Positions 1 through 64,000 of a stretch of DNA of 64,000 bases are shown piece after piece (the first letter of the stretch is position 1; every line of letters starts with the position of its first letter). Both the position numbers and the translations under genes were made by a program. Origin of the DNA: Chthoniobacterales bacterium. GTDB lineage: Bacteria > Verrucomicrobiota > Verrucomicrobiia > Chthoniobacterales > UBA10450. The stretch is taken from contig JACDGS010000017.1 in assembly GCA_013821455.1 (NCBI GenBank), positions 4,720 through 68,719 on the forward strand, read 5' to 3'. The notes beneath the pieces were generated by a model. That model saw only the letters and a list, made by a program, of their open reading frames with translations. It searched no databases and was not told where the DNA came from.

Positions 1-1751
1 GAAGTTGAGCGCTTCACTTTGAAGCCTGACTCATTCGACGAGTGACTGGTCCAACTCACGTTGATCGTCTTCGCGGTCGTGCCGGCGGCGACCGCGTCCG
101 TGGGCGCGTTGGGCGTGCCGGTCTGAGCCGGGAAGAGACCTGAAACTAAAAGATAACCGGCATAGTTAGTGTCACTATTCTGCTTATAAGCGGTGTAATA
201 GAGTTTGCCGTTGGCTACGATGGGCAAATCGAATTTCGTCGTCTGGCACGAGATATTGCCCGGAACGACCGCGCTGGCCGAATAGATCGGCGTGCCGGAG
301 ACATTGGTAGCATTATAAGCCTTCACGCCGGAGCCAGTCAGGATCCAGACAATGCCGTTGCTCGTGCCTTGCGACGAGATAAAGCAGCCGTAGCCCTTGT
401 TATTAAAGGTATCGTCCGAGGTGATAGCCGTGGAGGAAATGTAACTCCCATCCACCGGGTTATAGCCAACCGCACGCTGAGAGAGGAGTCCACCTGAGGC
501 CGAGTAATAGATATAGCCATTGTAGTAGGAGGGCGTAACGAAAAGGGACTTACCGGATGGCTCGGGTATCTCCTGGATGGCGCCATCCGGAGTTTGCAGG
601 CCGCTTAGGTTATCGCGATCGACTACATATAAGACAGCGCCCTTGCTACCGCCGACCATGATATGCGGGTGCGGACCGGCCTGATCGGGCAGGAGCAGGA
701 GGCCGCCACAACCAAGATCGGCGTCACCATTATTAAGAGTCACATAGTTATTGGGCGTGAACCAACTCGTGGTATTAGCAAAACTCACTGTGAAAGCTCC
801 CGTGGTAGGAAGCTTGAGCATACTTTCGCCCCAGTTCGTGCCGTAGGATGAGTTAAGCTGATCCCAGTTACCGTTGCCGACAGCGACATACATATTTCCA
901 CTGCTATCGACGGCCGGCCCTGCGCCTGATTGCCAAATACCGCCTTTAGGACTTCCCCCATTCGGCGTGGTGATGAAGGTTTTGACTAACTGCAGGGTGG
1001 TGGCGTTATATCCCAAAATCTCGCCGTGATAAGGCGTGGTATCGCTGTGAGAAGCGAAGCTAAGATAGATGATACCATTATACAGAACCATCGCCGGCCG
1101 CATGTGCTCGTGCAGCGCGCTAAAAGGAATGACATTGCCGGAAGAGTCATTCGAGGTTCCAGGAAAAGTAGGATTAAGTTCTACCGGGCTGCCAAACTTA
1201 GTCGCCCCGGTCGAGAGATCCAAAGCGTAGAGATATTGGTGATAAGTGGTGTCCGAAGTCCTTTGCACCTTCGAAACTACGTAGATGGTATTGCTAGCCG
1301 TATCGATGACCGGTGTCGTCGTAATGCCTAACTCCAAAGGAATGTCACCCGAGCCGACGACACTCTGCGGGCAAGGCACCGTCCCTGCCGGAAGAAGGAT
1401 ATCGTGCCAGAGCGGATTCGCGTTGCTGCCGGTATTGTTATCCGCGTCAAAAGCATAAAGGCTGCAATGCTCGGTCGCGGCGAAGACGACATTATGAGTC
1501 ACCCCGCTGACGTTGAGCGCGCTGACATAGAGAGGCTGGCCGTAGGTCTCCCCATCCATCGGTTGCGAAAAAAGAAAGCCGAAGTTGCCCGGCGAGCTGA
1601 CAACTCCCGGAGTTAGCGTTGTTTCACTGGCATTGTTCCCGGTGTGGCGCAGGTCCATTTGCCAGGTTGTGATATTGACCTGGGCTGAGGCCTCGCCGGC
1701 AAAAAGGAGAGCGGCCGCGGCAGCGACGAGACAAGTAAGAAAAGATTTCAT
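1..1751 (-). CDS. Secreted PQQ-like beta-propeller protein with fibronectin type III domain (3' end cut by window edge)
   Basis: The frame is open from the ATG at 1749-1751 to the window start, 583 codons, with no stop. It opens with a signal peptide (MKSFLTC, Ala/Leu core, GEASA-Q cleavage region). Blade-like strands follow, such as VVFAATEHCSLYAFDAD, NTIYVVSKVQ and NMYVAVGNGNWD, the pattern of PQQ-like repeat propellers. The last visible residues (SSNESGFKVKRST, at 3-41) are the start of a fibronectin type III domain. It is probably an exported, substrate- or surface-binding protein. Nothing seen shows that it binds PQQ or is an enzyme, although a pqq operon lies on the same strand upstream. 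The C-terminus lies outside the window. Confidence 0.8.
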   Translation of the reverse strand, partial: MKSFLTCLVAAAAALLFAGEASAQVNITTWQMDLRHTGNNASETTLTPGVVSSPGNFGFLFSQPMDGETYGQPLYVSALNVSGVTHNVVFAATEHCSLYAFDADNNTGSNANPLWHDILLPAGTVPCPQSVVGSGDIPLELGITTTPVIDTASNTIYVVSKVQRTSDTTYHQYLYALDLSTGATKFGSPVELNPTFPGTSNDSSGNVIPFSALHEHMRPAMVLYNGIIYLSFASHSDTTPYHGEILGYNATTLQLVKTFITTPNGGSPKGGIWQSGAGPAVDSSGNMYVAVGNGNWDQLNSSYGTNWGESMLKLPTTGAFTVSFANTTSWFTPNNYVTLNNGDADLGCGGLLLLPDQAGPHPHIMVGGSKGAVLYVVDRDNLSGLQTPDGAIQEIPEPSGKSLFVTPSYYNGYIYYSASGGLLSQRAVGYNPVDGSYISSTAITSDDTFNNKGYGCFISSQGTSNGIVWILTGSGVKAYNATNVSGTPIYSASAVVPGNISCQTTKFDLPIVANGKLYYTAYKQNSDTNYAGYLLVSGLFPAQTGTPNAPTDAVAAGTTAKTINVSWTSHSSNESGFKVKRST

Positions 1752-1908
1752 GGCAAACGTGAGTTGCATATTTTTGCACAGGTCCCGACCGTCGCCAAGG
1801 ATCAATTGATATTTTTCCGCACCGCGACCGATTTCGTCCTATGAATACGCAAATCCCCTCCTTTACAACCCTATCTTTCTGGCCCTATGATGGCGAAATC
1901 GGAAGATT

Positions 1909-2445
1909 ATGAGCAATACAGGGAAATTCTTTATCGTGACGGCAATCGCCTGTGCCGTTCTGCTCATCGGCGGGGTTGCTTTTCTTCGTTCGCCGCGACC
2001 GGCCGTCGCTCCCAAATCAGCCGCGGAAATATCCCCACAGATCCCCGCGGCTAGTGCGCAGGCCGCTATCGTTAGGCAAAGCGCCGCCGCTCCGGCGCAG
2101 GCCGCTCCTGTAGAGACGACTTTGGTAGCCGAATCATTGCCGCCGCTTTCGCCCAAGGCCACTTCCGTGCCGGATAAGTATCTCCTCAATCTTTCGTCCA
2201 CGGTTGACCTCCCGCACGCCGGTCTTCGGCCTCCCGACAAAGCGCGCTGGGCCCAATCGATTCGCGTCGCCGAACAGCTCCTGCAAGGACCTTGCGACTG
2301 CGAACAGCGCAACTGGCTCAATCATTTCGTCGCAGCCGGAAATCTCGCGCTCACCGGCTCCGTCGAGGATTACCAAAAGGAACTAGCGCTTCTGGTCACG
2401 CTGGCGCGGAACGATAGTCAGCCGATCGCGTCCAACTCTCGTTAG
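1909..2445 (+). CDS. Hypothetical membrane-anchored or exported protein, 178 aa
   Basis: Starts with ATG after the divergent propeller gene. Residues 7-26 form one hydrophobic segment (FFIVTAIACAVLLIGG...) suited to a signal anchor. An Ala/Pro-rich linker runs to about residue 90. The C-terminal part is helical, with a CDC motif (GPCDCEQRNWLNHF) and a run resembling a TPR-type helix pair. The stop abuts the stop of the convergent WD40 gene. One copy of the TCGTTAGGC word lies inside (2069-2077). I do not recognise a family. The export signal and the good reading frame support a real gene. Confidence 0.6.
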   Translation: MSNTGKFFIVTAIACAVLLIGGVAFLRSPRPAVAPKSAAEISPQIPAASAQAAIVRQSAAAPAQAAPVETTLVAESLPPLSPKATSVPDKYLLNLSSTVDLPHAGLRPPDKARWAQSIRVAEQLLQGPCDCEQRNWLNHFVAAGNLALTGSVEDYQKELALLVTLARNDSQPIASNSR

Positions 2446-4080
2446 TTAGTCGCTCTCCTTCGCCGACGTGGCGGTGGGAGTAGCATTTGGCAGCCTGGCC
2501 CGCAGCGCCATAATCTTCACTGTCCAGGCAGGCAAATTCTTGGAGAGAGAAAGCGCGTAGTCGAGAGAGTCCTTGTCGCCCGCAGCGATCAGCCCGTCCA
2601 CATAGTCCTTCAGGCTAACTGTGCTCCAGGGCGAAATGGGTCGCACCTCGCTTTCCATAAAATACCAACGACCGAACTTCTCCCACGGATCGGCCGAGGT
2701 GGAAGCGAGCAATCGCTGGCGCAGATCCTGCATGAGGTCCATGCGCGGCCCGCGCAAGGCGTCATAGCGAATCTGAGTCGAGGCGAACTCCGCCAAGTCC
2801 GCCAGCCACGCAGGCGGCGGCGCCTGCGGCGGGACATCCCAGAATTGTATCACCGGACTTTTCGACGTAACGAGAAGCGAGGTCCCAGCCGGACTAAAGA
2901 TCGCCGAAGTCACCTCACCTTCCGCACGCAACGGCAGACTTAGCGGGTTGCCTGTGACCGAGTCCCATAACCGCGCGGTATGATCGCGTGAAGCGGTCGC
3001 AACTATCTTACCATCCGGGTTAAAGACCGCGCCGTAAACTGCATCAGCATGTTGCAGCGGAGGAGTTATCGGGTGACCAGTCTGCGCGTCCCAGATACGT
3101 GCGGTGTGATCCCATGAGGCAGTTACAACCTGAGTAGCATCCTGATTAAAGAGCGCGGAAAAAACCCAGTAACCATGTTGCATCGCCGCACCGATGGGCT
3201 GGCCATTCTTAGCATCCCAAACCCTGGCTGTCCTATCCGCGGAAGCAGTTAGTATCCGCGTGCCGTCAGAGTTATAAGTGGCGCTATAGACGTTGTTTTG
3301 GTGCTTGACGTTTTTCAGCACGGGCTTAGCCGTCCTGGCTTCTAGCACATCCGCACGTCCTTCCGCGCTCGCGACAAGAATGTTCGAGCCATCGGGACTA
3401 AAACGAACTGAAAAAATACCGCCATGATAATGTAGCGGTGGACTTACCGGTTGACCTGTTGCCGCATCCCAGACTCCCCCCGCACCCTCATCTGCACCGG
3501 TAGCGACCATTTTTCCATCCGGACTGAAATGCGCGCTGGATAGCTCATGCGGTTCGACGATCGGTGCCCCGATTGCCTTTCCCGTTGCCGCGTCCCAAAC
3601 CTGAGCCGTCAAATCTTCTGAGGCAGTCACGACCCGCGTCCCATCGGAGCTAAACTCAGCCATTTCCACATTGCCCTTATGTTGCAAAGCAGGTCCTACC
3701 TGACGTCCGGTTTTGGCATCCCAAATCCGCGCGGTGTGATCCTCCGACGCTGTCACAATCCTACTGCCATCGGTGCTGTAAGCCGCGCGCAAGACACCGT
3801 TCGTATGTCCACGAAGAGTAAGACTGCTATTGGTGCGCAATTTCGTCAGCAGCTCGAAAGTAATCGCCGCCGCCGGGTTGCCCGTCGGCTGCAAGCGAAG
3901 GCTTTGCGCGAGCAGACTAAGGGCTTCCGGCTTGCTTCCTTCGCCCGCCAGGTTCAGCGCACGAAGATAAGCGACATAGGCGGGACCTGGCGCACTCCTT
4001 TGCTCGTTAGGCGGACTCTCGGCGCGCATCTGCAGTCCTGAGAGAAGGATAAGAACCGACAGAGCTAGACACTTAATCAT
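2446..4080 (-). CDS. Exported WD40-repeat protein, last gene of the pqq operon
   Basis: 544 residues. A signal peptide (MIKCLALSVLILLSGLQMRA) is followed by a short helical region resembling a TPR pair (about residues 30-75) and then about eight WD40 repeats. The repeats carry clear signatures such as GSRIVTASEDHTARIWDAKTG, HADAVYGAVFNPDGKIVA and DHTARLWDSVTG. About 120 C-terminal residues are not propeller. The start lies only three bases beyond the pqqE stop, so co-transcription with the pqq genes is likely. A role in PQQ export, chaperoning or use is an inference from position only; WD40 folds are general protein-binding platforms. One TCGTTAGGC copy with a CCTTTGC prefix lies near the 5' end (3998-4012). 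Confidence 0.85.
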   Translation of the reverse strand: MIKCLALSVLILLSGLQMRAESPPNEQRSAPGPAYVAYLRALNLAGEGSKPEALSLLAQSLRLQPTGNPAAAITFELLTKLRTNSSLTLRGHTNGVLRAAYSTDGSRIVTASEDHTARIWDAKTGRQVGPALQHKGNVEMAEFSSDGTRVVTASEDLTAQVWDAATGKAIGAPIVEPHELSSAHFSPDGKMVATGADEGAGGVWDAATGQPVSPPLHYHGGIFSVRFSPDGSNILVASAEGRADVLEARTAKPVLKNVKHQNNVYSATYNSDGTRILTASADRTARVWDAKNGQPIGAAMQHGYWVFSALFNQDATQVVTASWDHTARIWDAQTGHPITPPLQHADAVYGAVFNPDGKIVATASRDHTARLWDSVTGNPLSLPLRAEGEVTSAIFSPAGTSLLVTSKSPVIQFWDVPPQAPPPAWLADLAEFASTQIRYDALRGPRMDLMQDLRQRLLASTSADPWEKFGRWYFMESEVRPISPWSTVSLKDYVDGLIAAGDKDSLDYALSLSKNLPAWTVKIMALRARLPNATPTATSAKESD

Positions 4081-4083
4081 AAG

Positions 4084-5175
4084 TCAGTGCGCGGGGACCG
4101 GGTTCTGGCGCATTTGCCATGCTTCGGTTGCGCTGGCTTGGTTGATCTTTTCCAGAACGCGATCCACTAGCTCGCGGTCGGGTGAGAGAGTGCACACAGG
4201 ATCGGTCCGAGCCGCATCGTTCGTGAGCAGAGCGGCCTGACAACGACAACCGCCAAAGTCAATTTCGCGCCGCGGACAGCTACGGCAGGGCTCCTTCATC
4301 CACTCATTGCCGCGGAAACAATTAAAGCTGGATGACTCATGCCAAATCCAGGCTAGCGGACGCTCGCGAATGTTTTCAAACTGCAAACCAGGAATACTTC
4401 CCGCCGTAGGGCAAGGAAGAACATCGCCGGCTGGGTTAACCGTCAAGTAGCGCTGACCCCAGCCACCGAGGCAAGGCTTGGGATAAGTCTCATAATAATC
4501 CGGCAAGACATAGAATATCTCCATCTCACCGGCATATCGCTTTTTCGCTTCAGTCGCGACGCGCAAGGCTACCTCTATCTGTTCGCGCGTAGGTAGAAGT
4601 TGCGTGCGATTCAGAAAGCCCCAACCGTAGTACTGCACATTTGCCAGCTCCAGACGCTCAGCTTTGCGCGAGGCCGCGAATTCGATGATCTCCGGAAGCC
4701 GGTCAATTGTCGCCCGATGAAGGACAACATTGAGACTTAGGGCGATGCCAGCGTCCCGAATTGCGCGCACCGCTTCTAACTTGCGATGGTGCGCCTTTGT
4801 TCCAGCGATCTTGTCCGCTAACTCTGCGAAATCCGCCTGAAAGCTAACCTGCGCGGAATCCACACCGGCGCCACGTAATTCTCTCGCACGCCGCTCCTCG
4901 AGACCTAGTCCACTAGTGATAAGGTTGGTATAGAGCCCTGACTCACGAGCCGCCGCCACGAGATCAGCCAGGTCTCGACGAAGGAGCGGTTCTCCACCCG
5001 AGAATCCTACGTGCATGATACCAAGAGCCGCAGCTTCCCGGAGGACGCGCACCCATTCGGCCGTAACGAGATCGTCGCGCGTCGGATAGCTGGTAGGATT
5101 GGAGCAGTAAGGGCAATGCAGCGGACAGCGGTAGGTCAGCTCGGCCAGAAGCGCGTAGGGACGCGGGGCGCTCAT
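4084..5175 (-). CDS. pqqE: PQQ biosynthesis radical SAM enzyme PqqE
   Basis: 363 residues. The radical SAM cluster motif CPLHCPYC (Cys17, Cys21, Cys24) is followed by the SAM-binding GFSGGEPLLR. A C-terminal SPASM-type cysteine set (CLGGWGQRY, CPTAGS, CRSCPRREIDFGGCRC) would hold the auxiliary clusters. In the family, PqqE links the Glu and Tyr side chains of the PqqA peptide, with PqqD as peptide carrier. The ATG overlaps the pqqD stop by four bases (ATGA), indicating translational coupling. Length and motifs are normal for the family. Confidence 0.97.
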   Translation of the reverse strand: MSAPRPYALLAELTYRCPLHCPYCSNPTSYPTRDDLVTAEWVRVLREAAALGIMHVGFSGGEPLLRRDLADLVAAARESGLYTNLITSGLGLEERRARELRGAGVDSAQVSFQADFAELADKIAGTKAHHRKLEAVRAIRDAGIALSLNVVLHRATIDRLPEIIEFAASRKAERLELANVQYYGWGFLNRTQLLPTREQIEVALRVATEAKKRYAGEMEIFYVLPDYYETYPKPCLGGWGQRYLTVNPAGDVLPCPTAGSIPGLQFENIRERPLAWIWHESSSFNCFRGNEWMKEPCRSCPRREIDFGGCRCQAALLTNDAARTDPVCTLSPDRELVDRVLEKINQASATEAWQMRQNPVPAH

Positions 5176-5471
5176 AGGTTAAAAACAAGAAGCCGCCGTT
5201 GGTGCAGCTCGGAAAAAATCTCAGACACATCCGAGCGCAATGTCTCCACACCTACTTCGTATTCCTCGCCTAACGAACATAGGATATCATCAACGCTAAT
5301 TTTCCCATCGCAGCGGCTAACTACGGCTTGCGCGGTGGAATTAAGTTGCAGCAATCCTTCCGGATAGAGCAGAACCGTCTTGCCTGTGACCTGATCGGTT
5401 TGCAACCGCACCTTGGGCGCGAGGGCGGGACGGCTTTGCGGATTAATCTCCGTATTTGGCATGGATGGCAT
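5172..5471 (-). CDS. pqqD: PqqA-binding peptide chaperone PqqD
   Basis: 99 residues from the first ATG. A second ATG three codons on (5460-5462) is an equally good start. The conserved PqqD core is present: [28 protein letters not shown] and a helical C-terminus ([12 protein letters not shown]). In the family it binds the PqqA precursor and presents it to PqqE. The gene overlaps the pqqC 3' end by 20-29 bases and the pqqE start by four, in a tightly packed operon. Confidence 0.95.
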
Positions 5472-6141
5472 CGAGAATCGCCCAGAGCACGTCGCATTTA
5501 AAAGCCATCGCGCGCACGGCGGCTTCCTGCATTTCGCGGGAGTTACAATAAGTGAGAGTCAGGGCCAGGCCTTCGTTGGAATCACGTCGCGCCTGAGTCA
5601 CACGGCGTTTGAAATAGTCGAAGCCCCACGGTTGGACCCAGGTGTAATACTTTTCGAAAGCTACCAACCGCGTCGCCATGAGATCGGGCGCAAAGAGTTC
5701 CGTCAGCGACGAGGAGATAGCGACCGGCCACGGCTGGGTGCGCGCGAAATTAAAATAAGCATCCACCGCGAAGCGAACACCGGGTGTTACTTCACGTTCT
5801 GAGACTAACTCATGGCGCGGAATCCCACAGGCATCCCCTAGATGGAGCCAGGCTTCGATTCCACCTTCGTCGCCTTGTGTGCCGTCGTGATCGATGATGC
5901 GATGAAGCCAGGCGCGGCGCACCTCCCGAAGCGGACAGTTAGCGACAATCGCGGCGTCTTTACGCGGAATATTGAGTTGATAGTAGTAACGATTCGCGAC
6001 CCAGCCGCGAATCGCTTCGCGCGAGAGTTTGCCTTCGTTCATTAAGACATGGAAAGGATGCTTGTCGTGGTAAGCGCCTTCCCCCGCCTCCCGCAGTTTG
6101 GCGGTGAAAGTCTCTTCGTCCCATGGTGGTTCGAAAATCAT
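5443..6141 (-). CDS. pqqC: Pyrroloquinoline-quinone synthase PqqC
   Basis: 232 residues, normal length. PqqC is a cofactorless oxidase of the TenA/heme-oxygenase-like helical fold that performs the last ring closure and eight-electron oxidation. The typical segments are visible: [41 protein letters not shown] and [12 protein letters not shown]. The ATG overlaps the pqqB stop (ATGA), so translation is probably coupled. Confidence 0.97.
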
Positions 6142-7025
6142 AGCTCAAACTCCATCCCATCCTCGGCGATGGCAATACCGGCATTTTCCACCGCGGAGCG
6201 CTCGGACGTGCCGGGCAGAAAGATAGGATTGGTATTATTAATATGCACGTACATGCGATGACGCGCTGATAGGTTCCGTAACACTTCCAAACTTCCATCC
6301 GCGATCGGGATGTGTCCCATCTCCGAGGCAGTGCGAGCTTTATTATGTACCTCCCGGAGCTCGTTCTCCGACCAGAAAGTGCCATCGAAGAGAACCGCAT
6401 CCGCACTTTCCAAGGCGCTTTGTAACTCTGGGGTAATGGTAGCGACATCCGGAGCTATCACCAGCTTCCGGTTGGTCCGTGGTTCGAGAAACTCGAGCGC
6501 TACACTTTGCCCGCCAGTTAATTCGACCGCGTTATCGTAACGCGGAGACTTACCGCCTAAGTCAAGGGCACGATAAGCGAGACTTAGCAGTGAGCCGAAG
6601 GTATAGGATAACTCATGCCATTCGATTCCGCAGAAACTGCTCAGAAGCGAATCAAGACGAAGGGAGCGACTAAGAGTTTCCCGTACCGCCGAAGTGCAGT
6701 GGACGCGCAGTCCGTGACCTAACTCGCGCAGCTGAAAAAGGCCGAGAACGTGATCGAGATCGGCGTTGGTCAATAGGACATCGCCAAGAGGACTGTGGCG
6801 CGCTCCGTCACGATCAGGTTGCAAACGCGGAAATGACTCGACCTGCGCGCGCAGGTCGGGTGATGCATTAACTAATAACCAAGACTCACCATCCGCGCTG
6901 AGGGCAATGCTGGATTGTGTGCGCGAAGGAATTTTATCTGCGCGCGCGGCGCGGCAACCCGAGCAAGCGCAATTCCATTGCGGTAAACCCCCGCCGGCCG
7001 CGGCACCGAGAATTCGAACGCGAAT
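6138..7025 (-). CDS. pqqB: PQQ biosynthesis protein PqqB with an apparent ATT start codon
   Basis: A metallo-beta-lactamase-fold protein of the PQQ pathway. Homology is full length only if translation starts at the ATT at 7023-7025, giving 295 residues. The N-terminus then reads (I/M)[18 protein letters not shown], the hallmark PqqB opening, followed by [14 protein letters not shown]. No ATG, GTG or TTG lies in frame between the pqqA stop (which is in the same frame) and this point. A GGGAG ribosome site ends six bases before the ATT. The first in-frame ATG is 67 codons further in and would remove the conserved core. It ends in an ATGA overlap with pqqC. Confidence 0.9.
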
Positions 7026-7046
7026 CGATGGCTCCCGCGCGGTGAC

Positions 7047-7139
7047 TTAGACCGCTCCGGCGTAGCACGTGCACTCAAAAAAGATCGGCACGTCTTTCAT
7101 CGAGGGTTTTACCCACTGCTTTTTCTCGGTCGGTTTCAT
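7047..7139 (-). CDS. pqqA: PQQ precursor peptide PqqA, 30 aa
   Basis: A very short reading frame directly before pqqB. It ends FFECTCYAGAV and carries the required Glu-x3-Tyr pair (E22, Y26) whose side chains become PQQ. The stop is 21 bases before the pqqB start. The ATG at 7137-7139 gives 30 residues. An in-frame ATG at 7203-7205 would give 52; neither has a strong ribosome site. The Lys-rich middle (KQWVKPSMKDVPIFF) fits PqqA leader sequences that end in an ECxCYA-type core. Confidence 0.9.
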   Translation of the reverse strand: MKPTEKKQWVKPSMKDVPIFFECTCYAGAV

Positions 7140-7209
7140 AGCGGGCGGAGCATGATGCAAAGACAGCGGACGCGCAAGTGCAAATTCGCGCACCTGTAAC
7201 TTCATTCTA

Positions 7210-7745
7210 CCAAGTCCAGGATAACTCGAGTTGGTCTTTGGCTAGGCCGGAATATTCTAATCGAGGCGACCGTAGAAGCCATAGAGACGGTTCTCGGCTA
7301 AGTCCCCAATCTTTTCACCTAATGTAGCACTTACTTTCTGGTAGTTCTCTTCGCTATGTCCGCGGTAGCCAATAAGTATGTGATTCGCGACCGAACCACG
7401 AAGCTGTCGAACGAGACGCGAGCGCTAAAGATCGACCGATTGTAAGTCAACGTGGTAGAGATATGCTTCGCGGTCGGCTTGGTTAATTGCGATACCGTCA
7501 ATTAGGACACTTAGACCACTGAGGTCCTCGTTTTGCACCCCGGAGCCGCGGATAGAAACCTTGTTATCTTCCGATCCCTCTCCCGACTGCACAACCAGTC
7601 CCGGCCGGTAGCGAATGAAGTCTTCGAGATTAGCGCCCCGGCTGCGTTTCAGGTCGTCCGCATCCACGACGTTAACAACCGCAGGCTGAGTCCGATGTTC
7701 CTCCCTGGCAGTGGCCTGAGTCGAGCGCAGTGAGACTCGCGCCCA
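7210..7745 (-). pseudogene. Remnant of a TonB-dependent receptor upstream of pqqA
   Basis: Readable pieces of a TonB receptor occur in order but not in one frame. A plug segment reads TQATAREEHRTQPAVVNVV, ADDLKRSRGANLEDFIRY, KVSIRGSGVQNEDLSGLSVL and IDGIAINQADREAYLYHVDL, then meets a TAG at about 7425. The next segment, GYRGHSEENYQKVSATLG then ENRLYGFYGRLD, resembles an early barrel strand pair, so the end of the plug (the YRGANALRYG-type segment) is deleted. A last piece in another frame reads LEYSGLAKDQLELS. A signal-peptide-like stretch in yet another frame (7760-7870) may be its start. It runs toward pqqA on the same strand; an original role in quinone or cofactor uptake is possible but unproven. 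Confidence 0.8.
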
Positions 7746-7874
7746 GCGGCTCGGTCGCCGTCACTACGCCGCTGGAAGCTTTGGGCTGGCCTATCCTGCG
7801 CGATTTGCGCGGGAAGAATTTCTGGAAAACAAAGGGCCGCAGCGCTCCCGAACGCCAGCCTGATCGCCTCCCCG

Positions 7875-8105
7875 CTATTCGCGAATTCCCTGCTTCAGTT
7901 CCCAAACCCGCAGCGCCGCCAAGAGCAGACTCTTGGTGCGCGTGAGCGTGCCGACGGCCGGACGAGCCTTCTCGCCGTCCTCGGTCTTCGCTGCCGCTGC
8001 GGTCTTCGGACTGCGCTTGAGCTTCTTTTGCATCTTTCGTTTCGGCAACTTTCTCACTGTGGCTTCACTCACCTTGAGTTCTCCCCCTGTAGTTATCGGA
8101 CCCAT
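7875..8105 (-). CDS. Small basic hypothetical protein, 76 aa
   Basis: Divergent from sppA. From the ATG at 8103-8105 it gives 76 residues. A GTG about 13 codons on, preceded by GGGGGAG, is the better ribosome site and would give about 63. The middle is Lys/Arg/Ala-rich (KLPKRKMQKKLKRSPKT) and the C-terminus is an amphipathic stretch (SLLLAALRVWELKQGIRE). It could bind nucleic acid or the ribosome, but no family is recognised. Its 3' end overlaps the signal-peptide-like debris of the TonB remnant. Confidence 0.4.
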   Translation of the reverse strand: MGPITTGGELKVSEATVRKLPKRKMQKKLKRSPKTAAAAKTEDGEKARPAVGTLTRTKSLLLAALRVWELKQGIRE

Positions 8106-8156
8106 ATGTTCGGTTCCTGAACTAGCAGCTTTCCTGCCACATCCGTTCGGTGCGCG

Positions 8157-9236
8157 GTGGCGGACGCGTTTTTCGCCGCGGAAAGCGCTTGTGCCCTCGC
8201 GGTTCTTCGGCGATTTCATGCCGTCATGCCGGCGAGCCGCCAACTGGGTTGTCTCAGTATTTTTTTATTTGTCGCGCTGTGCGTGAGTGTGTTGATCAAT
8301 CTCACGCTCGCGACGACGGCGTTTCGCCGCTTCCGCGGTGTCGGGAGTAACGTCGAAGACCGTCCACGTTTTCAGGAGATGATGCTGGAACACGGGACGC
8401 GTGGCAGCCGGGATAAGATTGCCGTCATTACCTTGCGCGGGCTCATCAGCTCCGGTGTCGCGGGCAACGTCGGTGATTCGATGGTGGACGACTTGCGCTG
8501 GGAACTTGAGCAAGCGCGGAATGACGACTCGGTGCGAGCGGTCGTGCTCGAGGTCGATTCACCTGGCGGCGAAGTGACGGCTTCCGACATGATTTACAAC
8601 GCAGTGGTAAAGACCCGGGCGAAAAAACCGGTGGTGGTATATATGGAGTCGCTCGCCGCGTCCGGCGGTTACTATGTTTCTTGCGGCGGCCAGTACTTGA
8701 TGGCGAACGAGACGAGCATCACCGGCAGCATCGGCGTCATCATTCAAACGCTGAACTACGAGCAGCTCTTCAACAAAATCGGTCTCGCCTCCGTCGTTTT
8801 CAAAAGCGGGAAATTTAAAGACATGCTCAACGGCGCGCGGCCGATCACGCCGGAAGAGCGCGACTACGTGCAAGGCTTCGTCATGAAAACCTACGAGCAA
8901 TTTCTCGGCATCGTCGCCAGGGAACGGAAGGTGCCGGCGGACGTGCTGCGCAACGGCATCGCCGACGGCCGCATCCTCTCCGGTCACGACGCACTCGATA
9001 ACAAGTTGATCGATGGGCTCGGCCAGATCGAAGACGCGTTCGCGAAGGCGAAAGAACTCGGCGGTGCGTCCGATGCGGAGATTGTGAAATATGCGGCGCC
9101 GTTTAGTTGGGGCCGCGTCTTTCGCGTCCTGACAAAGGCGGGCGATCACAAAATCGAGCTCACGCTCCCGGGGCAACTCAGCCCGCAGTTGGAAAGCGGA
9201 CGCGCATACTTTCTGCCGAGTTTCTACGCCCCGTAA
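8157..9236 (+). CDS. sppA: Signal peptide peptidase SppA, S49 serine protease
   Basis: 359 residues from the first possible start. ATG at 8226 (MPASRQLGCLS) may be the true one because it puts the membrane anchor (LSIFLFVALCVSVLINLTLA) near the N-terminus. The S49 signatures are visible: VVLEVDSPGGEVTASDMI, the nucleophile region AASGGYYVSCGG, and the general-base lysine region FKSGKFKDMLNGAR. In the family this membrane-bound protease clears cleaved signal peptides. It is the short, single-domain form. First of a run of plus-strand genes. Confidence 0.93.
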   Translation: MADAFFAAESACALAVLRRFHAVMPASRQLGCLSIFLFVALCVSVLINLTLATTAFRRFRGVGSNVEDRPRFQEMMLEHGTRGSRDKIAVITLRGLISSGVAGNVGDSMVDDLRWELEQARNDDSVRAVVLEVDSPGGEVTASDMIYNAVVKTRAKKPVVVYMESLAASGGYYVSCGGQYLMANETSITGSIGVIIQTLNYEQLFNKIGLASVVFKSGKFKDMLNGARPITPEERDYVQGFVMKTYEQFLGIVARERKVPADVLRNGIADGRILSGHDALDNKLIDGLGQIEDAFAKAKELGGASDAEIVKYAAPFSWGRVFRVLTKAGDHKIELTLPGQLSPQLESGRAYFLPSFYAP

Positions 9237-9251
9237 CTGCGCGGCCGCGAG

Positions 9252-10043
9252 ATGTTCGACAGCTTGCTCAACACGCTGCTCGTAGTCGCGGCGCTCTACG
9301 TTTACCTCTCGCTCGCGCGCCAGGTCGCGGCCCGGCAGCTTGATGGCGCGGCCTCGTTAGGCGAAAAACAATTCGGTTTGCCCGAGGTGATCGCGGCGAC
9401 CATTCTGCTCGGCTGGTTTGGCTGGAACTTTAAACTCGCGCTCAGCCACGGTGAGATGTCGTTAGGCACGATCGATCTCGTCTTCAACGTCGTCTTTTCT
9501 TTCTTCGTTCTTTTCGCGCTGACCTCGCTCCTGCAGTTGCGCGGGTTCAGCGTTGCGTCGTTAGGCGGATTTTCGCGCCTCAGTTTCGGACGGATTGTCA
9601 GCACGGCGGCGGTGCTGCTGCTTGCGGCTTACCCGCTCCTTTACGTGGCCGATACCATTTCGCGGTGGAGTCTCGGCGGCGGCTCCAGCCGGCAGCAGAT
9701 TATCGAGATGTTTACCGGGTCGGAGACGCTGCAGCAGCGCATCCTCATCATCATCCTCGCGATCGCCATCGCCCCCATGACCGAGGAATTCATCTTTCGA
9801 TTTTTCCTTTATGGCGTGCTGAAGCGTTACCTCGGCCGCGGCGCTGGGATCATTCTCAACGCGCTCCTCTTCGCCGCGGTGCATGTGCATCTGCCGAGCT
9901 TCGGCCCGCTCTTTCTCCTGGGCGCCTGCCTCACGCTCGCCTATGAGTGGAGCGGCTCGATCCTCGTCTCCATGACGATGCACGCGCTTTTCAATTTCCT
10001 CACTCTCTGCGCGCTCGCGTTTCCCAGCCTCCTTTCGCCATGA
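9252..10043 (+). CDS. CPBP-family intramembrane metalloprotease
   Basis: 263 residues with about seven hydrophobic segments. The Abi/CAAX-protease motifs are in the last third: EEFIFRFFLYG (the EExxxR motif), then LFAAVHVHLP and MTMHALFNFL, which supply the metal-binding histidines. Prokaryotic members are intramembrane proteases of varied or unknown substrate. The gene follows sppA by 15 bases and its stop overlaps the thiL start (ATGA). Three TCGTTAGGC copies lie inside, each read as Ser-Leu-Gly. Confidence 0.88.
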   Translation: MFDSLLNTLLVVAALYVYLSLARQVAARQLDGAASLGEKQFGLPEVIAATILLGWFGWNFKLALSHGEMSLGTIDLVFNVVFSFFVLFALTSLLQLRGFSVASLGGFSRLSFGRIVSTAAVLLLAAYPLLYVADTISRWSLGGGSSRQQIIEMFTGSETLQQRILIIILAIAIAPMTEEFIFRFFLYGVLKRYLGRGAGIILNALLFAAVHVHLPSFGPLFLLGACLTLAYEWSGSILVSMTMHALFNFLTLCALAFPSLLSP

Positions 10044-10960
10044 ACCTGCGCGAGTCCGCCAAAGGACGGATTCGCTGCGGCGAACTGGGCGAGGACCGGC
10101 TGATCTCCGCTCTCGTCGCCAGCTTGAAAGCGCATCCGGGCGTCATCGCGGGTCCGGGCGATGACTGCGCGGTCGTGGACGGAGCGGGCGCGGGCGAGCT
10201 GCTGCTTCTGAAAACCGATTGCGTGGTCGAAGGCGTGCATTTTTTGCCTAACGAAAAGCCGACAGCGATTGGCTGGAAAGCGATGGCGCGGACGCTGAGC
10301 GATTTTGCCGCGATGTCGGGCCGGCCGCGTTACGCTCTCATCACGCTCGTCGCGCCGCGCGAACGCGAAGCGCGCTGGACGCTGGAGCTGTATCGCGGTT
10401 TGCGCTCGGTCGCGGATCGGTTCAGCGTCGCGATCGTCGGCGGCGAGACCAGCAGCACCGCAGGTCCCGTGGTCATTTCGATCAGCGCGACGGGCACGGT
10501 GGAAAAGGAGCGCTGGGTTTCCCGCGCCGGAGGCGAAGCGGGTGACGCGCTTTTCGTCACTGGAAAACTGGGCGGCTCAATCCGCCGGAAGCATTTGAAT
10601 TTCCTTCCGCGAATCGAAGAGTCACGCTGGCTCACGAAACACTTTCGGCTGCACGCGATGATGGATTTGAGCGACGGTCTCGGGGCCGATCTGCCGCGGC
10701 TGGCGCAAGCGAGTGGCGTCGGGTTTGAGATCGACGAACGCGCGCTCCCGCGCACTCGCGGCTGCTCCATCGCGCAGGCGATCAACGATGGTGAGGATTA
10801 CGAGTTGCTCTTCGCGCTTTCGCCTAACGACGCCGCAAAACTTGCGGTGCAGTGGCGCAAAAAATTTCCGCAGCTTCCCCTCACTCGCATCGGGCATTTC
10901 ACCGCGTCGTCAGAGTCCGCGCCACCTCCCTCTTTTCATGGCTTCCTTCATTTCTCGTAG
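10040..10960 (+). CDS. thiL: Thiamine-monophosphate kinase
   Basis: 306 residues from the ATG at 10040, which overlaps the previous stop. ThiL phosphorylates thiamine monophosphate to the diphosphate cofactor with ATP. Typical features are GELGEDRLI near the N-terminus, the nucleotide/Mg site GPGDDCAVV, TDCVVEGVHF, FAAMSGRPRYAL, VGGETSSTAGPV and MMDLSDGLGADLPRLA. Two uptake-like words lie inside (10246, 10822), both read as Pro-Asn-Glu/Asp. Confidence 0.95.
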   Translation: MNLRESAKGRIRCGELGEDRLISALVASLKAHPGVIAGPGDDCAVVDGAGAGELLLLKTDCVVEGVHFLPNEKPTAIGWKAMARTLSDFAAMSGRPRYALITLVAPREREARWTLELYRGLRSVADRFSVAIVGGETSSTAGPVVISISATGTVEKERWVSRAGGEAGDALFVTGKLGGSIRRKHLNFLPRIEESRWLTKHFRLHAMMDLSDGLGADLPRLAQASGVGFEIDERALPRTRGCSIAQAINDGEDYELLFALSPNDAAKLAVQWRKKFPQLPLTRIGHFTASSESAPPPSFHGFLHFS

Positions 10961-11354
10961 CGTGGAGGAGACGATCGCGTTCGCGCGCGCGCGCGCCGCG
11001 GCGCTTCAGCCTAACGACGTCGTCGCGCTCTGCGGCGATCTGGGCGCGGGCAAGACGCACTTCGTCAAAGGTCTCGTCGCCGGTTGCGGCAGCGATGAGC
11101 CTGTCACGAGTCCGACGTTCACTTTGCTGCACGAATATCGCGGCGGGCGATTGCCTGTTTTTCACTTCGATTTTTACCGGATCGCGCAGCGCGCCGAGAT
11201 CGAACAGCTCGGCTTCGACGAGCTCCTGAATGAAGGCGGCGTGGCGGTCATCGAATGGGCTGATCGGTTTCCAGAGCTCCTGCCCTCGCGCACGCGCTGG
11301 ATTTGGATTTCCGCTACATCGGAAGGCGAGCGTTTCGTGGCCGAAAACGAATGA
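10938..11354 (+). CDS. tsaE: tRNA t6A biosynthesis ATPase TsaE
   Basis: 138 residues from the ATG at 10938, which lies 23 bases inside the end of thiL. The Walker A is [32 protein letters not shown] and AVIEWADRF are the other conserved TsaE motifs. With TsaB and TsaD it supports threonylcarbamoyl transfer to tRNA A37. Its stop overlaps the tsaB start. Confidence 0.95.
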
Positions 11355-11956
11355 AAATCCTGGCGCTGGAACTCTCCACCGCGGTCGGGAGCATTGCCTT
11401 TCGCGACGGTGAGTCGGCGAGTGTCGTTAGGCGATTTCCGGCCGATCGAAAACACTCGGGATTATTTTACGAAAATCTCAGCGCGATCCGCAGCGAGCGC
11501 GGATTGCCGGACACAATCGTGGTTGGCTTGGGCCCGGGCTCGTATGCGGGCACGCGCATTGCCATTGCCACCGCGATCGGGCTGCGCGCGGCGTCGAATG
11601 CGCGGCTCATCGGTTTGCCTTCGATCTGCGCGATCGACCTGCCAGAATATTTTGTGATCGGAGACGCGCGCCGCAGCAGTTATTTTCTCGCGCACGTGCG
11701 CGCAGGAATTTGCGTGACCGGCCCTACCTTGGCGAGTGAAGAGGAACTGTGGTCGGCGATGACGCAGCACCAGCAAATTCCCTTCGTCGCGAGCGAGCCG
11801 CTGCCGAAATTCGCCGACGTTAGGCTGGCGCATCCTTCAGCCACGCTCCTTGCCACGCTCGCGGAAAATGCCGAGGTCAGCGACAAAACTCTTGAGCCGA
11901 TTTACCTGCGCCAGCCTTACATCACGGCTCCGAAAGCAACACCTTGGACTCGTTAG
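11351..11956 (+). CDS. tsaB: tRNA t6A biosynthesis protein TsaB
   Basis: 201 residues from the ATG at 11351 ([17 protein letters not shown]), coupled to tsaE by an ATGA overlap. The ASKHA-fold segment VGLGPGSYAGTRIAIA is typical. TsaB is the inactive paralogue that scaffolds TsaD in the t6A complex. It is somewhat short at the C-terminus compared with E. coli TsaB. Its last 13 bases overlap the alr start. Confidence 0.93.
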   Translation: MKILALELSTAVGSIAFRDGESASVVRRFPADRKHSGLFYENLSAIRSERGLPDTIVVGLGPGSYAGTRIAIATAIGLRAASNARLIGLPSICAIDLPEYFVIGDARRSSYFLAHVRAGICVTGPTLASEEELWSAMTQHQQIPFVASEPLPKFADVRLAHPSATLLATLAENAEVSDKTLEPIYLRQPYITAPKATPWTR

Positions 11957-13026
11957 GCAAAGAACGTTGCTGGGCGGAAATCGATCTCGCGGCGGTGCGG
12001 CACAATGCCCGCCTGGCCCGCGAACGATCCGGCTCCGAATTGCTCGCAGTCGTAAAAGCGAACGCTTACGGCCACGGCATGATCGAGATCGCGCGCGCGC
12101 TCCTCGAGGAGGCCGCGCTCTTCGGAGTCGCGAATGCGCACGAAGCGGGCGAGCTGCGCGCGAGCGGAAGCGCGCGTCCGATTTTGATTCTCGGGCCGGC
12201 GTTGCCCGAGGAACGCGCGGTCATCAATGCCGAGGGATTCATCCCGTCGGTTTCGAGCGCGGCGGAAGCGCGCGCTTTCGCCGAAAATCCGTCCGGAATC
12301 AATTTCGTGATCGATACCGGGATGGGCCGGATGGGCTGCTGGCACGAGGACGTTGGCGCAGAACTGGAGAAAATTCCCGCGCGCCAACTGCACAGCCTTT
12401 CAACCCATTTGCCGGTGGCGGATGAAGATGAAGCTTTCACGGACGAGGAGCTGACTCGTTTTGCGGAACTCGTTAGGCAATTGCGCGCTCGCATTCCGGG
12501 CGACTACAAGGTTCACGTTCTGCTCAGCGCCGGAATTCTTGGTTTCGCACAACATCGCTTCGATCTGGTGCGCGCGGGTCTCATGCTTTACGGCAGCTCG
12601 CCCTTGCCTAACGAGCAAAGGTCTTTGCGCCCGGCGCTCACGCTGAAGACGCGCATCGTCCTGCTGCGCGGTCTGCCCGCCGGCCGCAGCGTCAGTTACG
12701 GGCGGACATTTACGACTTCACATCCGACGCGCGTGGCGACGATCGGCGCTGGTTACGCCGACGGTTATCCGCGCTCGCTTTCTAATCGCGATGCCGCGGT
12801 ATTGATCAGCGGAAAACGCTGTCCGATTCTGGGCCGGATCACGATGGACCTAACGATGGTGGACGTGACCGCGGTTCCTGACGCGCAGATCGGTGACGAG
12901 GTTGTGCTCATTGGCCGTCAAGGCGACACAGAAATTCTCGCTTCGGAAATTGCTACGCGCGCGGGCACAATCGCGTGGGAGATTTTTACCGGAATTGGCA
13001 GCCGGGTGCGCCGTGTGTATTTGTGA
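11944..13026 (+). CDS. alr: Alanine racemase
   Basis: 360 residues from a TTG start at 11944 inside the tsaB 3' end. The PLP lysine is in AVVKANAYGHG (Lys38). The second catalytic tyrosine region is SVSYGRTFTT, followed by GYADGYPRSLSNR and GRITMDLTMVDVT. It makes D-alanine for peptidoglycan. The TTG is chosen because CWAEIDLAAVRHN is the normal N-terminal motif and no ATG lies nearby. Confidence 0.95.
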   Translation: MDSLGKERCWAEIDLAAVRHNARLARERSGSELLAVVKANAYGHGMIEIARALLEEAALFGVANAHEAGELRASGSARPILILGPALPEERAVINAEGFIPSVSSAAEARAFAENPSGINFVIDTGMGRMGCWHEDVGAELEKIPARQLHSLSTHLPVADEDEAFTDEELTRFAELVRQLRARIPGDYKVHVLLSAGILGFAQHRFDLVRAGLMLYGSSPLPNEQRSLRPALTLKTRIVLLRGLPAGRSVSYGRTFTTSHPTRVATIGAGYADGYPRSLSNRDAAVLISGKRCPILGRITMDLTMVDVTAVPDAQIGDEVVLIGRQGDTEILASEIATRAGTIAWEIFTGIGSRVRRVYL

Positions 13027-13033
13027 AGCGTCG

Positions 13034-13396
13034 ATGTTTCAGATCATCTTCAACGAACTCAGCGCGGCGGAAATGGCGGCCTTGCCGAAGATTTTGCAGC
13101 TCGAGCTGCTCGCCGAATTTCAGATTCCCCCCGAAGACCTCGACAACCTCGACGCCAGCCGCTTCGGCGTGATCGAGCGCGAAGGAAAGAAGCTCCATCG
13201 CTATCGCGCGAAAGATTACCGGATTTATTTCGAGCGCAGTTCCGAAGGCGTGACCGTCCATCGCGTGCTGCACAAAAACACGTTTCGGGATTTCCTTTTC
13301 CGCAGCAAACTGCCGATGGCAGAAGACGACCAGCTCGGCAAAACGCGCGAGTTTTGGAAGTTGATCGAGCAGGGCGAAAAGACCCGCAAAGCCTAA
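13034..13396 (+). CDS. RelE/ParE-like cytotoxic translational repressor homologue, no antitoxin seen
   Basis: 120 residues from the ATG at 13034, seven bases after alr. The core resembles the RelE/ParE fold: KKLHRYRAKDYRIYFERSSEG and VTVHRVLHKNTFRDFLFRS. The N-terminal helical part (LSAAEMAALPKILQLELLAEF) is longer than in classical toxins. No antitoxin-like gene lies on either side, so it may be a housekeeping derivative rather than a toxin. Confidence 0.7.
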   Translation: MFQIIFNELSAAEMAALPKILQLELLAEFQIPPEDLDNLDASRFGVIEREGKKLHRYRAKDYRIYFERSSEGVTVHRVLHKNTFRDFLFRSKLPMAEDDQLGKTREFWKLIEQGEKTRKA

Positions 13397-13400
13397 CGAA

Positions 13401-13793
13401 ATGAACAGCCGGCGTTTCGACCATGTTGATCTGCGCGTCCGTTCTCTGGTGGAAGCGCTGCCCTTTTACGAAAAATTCCTGCCGGCGCTCGGGTTCAACC
13501 GAATAAGCGGTGAGGGCCACTGGAGGACGTTTTCGCTGGCTGAGCCTGATCCGACCGAGTTCGTCTGGATCGTGGAAGCGTTGTCGCACCAGCCGAATGA
13601 AACCCGGATCGCCATGTGGGCGGACAGCCGCGCAGAAGTCGATCGCGTGGCAAAGATTGTCGCCGACGCGGGCGGGCGGGTGCTGGAAGGTCCGGAGTTG
13701 TGTGAAGATTACGGGCCGTCGTATTACGCATTCTTTTTCGAAGACTCGTGCGGCAATCGCTGGGAAGTCTGCTGCCGCAAGGCCGAGGGTTAG
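13401..13793 (+). CDS. VOC (glyoxalase/bleomycin-resistance) family protein
   Basis: 130 residues. It opens with FDHVDLRVRSLVEALPFYEKFL and ends with YYAFFFEDSCGNRWEVCCR, the paired beta-alpha-beta pattern and the metal-site positions (His at the start, Glu in WEVCC) of vicinal oxygen chelate proteins. Substrate unknown. The gene follows the RelE-like gene by four bases, with a GCCTAACGA copy spanning the junction (13391-13399). Confidence 0.88.
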   Translation: MNSRRFDHVDLRVRSLVEALPFYEKFLPALGFNRISGEGHWRTFSLAEPDPTEFVWIVEALSHQPNETRIAMWADSRAEVDRVAKIVADAGGRVLEGPELCEDYGPSYYAFFFEDSCGNRWEVCCRKAEG

Positions 13794-13949
13794 TCTTGAC
13801 GGATCCGTCGGGATCTTTCGTTAGGGAGAAGCTTGACGCTCCTTCCGTGGGCGCCACCAGCTGAAGGCGGTCAAAGATTGACTTCGACCCGGCCGGCAGG
13901 TGGATTCGCCGAATCCGGGCCGACCTTTGGCAGCTAACGAAAGGAAAAC

Positions 13950-14666
13950 ATGAAAACATTGGCATCCATTCTCGCGCTCACGCTTCTGGCGGTGAGGACG
14001 CTCCCCGCGCAGCAGTCGTCGCTCGACGCGGCGAAGGCCGCGCCGAAAATAACCGACGTCTATCACGTCTTCTTTGCCAAAGCCGCACTCGGGAAAGCGC
14101 AGGAACTGGCGGAGTTCCTCAACGAACCCGACCCGAACGCGCCGAATCCAAATCATCGGATTTTGTTGCGCCACCAGGACGGCGACGGCTGGGATTACGT
14201 CGAGATCGAGCACCTCGGGACCAAAGCTATCGTGGACAACAACGGCACGCCGATGCCTCAGGCCAAGCGCAGCCTGATCGAATGGCATAACGACAGCTTC
14301 GCCAGCGGTCCGCCGTGGGCGGAGTTCGCCAAAGCCCTCGGCATCGACGGCGACGCGAGCAAGACCGCGGGCGCGGTGTATCTCGTCGCCGATTATCGCG
14401 CGGCTTCCGGCCATCGCGACGACATGGTAAAAATGCTGCTCGACGTCCCGCCGGGCGACACTTCATCGGGCAACGTCCTGCTGCAGCATCTCGAAGGCGC
14501 CTCCTGGAATAACCTCGCGGTCGTGCGCTACGATTCCTGGGAGAAGTTCGCGGAGAACGAGAAGAACAGTACGACGCAGACAAATAAGAAATCGGGCGGC
14601 TGGTTCGAACTGCGCAACCATATGGTTTGTCATCACGATACCTTGACGGATCGGCTCCTGCCCTAG
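13950..14666 (+). CDS. Secreted hypothetical protein, 238 aa
   Basis: A signal peptide (MKTLASILALTLLAVRTLPA) precedes a mature part with two similar halves. DVYHVFFAKAALGKAQELAEF pairs with GAVYLVADYRAASGHRDDMV, and RILLRHQDGDGWDYVEIEHL pairs with VLLQHLEGASWNNLAVVRYD. This suggests a duplicated dimeric alpha-beta barrel-like (ferredoxin-type) fold. No function is known to me. It ends in MVCHHDTLTDRLLP. Confidence 0.65.
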   Translation: MKTLASILALTLLAVRTLPAQQSSLDAAKAAPKITDVYHVFFAKAALGKAQELAEFLNEPDPNAPNPNHRILLRHQDGDGWDYVEIEHLGTKAIVDNNGTPMPQAKRSLIEWHNDSFASGPPWAEFAKALGIDGDASKTAGAVYLVADYRAASGHRDDMVKMLLDVPPGDTSSGNVLLQHLEGASWNNLAVVRYDSWEKFAENEKNSTTQTNKKSGGWFELRNHMVCHHDTLTDRLLP

Positions 14667-14770
14667 CGTTCACCAGATAAAAATCGATAGCGGTCGAATC
14701 GCCCGAGGATTCGGCCGCGCATTAGTCACGCCGCACAACCTCGGACGGCCGCGGCGACGATTTCTGTTTG

Positions 14771-15097
14771 ATGAAAGACACCAGCGTGACCAAGGTCACT
14801 TCCGAGTTTTCGCCGCACGGTCCGGAAGGGGAGAAGTATCTCGCCTCAGGAATTCACGTGGCGATGCGGCTCTGGGAGAATGAGAAGCCTAACGATAAGA
14901 AGCCGCCTTCAAAACACGACTACGAAGTGGTCGGGTATGTGATTAAAGGCAAGGCCGAGCTGCATCTGGAAGGTCAGACGCTGATCTTGAATGCGGGCGA
15001 TTCTTACGCGGTGCCGAAGAACGTGGAGCACACGTACAAAATTCTGGAGAATTTTACCGCGGTCGAGGCGACGAGTCCGCCGGCGATTGCGCATTAG
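14771..15097 (+). CDS. Cupin-domain protein
   Basis: 108 residues from the ATG at 14771; a TTG codon directly upstream is less likely. Residues 55-95 carry the cupin core: EVVGYVIKGKAELHLEGQTLIL then AGDSYAVPKNVEHTYKI, with histidine in the second motif but an incomplete first metal motif. A small single-domain beta barrel of unknown ligand. It is followed at once by a palindromic repeat. Confidence 0.85.
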   Translation: MKDTSVTKVTSEFSPHGPEGEKYLASGIHVAMRLWENEKPNDKKPPSKHDYEVVGYVIKGKAELHLEGQTLILNAGDSYAVPKNVEHTYKILENFTAVEATSPPAIAH

Positions 15098-15114
15098 TAG
15101 ATCGTGAGTTTGCC

Positions 15115-15220
15115 GTCATCCTGAGCGGAGCGGCAGCGGAGTCGAAGGATCCCGTGGAGTTTTGTGGCAGCGGGACTTCACGGAAACCCTGCGGGATCCC
15201 TCGGCTTCGCTCGGGATGAC
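15115..15220. repeat. Palindromic MITE-like repeat, copy A
   Basis: About 106 bases bounded by imperfect inverted ends: GTCATCCTGAGCGGAGC on the left and TTCGCTCGGGATGAC on the right, each with an internal GGATCCC. The same ends flank 28700-28825. The arms would fold into a long hairpin. This intergenic repeat lies between the convergent cupin and rpsR genes, where it might also act as a bidirectional terminator. No coding content. Confidence 0.8.
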
Positions 15221-15267
15221 AGGTGGGAAGAAGCGTTCGGGAGGATTCGTTAGGCGCGAACGCCTCG

Positions 15268-15507
15268 CTACTTCATCAAGAGCACCGACCGGCTGCGCTT
15301 GATCTCGCGCGTGATCTTGCGGTGCATGTGCGCGGGCATGCCGGTCACTCGGCGCGGGAGAATTTTTCCGCTTTCGGTCACGAACTTCCTGAGCAGATCG
15401 GGATTCTTGTAGTCGATGGCTTCGGCCGCAATGTCGATGCGACGGCGCGGCATCGTGCGATTAGCGCGGCGGAAAGCGGAACGGCGTTTGGCGGTCTTGG
15501 GTTGCAT
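15268..15507 (-). CDS. rpsR: Ribosomal protein bS18
   Basis: 79 residues, normal length. The S18 core is clear: [40 protein letters not shown] and RSRSVLLM. It binds the 30S platform next to S6. The N-terminus ([16 protein letters not shown]) is basic. It lies two bases downstream of rpmG on the same strand. Confidence 0.97.
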
Positions 15508-15509
15508 AA

Positions 15510-15683
15510 TTACTTGGTCTCCCGGTGGAGCGTGTGCCGTTTCATAAATGGATTGTATTTTTTCTTTTCGAGCCGGTTCGGCGTGCGCGGACTTTTCTTA
15601 TTCCGCGTCGTCATGTAACGCGAGGCCGGCATCCCAGCCGCTTTCGCTTCGGTGCATTCAAGAGTGACGATTTCCTGGGCCAT
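15510..15683 (-). CDS. rpmG: Ribosomal protein bL33
   Basis: 57 residues. It reads [17 protein letters not shown], then [19 protein letters not shown] and [18 protein letters not shown], an unmistakable L33. Of the zinc-type cysteines only one is present, so this is a zinc-independent (C-minus) form. It sits between the DksA-like gene and rpsR on the same strand, with gaps of five and two bases. Confidence 0.95.
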
Positions 15684-15688
15684 TTTCG

Positions 15689-16480
15689 TTATTCCTTCGT
15701 TTCTTCGGCTTTCTCTTCTTCCTCGCCTTCGCGCGTTTCTTCATCCGTTAGGCCAAAGAGCGAAGTGACAGACTGGCGAACGCGTGAAGCTTTATTTTGC
15801 TTCTCGAGCTGCGACTGACATTCGACGGTGTAGCGCGCAAAAGGAATCGCTTCGAGCCGCGCGTGCATGATCGGCTTGCCCGACATTTCGCACTTGCCGT
15901 AACTGCCGAGATCGATCCGCTTCAGCGCTTCATCGATTTCATAAAGCGCGTCCTGTTCCTGCGACAAAAGGCTGAGCGCGAAATCGCGATCGTAGGCATC
16001 GCTGCCGGCATCGGCCTGATGCATTCCGAAAGCGGAAGCTTCGCTGCCCTCGGCGCGCGCGCGCAAAGTGTCCTGCGCGACGCCAGCCATCGAATCGACC
16101 ATGGCGTCGCGGAGTTGCAGGAGCCGTTCTTTTTGCGCTCGGATGAAAGGATCGAGCCGGCGCGCATTCGCCTTCCCTGGCCGACCGATGATCTGCTGAG
16201 TCTGGCTGCCATTTTTTTCGTGACCTTTTTGCGCTTTGACCGGTTTGTTTTTTGCTGGCGCGGATTTTCTCGCGGGCGCGGCGGCGTGCTTTCGGAGTGC
16301 CTTCGCGGGCGTCTTTGCCGGCGCGGATTTCTTCACCGGCGAGGGCTTGGATTTTTTTTTCGCTTTGGCAGGCGGCGCTTTTTTCTTCGCAGGGGGAGCC
16401 TTGCGCGTGGCGGCCGCTTTTTTGGGCGGGGCCTTTTTCACGGGCTTCTTCGCGACGGAAGTTTTCTTGGAACTAGCCAT
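15689..16480 (-). CDS. DksA/TraR-like protein with a histone H1-like Lys/Ala/Pro tail and a degenerate zinc finger
   Basis: 263 residues. About the first 95 are a low-complexity [20 protein letters not shown]-type tail like histone H1 or bacterial H1-like proteins. The rest matches DksA/TraR: a coiled coil ([20 protein letters not shown]), [27 protein letters not shown] and [16 protein letters not shown]. Of the four finger cysteines only the first and last-type positions remain ([15 protein letters not shown]). The protein therefore probably does not hold zinc in the usual way. Known relatives bind the RNA polymerase secondary channel; whether this one does is not shown. First gene before rpmG and rpsR. 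Confidence 0.85.
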
Positions 16481-16601
16481 AAAATTGGGTGCTTATCTCC
16501 GGTTTTCAGACCTGTCCGGAAAAGGGGAGGCTTAAATAAGAGCGATTCGTTTTTGACGCAAGCGGTTTCGGGCCGATTTGCGGGCCGATTTTTTCGAGGC
16601 G

Positions 16602-17396
16602 CTACGAGCTGGCGCTGGAATAATGCCGCAACGCAAACCGCCAGAAGAAGCGGCTCAAAAGCGTTACGATCGTGCCGGCGGCGGCGAGGTGCACAAGCAG
16701 CCACGCCGGTTGGCCTAACGACTTGATCAGGAGTCGCGCGGGAATGTTCGCAACGATGATGACGGGGACGATCCAGCCAAAAACCCAGCGGAAGAGCGGC
16801 GGGAAAATCACGTCCGGATAGCGCGCGATATTCAGGAAATTAAAATAGCCGTAAACCAACCCTTGCGCCCTAACGATCCAAAAGCTGACCGCGGCAAGGC
16901 AAATCATGATCGAGTAATGAATGGCCACGCCGAAGCCGAGCGCGATGACATAGAGCAGGATCGCGACCGGTCCCGGGGTGACGTGCAGCCTAACGAGTGA
17001 AAGCACGACAACAAAGACGCCGACGAGCGCATTGACGATGCTGTCGAGCCCGAATTGTTTTGTCGAAACGACGAACTGGCTGTCGAGCGGGAGCACGAGA
17101 AGCGAGTCGAGTTTCCCCGTGCGCACGAGCTCGGGAATGTTGGCCACATTCACGAAGAAGAACGCCTGAAAAAGCTGTCCAATGATCTGGTGTGTGCCGA
17201 CGAGCAGCACCACTTCCCACTTCGTCCAATCCCCGATCCGATCGACCTGCCCAAAGATGATGCTGAAGAATAAAATCTGTCCGAGGAACCAAAGCACCTC
17301 CACCACCATCCAGAGGAGAAAATTCGCCTTGAAACTCAGCTCACGAATGAGCGAGTTGCGCAGCATGATCCAATAGATTTCGAGGTAACGACGCAC
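16602..17396 (-). CDS. ABC-2 type transporter permease
   Basis: 264 residues with six hydrophobic segments and the pattern of the ABC-2 permease family with DUF990-like members (MRRYLEIYWIMLRNSLIREL, FFVNVANIPELVRTGKLDSLL, NFLNIARYPDVIFPP). It would be the membrane half of an exporter, but no ATPase or partner permease lies next to it on this strand. The nearest ATPase is the MacB-like one at 18725 on the other strand. Divergent from the MacA-like gene with 138 bases between. Confidence 0.85.
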   Translation of the reverse strand: MRRYLEIYWIMLRNSLIRELSFKANFLLWMVVEVLWFLGQILFFSIIFGQVDRIGDWTKWEVVLLVGTHQIIGQLFQAFFFVNVANIPELVRTGKLDSLLVLPLDSQFVVSTKQFGLDSIVNALVGVFVVVLSLVRLHVTPGPVAILLYVIALGFGVAIHYSIMICLAAVSFWIVRAQGLVYGYFNFLNIARYPDVIFPPLFRWVFGWIVPVIIVANIPARLLIKSLGQPAWLLVHLAAAGTIVTLLSRFFWRFALRHYSSASS

Positions 17397-17534
17397 CGCC
17401 GCTTCTTGTCATATAATTATATGATCAGTCAAACGCGCCGAGTCGGCGCGGCGGATTTGCCTAACGATCATGAGCCTCACGCCGCCCGCGTGGTTGACGT
17501 TCGCCCGGCTTCGGTCGATGCAACGCGCAAGCCG

Positions 17535-18713
17535 ATGAAACGCATAATCCCGATCCTCTTCGGCCTGGCGTTGGTGATTCTCGCCGTCTGGTTTGTTCGC
17601 CGGCAAGGGGGCGGCAGCGAGACTTATCGCACGGCTCCCGTGACCCGCGGCGCGCTGACTCAAGCCGTCACGGCCACCGGCACACTTAACCCGGTGGTTA
17701 ATGTTCAGGTGGGCAGCCAGATTTCCGGCAACGTTTCGAAGCTCTCGGTCGATTATAATTCCAGTGTAAAAGCCGGTCAGGTCGTGGCCGAAATTGACCC
17801 GGCGATTTTTAAGGCGGCGGTCACCCAGGCGCAGGGCGACCTGGAAAATGCGCAAGCCGGCTTGGAGCTGGCGCAGATAAATCAAAAGCGCATGGTGGAC
17901 CTGGTCCAAAAGCAAACGACATCGCAGTCCGAGCTCGATCAGGCGAACGCGACGCTCCATCAGGCGCAGGCCAACGTCATGATCAAACAAGGCGCGCTCG
18001 ATCGCGCGAAAACCGATCTCGATCATTGCACGATTACTTCGCCAATCGACGGCACCGTCATTTCGCGAAGCGTCGATGTTGGCCAAACCGTCGCGGCCAG
18101 CCTTTCCGCGCCGATCATTTTCACGATCGCAAATGACCTCACGAAAATGCAGATCGACACGAACGTGGCCGAGGCCGACGTCGGGGTAATCGAGCAAGAC
18201 CAGAATGTCGATTTCACGGTTGATGCATTCCCGAATCGCACTTTCCACGGCACGGTCGTGCAGGTGCGAAACGCGCCCACGACCGTGCAAAACGTCGTCA
18301 GCTACGACACGGTTATCGGCGTGACAAACGCGGACCTAAAATTGAAACCGGGCATGACCGCGAACGTCTCGATCATCGTGGCTCAGCGAGAGAATGTGTT
18401 GAAAGTGGGCAACGCCGCGTTGCGCTTTCACCCGCCTGAAGAAGCTACTGCGGCGCCGAACAGCGATGGTGCTGCGCATCGCCCGGGTCGCGGAAAACCC
18501 GCTGCACGTTCGAGCGAAAAAACCGTTTACGTCCTTGCGTCCGACGCGTCCTCACCGCAACCGATGAAAATCAAGACGGGCATCAGCGATGGAATTTACA
18601 CTGAAGTTTTGGAGGGTTTAAAAGAAGGCGACCAGGTAGTGACAGCGGCGGTGGGCAAGTCGGCGGAGGCAGCCGCCACTAATAATCCCTTCTCCGGCGG
18701 GCGCCGCTTCTAA
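17535..18713 (+). CDS. MacA/HlyD-type periplasmic adaptor of an export system
   Basis: 392 residues from the ATG at 17535 (MKRIIPILFGLALVILAVWF, a membrane anchor). In-frame ATGs further upstream add a poorly conserved 43-residue head. Domain order is the lipoyl half (VNVQVGSQISGNVSKLSVDY), an alpha-helical hairpin (QAQGDLENAQAGLELAQINQ), the second lipoyl half (CTITSPIDGTVISRSVDVGQ), a beta-barrel, and a C-terminal membrane-proximal part. It links the inner membrane transporter to an outer membrane channel. First gene of an operon with the ATPase and permease. No TolC gene is nearby. Confidence 0.93.
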   Translation: MKRIIPILFGLALVILAVWFVRRQGGGSETYRTAPVTRGALTQAVTATGTLNPVVNVQVGSQISGNVSKLSVDYNSSVKAGQVVAEIDPAIFKAAVTQAQGDLENAQAGLELAQINQKRMVDLVQKQTTSQSELDQANATLHQAQANVMIKQGALDRAKTDLDHCTITSPIDGTVISRSVDVGQTVAASLSAPIIFTIANDLTKMQIDTNVAEADVGVIEQDQNVDFTVDAFPNRTFHGTVVQVRNAPTTVQNVVSYDTVIGVTNADLKLKPGMTANVSIIVAQRENVLKVGNAALRFHPPEEATAAPNSDGAAHRPGRGKPAARSSEKTVYVLASDASSPQPMKIKTGISDGIYTEVLEGLKEGDQVVTAAVGKSAEAAATNNPFSGGRRF

Positions 18714-18724
18714 GAGGGCGCGAG

Positions 18725-19495
18725 ATGGCCGAACAAGTTGTCGTTAGGCTGGAAGACGTTCACAAAATTTATCGGACCGGCGAAGTGGATGTGCACGCGG
18801 TCCGCGGCGTTTCGCTCGAAATCGGCAAAGGCGAGTTCGTCGCTTTCATGGGTTCGAGCGGTTCCGGGAAATCGACTTTGATGAACATTCTTGGGTGTCT
18901 CGACCGTCCTTCGCGCGGCCGCTATCTGCTCGATGGCATCGACGTCTCCGGCCTCGCGCGCGATGAGCTGGCAGATATTCGCAACCACAAACTCGGTTTT
19001 GTGTTTCAGAGCTTCAACCTTCTCGCGCGCACGTCTGCGAGGGAGAATGTCGAGCTGCCGTTGCTCTACGGCACCCATCGCCTAACGAGTAAAGAACTCA
19101 CAGCGCGCGCCGACAAGGTCCTCGAGTCCGTGGGACTGGCCGGCCGCGAAGCTCATCATCCGAGTCAGCTTTCCGGCGGTCAGCAACAGCGGGTCGCAAT
19201 CGCGCGCGCGCTCATCAATGAACCGGAAGTGGTCCTCGCCGATGAGCCGACCGGCAATCTCGACAGCCGGACAAGCGCCGAGATCATGGGCGTTTTCCAA
19301 AGCCTGAACGAACGTGGCATTACCATCATCATGGTGACGCACGAAGCCGACATCGCTTCCTATGCCCGGCGCAATATCGTCATGCGCGATGGGCTTGTGC
19401 AGTACGATCAGCCGGTCAAGCAGCGGTTCTCCGCGGCGGGGGAAGCACGCAAACTTTCCGATTCGGTCGCGCTGGAGGTCGAGGCGCCGACGTGA
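18725..19495 (+). CDS. MacB-type ABC transporter ATPase
   Basis: 256 residues. Walker [17 protein letters not shown], the signature [20 protein letters not shown], Walker [15 protein letters not shown] and the switch histidine in [12 protein letters not shown] are all intact. LolD/MacB subgroup. Here the ATPase and permease are separate genes, whereas E. coli MacB is fused. It follows the adaptor by 11 bases. A TCGTTAGGC copy sits in its fifth to eighth codons (18741-18749). Confidence 0.95.
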
Positions 19496-19538
19496 CTCGT
19501 CTAGTTCTTGTTAGGAGTAAAGCAGTGAGCTGAATTCC

Positions 19539-20756
19539 ATGAAAATTTTATCCACTCTCAAGATTGCCTTTCGCGCCTTGCGCCGAAACAAGCTTCGCTC
19601 CGTCCTCACCGCCCTCGGCATCATTATAGGAGTCGGCGCGGTCATCGCGATGGTCAGCATCGGCAACGGCGCCAAGTCGCAAGTGGAATCGCAAATCGCC
19701 AGCCTCGGCGAAAACGTTATCCTGATTTTCTCCGGCAGCGTCACCGCGAGCGGAGTGCATACTGGCTGGGGCAGCGCCGGCACTTTGAAAATCGAGGACG
19801 CGGAAGCGATTCGCCGTGAGGTTCCCGGCGTCGTCGCGGTGAGCGATGAGATCGTTTCGACAGGCCAGGTCTCGGCCGGAAATCAAAACTGGTTTACGCG
19901 CATTTACGGTGAGTCGCCGGAGTACTTCGACATCCGCAAATGGCCGCTCGAAGATGGCGCGAGTTTCACCGCACAGGATGTGCGCGGCGCGAACAAGGTC
20001 TGTGTCATTGGCGCGACGACCGCGCGGCAGATTTTTGGTTCCTCCAGTCCGCTCGGGCAAATTTTGCGGATCAAAGGCGTCCCCTTTCTCATTACCGGCG
20101 TCCTGACTTCCAAAGGATTAAGTCCACAGGGAACAGACCAGGACGACATCATCATCATGCCTTACACGAGTGCGATGAAACGCGTCGTCGGTGGCACCAC
20201 CTTGCGCGGCATCGACGTCCAGGTCGGTTCGCCTAACGACCTCGACCCGGCGCAACAACAGATCACCGCGCTTCTGCGGCAGCGGCATAACATTCGTCCC
20301 GGTCGCGACGACGATTTCACGGTGCGCAACCAGCAGGAAATCGCCGAGACTGCCACCGCGACCGCGCGCGTCATGACTTTGCTGCTCGCGGCCATTGCCT
20401 GCGTCTCGTTAGTCGTCGGCGGCATTGGGATTATGAACATTATGCTCGTAAGCGTGACCGAGCGGACGCGCGAGATCGGGGTGCGTCTCGCGGTCGGCGC
20501 GCACGGGCGCGATATCCTTACCCAATTTCTTATTGAAGCAGTGACTTTGAGCGCGATCGGCGGCGTGATTGGAATACTTCTGGGCCTGGGAACATCGCGC
20601 CTGCTCTCGATCTTCGCGCATTGGCCCACACTTATCTCGATCCCTTCAATCGTCGCCGCCTTCTTTGTTAGCGCGGCGGTGGGCATATTCTTCGGCTTCT
20701 ATCCCGCCCGCGAAGCAGCCCGGCTCGATCCAATCGAAGCCTTGCGCTACGAGTAG
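19539..20756 (+). CDS. MacB/FtsX-type ABC permease
   Basis: 405 residues. One N-terminal membrane helix (VLTALGIIIGVGAVIAMVSI), a large periplasmic MacB core domain (about residues 45-270), then three C-terminal helices with the conserved GGIGIMNIMLVSVTERTREIGV loop and the ending YPAREAARLDPIEALRYE. It works mechanically with the ATPase and adaptor upstream to push a substrate from the periplasm. The spacer before it contains GTTCTTGTTAGGAGTAAAG, a near copy of the extended uptake-like word. Confidence 0.94.
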   Translation: MKILSTLKIAFRALRRNKLRSVLTALGIIIGVGAVIAMVSIGNGAKSQVESQIASLGENVILIFSGSVTASGVHTGWGSAGTLKIEDAEAIRREVPGVVAVSDEIVSTGQVSAGNQNWFTRIYGESPEYFDIRKWPLEDGASFTAQDVRGANKVCVIGATTARQIFGSSSPLGQILRIKGVPFLITGVLTSKGLSPQGTDQDDIIIMPYTSAMKRVVGGTTLRGIDVQVGSPNDLDPAQQQITALLRQRHNIRPGRDDDFTVRNQQEIAETATATARVMTLLLAAIACVSLVVGGIGIMNIMLVSVTERTREIGVRLAVGAHGRDILTQFLIEAVTLSAIGGVIGILLGLGTSRLLSIFAHWPTLISIPSIVAAFFVSAAVGIFFGFYPAREAARLDPIEALRYE

Positions 20757-20787
20757 GCTCGAAAACAGTCCTTTACTCGTTAGGTGA

Positions 20788-22197
20788 TTACTGGCCCAGG
20801 GAGCAATCGGGCTTGATGTCCTGCGCGTAGATATCGCCGCCATCGTTCCGTCCGTCGCTCCAGACCGCGAAGGCCACGTCATTGACTGATAACGTCAGAT
20901 CAAGCCGCGACTTGGAGGAAAGGATCGAGGAAACCGCAAAGGGTGGGCATAGGAAAGTTCCGCTGGGAGATAGTTTCGCTCCGGTAATGGAATCCTGCCC
21001 GAAAGACGCTTCTGACGACCAGACCACAAGCGGCCCAGCGGCAGTAAAGACGTTCGTCACATTCAACACTGCCGATGAGGTGAAGGGTTGCACGACCAAA
21101 CCAAAGTCGCCCCATTGCGCCACGCCAGTGGAGTTGAATTTCTGTCCGGAGATTCCTTCATTCGTTAGGGGGCCTTCCAGAATTTCATCCCAGAAAAGAT
21201 AGGTGTCACCACTCGCCTGGTCATAGGAGACAGCCGGGTTTACCTGGTCATGTGGCGTGTTCGTGGAACCTGGAGTTCCGTTATGCGGGAAAGCTTCCGT
21301 GCCGTCGGCGAGAATATGCTGCGCGCGCGCTTGCAAAGGAGTCACTTCGTACCAACCGAAGACCGCGCCGCCCGCTCCGTCCGTGACGAACGGCGGAAAA
21401 TTTCCAAACTGCAACGAGCCTCCGTCAAAAACGATGACGTTATCAGTCCCCCAAAGGAGAGTTCCATCCGCGCCGATTTTGTTCGCAAGCAAATGCTTCG
21501 GCCCAGTGAATCCCGCCGCGGAAACCCATGACGCAATCACCGATCCGTCATCACCCGCATGCAGATCGGCTAACGAGTAAGTCAGACCTGCCGGAGCGGC
21601 GATGGTAATCCCACTCGGCCCCCATTGTTTCCAGCCACTGCGATTGATTCTCTGGAACATAAGGTTGTTACCTTCAATCCAACCCGCGACCGCGGAGCCA
21701 TCGGAAGTCGCAGTGACTTTAGAGTTACCGAGAAAGTCAGCGCCGCGCGCGACTTCGCGGCCTTTGCTGCCATAAAGTTGTTCGCCAGCCGGACTTACTT
21801 TCACAACTGTGACAACGACGTTGGGATTATGCTTGCGGCGATCGTCAAGAAAGCAAACCAGCGCGTTGCCGTCTTTGTCGACATCGAAGCCATAATCCTG
21901 AGTGGAACTTAGACCCAGGTCGGCGAGCCGAATTCCGCCGGCGGGAAATTGCGGCACGCCACTCGCGTCGAGCCGTTGCAGAAAAACGTCGTAACCAAAC
22001 GGCGGGTTACCGGAAGGGTCGTTATCGAACCAGCTAATATAGCAACCGCCATCACCTGTCGGACGAACCTTCGGTTGCACCTGATCGTCGGGCTTCACGG
22101 CGACGCCGAGATTGGCCATCGGATCGGAGCTCCATTGGGCGAAGGCAGAGCCAGGAAGTAAGAGAGAAAGCGAAAACGCCAGAATAGTGTTTTTCAT
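20788..22197 (-). CDS. Secreted hypothetical protein, beta-rich, 469 aa
   Basis: Starts at the ATG at 22195-22197, giving a clear signal peptide (MKNTILAFSLSLLLPGSAFA). The mature part has repeated segments with a W-x-D/E-x-N pattern and DGN/DGS turns (GGCYISWFDND, GNALVCFLDDRRKHN, GSAVAGWIEGNNLMFQ, GSVIASWVSAAG), like a propeller of about six blades. No catalytic motif was seen. The C-terminus (DGRNDGGDIYAQDIKPDCSLG) has no sorting signal. Confidence 0.7.
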   Translation of the reverse strand: MKNTILAFSLSLLLPGSAFAQWSSDPMANLGVAVKPDDQVQPKVRPTGDGGCYISWFDNDPSGNPPFGYDVFLQRLDASGVPQFPAGGIRLADLGLSSTQDYGFDVDKDGNALVCFLDDRRKHNPNVVVTVVKVSPAGEQLYGSKGREVARGADFLGNSKVTATSDGSAVAGWIEGNNLMFQRINRSGWKQWGPSGITIAAPAGLTYSLADLHAGDDGSVIASWVSAAGFTGPKHLLANKIGADGTLLWGTDNVIVFDGGSLQFGNFPPFVTDGAGGAVFGWYEVTPLQARAQHILADGTEAFPHNGTPGSTNTPHDQVNPAVSYDQASGDTYLFWDEILEGPLTNEGISGQKFNSTGVAQWGDFGLVVQPFTSSAVLNVTNVFTAAGPLVVWSSEASFGQDSITGAKLSPSGTFLCPPFAVSSILSSKSRLDLTLSVNDVAFAVWSDGRNDGGDIYAQDIKPDCSLGQ

Positions 22198-22396
22198 GCG
22201 CAGGAAGCATATGGGGGACATCAATTCGATGAGAAGATTATTCCGTAAAGTCGCCGCCAACATCGTCCATCTATCCCGAATAGCTCAGCATTCTGCTTGA
22301 CGCGCAGACGCAAAATTGAGAGCATGCGCATCTTTACAGGGCAGAGTTGCGATTTCTTCCATCGCGACGTAGAAAAGGGGCCTCATCGCTAAATCC

Positions 22397-24553
22397 ATGC
22401 GCACACGAATACAGTTAGTAACGAGATATCATTCTCTCGTCCTTCTTAGCCTTACTCTATGCGCCGCCTTCGTTGCGACGAATCTCGAGGCGCACGAACC
22501 CGGCACAGGTAACTGGAAGCAGACACTGAAAGTTCCGCCGGCTTCTCCGCCGACGCCCTTGGTCGATGCACCGGTGACGGATGGCTCGTGGACCACGCTG
22601 CCTTACTTGATGACGATCAATCCTATTCACGTTAGCCTCATGCACACGGGCAGGATCTTGATTGTCTCCGGCTCGGAGAAAGAATCCGGTAACTATACCG
22701 CCGGAGAATTCTACGGCGGTGTGCTCGATCTTGCCGCGAGCACGCTCACGGTCCAGGAAATTCCCTGGGATGTCTTTTGCACCGGTATGAGTGCGATGCC
22801 CGACGGGCGCTTCGTGATCATCGGCGGCACACAAAACTACTTTCCATTTGAAGGACTATCTCTGACCACGGTCTTTGATCCCTTGACGGAAAAATTCGCT
22901 CAGGTCGAAGACATGGCCCACGGACGCTGGTACGGAAGCTCGCTGACACTTACTGATGGCAGCGTGATGGCTTATTCCGGCCAGAATGAGAATCACGAGA
23001 TCAACAAGGCGGTCGAGCTTTACAAGGCCGGTATTGGTTGGAGCGCTGAATATATCTCACCGCTGATCCCATCGCTTTATCCCCGGATGCACTTACTGCC
23101 AGACGGCGATGTTTTTGTTTCGGGAACGGTTCCGCAATCAAGCTTATTTCATCCTTCCACTAAGACCTGGACCACCAATGTCGCGACCACAGTTCTGACT
23201 CAGAATCGCAAAGGTGGTTCGTCGGTTCTTCTCCCCTTGCGCCCCGAGGCAGGCTATGACGGTCGCGTCATGATTCTCGGCGGACTGACACCTGCTACTA
23301 AGACTTGTGAGATTATCGACTTTGCGGCCGCGACTCCGGCCTGGCGCTCAACCGCTGCGATGATGTTACCGCGGATTCGCTTGAACGCGGTCCTCCTGCC
23401 TAACGGAAAGGTTTTCGCGTCCGGCGGTTCGTTTTTGGATGAAGATGCCAGCACCGCGAGTCTCGCCGCGGAGATTTTCGATCCGGTAGCGGAGACTTGG
23501 ACCTATGCGGGCACTGCCGTTTATCCGCGGTTGTATCATTCGAGCGCGCTCCTGCTCCCCGACGCCACGGTCTGGATCGCCGGCAGTAATCCCATGGACA
23601 CCTGGGAAGAGCATATGGAAATCTATTCTCCCCCTTATCTCTTTACGACGGATGCTAACGGGAACTCGATCCCGGCCGTGCGCCCGACGATTACAAGTGT
23701 GCCTGCCGAGGTCGGCTATGGCGCATCGTTCGCGCTCAAAACACCGGATGCGGCAAATATCCGCGATGTGGTTCTGGTTCGCCCGGGATCTTCGACTCAC
23801 TCTTTCGATTTCGATCAAAGAGTCGTGGGACTTACTTACACGACTCTCGCGACGCAGCTAAAAGCAACCACCCCGCCTAACGGATCGATCGCGCCGCCGG
23901 GTTACTACATGGTTTTTATTATCAACCAAGCCGGCGTGCCATCGGTCGCAAAGTTCGTTCATCTTTCCGCTAACCCAACGAATGCCGGGCCCAAAGGAAC
24001 GATCACCGCGCCAATGGGAGATCTTTCTATCGGGGAAGGCGACACGATTAATTTCTCCAGCACCGCGACCGACCCAAATGGTACCGTCGCCTCTTATAAG
24101 TGGGTTTTCCCAGGAGGCGTTCCCGTTACCAGCAGCCTGCAATCTCCCGGCGCGGTTCGTTTCGATGCGGGCGGCACTTACACTGTTTCCATGACGGCGC
24201 TCGATGACGCGGGCGCGAACGATCCCAGTCCTCCTATCCGCACTATCACTGTCACCACTAATGACGTGCCGCTTGTCGTGGCCATTACCCAGCCGGCGGC
24301 GGGCGCCACGGTCAGCGGAAAAAAGATCAATGTGACGATGACTGTGAGCGGGACCGAGGATGGTTCTTCGAACACCTTCATCTTTTCCGTGGATGGGACC
24401 CAGGTCGCCTCGCGCACTGCAGTGGCGACCACGATGAGTTTTGTTTGGACCACCGCGAGCTATACTGCGGGCTTGCATACACTCACGGCGACAGTGGTCG
24501 GTTACGATGGCAACCAGGGCGCTGCCAGCGAACAGGTAACGCTAAACAAGTAA
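22397..24553 (+). CDS. Secreted copper-radical oxidase, galactose/glyoxal oxidase family, with PKD and Ig-like domains
   Basis: 718 residues with an N-terminal signal peptide (about residues 1-32). A kelch-type propeller follows. The positions that form the Tyr-Cys cofactor and copper site of galactose oxidase are all present: Cys128 in DVFCTGM, Tyr179 in GRWYGSS, Tyr380-His381 in RLYHSSALLLP, and His468 in GSSTHSFDFDQR. The last lies in the family's early-set C-terminal domain (about 425-525). After it come a PKD domain (TDPNGTVASYKWVFPGG) and an Ig-like domain ending in VVGYDGNQGAASEQVTL. It should oxidise an alcohol or aldehyde and release peroxide outside the cytoplasm; the substrate cannot be read from sequence. 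No separate maturation gene is seen. Confidence 0.85.
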   Translation: MRTRIQLVTRYHSLVLLSLTLCAAFVATNLEAHEPGTGNWKQTLKVPPASPPTPLVDAPVTDGSWTTLPYLMTINPIHVSLMHTGRILIVSGSEKESGNYTAGEFYGGVLDLAASTLTVQEIPWDVFCTGMSAMPDGRFVIIGGTQNYFPFEGLSLTTVFDPLTEKFAQVEDMAHGRWYGSSLTLTDGSVMAYSGQNENHEINKAVELYKAGIGWSAEYISPLIPSLYPRMHLLPDGDVFVSGTVPQSSLFHPSTKTWTTNVATTVLTQNRKGGSSVLLPLRPEAGYDGRVMILGGLTPATKTCEIIDFAAATPAWRSTAAMMLPRIRLNAVLLPNGKVFASGGSFLDEDASTASLAAEIFDPVAETWTYAGTAVYPRLYHSSALLLPDATVWIAGSNPMDTWEEHMEIYSPPYLFTTDANGNSIPAVRPTITSVPAEVGYGASFALKTPDAANIRDVVLVRPGSSTHSFDFDQRVVGLTYTTLATQLKATTPPNGSIAPPGYYMVFIINQAGVPSVAKFVHLSANPTNAGPKGTITAPMGDLSIGEGDTINFSSTATDPNGTVASYKWVFPGGVPVTSSLQSPGAVRFDAGGTYTVSMTALDDAGANDPSPPIRTITVTTNDVPLVVAITQPAAGATVSGKKINVTMTVSGTEDGSSNTFIFSVDGTQVASRTAVATTMSFVWTTASYTAGLHTLTATVVGYDGNQGAASEQVTLNK

Positions 24554-24830
24554 GGCGCGCAGCTTACCTAACGAGCAAAGGGCTAACGAGCTCCGAACCT
24601 CCCGAGCCCGGCCGCCGGGCGACGCACGAGGTCATCCGTGGACTCCTGAGCGCGCTTGGCCGCGTTGGCCGGAGGTTGGCGCCTTTCCAAGTGAGGCTCT
24701 GTCGGACGGAAACTTTACCTCTCTTCTGCTCAGCATGCCCCGGGCCGAGCCAGGCCCGTCCCAAATTTTAATCGGAATTTAATTGCTGGCCTTCAATCTG
24801 CTCACGGGTATTGGATTGAATCTGAACGCC

Positions 24831-25835
24831 ATGTCGCCCTTGGTCAGCATAGTCATCCCGACGTTTGATCGCCCCACTTACCTGGAGGAGGCGGTGCTCT
24901 CCGCGCTCGGGCAGACCTACGCGAATATTGAGGTGCTCGTCGGCGACAACGGCGGCGGTGAAGCGAAGCAGAGATTGTCGCCAGAAATAGTCGCAGATCC
25001 GCGTTTTTCTCACCGGCAAAATTCCCATAATCTCGGGATGTCCGGCAACTTCAACGCGCTGGCCGAGGCGGCGCGCGGCGAATTTTTAGTCGCCATGGGC
25101 GACGACGATCGTCTGCTGCCGGATTTTATCAGCCGACTCGTAGAGGAAATGAAACCGGACGTGAGTCTCGCTTTTTGCAATCACTACCTGATGGACGGCC
25201 AGGGAAAAAGACTCGAAGCCGAAAGCCGCGAACAAACCCGGCGCTACCATCGCGACGGCCTCACGAGCGGCGCGCTCGCCAGCGCGCAAATCGCCGCCTG
25301 GGAACAAGCGATCGCGCTTTCCGCCGCCATGATGCGGACCGCGGATATGCGGCGGCTCCGTTTTCGCGACGACCTGAACACGCCCGATGCCGAGTTCTTC
25401 ATTCGTTTGGCGCAGGAAGGAGCGAAGTTCGTCTTCGTCGCCGATTACCTGGTGGAATATCGCGTGCACGTGGCCGCGACTACCACCTCGGGTCATTGCA
25501 ACGAACGCCTGGTCGAACTACTCCTGCCCGTCGCAGTCACTCCCGCGGTCGAGCCTTATAAGAAGAAGCTGCTTGGTCCATTGATGATGAACGCCGTGAG
25601 CCGTTGCCTGCAAAGAGGCGAGAGAGATCGCGCGAAAAGATTCCTCCATAGCCGTTACTATCCCAGCCGCGCGCCCGTCGATCGTCACTCATCTTCTGCG
25701 GCGAAGAGGTTAGCCGAAGCGGCCGAGCACGCCGTTAAGTTTGGGCTACAACATTTTTGCGCCAGCCTGCCGACAACGATCGGTTGTCCTACTTATAGAG
25801 TCATGAGGGCAGCAAAGGATTGGGTTAGGTCATGA
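24831..25835 (+). CDS. Family 2 glycosyltransferase
   Basis: 334 residues from the ATG at 24831. A TTG 16 codons upstream is a weaker alternative. GT-A fold: VSIVIPTFDRPTYLEEAVLSA, VGDNGGG, and the metal-binding region EFLVAMGDDDRLLPDF. It probably adds a sugar from a nucleotide donor to a polysaccharide or lipid-linked acceptor. It opens the sugar cluster and overlaps the next gene by four bases. Confidence 0.9.
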   Translation: MSPLVSIVIPTFDRPTYLEEAVLSALGQTYANIEVLVGDNGGGEAKQRLSPEIVADPRFSHRQNSHNLGMSGNFNALAEAARGEFLVAMGDDDRLLPDFISRLVEEMKPDVSLAFCNHYLMDGQGKRLEAESREQTRRYHRDGLTSGALASAQIAAWEQAIALSAAMMRTADMRRLRFRDDLNTPDAEFFIRLAQEGAKFVFVADYLVEYRVHVAATTTSGHCNERLVELLLPVAVTPAVEPYKKKLLGPLMMNAVSRCLQRGERDRAKRFLHSRYYPSRAPVDRHSSSAAKRLAEAAEHAVKFGLQHFCASLPTTIGCPTYRVMRAAKDWVRS

Positions 25836-26875
25836 AGATACTCGTCACAGGAACAGAAGGCTATCTTGGCTCCCTTCTCGCGCCGCTCCTTATGCAGCGC
25901 GGTCATGAGGTCACTGCGGTAGACACCGGGTTTTATAAAACCGGCTGGCTCTATCATGGTGCGCCACTTACACCTCGTACCCTTAACAAGGATATCCGCC
26001 ATCTTACCAGCGAGGACTTGGAGGGCATTGAAGCGGTCGTGCACATGGCCGAGTTATCGAACGATCCTTTGGGGGAGTTAGCACCACATATAACTTATGA
26101 GATCAATCATCTGGGATCGGTCCACCTGGCACAGTTAGCCAAGGCTGCGGGAGTAACACGATTTGTTTATATGTCGTCGTGCAGCGTCTATGGCGTCGCC
26201 GATGGAGATTATGTCACGGAAGACTCTCCCGTGAATCCGCAAACGGCTTATGCCATTTGTAAGACCCTGGTCGAACGCGACCTTAGACCGATGGCGGGTG
26301 ATAACTTCTCGCCTACTTTCATGCGCAACGCGACGGCTTATGGGGCTTCACCCCGCATGCGCTTCGACATCGTCCTAAATAACCTCTCCGGCCTCGCCTG
26401 GACGACAGGCGAAATTAAATTGGTTAGTGACGGCACACCCTGGCGACCACTCGTGCATGGGCTTGATATAGCCCAGGCCATCATCTGCGCGCTCGATGCG
26501 CCGAGAGATAACGTCCACAATCAGATCTTCAATGTCGGTGACACGACTCATAACTACACCGTTAAAGAAATCGCTGAGATTGTAGGTAAAGTCTTCACCG
26601 GATGTCAGGTCACCTTTGGCCAGCAAGGCGCCGATAACCGCAGTTATCGCGTATCGTTCGAGAAGATAAGAAGCGCGCTGCCTGACTTTAAGTGTCAGTG
26701 GGACGCGCGGCGCGGCGCGGAACAGTTACGCGCCATCTTCGAGCAAGTCGCAATGACTCCCGAGACCTTCAACTCTCCCGGCTTCACCCGTTTGAAACAA
26801 CTCGAATACCTTATCCGCACCCGGCAGATAGATCAGAACTTCTTCTGGAAGAACGGAACGGTTCCCGCGAAGTGA
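25832..26875 (+). CDS. NAD-dependent sugar epimerase/dehydratase (extended SDR)
   Basis: 347 residues. Nucleotide site TGTEGYLGSLL, then YMSSCSVYG and the catalytic pair in AYAICKTLVERD (Tyr-x3-Lys). Extended SDRs of this kind act as UDP-, dTDP- or CDP-sugar epimerases or dehydratases. With a cytidylyltransferase-like gene and a 3,5-epimerase-like gene nearby, an NDP-sugar substrate is likely. The start overlaps the glycosyltransferase and the end overlaps the next gene (GTGA). Confidence 0.9.
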   Translation: MKILVTGTEGYLGSLLAPLLMQRGHEVTAVDTGFYKTGWLYHGAPLTPRTLNKDIRHLTSEDLEGIEAVVHMAELSNDPLGELAPHITYEINHLGSVHLAQLAKAAGVTRFVYMSSCSVYGVADGDYVTEDSPVNPQTAYAICKTLVERDLRPMAGDNFSPTFMRNATAYGASPRMRFDIVLNNLSGLAWTTGEIKLVSDGTPWRPLVHGLDIAQAIICALDAPRDNVHNQIFNVGDTTHNYTVKEIAEIVGKVFTGCQVTFGQQGADNRSYRVSFEKIRSALPDFKCQWDARRGAEQLRAIFEQVAMTPETFNSPGFTRLKQLEYLIRTRQIDQNFFWKNGTVPAK

Positions 26876-27399
26876 CCTTCACCGAAACTCCCCTCGCCGG
26901 CGCTTTCTTAATCGAGCTGGAACTACACAAGGACGAGCGTGGCTTCTTCGCCCGTACCTTTTGCCGCAGAGAATTCGAAGCACACGGACTCAACCCCGAT
27001 GTCGTGCAATGTAACACTTCCTATAACCATAAGGCGGGAACGATAAGAGGCATGCACCGCCAAAAACCGCCCGCGCGCGAGGCCAAGCTCGTCCGCTGCG
27101 TGCGTGGCGCTATCTATGATGTTATTGTCGACGTGCGCCCTAAGTCACCCACCTACGGTAAGCACTTCGCGGCCGAGCTCACGGCGGATAATCGACGCGC
27201 GCTTTACGTGCCAGAGTCTTTCGCGCACGGCTTTCAAACCTTGGAAGATAATTGCGAGATAGAGTACCAAATGAGTGAGTATCACAGTCCCGGCAGCGCT
27301 ACGGGCTATCGCTACGATGACGCTGCCCTCGCGATCACGTGGCCCTTGCCGGTAACGTTGATTTCAGCACTGGACTTAGCCTGGCCTTCCTTCTTCTGA
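26872..27399 (+). CDS. dTDP-4-dehydrorhamnose 3,5-epimerase-like protein (RfbC family)
   Basis: 175 residues from a GTG at 26872. Cupin-fold epimerase signatures: FLIELELHKDERGFFARTF, the catalytic histidine region AGTIRGMHRQKPP, and YVPESFAHGFQTLED. The family epimerises C3 and/or C5 of 4-keto sugars. It could act on a CDP- or dTDP-sugar made by the neighbouring genes. It overlaps the genes on both sides. Confidence 0.92.
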   Translation: MTFTETPLAGAFLIELELHKDERGFFARTFCRREFEAHGLNPDVVQCNTSYNHKAGTIRGMHRQKPPAREAKLVRCVRGAIYDVIVDVRPKSPTYGKHFAAELTADNRRALYVPESFAHGFQTLEDNCEIEYQMSEYHSPGSATGYRYDDAALAITWPLPVTLISALDLAWPSFF

Positions 27400-28694
27400 T
27401 GCAAACACATGGAGAAGCCATGATGGCGCTGATCACGCGTTTGTATCCTATCGGCCGGAGCATCACTGGCGCTGGCGTCCGCGAAACCTTGGCGATCCTA
27501 AAGGAACATATTCCGCTCGACACTCACGAGATCCCGAGCGGCACCAGGGTCTTCGATTGGACCATTCCGCAAGAGTGGAACATTCGCGATGCCTGGATCA
27601 AAGACGGGGCCGGTGAGCGGCTGGTGGACTTCCAGAAACTCAACCTGCATGTCATGAGTTATAGCGTTCCTATTCAAGGCCGCATGCGACTCGCGGAGTT
27701 GAAGGACCATCTCTATACCGTTCCGGGTTTTCCAGACTGGATTCCCTATCGTACTTCCTATTACAATCCGAATTGGGGCTTTTGCCTAAGTGAGAACCAG
27801 CTGGCCCAGCTTAATGACAAAGAGGAATACGAAATCTGTATCGACTCATCCCTAAGCAATGGGCACCTAACCTATGGGGAGTATCTCCTGCAAGGTGAAA
27901 CCGAGCGCGAGTTTTTGATTTCGTGCCATATCTGTCATCCTTCGCTTGCGAACGACAACCTCTCCGGCATCGCCGTCGCGGTCGAATTGGCTCATCAACT
28001 GTCCACCAAATCTCGACGCTACACTTATCGCTTTGTTTTCGTACCTGGCAGTATCGGTGCGATCGCCTGGCTCGCTCGTAACGAAGAATCCCTGAGTCGT
28101 ATTCAGCACGGGCTTGTCCTCACTTGTGTCGGCGACGAGGCCAACCTCACTTATAAACGGAGCCGCCAGGGAAACGCCGAGATCGATCGCGCTGTCGCCC
28201 ATGTCCTGGGACACTCGGATCGGCCTTACCAAATCGTGGAATTTTCTCCTTATGGCTACGATGAACGACAATACTGTTCGCCGGGGATCAACCTTCCCGT
28301 TGGTTGTATGATGCGATCCGTGCACGGCACCTTTCCCGAGTATCACACGTCTGCGGATAGCCTTAAGTTCGTTAAGGCTGAAGCGCTCCAAGACTCACTC
28401 GATAAGTGTCTGAAAATAATCGATCTCCTCGAACATAATGACAACTATGTGAACCATAGCCCGAAAGGCGAACCACAACTCGGCAAGCGTGGCCTTTATC
28501 AAGGTCTGAGTGCGAAAGAAGATCGACGCGAGCACGAGTTAGCCTTTCTCTGGGTCTTGAATCTTGCCGATGGTACTCACTCGCTTCTGGACATCGCCGA
28601 GCGGGCCAAACTACCTTTCACGGTAATCCGCACCGCTGCGGAGGCCCTTGCCGCAACAGACCTTCTCTCGTTAGGAACCACCGCAAATCTATGA
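27399..28694 (+). CDS. DUF4910-type, M28 peptidase-like protein with C-terminal winged helix
   Basis: 431 residues from the ATG at 27399, overlapping the previous TGA by one base. It has the aminopeptidase-like fold region ISCHICHPSLANDNLSGIAV (a His/Asp metal pattern), GDEANLTYKRSRQGN, SPYGYDERQYCSPGINLPVG and FPEYHTSADSLKF. The last 70 residues look like a winged helix (LLDIAERAKLPFTVIRTAAE). Such proteins recur in polysaccharide clusters, where a peptidase or amidase role on a modified sugar is suspected but not proven to my knowledge. Confidence 0.85.
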   Translation: MQTHGEAMMALITRLYPIGRSITGAGVRETLAILKEHIPLDTHEIPSGTRVFDWTIPQEWNIRDAWIKDGAGERLVDFQKLNLHVMSYSVPIQGRMRLAELKDHLYTVPGFPDWIPYRTSYYNPNWGFCLSENQLAQLNDKEEYEICIDSSLSNGHLTYGEYLLQGETEREFLISCHICHPSLANDNLSGIAVAVELAHQLSTKSRRYTYRFVFVPGSIGAIAWLARNEESLSRIQHGLVLTCVGDEANLTYKRSRQGNAEIDRAVAHVLGHSDRPYQIVEFSPYGYDERQYCSPGINLPVGCMMRSVHGTFPEYHTSADSLKFVKAEALQDSLDKCLKIIDLLEHNDNYVNHSPKGEPQLGKRGLYQGLSAKEDRREHELAFLWVLNLADGTHSLLDIAERAKLPFTVIRTAAEALAATDLLSLGTTANL

Positions 28695-28699
28695 GCCCT

Positions 28700-28825
28700 G
28701 TCATCCCGAGCGGAGCCGAAGGCGCAGTCGAGGGATCCCCGCCGGTTTTCCACAAAGCTCGTGCGCAGGTCTGCAAGGTCATTCCACGGGATCCCTCGAC
28801 TGCGCTACGCTTCGCTCGGGATGAT
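28700..28825. repeat. Palindromic MITE-like repeat, copy B
   Basis: About 126 bases with ends GTCATCCCGAGCGGAGC and CTTCGCTCGGGATGAT, and inner GAGGGATCCC/GGGATCCCTC arms. The ends match the element at 15115-15220, but the centre differs, as expected for a family of hairpin repeats. It separates the DUF4910 gene from lhgO inside the sugar cluster, and the arms could form a long hairpin in RNA. Confidence 0.8.
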
Positions 28826-28852
28826 AAGTAAGATGAGTCGTCCATTTACTCA

Positions 28853-30106
28853 ATGAAAGTCGATTGCGCCATCATCGGCGGCGGCATCGTCGGGCTAAGT
28901 GTCGCCCTGCAACTTGGGCGACGTCAGCCGGGCGTGCGCATCGTTGTCTTGGAGAAGGAGACTCAGCTCGCGAGCCATCAAACCGGCCGCAACAGCGGAG
29001 TTATCCACTCCGGAATCTACTATCCGCCGGGGAGCCTGAAGGCCCGCTTCGCCCGCGAGGGGAATCGCTCGATGATCGCCTTCTGCCAGGAACATGAAAT
29101 CGCGCATGACGTTTGCGGCAAAATCATCGTCGCCACTCGTGAGTCAGAGCTTCCCCTTCTCCACGAGCTCCACCGCCGTGGAGTAGAAAACCAACTCACC
29201 GTCACCGAACTATCCGCCGAAGAAGTCCGCGAGATTGAGCCGCACGTCGCTTGTCTCCGCGGACTAAGTGTGCCTTCCACTGCCATTGTTAGTTACCGTG
29301 AAGTTTGTGTGAGGTTCGCCGACCTTATCGCCGAACAAGGGGGCTGCATACAAACTGAAGCAGAGGTGAGAGAGCTGCGTCACAACGACAGTAGTCATAC
29401 TCTGGAAACCGCTCGCGGTACGGTAGAAGCAAAATTCCTCGTCAATTGTGGCGGCTTGCAAAGCGATCGCCTGGCGCTTGGCGCTGGCCTGCCACTCGAA
29501 GCGCGAATCACACCTTTCCGTGGCGAGTACTATGAGTTGGTTCCTGAACGTCGCCACCTCGTTAACTCACTTGTCTATCCTGTGCCGGATCCTTCCTTTC
29601 CTTTTCTTGGGGTCCACTTCACCAGGATGATAGACGGCTCGGTTCATGCTGGACCTAACGCCGTGCTTGCGCTGAAGAGAGAAGGCTACGCTAAGACCGA
29701 CATTGATCTCCGCGATGTCTGGGACACGCTGAGTTATCGTGGGTTTTGGAATCTCGCGCGCAAACATTACAAAGAAGGTTTCGCGGAAGCATATCGGTCG
29801 CTGAATAAGAGAGCATTCGTGAAAAGTCTCCAACAACTTATCCCGGAAGTAAGCGAGAAGGATATTGTTCCCGCTCCCGCGGGCGTAAGGGCGCAGGCCC
29901 TGCTCCCGAGTGGCGCGCTCGTGAATGACTTCCTTCTCGTCCATGGTCCACAGTCGATTCATGTCTGTAATGCCCCCTCACCGGCGGCGACGGCTTCTCT
30001 GGAGATAGGAAAGGAAATCGCAGAGAAAATCCCACAGTTACGAACGTCCACGTCGGTCCATTTTGCGTCGAACGTTGAACGTCGAACGTCGAACGTTGAA
30101 CGTTGA
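28853..30106 (+). CDS. lhgO: L-2-hydroxyglutarate oxidase-like FAD enzyme
   Basis: 417 residues. FAD site CAIIGGGIVGLSVALQLG, then ASHQTGRNSGVIHSGIYY and KARFAREGNRSM, a strong match to LhgO/L2HGDH. The family oxidises L-2-hydroxyglutarate and related 2-hydroxyacids. Its place among sugar genes is unusual; it might act on a sugar acid here. The last residues (ASNVERRTSNVER) are encoded by a 7-base tandem repeat and are not part of the normal enzyme. Confidence 0.9.
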   Translation: MKVDCAIIGGGIVGLSVALQLGRRQPGVRIVVLEKETQLASHQTGRNSGVIHSGIYYPPGSLKARFAREGNRSMIAFCQEHEIAHDVCGKIIVATRESELPLLHELHRRGVENQLTVTELSAEEVREIEPHVACLRGLSVPSTAIVSYREVCVRFADLIAEQGGCIQTEAEVRELRHNDSSHTLETARGTVEAKFLVNCGGLQSDRLALGAGLPLEARITPFRGEYYELVPERRHLVNSLVYPVPDPSFPFLGVHFTRMIDGSVHAGPNAVLALKREGYAKTDIDLRDVWDTLSYRGFWNLARKHYKEGFAEAYRSLNKRAFVKSLQQLIPEVSEKDIVPAPAGVRAQALLPSGALVNDFLLVHGPQSIHVCNAPSPAATASLEIGKEIAEKIPQLRTSTSVHFASNVERRTSNVER

Positions 30107-30111
30107 ACGTT
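30070..30111 (+). repeat. Six tandem copies of a 7-base unit GAACGTY across the lhgO stop
   Basis: GAACGTT/GAACGTC is repeated six times from 30070, and the lhgO TGA (30104-30106) lies inside the array. Because the unit is not a multiple of three, gain or loss of one copy shifts the frame and moves the stop. Confidence 0.85.
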
Positions 30112-30121
30112 GACTTAGGTT

Positions 30122-31366
30122 ATGGCCACTAACTCTGCCTATCTCTGCCGCTTTTGCGAAACCCCCTTGCGCCAGACCTTCGTCGATCTGGGACTCTCGC
30201 CTCTGTGTGAGTCATACGTCTCGCCCGAGCAGATGAAAGAACCCGAGACTCTCTATCCGCTGCACTCTTTCGTTTGCGAAGAATGCTATCTGGTCCAACT
30301 GCCGGAATACGTCTCGCCGCGGGCCATCTTTGAGGAATATGCCTACTTCTCTTCCTATTCCGATAGCTGGCTCGCGCACGCGAAGAGCTATGTCTCGGAC
30401 ATCTCCGAAAGACTAAACCTAAATGCACAATCACTCGTCATAGAGTTAGCGAGCAACGACGGCTATCTTCTCCAGTATTTCCTGGAGCGAAAGATTCCGG
30501 TATTAGGAATTGAGCCGGCGAAGAATGTCGCGCAGACAGCCATCAAGAAGGGCATTCCCACGGTAACGGAGTTCTTCGGCGTGAAACTCGCCCGTAAGCT
30601 TGCCACCGAAGGCCGCCAAGCCGATCTGTTGCTCGGTAATAACGTTCTGGCGCACGTGCCCGACATCAATGACTTCGTCGGCGGCATGAAGATCCTCCTG
30701 AAGCCTACAGGAGTGATCACGATGGAATTTCCTCACCTTATAAGACTGATTGAAGAAAATCAGTTCGATACCATCTATCACGAACATTTCTCCTATCTCT
30801 CCTTCACCACCGTCTCAAGGATCTTCGAGGCACACGGACTTAGACTCTTTGACGTCGATGAGATAAAGACTCACGGCGGTTCGCTGCGAATCTACGCTTG
30901 TCATGCGGACGATAACTCGAAGCCTGTCTCAGCGACGGCGAAGCGGCTTACTCAAACAGAGGCCGATTGGGGAATCGCGAAGTTAGAACCCTACACGGCC
31001 TTCACTCAAAAAGTCGAAGCAACTAAGCGAGGCCTCCTTCGCTTCCTCATTGAAACCCGGAGCGCCGGTAAGACCATCGCCGGCTACGGAGCGCCCGGAA
31101 AAGGAAATACCTTGCTCAACTACTGCGGAATCCGCACCGACTTTCTCGATTACACGGTGGATCGCAGCACTTATAAGCAAGGGAAGTTTACTCCGGGAAC
31201 GCGTATCCCTATTTATGCTCCGGAAAGGATCAGGGAGACGAAGCCTGACTTTCTCTTCATCCTGCCGTGGAATTTGAAGGATGAAATCATGCAGCAATGT
31301 TCCTACATTCGCGAGTGGGGCGGGAAATTTGTGGTGCCGATTCCCGAGGTAAAGGTATATGACTAG
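30122..31366 (+). CDS. Sugar C-methyltransferase-like SAM enzyme with zinc-binding N-terminus
   Basis: 414 residues. An N-terminal putative zinc site (CRFCETPLRQTF and HSFVCEECYLVQLP) is followed by the SAM fold (VIELASNDGYLLQYFLERKI, LLLGNNVLAHVPDINDFV). The C-terminal domain has TIAGYGAPGKGNTLLNYCGI. This three-part layout is that of NDP-sugar C-3/C-5 methyltransferases of the TylC3/NovU type. It suggests that the cluster makes a branched-chain or C-methylated deoxysugar. Confidence 0.9.
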   Translation: MATNSAYLCRFCETPLRQTFVDLGLSPLCESYVSPEQMKEPETLYPLHSFVCEECYLVQLPEYVSPRAIFEEYAYFSSYSDSWLAHAKSYVSDISERLNLNAQSLVIELASNDGYLLQYFLERKIPVLGIEPAKNVAQTAIKKGIPTVTEFFGVKLARKLATEGRQADLLLGNNVLAHVPDINDFVGGMKILLKPTGVITMEFPHLIRLIEENQFDTIYHEHFSYLSFTTVSRIFEAHGLRLFDVDEIKTHGGSLRIYACHADDNSKPVSATAKRLTQTEADWGIAKLEPYTAFTQKVEATKRGLLRFLIETRSAGKTIAGYGAPGKGNTLLNYCGIRTDFLDYTVDRSTYKQGKFTPGTRIPIYAPERIRETKPDFLFILPWNLKDEIMQQCSYIREWGGKFVVPIPEVKVYD

Positions 31367-31378
31367 GAGCTTGTGGCG

Positions 31379-32158
31379 ATGAAGGTAGTTCTATTTTGTG
31401 GCGGTCAGGGAATGCGGTTGCGTGAAGGTCCGCAACCGGTGCCGAAACCGATGGCGGTGATCGGTTATCGCCCGCTCCTTTGGCATTTGATGAAGTATTA
31501 TTCCCACTACGGGCATAATGAATTCATCCTTTGTCTCGGTTATGGAGCAGATATCATCAAACAGTCATTCCTTAACTACAATGAGTGTGTCTCGAACGAC
31601 TTTGTCTTATCCGATGGCGGCAAGAAAGTAGAGTTACTGCGCAAGGATATCGAGGATTGGCGAATAACTTTTGTCGATACCGGCCAGAACTCTAATGTCG
31701 GTCAGCGCCTCCTGCGCGTAAGGCGCTTCCTCGAGGGTCAGGAGGTCTTTCTGGCTAACTATGTTGATGGCCTGACCGATCTGGTCTTACCGCACGAGAT
31801 CGATTATTTCCTGGCGAAGAAGAAGGTGGCTTGTTTCCTGGGAGTGACACCTACGGCCAGCTTTCACACAGTCACGGTCGAAGCCGATGGAGCGGTCAGT
31901 GAGATTGCGCACATTGCTCGCTCCGGCAATCTGATTAACGGCGGCTTCTTTGTTTTGCGACAGGAAATATTTAATTACATCCAGGAAGGTGAAGACCTGG
32001 TCGAAGAACCTTTTCGTCGCCTCATCGCGGAACGCCAGCTTATCACTTATCCTTACGACGGCTTTTGGGCTTGCATGGATACCTTCAAGGAGAAGCAACA
32101 ACTGGAAGACTTGCACGCCAGCGGTCGCGCGCCTTGGCGAGTGTGGGACGCGATCTAA
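31379..32158 (+). CDS. Glucose-1-phosphate cytidylyltransferase-like nucleotidyltransferase
   Basis: 259 residues from the ATG at 31379; a GTG two codons earlier is possible. A GGAG ribosome site lies nine bases upstream. MKVVLFCGGQGMRLREGPQP and PKPMAVIGYRPLLWHLMKYY match the RfbF-type catalytic loop, and HNEFILCLGYGADIIKQSFL follows. The family makes CDP-glucose from glucose 1-phosphate and CTP, the entry to 3,6-dideoxy and branched sugars. Confidence 0.9.
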   Translation: MKVVLFCGGQGMRLREGPQPVPKPMAVIGYRPLLWHLMKYYSHYGHNEFILCLGYGADIIKQSFLNYNECVSNDFVLSDGGKKVELLRKDIEDWRITFVDTGQNSNVGQRLLRVRRFLEGQEVFLANYVDGLTDLVLPHEIDYFLAKKKVACFLGVTPTASFHTVTVEADGAVSEIAHIARSGNLINGGFFVLRQEIFNYIQEGEDLVEEPFRRLIAERQLITYPYDGFWACMDTFKEKQQLEDLHASGRAPWRVWDAI

Positions 32159-32176
32159 GTCTGCGGGAAATAACTC

Positions 32177-32815
32177 ATGCTGGAACTAGCTATCCCTGAA
32201 GGCGCGAAAAACATCCTATGTCTCGGCGCGCATGCCGATGACATCGAGATAGGTTGCGGCGGGACCTTGCTGAAATGGATCGCCGCGCGCCCAGACCTTC
32301 GTGTGCGCTGGGTGGTTTTTACTGCCGAAGGGAAGCGCGCGGGAGAAGCGCGCCAAAGTGCAAAGGTCTTACTCGGTAAGTCGGCCGGAAAGGTCGTGTT
32401 AAAAAACTTCCGCACGAGTTTTCTTCCCTTCCAGGGAACCAAGGTAAAAGAGTTCTTCGAGACTTTGCGAGATGGTCACGAGCCGGATGTTATCTTCACA
32501 CATTATCGCGACGATCGGCACCAGGATCACCGGCTTCTTTCCGATCTGACTTGGAATACTTTTCGGAACCACCTCGTCCTGGAGTATGAAATTCCGAAGT
32601 ATGACGGCGACCTGAGCAGCCCTAACTTCTTCGTCCCACTCGATAAGCATCTAAGTCACACAAAAGCGGCGCATATCTGCCGTTACTTTCAGACTCAGGG
32701 CAACAAACACTGGTTCGCGGAAGAGACCTTCCTCGCCCTTATGCGCCTGCGCGGTGTTGAATGCGCCACGCAGTACGCCGAAGCGTTCTACTGTCGCAAG
32801 CTGGTCTGCGCCTGA
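32177..32815 (+). CDS. PIG-L/LmbE family deacetylase
   Basis: 212 residues. The zinc motif GAHADDIEIGCGGTL (AHxDD type) and the second site THYRDDRHQDHR are intact. Relatives remove N-acetyl groups from sugars such as GlcNAc derivatives. Here it would tailor an amino sugar of the cluster. It is the last gene of the plus-strand cluster, and its stop directly abuts the convergent ppdK stop. Confidence 0.92.
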   Translation: MLELAIPEGAKNILCLGAHADDIEIGCGGTLLKWIAARPDLRVRWVVFTAEGKRAGEARQSAKVLLGKSAGKVVLKNFRTSFLPFQGTKVKEFFETLRDGHEPDVIFTHYRDDRHQDHRLLSDLTWNTFRNHLVLEYEIPKYDGDLSSPNFFVPLDKHLSHTKAAHICRYFQTQGNKHWFAEETFLALMRLRGVECATQYAEAFYCRKLVCA

Positions 32816-35581
32816 CTAACTCAAGGCGGCCTGCGCCGCGGCGAGTTTGGCGATCGGGACGCGGAAAGGACTGCAACTGACATAGTCGAGTCCTAGTTTG
32901 TCGCAGAACTTCACGCTCGAGGGTTCGCCCCCATGCTCCCCGCAGATACCCAGCTTGATGTTTGGTCTGGTTTTGCGACCCAAATCACGAGCTATCTCCA
33001 TCAGTTTGCCGACGCCATTTTGGTCTATGGCTGCGAAAGGATTCGTCGCGACAATGTCTAACTCTGCATAGGCCGGGAGAAAGGTGCCCGAATCATCGCG
33101 ACTCATTCCCAGAGTGGTCTGAGTGAGATCATTCGTACCAAAGCTAAAGAACTCGGCGTCTTTCGCTATCTCGTCCGCTACGAGCGCGGCGCGCGGAATT
33201 TCTATCATAGTTCCAACCAGATAGGTGAACTTGGTTTTCTTTTCCTTCGCTACATCGGCCGCGACGCGATGGACTATATCTATCTGTAGCTTTAGCTCGC
33301 GCGGGAAACCAACCAGCGGGATCATGATTTCCGGGCGAACTTTCTTACCTTTCTTCTGCACTTCCGCGGCTGCTTCAAAGACAGCGCGGGCCTGCATTTC
33401 CGATATTTCCGGATACACAATGCCTAAGCGGCAACCGCGATGTCCCAGCATGGGATTGAACTCATGTAACTCATGCACGCGGCGCGCGATCTGCGCGGCT
33501 TCCACACCGAGCTTTTCCGCCAGCGCGCTTTGTTGCGCGTGATCGTGCGGCAGGAACTCATGCAAAGGAGGATCAAGGAAACGAATCGTAGCCGGAAGAC
33601 CTTCCAACGCCTGGAAGATTCCTGCAAAATCCTTGCGTTGATAGGGCAGCAATTTCTCGAGCGCTTTCACGCGCGCGGGCTTGTCTTCGGCCAGGATCAT
33701 TTCGCGCATGGCATCAATACGATCGCCCTCGAAGAACATATGTTCCGTGCGGCAGAGTCCTATGCCGCACGCGCCGAAGGCAACAGCATTGCGCACTTGT
33801 TCGGGTGTATCGGCATTCGTGCGCACATCCAACCTTCGCGCGCGATCCACCCAACTCATGAGTTTGGAGAATTGCTTATAAGTCGCGCTCTTATCACCTT
33901 TGAGTGAACCATCGACTAAGACTTGCACTATCTCAGACGGAGCAGTTGTTACTTCCCCGGCAAAGACTTCGCCCGCAGTACCATCGATGGACAGATAGTC
34001 GCCTTCTTTCAAAGTAACTCCACTCGCGGTGAGAGTACGCTTTTGGTAATCTATCTCTATTCCAGATGCGCCGCAGACACAGACCTTGCCCATCTGTCGC
34101 GCCACCAGCGCGGCATGAGAAGAGACACCACCACGTGAAGTAAGAATACCTTCGGCCGCGATCATGCCGCGTAAGTCTTCGGGAGAAGTCTCGATGCGCG
34201 CAAGCAGGACTTTCTCACCGCGACCGGCGCGACGGACTGCTTCTTCCGCGCTAAATACTACCTGGCCCGAAGCTGCACCCGGACCCGCCGGTAAACCGGT
34301 CGCAATCTTCTTCGCCGCAGCGATGGACTTACGATCAAAGATAGGCGCGAGTAAGTGTGCCAGTGAGTCAGCGGGAATGCGTTTGATCGCGTCCTCTTTT
34401 GAGATGAGACGCTCATCCACCATCTCGACGGCGATACGCACGGCAGCGAGACCGGTGCGTTTGCCGTTGCGCGTTTGCAGGATGTAGAGACGATTTTCTT
34501 CGACGGTGAACTCAAGGTCTTGCATGTCCTTGAAGTGCTTTTCGAGTAGGGCGCGGACTTTGAGTAAGTCTCTATGCGCCGCTGGCATTTCTTTAGCTAA
34601 CTCTGCGATAGGTTTCGGAGTGCGAACACCGGCGACTACGTCTTCGCCCTGGGCGTCGATAAGATACTCGCCGTAGAACACCTTCTCGCCACTCGCCGGG
34701 TCGCGCGTGAACGCTACTCCAGTCGCGCTGCTGTCGCCCATGTTACCAAAGACCATGGTTTGCACGTTGACGGCGGTGCCCCACTCATGCGGGATACCAT
34801 ACTTACGACGATAGACATTCGCACGGTCGTTATTCCAGGAACCAAAGACAGCTCCGACCGCGCCCCAGAGTTGTGCGCGCGGATCTTGTGGGAATGACTT
34901 ACCAGTGCGTTCTTTAATTAAGTCTTTAAACCGTTGTACTAACTCTTGTAAGTCATCAACATTAAGCTGTGAGTCGGGAAACTGATGATTACCGTAGCGT
35001 TCGTCCTTTAAGTGTTCGATCACACTCTCGAAAGGCTCATGGTCTTCGCCTGCGCGTTTCTGGACACCCATGACGACGTCGCCATACATTTGCAAAAAGC
35101 GGCGATAGGAATCCCAGGCGAACTTAGGGTTACCTGATTTCTGTCCTACAATCTCAACCACGGTATCGTTCATTCCGAGGTTAAGAATCGTATCCATCAT
35201 CCCTGGCATGGAATCGCGTGCGCCGGAGCGGACCGAAACAAGCAGCGGACGTTCCCTATCGCCGAGCTTCTTGCCTACTGACTTTTCTACCTTGGCCAGC
35301 GCGCTCTCGACCTGAGCTTTCAGGACCGTCGGATAAGTGCGCTTGTGATCGTAGAAGTAAGCGCAGACTTCGGTAGTGATGGTAAAGCCGGGAGGCACCG
35401 GCAGCCCAATGCGAGTCATCTCCGCCAGGTTAGCGCCCTTGCCGCCGAGGAGCGGTTTCATGTTACCCGCGCCGTCGGCTTTGCCATCGCCGAAGTAGTA
35501 AACATAGCGGCTAGACTTAGCGGCGGACTTAGTCTGGCTCGACCTCTTTTTGCTGCCGGAAGATTTTGTTTTGGTAGGCAT
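32816..35581 (-). CDS. ppdK: Pyruvate, phosphate dikinase
   Basis: 921 residues, slightly longer than the usual 870-890. The extra is a Ser/Lys-rich head ([20 protein letters not shown]). The ATP-binding N-terminus ([20 protein letters not shown]), the phosphohistidine loop ([20 protein letters not shown], with SSH where TSH is common) and the PEP domain ([32 protein letters not shown]) are complete. It interconverts pyruvate, ATP and Pi with PEP, AMP and PPi in glycolysis or gluconeogenesis. Confidence 0.96.
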
Positions 35582-35712
35582 GGGAAGCGGTTGATTTTAA
35601 GGAGGCGCAAGCTAGAGGATGAAGCTGGCGTGTCAACGACTCCGCGCCGGAAGGAAGGCGCGCCGCTGTAGAAAGGCCGAAGGGCCGGCGCTCGAAGAGT
35701 GGAAAGGCTGGA

Positions 35713-35922
35713 CTAGCCCTGCTCAGCTGGCTCTGCGGCAAGGACGTCGTCGATCGCGTCCGCGAAATCATCGACACCGGAGATGGGAACGATGATGACA
35801 TTGCGATGCCCCTGACTTTCCTCCGTGATGCGAAGGAACCTGCCGCGGCCGTTTTCGCGCAGGTCGATCGCGAAGGTCTTGCGCTCGATCTGCAACTCTT
35901 TCGATTCAAGGATGCTGTCCAT
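35713..35922 (-). CDS. PUR-family (DUF3276-like) nucleic acid binding protein, 69 aa
   Basis: 69 residues. KELQIERKTFAIDLRENGRG, RFLRITEESQGHRNVIIVP and GVDDFADAIDDVL form a single PUR repeat of the bacterial type. Relatives bind single-stranded DNA or RNA and dimerise. A candidate RNA-binding regulator. It stands 131 bases upstream of ppdK on the same strand. Confidence 0.85.
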   Translation of the reverse strand: MDSILESKELQIERKTFAIDLRENGRGRFLRITEESQGHRNVIIVPISGVDDFADAIDDVLAAEPAEQG

Positions 35923-36044
35923 TTTTTGAAGGTCTCGATCCTACAATCAATCGCTGCCACAGGGGAAGAAGAATCTTACTTCCCGCAGCCGCCGGTAGGG
36001 TGATCTCTCGCGTTAACATCGCGATCGAAGCGCGCGAGCCCGTC

Positions 36045-36059
36045 CTTTACTCGTTAGGC
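36045..36059. repeat. Extended form of the nonamer, intergenic example
   Basis: CCTTTACTCGTTAGGC reads in reverse as GCCTAACGAGTAAAGG. Matching or near-matching 16-base sites lie at 3997, 12606, 19080, 20770, 24567, 51526, 54379 and 54966. Confidence 0.8.
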
Positions 36060-36135
36060 GAACGGATAGCGGTGCCGCGGTAAGATTAGGTTGCCTTTCG
36101 TCCGGGAGCAGGCAGTTAAAGACGCACTTCCCGCA

Positions 36136-36288
36136 ATGACGAGAGAGAATTGGCAGCGCCTGAGGAACCTTTCGCTTTTTAAGCTTTGCGTGACGGACCG
36201 ACAGTTGCGGCAGCTATGGCCGGCCGCCGCCCTGATCGCGCTCATTCTCTTCCTCGTGACGGCGGTGAGATACTTCTTTTTTACCTGA
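36136..36288 (+). CDS. Small single-pass membrane protein, 50 aa
   Basis: From the ATG at 36136 it reads MTRENWQRLRNLSLFKLCVT, then a single hydrophobic helix (LWPAAALIALILFLVTAVRY) and FFFT. The positive-then-hydrophobic layout is that of a real small membrane protein. No clear ribosome site or family supports it, and an upstream in-frame ATG at 36091 exists. Confidence 0.35.
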   Translation: MTRENWQRLRNLSLFKLCVTDRQLRQLWPAAALIALILFLVTAVRYFFFT

Positions 36289-36311
36289 GCCGCCCGCGCG
36301 AACCCAACTAC

Positions 36312-38507
36312 CTACCGAGCGCTATTTCTGCCGCGCGAACGCGGGCGCGGCGAAGGCGAAGCGGGTTTGTCGCTGATGATCGCGAAGTCGGCCTGTTGTT
36401 TGAAGATGTCGATGCGCGCCACTCTGACTTGCAGAGTTTCGCCGACGGCGAGAGTGCGCCGGGATTGACGCCCGATGAGCCGGCGGCGCGCGCCGTCGAA
36501 GACGTAGAAATCGTCGGCGAGAGAAGAGATATGGATGAGCCCGGTAAGAAGCACGTCGGGCAGCTCGATGAGAAGACCATAGTTGCGCACCTCGATGACG
36601 ATGGCGCGAAAGACCTGAGGATTTTTGGCGCTCACTTGCGCCTGGAGAAACTCCAGCTTTTTCATTTTCACCGACTCGTTTTCGGCGTCGGCGGCGACGC
36701 GTTCGGTGGTCGAGATGTGCTCCGCGATGCGGGAGAGATCGCCCACGCTGGCGCGCGCGCCACGACGGTTGTTGATCTCGGCGAGCGTGCGGTGGACGAC
36801 GAGATCGGCATAGCGCCGGATCGGGCTGGTGAAGTGGGCGTAATTGTTTTTCGCGAGGCCGAAATGACCGAGCGGCTCGGTCGCGTAACGGGCCCGCTTC
36901 AAACTTTTGAGAAGGCCGATTTTTAGGGCCTGCTCTTCGGGCTTTCCACGAAATGAGGCGAGCAGACGTTGCAGCTCGGCGCGATTCGTTAGGTCGCCAG
37001 CTTTGAAACCGTAAGCAAGCACCAACTGGCGATACTCAGCGAGTTTTTCCGGATCAGGCTTTTCATGGACGCGATAAATCGTCGGAATGAGGCGGTTTTT
37101 TAATTCCAGAGCGACCGCTTCGTTAGCCGCGAGCATGAACTCCTCGATGAGTTGGTGCGACTCGTCATTTTCGACGCGGTCGAGGCGCAACGGGCGGCCG
37201 GTTGCGCGATCGAGCACGACTTTTACCTCTGGAAAATCGAGATCGAGCGAGCCCTGCGCAAAACGGCGCCGGCGCAAAAGCGCGGCGAGCGACCAGGCGG
37301 TGTGCAGGTGTTCGCCGAGCTTATCGTTAGGCGGATCTTGCAGAAGGGCGAAGGCTTCCTTGTAGGTCAGCCGATGCGCGCTGCAAATGATCGTGCGGGC
37401 GAAGCGCGCGCTTTTCGGGGCGCCATTTTTCGCGAAACGGAGGAAGCAGGAATGCGTCAGCCTAACGACGCGCGGGTTAAGGCTGCAAACGCCGTTGCTC
37501 AGGCGTTCCGGGATCATGGGGACGACGCGATCAACCAGGTAAACACTGTTCCCGCGTTTCAAGGCTTCGCGGTCGAGCGCGCTTCCCGGCGTCACGTAGG
37601 CCGAGACATCCGCGATGTGCACACCCAGTTCCCACTCGCCGCCGGGAAGTTTTTCGACATGGATGGCGTCGTCGAAATCGCGCGCATCGTCGGGGTCGAT
37701 GGTCACGATGAAGCGGTCGCGCAGGTCTTCGCGTTCGCCGTAAGCCTGTGGGTCGACAGTCTCGGGAACGCGCTCCGCTTCGGCGAGGACGGCGGCTGGA
37801 AATTCCGTCGGCAAATGATGCTTTCGGATGATGGAAAGCATGTCCACGCCGGGATCGCTGGCGCGTCCGAGCAACTCGACGATCTCGCCTTCGGGATTGA
37901 CGTGGCGCGATTCCCACGGCTCCAGCCTAACGACGACCTTGTCGCCCGGCGCGGGCGCGCGCTCGGCGGCGGGAAGCGCGCGCGGTTGCACGTAAACGTT
38001 GTGCACGATGCGCGGATCGTCCGGCACGACGTAGGAAAAATTCCGCGATTGTTGCAGCGTCCCGACGATGGTGGCGTGAGCGCGCTCGAGGATGCGAATG
38101 ACGCGGCCCTCCGGACGATCGCTCGCTCCGCGTGCGCGAGCGTAAGCAACGTCGCGGGTGATGCGCGCCACGACGCGGTCGCCGTTCATGGCCGTGCCAG
38201 TGTTTTCCGCGGAGATGAAAATGTCGCCCTGGTCGGAATTTTCGCGCACGAGAAAACCAAACCCGGCCTGATGGATTTGGATTTTCCCGGTGATGAGATC
38301 GGCTTCGCCGGGCAGGACGTAGCGATTCTTGCGAATACGCGCGATATCGCCGTCGCGCTCGAGCTGTTGGAGAGCTTGTCGCAGCGTCCCGCGCGCATCG
38401 CTCTTGAGGCCCAGGGCGCGGCTCAGCTCGATCTTATCGAGCGGGCGATATTTCGGCGCGCGCATGAGGGCGAGGATTTGTTCCTTGGTGTCGCGTTCTT
38501 TTTTCAT
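36312..38507 (-). CDS. rnr: Ribonuclease R
   Basis: 731 residues from the ATG at 38505-38507, with SD-like purines upstream; an earlier in-frame ATG at 38690 adds a non-conserved head. An N-terminal winged helix (MKKERDTKEQILALMRAPKY) and cold-shock domains come first. The RNB catalytic core has the metal aspartates in TIDPDDARDFDDAIHVE, VHIADVSAYVTPGSALDREA and TSPIRRYADLVVHR. A C-terminal S1 domain ends in a basic SPSPRPRSRGRNSAR tail. It degrades structured RNA 3' to 5'. Confidence 0.96.
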   Translation of the reverse strand: MKKERDTKEQILALMRAPKYRPLDKIELSRALGLKSDARGTLRQALQQLERDGDIARIRKNRYVLPGEADLITGKIQIHQAGFGFLVRENSDQGDIFISAENTGTAMNGDRVVARITRDVAYARARGASDRPEGRVIRILERAHATIVGTLQQSRNFSYVVPDDPRIVHNVYVQPRALPAAERAPAPGDKVVVRLEPWESRHVNPEGEIVELLGRASDPGVDMLSIIRKHHLPTEFPAAVLAEAERVPETVDPQAYGEREDLRDRFIVTIDPDDARDFDDAIHVEKLPGGEWELGVHIADVSAYVTPGSALDREALKRGNSVYLVDRVVPMIPERLSNGVCSLNPRVVRLTHSCFLRFAKNGAPKSARFARTIICSAHRLTYKEAFALLQDPPNDKLGEHLHTAWSLAALLRRRRFAQGSLDLDFPEVKVVLDRATGRPLRLDRVENDESHQLIEEFMLAANEAVALELKNRLIPTIYRVHEKPDPEKLAEYRQLVLAYGFKAGDLTNRAELQRLLASFRGKPEEQALKIGLLKSLKRARYATEPLGHFGLAKNNYAHFTSPIRRYADLVVHRTLAEINNRRGARASVGDLSRIAEHISTTERVAADAENESVKMKKLEFLQAQVSAKNPQVFRAIVIEVRNYGLLIELPDVLLTGLIHISSLADDFYVFDGARRRLIGRQSRRTLAVGETLQVRVARIDIFKQQADFAIISDKPASPSPRPRSRGRNSAR

Positions 38508-38600
38508 CGACGAAGTGAGCGAGTTTCGGGGAAAGCGGCGCGATTGAAAGCGGACATTTTCCGGCTTGCGCGCTCCGGTTCTCACCCGACTCTTGGCGGC

Positions 38601-39143
38601 ATGGGAATCGCGATACAAAATCTCTACATCGGCATGCAGGTGCGGCATCCGCGTTATGGCTTGGGGAAGATCAAAGCTCTCACCGAGCACACGGCCGATA
38701 TCACGTTCGACGACGCGCCGCGGACGGTGGATCCTGCGTTGAGCGAACTGACCTCCGCCGAGCCAACCGCCAGCCTAACGGATTTGCAGATGCCCTTGAG
38801 CGCGCTCATTCGGCAAACGGCGCAGGCGGTGGTGGATGCTCTCGGTCTCGAACCGGCGGAGAAAATCGTGCAAGGGCTGGCCGGGCGCTGGCAGCGAGGA
38901 ACCCTGACTCTGCAATCCGCGGACGCATCCCTGCAGCCGAAAGAGGTGCCGCTGGAGACGTTCTTTCACAAGGTCGTCATGGTCCGCAATAACCTTCGCG
39001 TCCTGGAGCAGAAAGTGAACTCGAGCGAAAAGTTAAGCGACGCGGACAAGTTTGATTTGCAGCAATACATCACCCGCTGCTACGGGTCGCTCACGACGTT
39101 CAATGTTCTCTTCAAAGATAAGGAAGATCACTTCGGGAACTAA
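38601..39143 (+). CDS. Conserved hypothetical protein, 180 aa
   Basis: Starts at the ATG at 38601, divergent from rnr. The first 45 residues look like a small beta-barrel (IAIQNLYIGMQVRHPRYGLG, KIKALTEHTADITFDD), resembling the RNA polymerase-binding or Tudor-like domain of CarD/UvrD-tail proteins. The second half is helical (FFHKVVMVRNNLRVLEQKV, LQQYITRCYGSLTTFNVLF). A role in nucleic acid handling is a guess. Confidence 0.65.
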   Translation: MGIAIQNLYIGMQVRHPRYGLGKIKALTEHTADITFDDAPRTVDPALSELTSAEPTASLTDLQMPLSALIRQTAQAVVDALGLEPAEKIVQGLAGRWQRGTLTLQSADASLQPKEVPLETFFHKVVMVRNNLRVLEQKVNSSEKLSDADKFDLQQYITRCYGSLTTFNVLFKDKEDHFGN

Positions 39144-39325
39144 CCCTGCGTTGGTGTGCGCAATATTTCTCGGAATATTCAGTCTGGTTGTCATGTGCCA
39201 TCCGAAGTCAGGAACCCGATTATCGCTTGCGGAAAATGATTAGTAACCGATTCCTTTTCGCGCTGGTCATCCAAAAAAAGTAGCCAAGGCCGGCCACTTA
39301 TATAAAGCTAGATTCTGAAAAACTT

Positions 39326-41452
39326 ATGAAATCATGCCGCGTTTTTTTTCTGTTGGTCGTTTTTGTCCTTGCCTCGTCCTTTTCCCCGCCTCTGGAGGCG
39401 AGTTCCGCTCTCTTTCTGACACCGGAACGCACCGGTCATACCGCCACGCTCCTGCCTAACGGGCAGGTCTTGATTGCCGGCGGCGTGAATGAAACAGCAA
39501 CTCTGACCTCCGCCCTGCTCTATAATCCAGCGACCGGGAAAATCACCCCGACGGGCAATATGACGACCGCGCGCGCGGATCAGACCGCGACCTTATTGAA
39601 CGACGGCCGGGTGTTGATCGCAGGCGGCGACCAAGGCGGTGTGACCTTGAAGACAGCAGAGCTTTACGACCCATCGACCGGCGCTTTTACGAAGATTTTG
39701 AAGCCAATGAAGTTTCCACGGATGCAGCATACCGCCACCTTGCTGTCGACCGGACGCGTTCTCCTCGTCGGAGGCAAAGGGGCCGAGATTTTCGATCCGA
39801 TCAAGCTGACCTTCACGCAGACATTAGGCACAGCAATTAACCGCCGCTCGCATGCGGCGACGCTCCTCAACGACAGCACCGTCCTCATCACAGGCGGATA
39901 CGTTGACGGCATCGCCTCGACTGCGGCGGAAATTTACAATCAAACCCTCCAGACTTTTACTGTGCTTCCTCTGGGAATGAAAATTGCCCGGGCTAACCAT
40001 ACGGCGACCCTCCTGCTCAACGGGAATGTCTTGATCGCGGGTGGCTTCTCCGGCACGAGCCCGCACGATGAGGCGGAAATTTATACTCCTAACACTATGA
40101 CCTTTGCCATCACCACTTCCATGGTGTGGCATCGCTCCAACCATCGCGCGATCCGGCTGTCGGATGGGCGAGTCATCGTTCTCGGCGGCGTGACTTTGGA
40201 GAGCGGCTTCCTCGCGGTAGACGAAGTTTACGATCCTAATACCGCCACTTGGACGCAGGATGGCCAGCTCAGCGAAGACCGCGCCGGTCATACGGCGACC
40301 TCCCTGCCCAGCGGCACCATCTTCGTGGCGGGAGGCGTCACCGGTAACTCCACGCTCGTCTCGGCGGAGATGCTCGATCCCACGACCATGGCCTTCACCT
40401 CCCTCGGCAACATGCATTCCGGCCGCAACCAGCATCGCGCGAATTTACTGATTAACGGCAAGGTCCTTCTGAGCGCTGGCAGCACCGACACCAAAACGCT
40501 CAAGTCCTGCGAAACCTTCGACCCGACGACCAACACCTTCACCGTGGTGGGCAATCTTGCTCAACAGAGGAAAAGCCACACCGCCACGAAGCTTCAGGAT
40601 GGACGTGTCGTAGTAACCGGCGGGAAAAGCGAAACCGGCGACCTTGTCAGCGGGGAGATTTACGATCCTTCGACGACTCAGTGGCACCTTACCGGCCCGA
40701 TGAATACGGGTCGCGCCTTGCATTCTGCCACTTTGCTCAATAACGGCATTACTCTCGTCGCTGGAGGAGTTACGACCGGCGGCGACGAAACGGATATCTG
40801 CGAGCTTTTCGATCCCGTTTCGGAAACATTTTCTCTCACCGGTTTGATGACGCAAAAACGCAAACGCCATCGCGCTTCGCTGCTCAATGACGGCACCGTC
40901 CTCATCACGGGCGGCAACATCCTCTCCAACGGAATCGGCGGAAACGACCGCACGACCGCGAGTTCCGAAGTCTACACGCCGTCTTCGGGAACGTTTGCGG
41001 CGGTGCAGGATATGAACGCCGCTCGCACCGAGCATGAATCCACTTTGCTAACCGACGGCACGGTTCTGGTGACCGGTGGGACCGAGGGCGTCGCGCCTTC
41101 TGACGACTACCAGCCCGGCACTCAAGCTTTCACGGCGGTCGGGGCCCTGCTTCAGACTCGCGGGCGTCACGTGGCTTTGCGCCTAACGAGCCCCAATTGG
41201 GGCTCGCTCGTGGGGGACGTGCTCGTGACTGGCGGGTCGATTGCGGGGGGCCCCGTTTTCGGCGGTGCTCAACAGGCACTTGATTCGGTGGAGCTTTATA
41301 ATCCCTCGACCGGCCAATTCACCCTTCTCGGGACAATGACCGTGGCACGCCAAAATCACACCGCGACCGAACTGCAGGATGGCCGCATTTTGATTACCGG
41401 CGGCGTGGGTCGCCCTTTCATCAGCAATACCGCGGAGTTGGTCACGCCGTGA
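39326..41452 (+). CDS. Secreted kelch-repeat protein, 708 aa
   Basis: A signal peptide (MKSCRVFFLLVVFVLASSFS) is followed by about 13 kelch-type units of 48-50 residues. Each has the pattern R-x-x-HTATLLPNGQVLIAGG ... AELYDPSTGAF. With that many units it should form two propellers side by side. It lacks the Cys/Tyr/His copper site seen in the oxidase at 22397. Probably an adhesin or scaffold at the cell surface. Three uptake-like words lie in frames read as Leu-Pro-Asn-Gly or Leu-Thr. Confidence 0.88.
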   Translation: MKSCRVFFLLVVFVLASSFSPPLEASSALFLTPERTGHTATLLPNGQVLIAGGVNETATLTSALLYNPATGKITPTGNMTTARADQTATLLNDGRVLIAGGDQGGVTLKTAELYDPSTGAFTKILKPMKFPRMQHTATLLSTGRVLLVGGKGAEIFDPIKLTFTQTLGTAINRRSHAATLLNDSTVLITGGYVDGIASTAAEIYNQTLQTFTVLPLGMKIARANHTATLLLNGNVLIAGGFSGTSPHDEAEIYTPNTMTFAITTSMVWHRSNHRAIRLSDGRVIVLGGVTLESGFLAVDEVYDPNTATWTQDGQLSEDRAGHTATSLPSGTIFVAGGVTGNSTLVSAEMLDPTTMAFTSLGNMHSGRNQHRANLLINGKVLLSAGSTDTKTLKSCETFDPTTNTFTVVGNLAQQRKSHTATKLQDGRVVVTGGKSETGDLVSGEIYDPSTTQWHLTGPMNTGRALHSATLLNNGITLVAGGVTTGGDETDICELFDPVSETFSLTGLMTQKRKRHRASLLNDGTVLITGGNILSNGIGGNDRTTASSEVYTPSSGTFAAVQDMNAARTEHESTLLTDGTVLVTGGTEGVAPSDDYQPGTQAFTAVGALLQTRGRHVALRLTSPNWGSLVGDVLVTGGSIAGGPVFGGAQQALDSVELYNPSTGQFTLLGTMTVARQNHTATELQDGRILITGGVGRPFISNTAELVTP

Positions 41453-41622
41453 TTTAACGGATCCACGCGGGAAAGCGCGCTGCGATTTCGCGAATCGCAA
41501 TTCGGTAGGCAACGATTTGGGAAGCCGCTCCGAGACCCTCGGCGAAAATTCATTCGCCTCGAGGCTAAGAAAAACTGTGCGCATCCGCCGCGGTCGCGCT
41601 TAGAATCAGGCTCGGCAGAATC

Positions 41623-42873
41623 ATGAAACGGTTACTTTACGAGCTGACCGAGAGCTGGAAAATAGCCGCCGCGCAGATGACGGCGAACAAGACCCGTTCC
41701 ATGCTTACCGCGCTGGGCGTCATCATCGGTATCGTCGCAGTGACGTTGATGGGCACCGCGATCAACGGCATCTCAACGGGCTTTGATAAAAGCATGTCCT
41801 TCATCGGCGATGACGTGCTCTACATTTCGCAACACTCTTGGATTCGGCAGGACGATTGGTGGAATTATCGCGACCGCAAAAAAATCCAGACCGAGTACGG
41901 AGAGAAAATCAACCACACCATCGCGTCCACTCCCGGTTCGAATCTGATCGTCGCCGTGCCGACGATGAGTCTGACCCGCAGCGTAAAATATGGCGATAGC
42001 AGCGTCGATAACGTTTACATCCTTGGGACGACCGCCGATTACGCCGTGATTTCGACGCTCGATTGCACGGAAGGCCGCTTTTTCAACGAAATCGAATCGC
42101 GCGGCGGCGCGGAGGAATGCATTGTCGGCTACGACGTGGCCGATGCGCTTTTCGCCGGGCACAGCGCGCTCGATAAACGGCTTCTCATCAACGGACACGG
42201 ATTCAAAGTGATCGGCACCCTCGCGCGCCAGGGAACGTTCCTCGGCTTGTTCAGCCTCGACTCGATCGTAGTCATTCCCCTGCCCGCTTTCAAAAAATAT
42301 TTCAGCGCGAAAAGCGAAGCCGACGTGCGCGTAAAAGTGCGCGATAAAACCCACATGGCCGACGCGCGCGACGAGCTGACGGGTATCATGCGCCGGCTGC
42401 GTTCGCTCCCGCCCGAGGCGAAGGACGACTTCAGCATCAACGAACAACAGGCCTTCAAAAGCACTCTCGACGGTGTGAAAACCACCATCGCGGTCGCGGG
42501 ACTTTTCATTACCGGTCTCTCGCTTTTTGTCGGCGCGATCGGGATCATGAACATCACTTTCGTGAGCGTAAAGGAGCGGACGAAGGAGATCGGCACGCGC
42601 AAGGCGCTGGGCGCGCGGCGGCGGACGATCCTGCTCCAATTCCTGATCGAATCGACCGCGCTCTGCCTCGTCGGCGGGTGCATTGGCCTAACGATCGCCT
42701 ACCTGCTGTGCTTCGGCATGGCGAAAGCGCTCCCGTCGTTCCCGATCAGCTTTTCGTTAGGCTTGGTCCTGGCCAGCATGATCGTTTCTGTTCTCACCGG
42801 TCTTGCCTCGGGCATTGCTCCCGCCTGGACGGCGTCGCGCCTCGATCCGGCAACGGCCCTGCGCTACGAGTAG
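41623..42873 (+). CDS. MacB-like ABC permease, first of an unpartnered pair
   Basis: 416 residues with the same layout as the permease at 19539: one N-terminal helix (SMLTALGVIIGIVAVTLMG), a periplasmic core, three C-terminal helices with GAIGIMNITFVSVKERTKEI, and the ending APAWTASRLDPATALRYE. No adaptor or ATPase gene stands next to it. It lies 13 bases before a second permease, so the two probably form a heterodimer that borrows an ATPase. Confidence 0.92.
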   Translation: MKRLLYELTESWKIAAAQMTANKTRSMLTALGVIIGIVAVTLMGTAINGISTGFDKSMSFIGDDVLYISQHSWIRQDDWWNYRDRKKIQTEYGEKINHTIASTPGSNLIVAVPTMSLTRSVKYGDSSVDNVYILGTTADYAVISTLDCTEGRFFNEIESRGGAEECIVGYDVADALFAGHSALDKRLLINGHGFKVIGTLARQGTFLGLFSLDSIVVIPLPAFKKYFSAKSEADVRVKVRDKTHMADARDELTGIMRRLRSLPPEAKDDFSINEQQAFKSTLDGVKTTIAVAGLFITGLSLFVGAIGIMNITFVSVKERTKEIGTRKALGARRRTILLQFLIESTALCLVGGCIGLTIAYLLCFGMAKALPSFPISFSLGLVLASMIVSVLTGLASGIAPAWTASRLDPATALRYE

Positions 42874-42886
42874 TTCGCGAGATTGA

Positions 42887-44122
42887 ATGAACTTCCGCGA
42901 GATCCTAACTATGGCCCTTTCCTCGGTCGGGGCGAACAAGCTCAGGTCTGCCCTAACGATGCTCGGAATAACGATCGGTGTGTTTTCCGTTATCTCCGTC
43001 ATGACCGCGATCGGTGCGGTGCAATCGTCCATCGAGACCGGGCTTACTCTGTTCGGCTCAAATATTTTTCAATTCGCCAAATACCCGGTTTCGGTAAATG
43101 CGGGTGGCCGGGACTCAAAAAAATACGAGAACCGGCGCGACATCGATTATCGCGAGGCACAGCGCTACGCGGATTTGATGGAGGGTTATGCAACCGAAGT
43201 TTGCCTCAAGGTTTTCGACGGCGGCAAACAGGCGGTTTACAACGGAATCAAAACGACGCCGAGCATTACGATCGTCGGGACCAACAAAAGTTTTCTCGCC
43301 GCCAACGCCTACACCCTGGCCTACGGACGCAATCTCAATGAAGAAGATGTGGCGCTCAGCCGTCGTGTTTTAGTCATCGGGCGCACGATCGAGAAACGGC
43401 TTTTTCCCCACGAATCGCCGATCGGACGTGAGATCAAACTGAACGGACACAAGCTGACGGTGATCGGGGTGTTGGGCAGCCGCGGCACCGCCTTCGGACT
43501 GAGCCAGGACGATATCGCGGCGCTGCCAATCACTCGTTTCTTCGAAGATTTTGGTTCAGCAAATCGGACGATCAACGTTGCCACGCAATCTTCCTCGCAG
43601 CTCGATTATGGCCGCACCTTCGATCGCGGAGTGGGAGCGATGCGGATCGCACGCGGCTTGCGCGCGGAACAGCCCAACGACTTCGAAATTTACACCAACG
43701 ATTCGCTGAAGAGCGCATTCGTCTCCATCGCGGGCGTGATTCGCATTGGCGCATTTGTCATCAGCACGATCGCGCTCCTCGCCGCCGGCATCGGAATTAT
43801 GAATATCATGCTCGTGAGCGTAACCGAGCGGACAAAGGAAATCGGCGTGCGCAAATCCATCGGCGCGCGCAATCGCGACATCCTCCGTCAGTTCCTGACG
43901 GAAGCGGTCTTCATTTCGGAAGCGGGCGGCATTCTTGGAATTTTGTTAGGCGTGCTCGGCGGCGATCTGCTTGCCTACTGGCTGGATGTGGATCTAATTT
44001 TTCCGTTCGGCTGGGCCTTGGCGGGATTGTTCGTTTGTTCGGCGATTGGAATTGGTTTTGGGCTCTATCCCGCCTATCGCGCGGCCTCCCTCGACCCAAT
44101 CGACGCGCTGCGCTTCGAATAA
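42887..44122 (+). CDS. MacB-like ABC permease, second of the pair
   Basis: 411 residues. LTMLGITIGVFSVISVMTAI forms the first helix, AAGIGIMNIMLVSVTERTKE the conserved loop, and YPAYRAASLDPIDALRFE the end. It is similar to but distinct from the upstream copy. Both orders of helix and core domain are intact. Substrate unknown. Confidence 0.92.
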   Translation: MNFREILTMALSSVGANKLRSALTMLGITIGVFSVISVMTAIGAVQSSIETGLTLFGSNIFQFAKYPVSVNAGGRDSKKYENRRDIDYREAQRYADLMEGYATEVCLKVFDGGKQAVYNGIKTTPSITIVGTNKSFLAANAYTLAYGRNLNEEDVALSRRVLVIGRTIEKRLFPHESPIGREIKLNGHKLTVIGVLGSRGTAFGLSQDDIAALPITRFFEDFGSANRTINVATQSSSQLDYGRTFDRGVGAMRIARGLRAEQPNDFEIYTNDSLKSAFVSIAGVIRIGAFVISTIALLAAGIGIMNIMLVSVTERTKEIGVRKSIGARNRDILRQFLTEAVFISEAGGILGILLGVLGGDLLAYWLDVDLIFPFGWALAGLFVCSAIGIGFGLYPAYRAASLDPIDALRFE

Positions 44123-44231
44123 AAGCGCCGCTTTCAGCCTAACGAACACGGCTAAAATACGACGGACGCATCGCGACGCTTTACCCGCAGCGCTGCTTAT
44201 CCTATTCTCGGACGCCAATACGCTGCCTAAA

Positions 44232-46136
44232 GTGCCTCCCGAATCTTCCCTCGCTCCCTCCCATGAGACTTCCAGAGGCATCCTCCTGCTCGAAGAGTAC
44301 GACGCGCTCGCGATCGCGATCGCATCTGCTCTGAAGAAATTCGCGCCGCAGCACGGCGTACGTTTGGCCCGCACTCTGGGCGAAGCCGAAGCGGCAGCAG
44401 CGGAGATGCGCCCGGAGTTATTCGTCCTCGATCTCGATCCACCGCCGGGCGGGGAAGTCGATTTTTTTAACAAACTGCACGACCGTTTTCCAGAGGCGCG
44501 CGTTCTCGTGATCGCGGCCGGCACGTCGCCGGAATTGCGTGCGGAACGCGGCACCGCGGGCGCCGTGCAGTTCATCGAGAAGCCATTCGACCTGGACCAA
44601 TTTGGAGCCGCCGTGCAAGCACTGCTCGGCCCCTGGGCGACGCAGAATGTTGGAGAGGAACGCGGAACGCTGCGCGACCTCAACGTGGTGGACATTGTAC
44701 AGTTGGAGTGCGTCGCGCTCAGCTCGGCGGTCGTCCGTCTCGAAGCGGTCGATGGCCGGATAGGCGAGATTCATTTTCATCACGGCGAAATCTGCCACGC
44801 CACGACGGGTGATTTGCGCGGCGCGCTGGCGCTGGAGGAAATCATCAACTGGCGCGGTGGGAAAATGAGCGAGACGGAATTGCCCCCGGACGCGCCGAAA
44901 ACTATTGATCTGCCGTGGTCGATTCTGCTTTTGCGCGCTGTGCGCAGAACGACGGAGAATGGTTCTTCGCAGGCGCACCATCCACCGCCGGCGCCGATCC
45001 TGCCCTTGCCTAACGAGTCCCGAGGCAAGACAATTCTCGTGATCGACGACACGGAAATGCTGCTGGTGTTTGCGGCCGACGTCCTGAGTGTCGCGGACGA
45101 GACATTTTACATTGTCACCGCGCTGACCGGACGCGAAGGACTTGCGCTGGCGTCCACCCTCCGCCCGGATTTGATCGTCCTTGATTACAGCCTAACGGAT
45201 ATCGACGGCGCGGAAGTCTGCCGCGAACTGCTGGGCGACCCGACCACTGCGCGCATTCCGGTTTTGCTCATGTCTGGACATCTTCCCGAACTGGCGACCA
45301 CGGCGGCGGACTGTAGAAACGTGGTCATGACTTTGGCGAAGCCGTTCCTCTCCGGCGCGCTCATTGATGCTGTCGAAAAAATGCTCGCGGCCGGACCTCT
45401 GCCGCCGGAACCCACAGCGGTTCCGCCCCTTCAAACTCAGCCGCCTGTCGTCGAAACGCCGGCGTCACCCGCGTCAATGTCCGCGCAGCCTAACGGGCAC
45501 GGAACGGAAGCCGCTGTTCTGCAGGCTACGCCAGTGCCATCTTTTTCTTCATCCCTCGAGACTCCCACATCTCCCGCCAGTTCGCCTAACGAGTCGCAGG
45601 AAGAGACCGTGACGTTTTCCCTGGAAGTGCTGTCGATGACGTTGACTCCCGATTTCCGTTTGGACTCGTTGCATTTGAAACCGGCCGCCACGGCGGTGGG
45701 AGTTCGCGTGGCCGAGAACGGCAAGGTCGGAATGCTGGTGGAGGCAGGCTTTGAGCTTGGCCCGGCGCAGCTTGGGCCCGATGGAAAAATCGCAACGCTC
45801 CTTCTCGTGCCGACGCTTCAGCCTCCGCAGATTTTCATCGGTGGAAGTTCTCTCGTGGTCGGTGCCGTCCGCGCGAATTCTTCGGCAGAAAAGCGGACCA
45901 TCGAAATTTCCGCCACGCAAGCTGAGCCGATGCGCGTTCAACTGACGGCCAACTTTACGCTGGCTCGGCTCGAGTTTTCACCCACCTTCGAAATTACTGC
46001 GGTCGTCCTGCGCGCGGCCGGCGGCATCGTGCGAGTGGGCGCAGGGCACGACGAGACCGCGCTCTTCGAGTTAGAGCAGGTGCAACTCGATCAGGCCGGG
46101 CGGCTGCAGGAAATGTTCGTTAGGGCGAAACGTTAG
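44232..46136 (+). CDS. Two-receiver response regulator with DUF4388 (PATAN-like) domain
   Basis: About 634 residues if started at the GTG at 44232. The frame is open upstream into the permease gene, so the start is uncertain. Domain 1 (about 15-135) is a degenerate receiver: GILLLEEYDAL lacks the acidic pair but keeps FVLDLD and EKPFD. Domain 2 is DUF4388 (TLRDLNVVDIVQLECVALSS, GEIHFHHGEICHATTG). Domain 3 is a canonical receiver (TILVIDDTEML, LIVLDYSLTD, LAKPFLSG). A Pro/Ser-rich linker and a beta-rich C-terminus follow. No output DNA-binding domain was seen, so it probably works by protein contacts. Confidence 0.85.
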   Translation: MPPESSLAPSHETSRGILLLEEYDALAIAIASALKKFAPQHGVRLARTLGEAEAAAAEMRPELFVLDLDPPPGGEVDFFNKLHDRFPEARVLVIAAGTSPELRAERGTAGAVQFIEKPFDLDQFGAAVQALLGPWATQNVGEERGTLRDLNVVDIVQLECVALSSAVVRLEAVDGRIGEIHFHHGEICHATTGDLRGALALEEIINWRGGKMSETELPPDAPKTIDLPWSILLLRAVRRTTENGSSQAHHPPPAPILPLPNESRGKTILVIDDTEMLLVFAADVLSVADETFYIVTALTGREGLALASTLRPDLIVLDYSLTDIDGAEVCRELLGDPTTARIPVLLMSGHLPELATTAADCRNVVMTLAKPFLSGALIDAVEKMLAAGPLPPEPTAVPPLQTQPPVVETPASPASMSAQPNGHGTEAAVLQATPVPSFSSSLETPTSPASSPNESQEETVTFSLEVLSMTLTPDFRLDSLHLKPAATAVGVRVAENGKVGMLVEAGFELGPAQLGPDGKIATLLLVPTLQPPQIFIGGSSLVVGAVRANSSAEKRTIEISATQAEPMRVQLTANFTLARLEFSPTFEITAVVLRAAGGIVRVGAGHDETALFELEQVQLDQAGRLQEMFVRAKR

Positions 46137-46140
46137 GCGC

Positions 46141-46386
46141 TCAGTTCGCCGAGTGTTTGGCGAGGAATGGCTCCAATTCCTCGACCCCAAAATTAGCGAG
46201 CACGTCGCCTTCCCAAACCAGTGTCGGCGTCTTTTTCTGACCGGAGATTTTCTCCAGATTCTTCATCTCCGCCGGAACGGAGGTGACTTCGATTTCTCGA
46301 TACGAAATCTGTTTGCGATCGAGAAAATCTTTCGCGGTCTTGCAGTAGGGACAGCCGCGTTTCACGTAAAGGATTGGTGTTTCCAT
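46141..46386 (-). CDS. Glutaredoxin
   Basis: 81 residues from the ATG at 46384-46386 (METPILYVKRGCPYCKTAKD). The CPYC dithiol site and the GSH-binding region (GQKKTPTLVWEGDVLANFG, with Thr-Pro) are present. A small thiol-disulfide reductase of the NrdH/Grx type. Its stop is four bases past the end of the convergent regulator gene. Confidence 0.93.
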   Translation of the reverse strand: METPILYVKRGCPYCKTAKDFLDRKQISYREIEVTSVPAEMKNLEKISGQKKTPTLVWEGDVLANFGVEELEPFLAKHSAN

Positions 46387-46423
46387 GAGCAACTGTTTCG
46401 TTAGGCCGCGCGTCGCCGGTCGC

Positions 46424-46461
46424 AAAAAAAATCTGCCGGCGGCGCCATCGCCGCCGGCAGA
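46424..46461 (-). terminator. Strong rho-independent terminator for the secreted propeller gene
   Basis: On the minus strand a perfect 13-base stem (TCTGCCGGCGGCG / CGCCGCCGGCAGA) with a four-base loop is followed by eight T. It begins 23 bases past the stop of the gene at 46484-48106. Confidence 0.93.
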
Positions 46462-46483
46462 CATTCGTTAGGCGCGAGATCTG

Positions 46484-48106
46484 TTAGTCCCGATCGTATT
46501 CCTCGAGCAACGCAATACCGGATGGGTTCGGATTCTTGCCGGTGAGCACCACGGTGTAAGTGCCGGGCACGAAGATGCGATCGATGACCGCTTCCTTCGG
46601 ACTGCTCGGCGCCAGGCCGGCCGCTATGATGTCAGCCGCTTCCGGCGAGTTCATCCAACTGTCGTTCATGCCAACTTGTAAGCCATTCACGTCGTAGGCC
46701 GTGAGGACTGGATCTGCCAGCGGATTAGGCACATTGCCCGCGAGACTCGGTCCCAGTCCCCGGATAATGACTCGTTTATCGATCGAGCCTTCCACCACCA
46801 TGCCGCTGATGAGCGCGTCATCGCCGGGAGCGACTTCGGCACGGGCAGAGAGGTTGGCGGTCTTCAGGCCGTTGCCTTCCTGGACGTCATAGACTTCTTC
46901 CAGCGCAATACCACTTCCGTCGGCGACACCCTTAAGAATCGCGGTGTATGTTCCTGCGGGAAGGTTAGCAATGATGACACTTTCCCGCACATCCGTTGGC
47001 GCAAGGCCAGCGGCCTCAATCTCCGCCTGAACCGCAGGCGTGTTTTGCTTCCAGTTATCGTTAAAGGCAATCTCGTCTCCGTTTACATCGCGCAACGACA
47101 GGGTCGGATTTGCGAGCGTGCCCGTGAGCGGGACACCCGCAATACTCAACGACGGCCCGAGACCACGGATGATAAGTTCCTTCGTGGCTCCCGCGGCCGG
47201 CGGCACAGTAGGATCCTGCGCCGTGATGATGAATCCGGAGATGAGAATTTCATCTCCACCACCGATCACGTGGGCGCGAGACGAGAGATTCGCGAGAACG
47301 CTCGCCCCCGTCGCGTACGCCAAGCCGGAAACGCTGCTGTAGCTGAAGTCAGGCGTTGCCGCATCCACAATCGTGGCTGCTCCGGTCGTGGTGTTGATGG
47401 TATAGAGCTTGTCGTCGATCGCGCCGTAGAGCGTCCCATCGGGCGAGAAGGTCAGACCCGCGATGGGACTGTTCTTCGGCACACCAATCGGTCCGATCTC
47501 GGTCAGCGTTCCAGTCACTTGATCGACGCTGTAAAGTCTGGCATCGATCGAGGATGGAGCCGCTGTGCCCGCATCAGCTTGCCCGAGAGCATAGAGCGTT
47601 TGCGGTGTGCCGTTATCCAACGCCAGGCCGTCGATCGCGACCGCGGTGTCATTCAGGAGCACTGCGACGCCCGTGTTGACGTTGAAGCGATACAGCGGGT
47701 GCGTCGGGGCTAAGCTCGGATCGAAGGCCGAAGCGAGAAATCCCTCGCCGCTGGTGCCGATGACGAGATCGCCTTCGCCTCGCAACCCCGCCACGCTGAG
47801 CGCGGTGCTGGACAGCACACGTGCATCGATGGCGGACAACTGGTCGAGCGTTCCCGTGATGGGGCTAAAGGTGTAAAGACTCCCGCCGAAGGACGCTAGT
47901 CCGTAGCCTCGCTCGGGCTGACTGATATAATTAACCAGCGTGCCAACGCCAGTCGTCGGATCAATTTTGATGATCTGGTTCTCAAAGAAGGTGACGCCGA
48001 AAAGCACCTGATCGCCCGTGGTCACCTGCGCGCGCGCAGAAGAAGTTAACCCCGGAAACAACACAAGCACTCCCGCCGTCGCCGCTGCGAAAATAAGTTT
48101 TTTCAT
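46484..48106 (-). CDS. Secreted propeller protein with two C-terminal RGLGPSL-type repeats
   Basis: 540 residues. The signal peptide (MKKLIFAAATAGVLVLFPGL) ends near ARAQ. The first half (about 30-290) is propeller-like (TGVGTLVNYISQPERGYGLA, GTLYGAIDDKLYTINTTTGA). The second half holds two copies of a module of about 120 residues: NLSSRAHVIGGGDEILISGF ... IIRGLGPSLS and NLSARAEVAPGDDALISGMV ... IIRGLGPSLA, each ending in ALEEVYD or ALLEEYD. This module looks like a cell-surface repeat. Transcribed before a strong terminator. Confidence 0.8.
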   Translation of the reverse strand: MKKLIFAAATAGVLVLFPGLTSSARAQVTTGDQVLFGVTFFENQIIKIDPTTGVGTLVNYISQPERGYGLASFGGSLYTFSPITGTLDQLSAIDARVLSSTALSVAGLRGEGDLVIGTSGEGFLASAFDPSLAPTHPLYRFNVNTGVAVLLNDTAVAIDGLALDNGTPQTLYALGQADAGTAAPSSIDARLYSVDQVTGTLTEIGPIGVPKNSPIAGLTFSPDGTLYGAIDDKLYTINTTTGAATIVDAATPDFSYSSVSGLAYATGASVLANLSSRAHVIGGGDEILISGFIITAQDPTVPPAAGATKELIIRGLGPSLSIAGVPLTGTLANPTLSLRDVNGDEIAFNDNWKQNTPAVQAEIEAAGLAPTDVRESVIIANLPAGTYTAILKGVADGSGIALEEVYDVQEGNGLKTANLSARAEVAPGDDALISGMVVEGSIDKRVIIRGLGPSLAGNVPNPLADPVLTAYDVNGLQVGMNDSWMNSPEAADIIAAGLAPSSPKEAVIDRIFVPGTYTVVLTGKNPNPSGIALLEEYDRD

Positions 48107-48130
48107 TGGGACGTAAGGATGGTCGCTGCG

Positions 48131-49048
48131 TTACTTGGTGATCGAACCGTTCATGCCGTTCGGATAGAACAAGCCCTGTGCGGCGCCCACTGCGCCGTAA
48201 ACAATGTTCAGAACCTGCCGCGTCGTGCGCATGAAGACGAGACCATTGGCGTTCGTCGGCACGATGTTGGCTTTGCCTGTGACGGCGCCGTTCAAGGTGA
48301 CAGCCTGATCTTGATCCTTGTCCGTACCATCGAGCACATCGCGCAGGTTGGAGATCTTCGTGGCCAACCCAACCGCGGGCGTGCCCAAACCCAAAATAGC
48401 CGCGCGGACGTTGGCCGCGTGATAAGCCTCGGTGCCCAAAATACCAGCGGCACTGCTGACGATGTCTTTATTGGTCAAAAGACCGGCTCCGCCTCTGTAA
48501 GCCGTCACGCCCACGTCTTCGAAAATGAAGGCGCCCAGCAGGAAATTGGTGTCGTTCGCGAAAGGATCAAAAGTCGCTCCGATCCCCGCGGCGGAGGCGA
48601 GCGTATTGAAGCTGTTCAGCAAATCCAGCGGCGGACGGGCCACCGGCTCGACGCCGACAGCGGTCAACGAAGCGCGCAAAAATTCGACGTGATGCTGCTC
48701 GTCGTTCGAGATTTCGGTCGCGTATTGCGAAATGATCGGGTCGGTAAACGGCACCTTCGGATTGGCCTTCACGATGGTCGTGCCTTGCGTCCCGCTGCCG
48801 GTGATGTCCGTCGCCGACAAGCCCGCGCCCGTCGTCGCGTAAAGATAATATTCCGCCTCGAGATATTCGAGATTCAGAGCGAACTGCAGAATGGCCGCGT
48901 CCAGGCCGGCGCCGCTGGCCGCTTTGGAGGTGCCGGTGAGCATGCGCATACCCGCAAGGCCGAGGGCGCCCGCGCCAAGACTTTTCAACGCTTGTCGGCG
49001 AGTGGTGCCGCGCGTGGTGAGATGTTTCGAGATCGAATTAATGTCCAT
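48131..49048 (-). CDS. Exported ferritin-like domain protein
   Basis: 305 residues. A twin-arginine-type leader ([20 protein letters not shown]) is followed by a four-helix ferritin-like domain. Its helices include [40 protein letters not shown] (ExxH-type) and [18 protein letters not shown], which carry the Glu/His pattern of a di-metal site. It resembles the desiccation-related PCC13-62 group. It lies 24 bases upstream of the propeller gene on the same strand, so the two are probably co-transcribed. Confidence 0.88.
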
Positions 49049-49159
49049 ATCGTATTCCTAGGTTGGTTTGGTTGTTAGTGGTTGCCGCACTGTTATGCGG
49101 GGTAACCGGGACTAGATACGCTTCGTCCCGAAAATCGGATGCAGCGATTTCGAAAGAGA

Positions 49160-49180
49160 ATGGGCGCAACCTGCGCCCAT
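49160..49180 (-). terminator. Weak hairpin after the MauE gene
   Basis: An inverted repeat ATGGGCGCA / TGCGCCCAT with a three-base loop, six bases past the stop of the gene at 49186, read on the minus strand. Only a short mixed T-run (TTCTCTTTC) follows, so termination is uncertain. Confidence 0.4.
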
Positions 49181-49185
49181 ACTGC

Positions 49186-49608
49186 CTAACGAATCGGCGC
49201 GGGCGCGCGTTCGCGCAGAAACCAAAGCGCGAGCAGGGCCAAAAAAAGCGCTCCGTTGAGCACGAAATGCCAGGTGAGCGTGAGGTTGCTGCTGACTGTG
49301 CCGAAGCATCCGCAAGAGACATCGATGCCGTGCGCTCTCGCCCAGATCGTCACGCCGATGAAAACCAGGATCATCGCGATCGTTAGGGCAATCGCGCCCG
49401 CAAACAATCGCTGGAAGATGAGCGCCACTCCGGTGACGATTTCCAGCCAGGGCAAAAAGAACGCAACCCGCACTCCGAGCGGCCACGAGATCACGGCGTA
49501 GTTGCTTACGTCGCTCGCGAAGAGCAACGGGTTGCGCGCCTTGAGCACTCCCGTAAAAACAAAAACCGCCCCGACGAGAAGCGCGAGTATAAGCCTAACG
49601 ATTCGCAT
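49186..49608 (-). CDS. MauE/DoxX-like membrane protein
   Basis: 140 residues from the ATG at 49606-49608 with four hydrophobic helices (LILALLVGAVFVFTGVLKAR, AFFLPWLEIVTGVALIFQ, LFAGAIALTIAMILVFIGV, LTWHFVLNGALFLALLALWF). The CGCFG motif at a loop is typical of the MauE subgroup, which is linked to periplasmic disulfide handling. It overlaps the rhodanese gene by 14 bases. Confidence 0.85.
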   Translation of the reverse strand: MRIVRLILALLVGAVFVFTGVLKARNPLLFASDVSNYAVISWPLGVRVAFFLPWLEIVTGVALIFQRLFAGAIALTIAMILVFIGVTIWARAHGIDVSCGCFGTVSSNLTLTWHFVLNGALFLALLALWFLRERAPAPIR

Positions 49609-50029
49609 TTTCCTTCCATTCCTCCCAGCCGCCAGGGAGCACATGCACATTCTTCAGCTTCACTTCGTTGCGCAATCGATCCGCCACCGCCCGACTGGCA
49701 TTGCAACTTTCCCGGCTGCAATACACCACGAGCTCTCGCTCTTTCGTCCAAGCCGCCAGAACCGCTGGCAAAAGACGATTCCATTCGTCTTCGTTCAAGG
49801 ACATGGCACCCGGCACATGACCTTCCTCAAACTCCTCGTTAGGCCGGGCATCGATCCAGAGCACACTTGCGCCCCAGCCTTTAGTCTGGGCCAAAGTCAC
49901 CTCTCCCGGATCGGGCGGTCGCCCATACAGAGCGGGGTTCCCGCGGTAGTAAAGCGCCTGCCCGATCGCTGGCAAAAAAGCAAGGCCGACGAGAATGACG
50001 ACCTGCCGAACCAGCAGCGAGGCGCGCAC
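49595..50029 (-). CDS. Membrane-anchored rhodanese-domain protein
   Basis: 144 residues from a GTG at 50027-50029. An N-terminal anchor (LLVRQVVILVGLAFLPAIGQ) is followed by a rhodanese domain (LWIDARPNEEFEEGHVPGAM) with the active-site loop VVYCSRESCNASR, whose first Cys is the sulfur carrier. It lies four bases after the DUF1573 gene and overlaps the MauE gene. The three probably work together on sulfur or thiols in the periplasm. Confidence 0.9.
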   Translation of the reverse strand: MRASLLVRQVVILVGLAFLPAIGQALYYRGNPALYGRPPDPGEVTLAQTKGWGASVLWIDARPNEEFEEGHVPGAMSLNEDEWNRLLPAVLAAWTKERELVVYCSRESCNASRAVADRLRNEVKLKNVHVLPGGWEEWKENANR

Positions 50030-50032
50030 GAC

Positions 50033-50752
50033 TTACTTCGGAGATGCGGACGGAGACGCCGCGGGCGAGGCCGACGGCGCCAGCTCGGGATGGCCGTCGA
50101 TCCGCACGTTGGCGTAAAAAACTTTCGGCGCTTCCTTGGGAAAGTCTGGCGTGATCTTTAACGCCGCGTTGATCGGGCGATTACCCGGCTTCGGCGTCAC
50201 CGTGATGCGAAACGACTTCTCGTTAGGCACCTGTTCCGCGACAGCCTCCACATCCTTATCCGTGGAGTCGATCTTCAATTTCGTCACCGCAAAATCGCCG
50301 CCGACTTTCGCTTCGATCGTCCGCGGAGTAAGCGGCTGGTTTTTCGCCCAGTAGAGAAAAGTCGGAGCAACGATGAGCACCTGCGGCACATCAGCCTTGA
50401 GCGTTAGCACGGTTCCCTGATCGCCTGCTTCATCCGTCGTCACGTGGATGGTTTTCGTCTGCGCCCCCACCCGATCCCCGATATGGAAAGTCGCCGTGAT
50501 TTCCCCGCTCTCACCCGGCGCCACAACATCCTTGCCCAGCGCCGCTGTCGTGCAGCCGCAGGAAGGTTTGACCCCGGTAATCTTCACCGGCTTGTCGCCT
50601 GCGTTCTTATACTTGAAATGCCCGACCGCATTCTCGTCGTTGATTTTTGGGTGCAGACTCACTTCGCGGGTTTCCCATTGCAGCGCGGCACGCGCCGTCA
50701 GGCCGAGAGCACAAAGAAAAACGAGGACGCAGAGTGAAATTTTCATACGCAT
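50033..50752 (-). CDS. Periplasmic DUF1573-domain protein
   Basis: 239 residues. The signal peptide (MRMKISLCVLVFLCALGLTA) precedes an Ig-like DUF1573 domain with the characteristic KPSCGCTTAALGKDVVAPGE. A second beta-domain and a Ser/Pro/Ala tail (APSASPAASPSASPK) follow. Function unknown; the domain is common in Bacteroidetes and Verrucomicrobia. Second gene of a four-gene run after the PagL-like gene. Confidence 0.9.
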   Translation of the reverse strand: MRMKISLCVLVFLCALGLTARAALQWETREVSLHPKINDENAVGHFKYKNAGDKPVKITGVKPSCGCTTAALGKDVVAPGESGEITATFHIGDRVGAQTKTIHVTTDEAGDQGTVLTLKADVPQVLIVAPTFLYWAKNQPLTPRTIEAKVGGDFAVTKLKIDSTDKDVEAVAEQVPNEKSFRITVTPKPGNRPINAALKITPDFPKEAPKVFYANVRIDGHPELAPSASPAASPSASPK

Positions 50753-50755
50753 CTT

Positions 50756-51385
50756 CTAAAAGGAAAACCCAAAGCCCACGTTCCCGCCAATGTTATCCAA
50801 GCCAAAGTTCGGTTTCTTGATTTCCGCATTCGAGACGTGGCGATAAGCGGCTTCGACCACGACCGACCAACGATCGTTCAACATATAGCGCAGGCCCGCG
50901 TAACCCTGGAGATTAAACTCCACCGGCAGACTGATCAACCCGCGCGACTCGCTTTCGCCGATGTTGGTGTAAACCCCGCCGCCGCCCACTTGCAGATAAG
51001 GAATGAGACGCGCTCGCGGTTGCACAAAATTATAACGAAAAATCAGCGTCGCCCCCGTCAGCACATCGCCCGGTCCATCAAAAATTCCCCCTGCGAAAAC
51101 TTCGCCCAAGAGCTCGAAGTTCCCCGCCAGGAGCCCGGGACCCTGCGGATCGTAGAGCATGAGGCCAAGCCGAAGACTCGTCGCCGTATAATCGATCGCG
51201 GGCCGATTATTTTGCGCGGTATCGAAAAAGAAGTAAGCGCCGCTCACGCTCTGAAACTCGAACTTGCCCCTGGCGAAAGGGTTTTCATCTCGAATCGCCG
51301 CTGCCGCCACCGGCTCGGGGGCGTTAGCCTGCGCCGTAGCCGTCGCGAAGAACGCCAGCGCACAGAGGGAAAAAATGCTCTTCAT
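50756..51385 (-). CDS. PagL-like lipid A 3-O-deacylase / outer membrane beta-barrel
   Basis: 209 residues from the ATG at 51383-51385 with signal peptide MKSIFSLCALAFFATATAQA. The rest alternates as a small beta-barrel and ends in F (GNVGFGFSF), as outer membrane proteins do. The C-terminal segment EAAYRHVSNAEIKKPNFGLD contains the H-x-S-N pattern of the PagL active site. It may remove an acyl chain from lipid A. The activity is inferred from this motif alone. Confidence 0.75.
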   Translation of the reverse strand: MKSIFSLCALAFFATATAQANAPEPVAAAAIRDENPFARGKFEFQSVSGAYFFFDTAQNNRPAIDYTATSLRLGLMLYDPQGPGLLAGNFELLGEVFAGGIFDGPGDVLTGATLIFRYNFVQPRARLIPYLQVGGGGVYTNIGESESRGLISLPVEFNLQGYAGLRYMLNDRWSVVVEAAYRHVSNAEIKKPNFGLDNIGGNVGFGFSF

Positions 51386-51749
51386 CTGCGCGCGATCAAA
51401 CCCCACCCGCACCACCTTGTCAAACCCCGAACTTCTCACCGATACCAACGCGACCCGTCAGAGATCGCGCACTACTCGCGGCGAACCTATTTTCAGTATT
51501 TCAGATTTCAGCTCCCGCCTCTCGTGCCTAACGAACAAAGGACCTATTTACTTCCCCTTGCAGTGCGTGTTGGTTTCACTGTTTCACGAATGCCACTTGT
51601 CACACGCTTAACCGCCGAGGCGACTAGCTTCCCGGAGCAGTCAACGTCTGCGAGGAAGTTATGATTTGATTGCGCTTCCGCCAGCGGTGGCTGATCTTGT
51701 TCTCGTTAGGTCAACGACCGCAAACAACTCAGGGACGGCAAGGCATCGA
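51386..51749. other. Divergent intergenic region with an extended uptake-like word and a direct repeat
   Basis: No convincing gene. It holds one extended word GCCTAACGAACAAAGG (51526-51541) and the first copy of the 21-base direct repeat (51689-51709), which includes CTCGTTAG. It must carry the promoters of the PagL-like run (minus) and the secreted protein at 51750 (plus), but no clear -35/-10 pair was picked out. Confidence 0.5.
51689..51709. repeat. 21-base direct repeat, copy 1
   Basis: GGCTGATCTTGTTCTCGTTAG, identical to 53107-53127. It lies 40 bases before the ATG of the gene at 51750. The two copies bracket that gene. Confidence 0.9.
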
Positions 51750-53081
51750 ATGAAGAAGTCAAAGAAATACCTTATGGCTGCGGTTTTCCTTACGACGGCA
51801 TTCCCACGCTCGATGCCGGGACTGCCTATAAGCGGCGACACCCCTCGTCCCTCCCCCGACGCAGTGACAGAATTAGCGCGACTGACCGAGGTGGCGAACA
51901 CAGCTCGTAAGTCCGGCGATTTGCAGGCTCGCCTGCAGGCTATTCTAGCAGTCCAGAAATTGGTGAACGACGCTCCAAATTCCATCGCCGCAGCGGCCCG
52001 CGCTTATGCGGAGGTCGGTAACTCCCAGCAGGTGATAGCAGCTCTCAGTCGATTCGCGGATCTGGGGCAGGCAGACGATGGGCTGGTGAGTAAGGAATCC
52101 AAGACTTTCGCTGCGATTAAAGCTCTGCCGCAAGACGAATCCATCCTAAAGCGTTTTGCTGCGAATAAGACTCCTATTTCTCAAGCCGAGACCGCGTTCT
52201 CGCTCCCTGGTTCCATCCTGCTGCCGGAAGATATTGACTACGATCCTAAGTCTAAGTCCTTCCTCGTAACCAGTGTCCTAGGCAAAAAGATCAGCCGCGT
52301 TAACGAAGAAGGAAAGGCGACGGATTTTGCGGAATCGCCCAGCCATTGGCCGATGTTCGGTCTTAAGTTAGACCCTGCGCGCAGACTCTTGTGGGCGACT
52401 GAAGTAGCTCTCGAGGGTTTCAACGTTGCCCCAAAGGCCGACTGGGGACGCTCGGTTGTCCTTTGTTTTGATCTCGACACCGGGAAGATGAAGCAGCGCA
52501 TCGAAGGGCCGGCCCATACTGCCTTGGGGGACATGAAGCTTACCCTACAGGGCGATCCGATCGTGAGTGATGGCAAGGGCGGCGGAATCTATCGGGTCAG
52601 TCACGATCGCCTGGAACGGATCGACGGAGGGGACTATATCTCACCGCAAACGGGAGTGATGCATCCGGACGGCAAACGCCTGTTTGTCCCTGACTATGTG
52701 CGTGGAGTTAGCATCCTCGATCCCGCGACAAAGCATGTTACCTGGCTTGATCAGGGCGCGCACCGGGACCATGCCCTGAACGGGATAGATGGCCTTTACC
52801 TGTACCATAACTATCTGATTGCTACTCAGAATGGAACTTCGCCTGAGCGGGTCATTTGTTTTGGGCTCGATTCTAGTCTGGCTCGTGTCAACTCCGAGCG
52901 AATCATCGAAAGGGCAACTGCCACCCTCGGCGATCCCACCCATGGAGTGATCGCCGGCGACTTCTTCTATTACATCGCCAATTCCGGATGGGACAAAGTG
53001 GACGAGCATGGCGACCTGAAACAAAACTCGAAGTTTACTCCCGCTCATATAATGCGTTTCCGGCTGGCTAAGCTGCGTTAG
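51750..53081 (+). CDS. Secreted SMP-30/NHL-like propeller protein, 443 aa
   Basis: Starts at the ATG at 51750 (MKKSKKYLMAAVFLTTAFPR, signal peptide). Residues 40-145 are helical, TPR-like (LARLTEVANTARKSGDLQAR, AARAYAEVGNSQQVIAALSR). From about 160 on it is a six-blade-type propeller: PEDIDYDPKSKSFLVTSVLG, KLDPARRLLWATEVALEG, TLQGDPIVSDGKGGGIYRVS, GVMHPDGKRLFVPDYVRG and HALNGIDGLYLYHNYLIATQ. It resembles gluconolactonase-type folds, but no metal ligands are assured. It is bracketed by 21-base direct repeats and lacks uptake-like words. Confidence 0.8.
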   Translation: MKKSKKYLMAAVFLTTAFPRSMPGLPISGDTPRPSPDAVTELARLTEVANTARKSGDLQARLQAILAVQKLVNDAPNSIAAAARAYAEVGNSQQVIAALSRFADLGQADDGLVSKESKTFAAIKALPQDESILKRFAANKTPISQAETAFSLPGSILLPEDIDYDPKSKSFLVTSVLGKKISRVNEEGKATDFAESPSHWPMFGLKLDPARRLLWATEVALEGFNVAPKADWGRSVVLCFDLDTGKMKQRIEGPAHTALGDMKLTLQGDPIVSDGKGGGIYRVSHDRLERIDGGDYISPQTGVMHPDGKRLFVPDYVRGVSILDPATKHVTWLDQGAHRDHALNGIDGLYLYHNYLIATQNGTSPERVICFGLDSSLARVNSERIIERATATLGDPTHGVIAGDFFYYIANSGWDKVDEHGDLKQNSKFTPAHIMRFRLAKLR

Positions 53082-53106
53082 TGGGACTGTGCGAATCTAC
53101 CTGCGC

Positions 53107-53127
53107 GGCTGATCTTGTTCTCGTTAG
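53107..53127. repeat. 21-base direct repeat, copy 2
   Basis: Identical to 51689-51709. A related stretch, TCTTATTCTCGTTAGGCCTTT, occurs at 58855-58877 before the GNAT gene. Confidence 0.9.
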
Positions 53128-53284
53128 ACCTTTAAGACGATGGCGCATCCTTACCGCAATGGCGGGACTGTTGCTTCTCGAACCGGTCACTTATGCCCGG
53201 GCCGAAGCATAGCGGCGGGCAGACATTTACCTTCTGCAGTGGGAGCTTAAGACTGCTATTCGAGTCCAGGCTCGCTCCGGCATT

Positions 53285-53476
53285 TCAGCCGCTCTGCGTA
53301 TAACGAGTTTTAATGTGCTCCATGTCGTCAGTCCACACCTCATGCACCGGGTCGTCCAGACGCGCGACCCGGAAGACGCCCGACTTCTCGTAGATTTGTT
53401 CGATAGGTGCGGCCACCGTGTCGCCTTTTATGCCAGTCGATTTAGCCTGGCGACCGCAGATAACTCACCGAAGCAT
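53285..53476 (-). pseudogene. Small conserved-looking gene with an in-frame TGA at codon 4
   Basis: From the ATG at 53474-53476 the frame reads MLR, then TGA (53465-53467), then 59 well-formed codons: VICGRQAKSTGIKGDTVAAP, IEQIYEKSGVFRVARLDDPV, HEVWTDDMEHIKTRYTQSG, and a normal stop. The protein-like composition past the TGA suggests a recent nonsense change, for example from TGG or CGA. I do not know the family. No ribosome site for a later start was found. Confidence 0.5.
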
Positions 53477-53623
53477 TCGATCGATTAAAGATTTCGCGGG
53501 GACTTACGAGGGATTACCGGCGTCAGGCCCTCCGTGAGGGCCGCCTCCAAGATCAACTGAGCCCGCCTTGCGCGATGCGCAGAAGACTTGCCAGCACAAC
53601 CTGCTCTTTTGTAAGCTGGGATC

Positions 53624-54382
53624 GTGAAAGGTCTTCCCGGAACGCTGCACAGCGGCGGCGCGTCTTTCGCCACGACGCGCTGGAGCGTGGTCGCAGCCTG
53701 CAGCGATGAGAACGTGGCCACCGCCGTGCAGGAGATGGCGGTCGCGCAGCTTTGCCGCGATTACTGGCCACCGCTTTACAGTTTCGTTAGGCGGCGGGGC
53801 TCCTCGCCGGCGGATGCGCAGGATTTGGTGCAGGGGTTTTTCAGTCACTTTCTCCGAAAAAAAATCTATGCCCAGACGAACAGCGCGAGGGGAAAGTTCC
53901 GCACGTTCCTGCTCGCTGCACTCAAAAATTACCTGATCGATTCCTGGGAAAAAGATCGCGCCGGCAAACGCGGGGGTGGCGGCGAACTGGTCCTCCTGGA
54001 CGATGAACTGCAGCGCGTCGAGCAATCTTACATCAGTGAAGGTGCGAGCCTGGACGAGGAACAATTCTACGAAAAACGCTGGGCGATTGCGCTCGTCTCG
54101 CGCGCGCTGGAAAATCTGGCTGTTGAATTTCGCGCCGGAAAAAAGGAGGAAATTTTTCGCGAACTGAGACCACTCGTCGTGGGCGGCTCCGGCGTACCGC
54201 CACAGGAAGAGATTGCCGCTCGTCTGCAGATGCCGCTCGACACTTTGCGCAGTCATCTCTCGCGGCTCCGCGCGCGCTATCGTGCATTGCTGCGCGAGGA
54301 GGTCGCGCGCACGATTGGTTTTGCCGACGACGTGGAGGAGGAACTGCGCCAGCTCAAGCGCATCCTGATTGCCGCAGCCTAA
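53624..54382 (+). CDS. ECF sigma factor of the kinase-linked type
   Basis: 252 residues from a GTG at 53624. Sigma-2 helices (LCRDYWPPLYSFVRRRGSSP, DAQDLVQGFFSHFLRKKIYA, RGKFRTFLLAALKNYLIDSW) and a sigma-4 region (EEIAARLQMPLDTLRSHLSR, LRARYRALLREEVARTIG) are clear. The linker between them is long. A Ser/Thr kinase gene follows 21 bases on, an arrangement seen in kinase-linked ECF groups where phosphorylation replaces an anti-sigma factor. No anti-sigma gene is present. Confidence 0.9.
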   Translation: MKGLPGTLHSGGASFATTRWSVVAACSDENVATAVQEMAVAQLCRDYWPPLYSFVRRRGSSPADAQDLVQGFFSHFLRKKIYAQTNSARGKFRTFLLAALKNYLIDSWEKDRAGKRGGGGELVLLDDELQRVEQSYISEGASLDEEQFYEKRWAIALVSRALENLAVEFRAGKKEEIFRELRPLVVGGSGVPPQEEIAARLQMPLDTLRSHLSRLRARYRALLREEVARTIGFADDVEEELRQLKRILIAAA

Positions 54383-54403
54383 CGAGTAAAGGAGTCGTCG
54401 CTC

Positions 54404-57112
54404 GTGAATCTCGCCGAAGAAGAAGCGTTATGTTGTGAGCTTTGCGGAACGCCGTTGAGCGTGAGCAGCGGGGCCCCCGGGTGTCTGCAATGTCTGCTCG
54501 CGGGCGGTGAAGACGAAGCAACCTCGCGGATTTTCCAGCACTACGAGGTGAGTCTGGCTAACGATGGCGCGAGCCTGGCGGAGCTGGGGCGCGGCGCGAT
54601 GGGGATCACTTATCGCGCAGTCGATCTGAATCTCGGAGTGCCGGTCGCGCTCAAGGTGATCAGCGCGCGCTACTCGCAGCAGCATGAAGCGCGGAAACGC
54701 TTCCGGGAGGAAGCGCGGGTCGCGGCGCGACTGCGTCATCCTAACGTGGCGAGTGTCTTTCATTTCGGCGAAACGCCGGAGGGTCATTGCTTTTACGCCA
54801 TGGAGCTGGTCGAGGGCGGAACCCTGGAGGACCGGGTGCGGCGCGAGGGTTCGCTGGGTGCGGAAGTTGTGCTCGAGATTGGCGCGCAGGTCGCGCGCGC
54901 GCTCATGGCGGCGGAGAAGCACGTCCTCATTCATCGCGATCTGAAGCCGAGCAACCTGATGCTTGTGCCTAACGAGCAAAGCAGCGCGGAAGATTTTCTC
55001 GTCAAGGTGATCGATTTCGGCCTGGCCAGGATTGTGGGCGAACACGATGCGCCGTCCTCGGGTTTTAGCGGCACGCCGGGCTTTGCCAGCCCCGAGCAGA
55101 CGGCTGCCGATGCGCGCACGATTGACGCGAGATCAGACATATACTCGTTAGGCGCGACTCTCTGGTTTGCGCTCTGCGGTCATGCGCCGGCCGCCGACGA
55201 AGCGCTTCCTCGCGTCCTGGAGACGATCTCGGGTAAGGCCCCGGAACCGCTGGTGCGTCTCCACCGCAGGATGCTCGCGCCTCAGCCTGATGATCGCCCG
55301 CAATCCGCCCGGCACCTTCTGGAGGAGATCGAGAGATGCCGGGCTGAGCTGGTGGCCGCTCGCCGCCGTCCGCGGCGGTTCGCGGCCATGGCGATCCTGG
55401 GACTTTTCATGGCGGCCGGCCTCTTTGCGATCGTCAGGCCCTTCTGGTCGGCGCCGCCAGAGAAAAGCATCGCGGTTCTTCCTTTCGAGAATCGGAGCAA
55501 AGATAGCCGGGATACTTATCTGGCGGTGGGAGTGCAGGACGCAGTGCTTTCCGATCTTGCTCGAATCGCCGACCTGAAGGTCATTAGCCGCCGCTCCGTC
55601 ATGCCTTACGCCAGCGCGACCAGGGCCAGCGTAAAGAATATCTCGCGCGAGCTCGGTGTAGCCAATGTCCTGGAAGGCTCCGTCCAGCGCAGCGGAGGCC
55701 GGGTACGGATCAACGTGCAGTTGATCGATGTCGTGCATGATCGCGAGCTCTGGTCGGAGGACTACGACCGCGATGCGAAGGACGTTTTCGGGCTCGAGAG
55801 CGAGATTGCCCGGCGAATCGCGGACGAATTGCAGGCCCGGATCTCGCCCTCGGAAAACAGTCTGCTTACCGAAAATCCTACAGCCAACCTGCAGGCTTAT
55901 GCTCGTTATGCGGAAGCGCTCACCCTGGACTTTTGGTGCAATCCAGAGAACTGGCGAGCAGACTTCAAACGGAAAGAAGAACTGCTGCGTGGGGCGATCC
56001 GCCTCGATCCTACTTTCTTACAGGCCTACTGCGCCCTGGCGCGGCTTTACTTCAATTGGCATAACCAAAATCATTTTTTCGGAGGCTCGTCTCCAGCTTC
56101 TTTACAATCCTGGGAGGAAGCGGTGGACACCGCCATGCGTCTCCGACCCGATCTGGGCGAGCCGCACTTGGAGCGCGCCCGCTACTATCTTTTCCGAAGT
56201 GAATTCGACCGGGCGCAAAAAGAAATTGAGATTGCCCGTCGCCTTCTGCCTAACGATTCCGAAGCGATCTTCACCGGCGCGCGCATTGAACGCCGGCTCA
56301 ATCACTGGAACGAGGCGCTCCAGGATGCGGTCGCAGCGAACGCACTTAATCCGCGCGACAATTTGATCGCGGTTTGGACGGCAGAGACTTTCCGGCTCAC
56401 GCGGCGCTATGAGGAAGGCCTGCAGTTTATGAAGAGGATGCAGGAAAGATTGCCGGCTCTGAATGATGCCCTGCGCGATGAGGAAGTATCCATAAGACTG
56501 GCGCAGGGGAAGCTGGACGCAGCTCAGAAGCTACTCGCGGAATTTCCACCGGAGGCGGAATTTGAGCATCGATTTCAGCTCGCCCTTTATCGCCGTGCCT
56601 ACGACGAAGCAGCTCGTCTTGTTGCCGCCGCTCACCGCAGAGATCTGGGACCTCTCTCCTCCGGCAAGTCACCGGAAACCTTCTACGACGCGGTGGTGGA
56701 TGAGTCTCGCGGCGACGGCAGAAAAGCCCGAAGCATCTATCAGAGTTTGAAAGACGCGCTGCTCGTGCCAACAAGCCAGGACATTGTAGACCGGGCGGAT
56801 TATTATCAGCTTCTTTCTGGGTATGAGGCGGAGTTGGGCGAAAAGGTGGAGGCCGTTCGAGACGCGACCGAAGCGACTCGTCTCGTTCCCGTGGCTCGGG
56901 ACCCGTTCCGCGGAGCGGAGTACGCTGAAGGTCTTGCCGAAGTATATGCTTCGGTCGGAGACCGTGGTCACGCCCTTGACCAACTCAGTTTACTGGCCCG
57001 CATTCCGGGCACTACTTCCTACGGCGACTTGCTTTACAGTGACAGTTGGGACTCCCTCCGCGGCGATCCCCGCTTCGACAAGCTCATCGCTTCGCTGAAG
57101 CCGAAGTCGTAG
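54404..57112 (+). CDS. Membrane Ser/Thr protein kinase with zinc-ribbon N-terminus, TolB-N-like and TPR domains
   Basis: 902 residues from a GTG at 54404. N-terminal Cys pairs CELCGTPL and CLQC (11-30) suggest a zinc ribbon. The kinase domain (about 55-320) has GRGAMG (63-68), Lys84 in VALK, HRDLKPSN (177-184) and DFG (204-206), all intact. A membrane helix (AAMAILGLFMAAGLFAIVRP) follows near residue 340. Outside it are a TolB-N/adenylate-cyclase-like domain (KSIAVLPFENRSKDSRDTYL, NVLEGSVQRSGGRVRINVQL) and TPR-like helices to the end. It probably senses envelope signals and phosphorylates the ECF sigma factor encoded upstream. Confidence 0.92.
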   Translation: MNLAEEEALCCELCGTPLSVSSGAPGCLQCLLAGGEDEATSRIFQHYEVSLANDGASLAELGRGAMGITYRAVDLNLGVPVALKVISARYSQQHEARKRFREEARVAARLRHPNVASVFHFGETPEGHCFYAMELVEGGTLEDRVRREGSLGAEVVLEIGAQVARALMAAEKHVLIHRDLKPSNLMLVPNEQSSAEDFLVKVIDFGLARIVGEHDAPSSGFSGTPGFASPEQTAADARTIDARSDIYSLGATLWFALCGHAPAADEALPRVLETISGKAPEPLVRLHRRMLAPQPDDRPQSARHLLEEIERCRAELVAARRRPRRFAAMAILGLFMAAGLFAIVRPFWSAPPEKSIAVLPFENRSKDSRDTYLAVGVQDAVLSDLARIADLKVISRRSVMPYASATRASVKNISRELGVANVLEGSVQRSGGRVRINVQLIDVVHDRELWSEDYDRDAKDVFGLESEIARRIADELQARISPSENSLLTENPTANLQAYARYAEALTLDFWCNPENWRADFKRKEELLRGAIRLDPTFLQAYCALARLYFNWHNQNHFFGGSSPASLQSWEEAVDTAMRLRPDLGEPHLERARYYLFRSEFDRAQKEIEIARRLLPNDSEAIFTGARIERRLNHWNEALQDAVAANALNPRDNLIAVWTAETFRLTRRYEEGLQFMKRMQERLPALNDALRDEEVSIRLAQGKLDAAQKLLAEFPPEAEFEHRFQLALYRRAYDEAARLVAAAHRRDLGPLSSGKSPETFYDAVVDESRGDGRKARSIYQSLKDALLVPTSQDIVDRADYYQLLSGYEAELGEKVEAVRDATEATRLVPVARDPFRGAEYAEGLAEVYASVGDRGHALDQLSLLARIPGTTSYGDLLYSDSWDSLRGDPRFDKLIASLKPKS

Positions 57113-57143
57113 GAATCATTTCGGGCCGCGCATATTCGGGCGC

Positions 57144-57168
57144 GTTTCGTCCGGGACGAAACTTTTTT
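57144..57168 (+). terminator. Rho-independent terminator after the kinase gene
   Basis: Stem GTTTCGTC / GACGAAAC with a three-base loop followed by six T, 31 bases past the kinase stop and 54 before the next start. Confidence 0.9.
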
Positions 57169-57222
57169 GCAATGCCAGCAAATATTTCCCGTTGATAGGA
57201 GTGAACACAACTCACTCAACCT

Positions 57223-58311
57223 ATGAAATACCAATCAATTGCATCTCTTCGCGCGCGCTCGGCCTTACTCGCCGGGTCGCTCCTCATCGGGCTCAGCCTT
57301 TCCAGCTGGGCGCAAAGCAATGTCACCACCTTCGCGACCGGTCTGAACAATCCGCGAGGCCTGAAATTCGGCCCCGACGGAGACCTCTATGTCGCCGAAG
57401 GCGGCACGGGCGGGCTTAACCCAACTAACACTTGCGATCAAGTCATGCCGCCGGTCGGGCCCTATACTGCCAACGTCAGTGGCGCGCGCATCTCGAAGAT
57501 CAACCCGGCCGGTTTGCGGAGCACGGTGATTGATAACCTGCCCTCAAGTCAGACCACCCCGGAAGCCGGTTCAGGTGTGAGCGGGGTGGCCGACGTCGCC
57601 TTCATCGGAGACACTTTGTACGCCTTGCTCGGGGGAGCCGGTTGTTCCCACGGCGTCCCGAACATTCCAAATGGAATCATTCGCGTGAACGCCAACGGCA
57701 CTTACGACATGGTCGCGAACCTGAGCAATTATTACATGACTCATCCGGTGCAGAACCCGAGTACCACCGACTTCGAACCGGACGGCGTTCCTTACAGCCT
57801 GCTCGCCTATAAGGGAGACTTGTACGCAATCGAACCCAATCATGGCGAGCTGGACCGAATCACTCCAAATGGGCAGATCACCCGTGTCATCGATACCTCC
57901 GCGATCTTCGGCACGGTCTATGTGCCAACGGTGATGACCGAGCGCAATGGCAGTTTCCTCGTGGGCAATCTAGGTTCTTTCATCGCGGGCGGCGCCAACG
58001 TTCTCAGAGTTACCACCTCCGGAGCCCAGAAAATTCTCTATAGCGGCTTCACTGACATTCTCGGCATCGCTTACGACAAAAAGGGACGAATCTACGTCCT
58101 GGAAACCAGCACCGGCGACATGGGGCCGGTTCCTTTCACCGGAGACGTGATCCAAATCGACAAGCAGGGCCAGCAAACGGTTATCGCTTCCGGCCTCTTT
58201 TTCCCGACCGGTATGACGATAGGCGCCGATGGGGCGCTCTATGTCTCGAATGTCGGCTTTGGTCCCCCTCCCAATGGCTTGGGCGAGATCTTAAAAGTCA
58301 CCATACCTTAG
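57223..58311 (+). CDS. ScyD/ScyE-family secreted propeller protein
   Basis: 362 residues. A signal peptide (about residues 1-30, ending SSWAQ) is followed by NHL/SMP-30-type blades: FATGLNNPRGLKFGPDGDLY, VAEGGTGGL, SGVADVAFIGDTLYALLGG, GVPYSLLAYKGDLYAIEPNH, YSGFTDILGIAYDKKGRIYV and FFPTGMTIGADGALYVSN. The opening and the TFATGLNNPRG motif are typical of the ScyD/ScyE group. Substrate unknown. Monocistronic between two terminators. Confidence 0.88.
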   Translation: MKYQSIASLRARSALLAGSLLIGLSLSSWAQSNVTTFATGLNNPRGLKFGPDGDLYVAEGGTGGLNPTNTCDQVMPPVGPYTANVSGARISKINPAGLRSTVIDNLPSSQTTPEAGSGVSGVADVAFIGDTLYALLGGAGCSHGVPNIPNGIIRVNANGTYDMVANLSNYYMTHPVQNPSTTDFEPDGVPYSLLAYKGDLYAIEPNHGELDRITPNGQITRVIDTSAIFGTVYVPTVMTERNGSFLVGNLGSFIAGGANVLRVTTSGAQKILYSGFTDILGIAYDKKGRIYVLETSTGDMGPVPFTGDVIQIDKQGQQTVIASGLFFPTGMTIGADGALYVSNVGFGPPPNGLGEILKVTIP

Positions 58312-58334
58312 GTAGCTCCTCAGAATAACAAAGC

Positions 58335-58371
58335 GCGGCCGAGGGAGCAGTCCCTCGGCCGCTGCTTTTTC
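58335..58371 (+). terminator. Strong rho-independent terminator
   Basis: A perfect 12-base stem GCGGCCGAGGGA / TCCCTCGGCCGC with loop GCAG, followed by TGCTTTTT. It lies 24 bases past the propeller gene stop. Confidence 0.95.
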
Positions 58372-58514
58372 TAAGCATCGATAAAGAGCTACACTCTTCG
58401 TCCCACGCCTCCAGCTCTCCGTATCGAATACCCACTTTTTGGGAAATTGTCACGGTCGGCCGGCTTTCCTCTATCGTGCTGCTTGTTTGCTATTGCCTTC
58501 CCGACAACGAACCA

Positions 58515-58796
58515 ATAAAGACAGGCTATATTACTCATCTACTCATTCGTCATCGCGTCGATGACTTCTCCAGTTGGAAGACCGCATTCTAAGCGCACGC
58601 TTCCGCCCGGACAGCAGTGGAACTCAAGGACAAAGAGGTGTGGCACGATCTCAATGACCCAAATCAGGTCTTTCTCCTTTTCGAGGTGGACGACGTGCAA
58701 AAGGCCAAAGAGTTTTCCGAATCCTCTGAGTTGCGCTAGGCAACCCGTGGCGCGGGTATCACCGACAAACCTGCCCTCTATTTCCTCGAGCGCTAA
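58515..58796 (+). pseudogene. Decayed antibiotic-biosynthesis-monooxygenase-like small protein
   Basis: One frame reads (ATA)KTGYITHLLIRHRVDDFSSWKTAF, then TAA at 58590-58592. It continues AHASARTAVELKDKEVWHDL and NDPNQVFLLFEVDDVQKAKE FSESSELR, meets TAG at 58737, and continues ATRGAGITDKPALYFLER to a final TAA. The pattern (RHxVxDFxxWK, NDPNxVxLLFEVDD, KPxLYFLE) is that of the small dimeric-barrel ABM-like proteins of about 95 residues. Two nonsense codons plus an ATA in place of ATG mark it as dead. No intact gene lies in the remaining sequence between 58371 and 58900. Confidence 0.8.
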
Positions 58797-58899
58797 GATA
58801 CTGCCCCACAAACATGGACTTGCAATGCTGCGGCCAACCACGCGCTGTCGCGCGATTCAGTCTTATTCTCGTTAGGCCTTTGTTAAGGCCTCTTATCAA

Positions 58900-59424
58900 A
58901 TGGCCGCGGACAATGTAAGTCTTATGGGTCACACTCCGGAAGACCTGCGAGCACTCTCGGAAAGCCGGGAGGCTTATGAGCGTCGAGTTGGCCGCGCACT
59001 CGCAGAGGGAGTGAGAGAGTTTATGATCGGGCCGGAAGTCTCACCTGCTTTCCTGGAGCAGCTTGAGACTTCGAGCGAGACTGATCCGTGGAGGGACGGA
59101 TTTGGCGTGCTCCATCTCGTGGATAACGTAATCATTGGCCTCTGCAGTTATGGTGGGCCGCCGGGAGATGACGGAGCCGTGGAGATTTCCTACGGGGTTT
59201 CGCCGGCTTATCAGGGACGCGGTTATGCTACCGAGGTGGCCCAGCTTCTTATTGAGCGAGCAGTCGCGACCGCACAGGTCAGGGTCCTGCGCGCGCACAC
59301 GCTGCCCGAGAGCAACGCATCGACGAGAGTTCTCGAAAAGTGCGGCTTCAAATTCGCCGGAGAAATTGTAGACCCGGAGGATGGTCTGATAGGGCGCTGG
59401 GAGCTACCACTCGCGGCGGGTTAG
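58900..59424 (+). CDS. GNAT-family N-acetyltransferase (RimJ/RimL-like)
   Basis: 174 residues. The acetyl-CoA site is YGVSPAYQGRGYATEVAQLL (Q/RxxGxG/A), followed by LRAHTLPESNASTRVLEKCG FKF, the RimJ/RimL signature. Substrate unknown. The upstream 45 bases hold TTCTCGTTAGGCC, part of a stretch shared with 53114-53134. Confidence 0.92.
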   Translation: MAADNVSLMGHTPEDLRALSESREAYERRVGRALAEGVREFMIGPEVSPAFLEQLETSSETDPWRDGFGVLHLVDNVIIGLCSYGGPPGDDGAVEISYGVSPAYQGRGYATEVAQLLIERAVATAQVRVLRAHTLPESNASTRVLEKCGFKFAGEIVDPEDGLIGRWELPLAAG

Positions 59425-59458
59425 GCCGCCGAAGGAGTTTGCTTCGCGGCACCCACAC

Positions 59459-60433
59459 TTACTTGAGGTAAAGCGCCAACCGGCCGACGTCGATGATCGC
59501 ACTACGCTGATAGAGTAACTCGCTGCCTAACAAACCAAGGACATTGCGCTTCACTCGTACCGTGCGCGCGTCGTAAACCTGAATCCTGTTAATCCCAAGG
59601 GAAGTGCGGACTGGTTTGATCGCCGCGAATAAATCCATCACGGCAAATTTCTGCGGGGCGACCGGGAGACCGCCGATGCGCAGGTTATCAAACTGCGCGA
59701 CCTGGAGCGGCCGGACTCGGCCGGAGGGCGTGCGCGCACTGAGTTTGGTCGCGCTTTCCTTTAACTCAAAATCGCGCATCGATTTCTGGTCGAAGACCGT
59801 GACGAAGGCACCGGTGTCGAGCACGAGGTTGCCGCGTTTCCCTTTAAAAGAACACGGGACTGTGAGCGCGCCTTCTTCGTTCTCAATCAAAGGGACGCGG
59901 GTGAAACCTAACTCCCGTGTTATAGCACTCAAGTCGAGCGGCGAAGCCGGGCCGGTCTGGAGATAGAGTTGCTGCGTCCGGCAGTTAACGATGGCCTTGT
60001 GTTGCCGCAGGAATTTCAGGCCTAGGATCCCATCGGCAGGTTTGCCTTTGCGACCAGGCACTGGCCCGTGGAATTGCGCCGGGTCGTAAAGAGCTATCTC
60101 GACTTTTGTCAGTGCGAGCGAACCGATGTGCAGGTTAGCGATCTCGCCCAATTCAAACCAACGATTACCGCTGCGCGCCTGACGCCCTAACGACTGCACG
60201 CCGAGCGGCTGCGCGCGATCCCTTTGCAGGTAGTCAATGTCCTCTCCGGTATCGAGCAGGAAAGTCGCATCGTGTCCATTCACGTGCGCAGGAACGAGCA
60301 GATGATTCTGCACGCCACGCAGGAGTGTTATGTTGGTGGGGCCTAACGGGAACTCGGTTTTCGCCGCGGACACTCTTTCCGCGACGGCTAAAAGCAGGAG
60401 CAAATTTAGAAGCGCGATCCCAAGGCGGACCAT
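59459..60433 (-). CDS. Exported retropepsin-like aspartic protease with two domains
   Basis: 324 residues from the ATG at 60431-60433, giving a signal peptide or anchor (MVRLGIALLNLLLLLAVAER). Two aspartic-protease halves each carry the active-site triad: ATFLLDTGEDIDYLQ in the first and GNLVLDTGAFVTVFD in the second. Each half also has a later hydrophobic-Gly flap-end motif (GILGLKFL and GLLGSELL). Bacterial relatives act as single domains that dimerise; here both halves are on one chain, as in pepsin. Target unknown. Confidence 0.85.
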   Translation of the reverse strand: MVRLGIALLNLLLLLAVAERVSAAKTEFPLGPTNITLLRGVQNHLLVPAHVNGHDATFLLDTGEDIDYLQRDRAQPLGVQSLGRQARSGNRWFELGEIANLHIGSLALTKVEIALYDPAQFHGPVPGRKGKPADGILGLKFLRQHKAIVNCRTQQLYLQTGPASPLDLSAITRELGFTRVPLIENEEGALTVPCSFKGKRGNLVLDTGAFVTVFDQKSMRDFELKESATKLSARTPSGRVRPLQVAQFDNLRIGGLPVAPQKFAVMDLFAAIKPVRTSLGINRIQVYDARTVRVKRNVLGLLGSELLYQRSAIIDVGRLALYLK

Positions 60434-60622
60434 GGCTAATCTCTCCGCTCGCAAGTTAACTCCTGCAAGCTGCGCAGACAAAGCTAGAACTCCCGTCGTT
60501 AAGTCTGGCCGACGTTCGTTGCCGATCCATTGAGATAGGATAGGCAGTGACGGAAGTACCAAAGAAAAGTAGGAAACAAATGTAATGCAAACGGGAAAAT
60601 TCCCGCGATTGATCCTCTTCGC

Positions 60623-61235
60623 TCAGGTTTCGAGTGTTGGCGCAGGCACGGCCGCCGTCGGGCCGGGGACTCCCGCGCCCTTTAGTGCGCGCGTGCCTTT
60701 AGCGAACTCTTCGATCATCTTCTTGTTGAAAAGCCGGGATGTCGTCGGGCTTGCGGCTGGTGACTAGCCCGTCATCCACCACTACTTCTTCATCCACCCA
60801 AATGCCGCCCGCGTTTTTCACATCGGTCTGGATGGCCGGCCAGGAAGTCAAAGTGCGGCCGTCCACGACGCCGGCATCGATCAGTACCCATGGCCCATGA
60901 CAAATCGCGGCCACTGGCTTGCCGGCATCGAAAAAGTGCCGCGCGAAATCAGTCGCCTCCGGTGTCGAGCGGAGTTCGTCGGGATTCATAAGACCGCCGG
61001 GGATAAGAAGCGCGTCGAATTCCTCAGCGCTGGCGTCATCGAGCGTGAGATCGACGTCGAATTTATCGCCTTTGTCGGCGTGATTCATTCCTTGGATCTT
61101 GCCTGACTTCGGGGAGACGATTTTCGTCTCGGCGCCGGCTGCCTTTAATGCCTCGCGCGGTTTCGTCATCTCGACCTGCTCGAAGCCATCAGCGACCAGA
61201 ATCGCCACTTTCTTACCCTTCAGTTTCTCGGCCAT
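60623..61235 (-). pseudogene. DJ-1/PfpI-family protein with a C-terminal frameshift
   Basis: From the ATG at 61233-61235 the protein reads MAEKLKGKKVAILVADGFEQ, with the nucleophile elbow VAAICHGPWVLIDAG (Cys) and SRKPDDIPAF. One extra A in the A4 run at 60729-60732 shifts the frame. The annotated frame then ends within 12 codons at 60699. Without it the frame continues NKKMIEEFAKGTRALKGAGV ... PAPTLET to a stop at 60623, the normal C-terminus. The catalytic core is upstream, so the short form may still fold. A sequencing slip in the homopolymer cannot be excluded. Confidence 0.8.
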
Positions 61236-61571
61236 AAATTCTTTCTTCTCTCTCAAACCTTCGCGGGCGCGTGGGGTATCGGACGTAGTGAATGCGAGAA
61301 TGTTTCGGTAAGGCTTGAGGGTCGTCTCGGCGCAGGTTACCGCCGGACCGCTGCGTTTCGCAGACTCGTTAGGCGAAGAGCGCGGGCAACTCGCGTTGAC
61401 AAGCTCGCACAAGCTGCTCGTAACCCTGACGACTGTGGTCGCCGACGCCCGGCTGAAGTGAGTGAGAAGGCTAAAGAAGTCCGCGACCCCATAATCGTTT
61501 CGCCGAGGTCGGAATAATCCCACCCGCGAAAGGCCCCCGCGGGACGGAGCGGCTAATTTTTTAGTCGCAGA

Positions 61572-63013
61572 TTAGGGCGATAGGACCGTGAGGGTAAGGT
61601 CGTTTCCGTCCCCGCCTTCGTAGCTGACCCGGTAAGCATTGTGACTCAGGGTTACTGTGGACTGGTCGAGCAGGTTTTGGAAATTCCCGCTTATCGGAGC
61701 CGCGGACGTATTGTCTAGCAGGGTAAAGGTCGTGCCCGCGGGTAAAACTCCTGTCCCGTTATCCACCAGTGAGATCTGACCGCTTTGAATGGTGACTCCT
61801 TGGGCAATGACTTTATCGGAATCTATCCGAGCGCTGTTGATGGCACAGTCATAGATAGCCGTCCCGCTAAAAGTCACGGAGCTTTGCAGAGTCAGAGTTC
61901 CAAGGGTAGAACTGTTCCCGGGGGTGAGAGTCGCTGGACTGCCGGGTTTGGCGCCCACCGTCACGGCGCCGGCGATGATCCCCGTGCCTCCGAGCTTGCC
62001 TCGGTTAACCGTGACTGGTCCGAGACCAGTTGCCGAACCGGCAGTATTTCTTGTCAGGACCGCACCTCCATCGATCACGGTGCCGCCATGAAGATTCGAA
62101 CCCGCGAGGGTAAGCGTTCCTCGTCCTCTTTTGTAGAGGGTGCCCTGACCGTTAAAGCCGTGAATCACGCCGCCAAAAGTGGTGCTCAAGTTATTGCCGC
62201 CAACAATCAGATCGTGGAATTGATATCCAACAGAATAGAGAAGAACCTCCCCGTTCCCCTCTAACGATCCGATCGCAAGGGTGGGCGTCGGCGCGTGCTG
62301 GGTCAAATCGAGCACTCCGTTGGTCTGGCTGACGGTGCCGTTACCATTCACAATTACCCGGGCTAATCCCCCATGCTATTTTCACGAAACTCGATCTCAC
62401 CGCCAACATTAGTGGGACCGGCCTCGGCGATAAGGGTAGCATTCGCAGCGGTGGAGTGATTGTTGAACATGATTACGCCGTGGTTGGCGGTCACAGTGGC
62501 ACTGCCTGCCGTCGCATCGTCTAAGAATTCCACCTGGCCGGGAAGCGTACCGGTGGCGCGTCCTCCCGCGAGAATGGCGGTATCGCTGCCCGCGCTCGCT
62601 TCACCGGTAAAGAAAATGGTCGCGAAGTAATCCGCCGCGCCCAGGTTCTGGATCGTTCCGGAGTTGTTGCTGATGCCTGCTCCGGTGATGGCAAAGTAGA
62701 GTACGGTGTCGAGGACGTGGGGCACGGTGATCGTATAAGGACTCGCCCCGGGATTAAAGACGATTTCGCTCACCGTTTCGGTTGGATCATTTATTCCGAC
62801 GTTAATCGCGGTCTTATTAGAGATACCAAAGGTAGCGACATCATTCGTGCCATTCGGAATGGTGTTCGGCGTCCAGTTCGAAGCATTGTTCCAATTCCCA
62901 TCGACTGGGTTGAGGTTCCAGGTTGCACTTCCCGCAAAACTGGGATTGACCCACAGAAGTGCGACCGAGATGAAAAGAGCTAGTAGGTGCGGACGGAAAA
63001 ATGTCGGGATCAT
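61572..63013 (-). pseudogene. Secreted autotransporter-associated beta-strand repeat protein, frameshifted
   Basis: From the ATG at 63011-63013 a signal peptide (MIPTFFRPHLLALFISVALL) precedes SATWNLNPVDGNWNNASNW, typical of verrucomicrobial passenger proteins. The frame stops after EFRENSMGD. Adding one G to the G5 run at 62368-62372 joins it to GLARVIVNGNGTVSQTNGV and the rest. The rest includes the repeat GTLYKRGRGTLTLAGSNLHG GTVIDGG (the PATR consensus) and ends EGGDGNDLTLTVLSP. Total length would be about 480 residues. It may be truly broken or a homopolymer error. Confidence 0.8.
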
Positions 63014-63097
63014 TCTCACTTTCTCGCAGGAGATCTGAACGATAGCAAACACTTTACCGTTGCCGACGAACGCCTGATTTAAGCCGCCTGGTACGCT

Positions 63098-63931
63098 TCA
63101 CCTCACCACCCAAAGATTGCACGGAATCACATCCGTGATCCACGCACTCTGACGCGGCAGTTTAGCCTCCCCGGTGGCTTTGGATTCCAAAGGCACCACG
63201 AGCAAATCCGCCTCTACCGCCTGCACAAAATCCGACGCCGCAAATCCGGTGTTACCACGAATCAGCCGCGTCTCCACCGGCACTGGCGTCGCTCCCGCGG
63301 CAAGGACAAAATCCTGCAACGCCTTTTCCTCTTCGTCGAGGGTGCGAGCGGTGCTGCGCGGATTTTTTCCGCGACGCCGCGCCCGCGCGCGATCAAAGGT
63401 TGTGTAATTGCGAATCACATAGAGGCGCTCGCTTTTCTCCCCCTCCGCGAGTTGCAGCGTGCGCTGAAAAGCGCGCTGCGCGTGCTCGCTGTATTCGGCG
63501 ATGAAAACAATGTGGCGCAGCGGTTTCGGCTCCAGCTCCGGCTTCGTAAAAAGCATCACTGAACAAGTGCCTTCGCGAAGCAGCCGGCGGGCTACATTGC
63601 CTAGAAATTGCCGGTGCACCGCCGCCTTTTCCAGCGCACCGGCGATCAGCAGCTCTACCTGATTTTTCCGTGCCGCCGCCAGGATGCTTGCCGCCGGATC
63701 GCCCTCCTCATAATGCACCACCGAATCGGCCGGGAGCTGCAACGTTTTCCAAGCCTCGGCGAATTTGCGCTGCGTCGCGGCATCGCGTTTCCCCACGTAG
63801 ATGAAACTGAGCGTCGCCTCGAAGCGATCGCGCACTCGGCGCGCCTCGGCCAGCACTTGGAGAAAGCGCGGCGAAAACGTGGCGGCCACGGCGATCGATC
63901 GATAGGAGGCGTCTCTCATTTTCCCCGCCAT
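63098..63931 (-). CDS. Tandem universal stress protein (UspA family)
   Basis: 277 residues holding two Usp halves. The first has SIAVAATFSPRFLQVLAEAR and ELLIAGALEKAAVHRQFLGN VARRLL; the second has HIVFIAEYSEHAQRAFQRTL and ADLLVVPLESKATGEAKLPR. The ATP-loop G-x2-G-x9-G(S/T) is only partly kept. A stress-response protein of the cytoplasm. A later ATG at codon 5 is an alternative start. Confidence 0.88.
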   Translation of the reverse strand: MAGKMRDASYRSIAVAATFSPRFLQVLAEARRVRDRFEATLSFIYVGKRDAATQRKFAEAWKTLQLPADSVVHYEEGDPAASILAAARKNQVELLIAGALEKAAVHRQFLGNVARRLLREGTCSVMLFTKPELEPKPLRHIVFIAEYSEHAQRAFQRTLQLAEGEKSERLYVIRNYTTFDRARARRRGKNPRSTARTLDEEEKALQDFVLAAGATPVPVETRLIRGNTGFAASDFVQAVEADLLVVPLESKATGEAKLPRQSAWITDVIPCNLWVVR

Positions 63932-63959
63932 ACATTGGAGCGCTCATAGCGGAGGGCAA

Positions 63960-64000
63960 ATGAAGGCCATCGCAGCCGGAGCATCGGCCCCATGGTTCCA
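63960..64000 (+). CDS. Start of an unidentified gene, cut by the window edge
   Basis: ATG at 63960 with a good ribosome site (GGAGGG four bases before). Only 13 codons are visible: MKAIAAGASAPWF. It is divergent from the universal stress gene. Too short to identify. Confidence 0.5.
   Translation, partial: MKAIAAGASAPWF

Follow-up and report, generated by a model that had tools for sequence, protein, structure and literature searches.

A predicted secreted GlxA-type copper-radical oxidase in a Chthoniobacterales bacterium and gene pairings in related clades

The gene at positions 22397..24553 (+ strand) of a 64,000-nucleotide stretch of DNA from a soil bacterium of the Chthoniobacterales, referred to below as the window, is likely to encode a Sec-exported copper-radical oxidase (CRO) of the GlxA type, which we predict to be catalytically competent. 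The active-site layout read from the sequence alignments is that of GlxA and aldehyde oxidase, with a consecutive Trp-Tyr pair, and not that of galactose oxidase, where Gly precedes the Tyr and a Trp is supplied by another loop. We regard the protein as a genuine and probably active CRO, although as a further member of the known GlxA-type kind it is less interesting in itself than the gene pairing found in its clade. To our knowledge, few bacterial CROs have been characterized: GlxA, FbfB, and the Burkholderia and Pseudarthrobacter enzymes.

Results

Domain organization of the window CRO

Translation of the open reading frame confirmed the coordinates of the gene and the 718-aa length of its product, and the assignment of the whole gene to a secreted CRO draws on this translation, on Pfam, on the match to GlxA, and on an AlphaFold2 model. 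The preliminary description had proposed a signal peptide, and a probable one of the Sec type occupies residues 1-32 (22397..22492, +); it was judged by eye and by hydropathy (positive start, hydrophobic from about residue 13 to 30, cleavage near LEA/HE), and residues 1-59 have low pLDDT in the model. The kelch-type propeller, recognized by Pfam, PDB match, and model, covers residues 61-428 (22577..23680, +), carries Cys128, Trp178, Tyr179, Tyr380, and His381, and, with GlxA and galactose oxidase as homologs, would have seven blades. It is followed on the same strand by a GO-like E-set domain (residues 429-522, 23681..23962; PF09118, 1.9e-27), a PKD domain (PKD_4, residues 541-609, 24017..24223; PF18911, 4.7e-08), and a bacterial Ig-like domain (Big_7, residues 627-698, 24275..24490; PF17957, 3.6e-12), an architecture that bears out the earlier view of a bacterial CRO with PKD and Ig-like additions.

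PKD and Ig-like domains often act as spacers and are typical of surface proteins, and the Pfam scan found no carbohydrate-binding domain in the protein. The GC3 of the gene, 0.63, is ordinary for the window, and a scan for promoters and terminators found 0 and 2, under the shuffle means of 1.2 and 3.5. The kelch gene at 39326-41452, put forward in the preliminary description as a natural contrast within the same window, can serve as one: it encodes a pure kelch protein without the GO-like E-set domain.

Conservation of the cofactor and copper-ligand residues

Cys128, Tyr179, Tyr380, His381, and His468 had been proposed as the cofactor and copper-ligand residues, and both codons and alignment place them, together with the motifs FCTG, WYGSS, YHSSALLLP, and THSFDFDQ, where the preliminary description had them. 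In the alignment, with codons read by eye, the thioether partner Cys128 (22778..22780, +) aligns with GlxA Cys121; the stacking Trp178 and the radical Tyr179 (22928..22933, +; Tyr179 codon 22931..22933) with Trp288-Tyr289; the copper ligands Tyr380 and His381 (23534..23539, +; codons 23534-23536 and 23537-23539) with Tyr501-His502; and the copper ligand His468 on the E-set domain (23798..23800, +) with His589. GlxA residue numbers were obtained by adding 30 to the chain index, which agrees with Trp288 and with 645 as the number of the final residue. Trp178 was absent from the residue list of the preliminary description. The protein has the features of a CRO, namely a kelch propeller followed by a GO-like E-set domain, the Cys and Tyr of the cofactor, and Tyr, His, and His as ligands. 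The stacking aromatic residue that AA5_2 enzymes have at the Trp290 place is missing, and profile alignment puts Asn197 there.

Conservation was assessed in an alignment of 105 rows, made up of the window CRO and 104 loci, among which three contigs were probably entered twice, to judge from their equal lengths (L018/L051, L019/L053, and L027/L091). The five residues and Trp178 are complete in 97 of the 105 rows. Counting only rows with a letter at the position, Cys is found in 99 of 100 at the Cys128 position and Tyr in 100 of 101 at the Tyr179 position, the remaining row having an X. Tyr380-His381 is kept in every one of the 105 rows and His468 in 104 of 104. Six of the eight incomplete rows are truncated or broken: L022, L056, and L112 run into the end of a contig or locus and are missing their N-terminal part, the CRO of L024 is split over two frames, L025 is without the last His region, and L054 is damaged in the same region. 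In L078 Ala replaces the Cys, and in L100 Tyr replaces the Trp. Trp stands directly ahead of the radical Tyr in 99 of the 101 rows with a letter there, which indicates that the sampled group has a GlxA-type second shell. Since Trp also occurs at position 196, one before the Trp290 equivalent, in 6 of the 105 rows, the split between GlxA-type and galactose-oxidase second shells may not be clean across the group.

Comparison with solved structures

The best match by sequence among solved structures was GlxA of Streptomyces lividans (E = 3.1e-42), followed by the Colletotrichum copper oxidase 6ryw (3.2e-39), the fungal alcohol oxidase 5c86 (5.8e-36), the bacterial galactose oxidase 9g8h (7.8e-34), Fusarium galactose oxidase (4.4e-28 at best), and Fusarium glyoxal oxidase 9n3u (5.9e-22). 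A profile of alignment A1 matched GlxA with an E value of 1.8e-96 in a search of solved structures. The AlphaFold2 model of the window CRO, made from a 42-row alignment, has a mean pLDDT of 87.8 and reaches at least 90 in 540 of its 718 residues. With this model as query, both Foldseek and VIA-align ranked GlxA first. VIA-align gave Z 50.5 and an rmsd of 1.9 Å over 458 residues for GlxA, Z 48.7 and 48.6 for the bacterial galactose oxidase structures 9g43 and 9g8h, Z 47.1 (2.1 Å over 449 residues) for galactose oxidase 1gof, and Z 43.8 (2.4 Å over 449 residues) for glyoxal oxidase 9n3u; propellers other than CROs reached Z 23.8 and below. The model as a whole thus superposes confidently on GlxA, and the alignment of Cys128, Trp178, Tyr179, Tyr380, His381, and His468 with site residues of GlxA would be compatible with a single copper site.

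GlxA (PDB 4unm) resembles the window CRO in its fold, in the equivalents of Cys121, Tyr289, Tyr501, His502, and His589, and in the placement of Trp288 immediately before the Tyr. It differs in a stretch of about 110 residues, lying between chain positions 116 and 230, that is missing from the window CRO and in the PKD and Ig-like domains, which belong to the window CRO. The NCBIfam model of GlxA orthologues, NF052501, scores the window CRO at 248.8 bits, below its 800-bit equivalog cut-off, and the plain kelch protein 39326 at 128.2 bits.

The galactose oxidase of Fusarium graminearum (1gof, AA5_2) has an N-terminal carbohydrate-binding domain, which the window CRO is without. It is alike in fold and ligands and 26% identical to the window CRO, and is unlike it in its stacking Trp290, which sits on another loop than the radical Tyr (PMC13094651, in the portion consulted). 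The same portion of that paper describes the consecutive, flipped Trp beside the Tyr in the F. graminearum aldehyde oxidase FgrAldOx and in GlxA and gives the two enzymes similar activity profiles. The F. graminearum aldehyde (glyoxal) oxidase (9n3u, AA5_1) shares the ligands and the consecutive Trp-Tyr with the window CRO; it differs in its WSC domain, again following the portion of PMC13094651 cited above, and in sequence, with 25% identity and the lowest Z among the CROs listed. The glyoxal-oxidase model PF07250 was dropped as evidence because, although the window CRO scores 44 bits against a cut-off of 37.5, the plain kelch control scores 52.7, so that the model does not discriminate.

Phylogenetic distribution

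With a threshold of E 1e-30, a CRO match occurs in 7 of 83 family genomes, in 15 of 213 from the order, and in 7 of 288 sampled across the phylum, and each of these figures includes the window genome; within the family, the gene is rare. Two of the five genomes of the window's genus have a CRO. At least 547 relatives occur in named genomes, the best 80 of which were used. The nearest among the matches listed are from soil Acidobacteria and Rokubacteria MAGs (52-57%) and from a Nitrospirae MAG fragment (63% over 250 residues).

A quick IQ-TREE phylogeny of 97 rows with SH-aLRT supports was constructed, from which duplicates, fragments, and long proteins were left out (L018, L019, L022, L024, L025, L027, L095, L098, and L112). 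The window CRO, its paralogue, and the copy of a sister species group together (support 94) inside a mixed clade (support 97), and the remaining Verrucomicrobiota CROs are scattered over several other places. One subclade, of 14 rows (support 93), contains the CROs with an aminotransferase neighbor, and a further clade, of 18 rows (support 90), those with a HAF-repeat neighbor. As the supports of 94, 93, and 90 lie under the program's 95 star, we use the term neighboring subclade loosely. With the nearest kin outside the genus found in soil Acidobacteria and Rokubacteria, the simplest reading, which the sequence comparisons suggest, is that the window CRO was gained by transfer.

Genomic neighborhood and paralogue

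The window genome assembly (4.3 Mb in 117 contigs, 97.5% complete) contains the GO-like E-set domain twice, in the window CRO and in a paralogue on another contig (C62) that is 57% identical to it over the core and has the full residue set. The paralogue was considered as a possible pseudogene, and this was rejected: there is one TAG within the longer alignment, but the core frame of 655 aa is uninterrupted.

Upstream of the window CRO lies a divergent gene for a secreted protein without a Pfam match, and farther upstream are genes for an HlyD-type protein, an ABC protein, and a MacB-like protein (by eye). Downstream, on the same strand and after a gap of about 230 bp, there are GT2, epimerase, RmlC-like, and other sugar-cluster-type genes. 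Unlike glxA, the window CRO has no cslA-type gene beside it; the next gene encodes a 350-aa Glycos_transf_2 protein, which falls short of cellulose-synthase-type size, and the gene on the other side is the one without a Pfam match. An operon with the sugar genes 24783-32815 was considered on the model of glxA coupled to cslA. We rejected it as evidence because the gene order is absent downstream of the sister species' copy (L154) and a GT2 cluster lies near the CRO in only 3 of 80 loci. Judged by eye from translations, the neighbors of the window CRO are missing downstream at L154, whose contig ends 5' of its CRO so that the comparison covers the downstream side, and around the C62 paralogue.

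The preliminary description had suggested attack on a polymer outside the cell, and the results lend this no support. No polysaccharide lyase or glycoside hydrolase occurs among the Pfam-scanned neighbors (24783-32815 downstream, 17406-19495 and 20788-22263 upstream), the protein has no carbohydrate-binding domain, its PKD and Ig-like domains are of a common spacer kind, and GlxA, the bacterial relative studied in most depth, acts together with CslA in the deposition of glycan and not in its degradation, according to the part of PMC9040799 consulted. Neither a copper chaperone nor a peroxidase was recognized as a recurrent neighbor in 25 neighbor clusters; for each cluster, this was assessed by eye on the N-terminal 90 residues of a single member. 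A chaperone of the SCO1/SenC type supplies copper to GlxA (PMC9040799, same part); four matches to this type exceed the cut-off in the window genome. Proteins of the SCO1 kind are widespread, and 6 of 14 control genomes have them.

An exported aminotransferase and a HAF-repeat protein beside CROs of related clades

A first screen covered whatever flank each locus had. In the wider clade, 8 of 24 loci have a gene for a PLP aminotransferase with a Tat signal next to the CRO and on its strand, compared with 0 of 20 loci of the HAF group and 0 of 60 other CRO loci; in L039 and L054 it lies upstream of the CRO instead. Two pairs were added after this screen, that of L037 (via L200) and that of L145, an additional CRO from the L044/L046 genome. 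The aminotransferase belongs to Pfam Aminotran_1_2, and its nearest NCBIfam models are PRK09105 and PtaA; all 25 among the matches listed score under the cut-off of the NCBIfam models. Of the 20 wider-clade genomes, 12 encode a close homolog (1e-60), and all 12 belong to the 14-row subclade; one outsider encodes it as well. Unlinked homologs with E values of 5.0e-82 or better occur in one genome of the window's genus (G325) and two of its family (G303 and G304). In the window genome itself, the best homolog is distant (8.0e-39, 33%), and neither of its two CROs has an aminotransferase of the paired kind beside it.

A reverse search was made in 298 genomes of one order, 39 of which contain the aminotransferase at 1e-100. 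A CRO at 1e-30 is present in 24 of these 39, against 2 of 39 negatives sampled from 259, and a close CRO at 1e-100 in 14 of 39 against 0 of 39. Fisher tests, uncorrected for relatedness, gave 1.1e-7 (1e-30) and 2.9e-5 (1e-100), and, likewise uncorrected, 1.4e-6 and 5.4e-4 without the five genomes known from the CRO search. The aminotransferase and the close CRO are adjacent in 12 of the 14 genomes, on the same strand with the CRO first; in the other two, the genes are on different contigs (G505) or apart (G696). Over 13 pair loci (these 12 and L037), gaps run from -11 to 757 bases, a Tat-like motif is found in 13 of 13, and 12 of the 13 retain the PLP lysine, L196 having Glu in its place. Among 26 aminotransferase homologs, the lysine is lost in four (L133, L134, L137, and L196). 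In 15 of the 39 genomes with the aminotransferase, no CRO reached 1e-30, so that the two do not always occur together.

In the HAF clade, a gene for a HAF-repeat protein abuts the CRO in 14 of 18 tree rows, or at 16 of 20 loci when the fragments L022 and L024, which are outside the tree and were placed in this clade by us, are added. The HAF gene is either upstream or downstream of the CRO, and 12 of the 16 gaps fall in the range of -4 to 14 bases. In the other CRO groups, this screen found no HAF gene (0 of 24 and 0 of 60 loci). There is no HAF gene at the window CRO, and the genome has only weaker HAF-like matches, on other contigs.

Discussion

The likeness to galactose oxidase claimed in the preliminary description holds for the ligand and cofactor set and for the fold; the active-site layout departs from it and is of the GlxA type, with Trp178-Tyr179 and Asn197. 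We consider it unlikely that the window CRO is instead a galactose-type (AA5_2-like) alcohol oxidase acting on sugar hydroxyls of polysaccharides, the reading implied by the preliminary description. Such an assignment would accommodate the fold and ligand set, both shared with the Pseudarthrobacter siccitolerans galactose oxidase (9g43 and 9g8h), as well as the E value and Z scores of that enzyme, the Z gap to GlxA being small. It sits poorly with the second shell, since the P. siccitolerans enzyme has Gly-Tyr and a Trp290-type stacking residue, the Trp within GGSW where the window CRO reads SGQN, whereas in the window CRO Trp and not Gly precedes Tyr179 and the Trp290 place is Asn. GlxA also matches better in the sequence and profile searches and in the Foldseek and VIA-align comparisons. 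It is highly improbable that the gene encodes a kelch/E-set protein without catalytic activity that serves as an adhesin or scaffold. The genome does contain many kelch stretches besides the two CROs, the window includes a kelch gene without an E-set domain, and surface proteins typically carry PKD/Ig domains, but all six residues are kept and are near-invariant over the 105 rows from many phyla, and the His468-bearing E-set is restricted in this genome to two CRO copies, each with the full set.

The remaining alternative concerns the partner of the enzyme. It is very unlikely, in our estimation, that the window CRO is one half of a module of oxidase and Tat-exported PLP aminotransferase whose other half is unlinked or was lost in the window lineage. 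The adjacency in the wider clade, with two later additions and none in the other groups, the co-occurrence of close CROs with the aminotransferase, mostly as neighbors, and the unlinked homologs in G325, G303, and G304 favor such a relationship; the distant homologs of the window genome, none beside a CRO, the aminotransferase genomes without a CRO, and the homologs without a PLP lysine count against it. Because the window genome has neither a close aminotransferase nor a CRO-linked HAF gene, we treat the module as a lead for the clade and not as a claim on the window gene.

As a GlxA-type CRO, the exported protein would, by analogy with the family, bind one copper through Tyr179, Tyr380, His381, and His468, and in the presence of copper and an oxidant would make its own cofactor, the Cys128-Tyr179 thioether, on which Trp178 would stack and so shield the radical. 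Following CRO chemistry, the substrate, either a primary alcohol or a hydrated aldehyde, would give up two electrons, and O2 would be reduced to H2O2. The GlxA-like second shell points to small aldehydes and simple primary alcohols as preferred substrates, whose oxidation with release of H2O2 appears likelier than oxidation at C6 of galactose. This predicted preference is drawn from one second-shell feature, and in AA5 some active-site positions do not track substrate, as stated in part of PMC11267884. By analogy with the proposal made for GlxA, whose mutant has a developmental phenotype (PMC3543389, in the part consulted), the enzyme most likely acts in nature on alcohol or aldehyde groups that the bacterium itself supplies, in its envelope or in material outside the cell. 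This is the least certain step of the interpretation, and the absence of the sugar genes downstream of the L154 copy and the wide occurrence of SCO1 proteins count against it.

The pairing of CRO and aminotransferase suggests alcohol-to-amine chemistry in the neighboring subclade. A transaminase that is exported by the Tat route and is active has a precedent in PtaA of Pseudomonas (part of PMC6206403), and an engineered cascade of galactose oxidase and transaminase aminates polysaccharides (part of PMC10898118). That the clade has a natural extracytoplasmic module, in which the CRO would make aldehydes from primary alcohols of envelope or extracellular glycans, or of small molecules, and the Tat-exported aminotransferase would aminate them, the window lineage having kept the oxidase alone, is an idea that we put forward tentatively and regard as rather doubtful.

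Our literature searches, which covered sources other than subscription journals, found nothing that joins galactose oxidase, kelch, and Verrucomicrobi*, which is no proof of absence. Within the same scope, nothing was found on GlxA Trp288 together with Streptomyces lividans (in that spelling) or on Pseudarthrobacter siccitolerans galactose oxidase, and among the titles listed neither a pairing of aminotransferase and CRO or of HAF protein and CRO nor an archaeal enzyme was reported.

A large and poorly sampled group of bacterial and archaeal CROs is now placed with a GlxA-type active site, and, for this reason, soil-bacterial genes annotated simply as galactose oxidase may be misleading as to substrate. 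The exported aminotransferase and the HAF-repeat protein are concrete and testable partners for enzymes whose roles have mostly been guessed from phenotypes. If the proposed module of the clade is true, it would be a natural counterpart of the engineered cascade of galactose oxidase and amine transaminase for polysaccharide amination.

Distribution and domain context of copper-radical oxidases

The six residues of the window copper-radical oxidase (CRO), Cys128, Trp178, Tyr179, Tyr380, His381, and His468, are all retained in archaeal CROs, found in a Halogeometricum limi strain, a Nitrosopumilus MAG, and a Nitrososphaera MAG. In the IQ-TREE tree, the archaeal CROs (L073, 5950-7533; L074, 1296-2882; L090, 5950-7530) are grouped in a single clade with a support of 100. 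Elsewhere in the class or order to which the window genome belongs, the CRO domain is carried by open frames of 1658 to 2980 codons (L010-L015, L032, and L033), and L010 also contains legume-lectin, Ig, and PKD domains.

The window itself encodes a secreted protein with only kelch repeats (39326-41452). Kelch-like matches are present elsewhere in the genome on contigs C16, C31, C37, C82, and C95, an apparent expansion.

Genes adjoining the CRO gene

A gene encoding a HAF-repeat (TIGR02913/DUF3466) protein abuts the CRO gene, on either side, in 14 of the 18 tree rows of one clade, or 16 of 20 once two fragments outside the tree are counted (L021-L024, L059-L062, L067, L072, L075, L080, L085, L097, L101, and L104). 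Directly behind the second CRO copy of the window genome, on contig C62, are putative genes (L155, 8287-13001) whose translations, judged by eye, resemble Mu-type phage transposition and protease proteins.

A Tat-signal PLP aminotransferase gene adjoins the CRO gene on the same strand at 13 pair loci (L145 and L189-L200), and further same-strand neighbors of this kind are found at L039, L040, L041, L054, and L056. Hosts of the pair include MAGs named Acidobacteria, Rokubacteria, and Nitrospirae, together with other genomes. Within this CRO-linked aminotransferase family, the PLP lysine is replaced by Ser in L133, Ile in L134, Asn in L137, and Glu in L196, and the four proteins are possibly pseudoenzymes.
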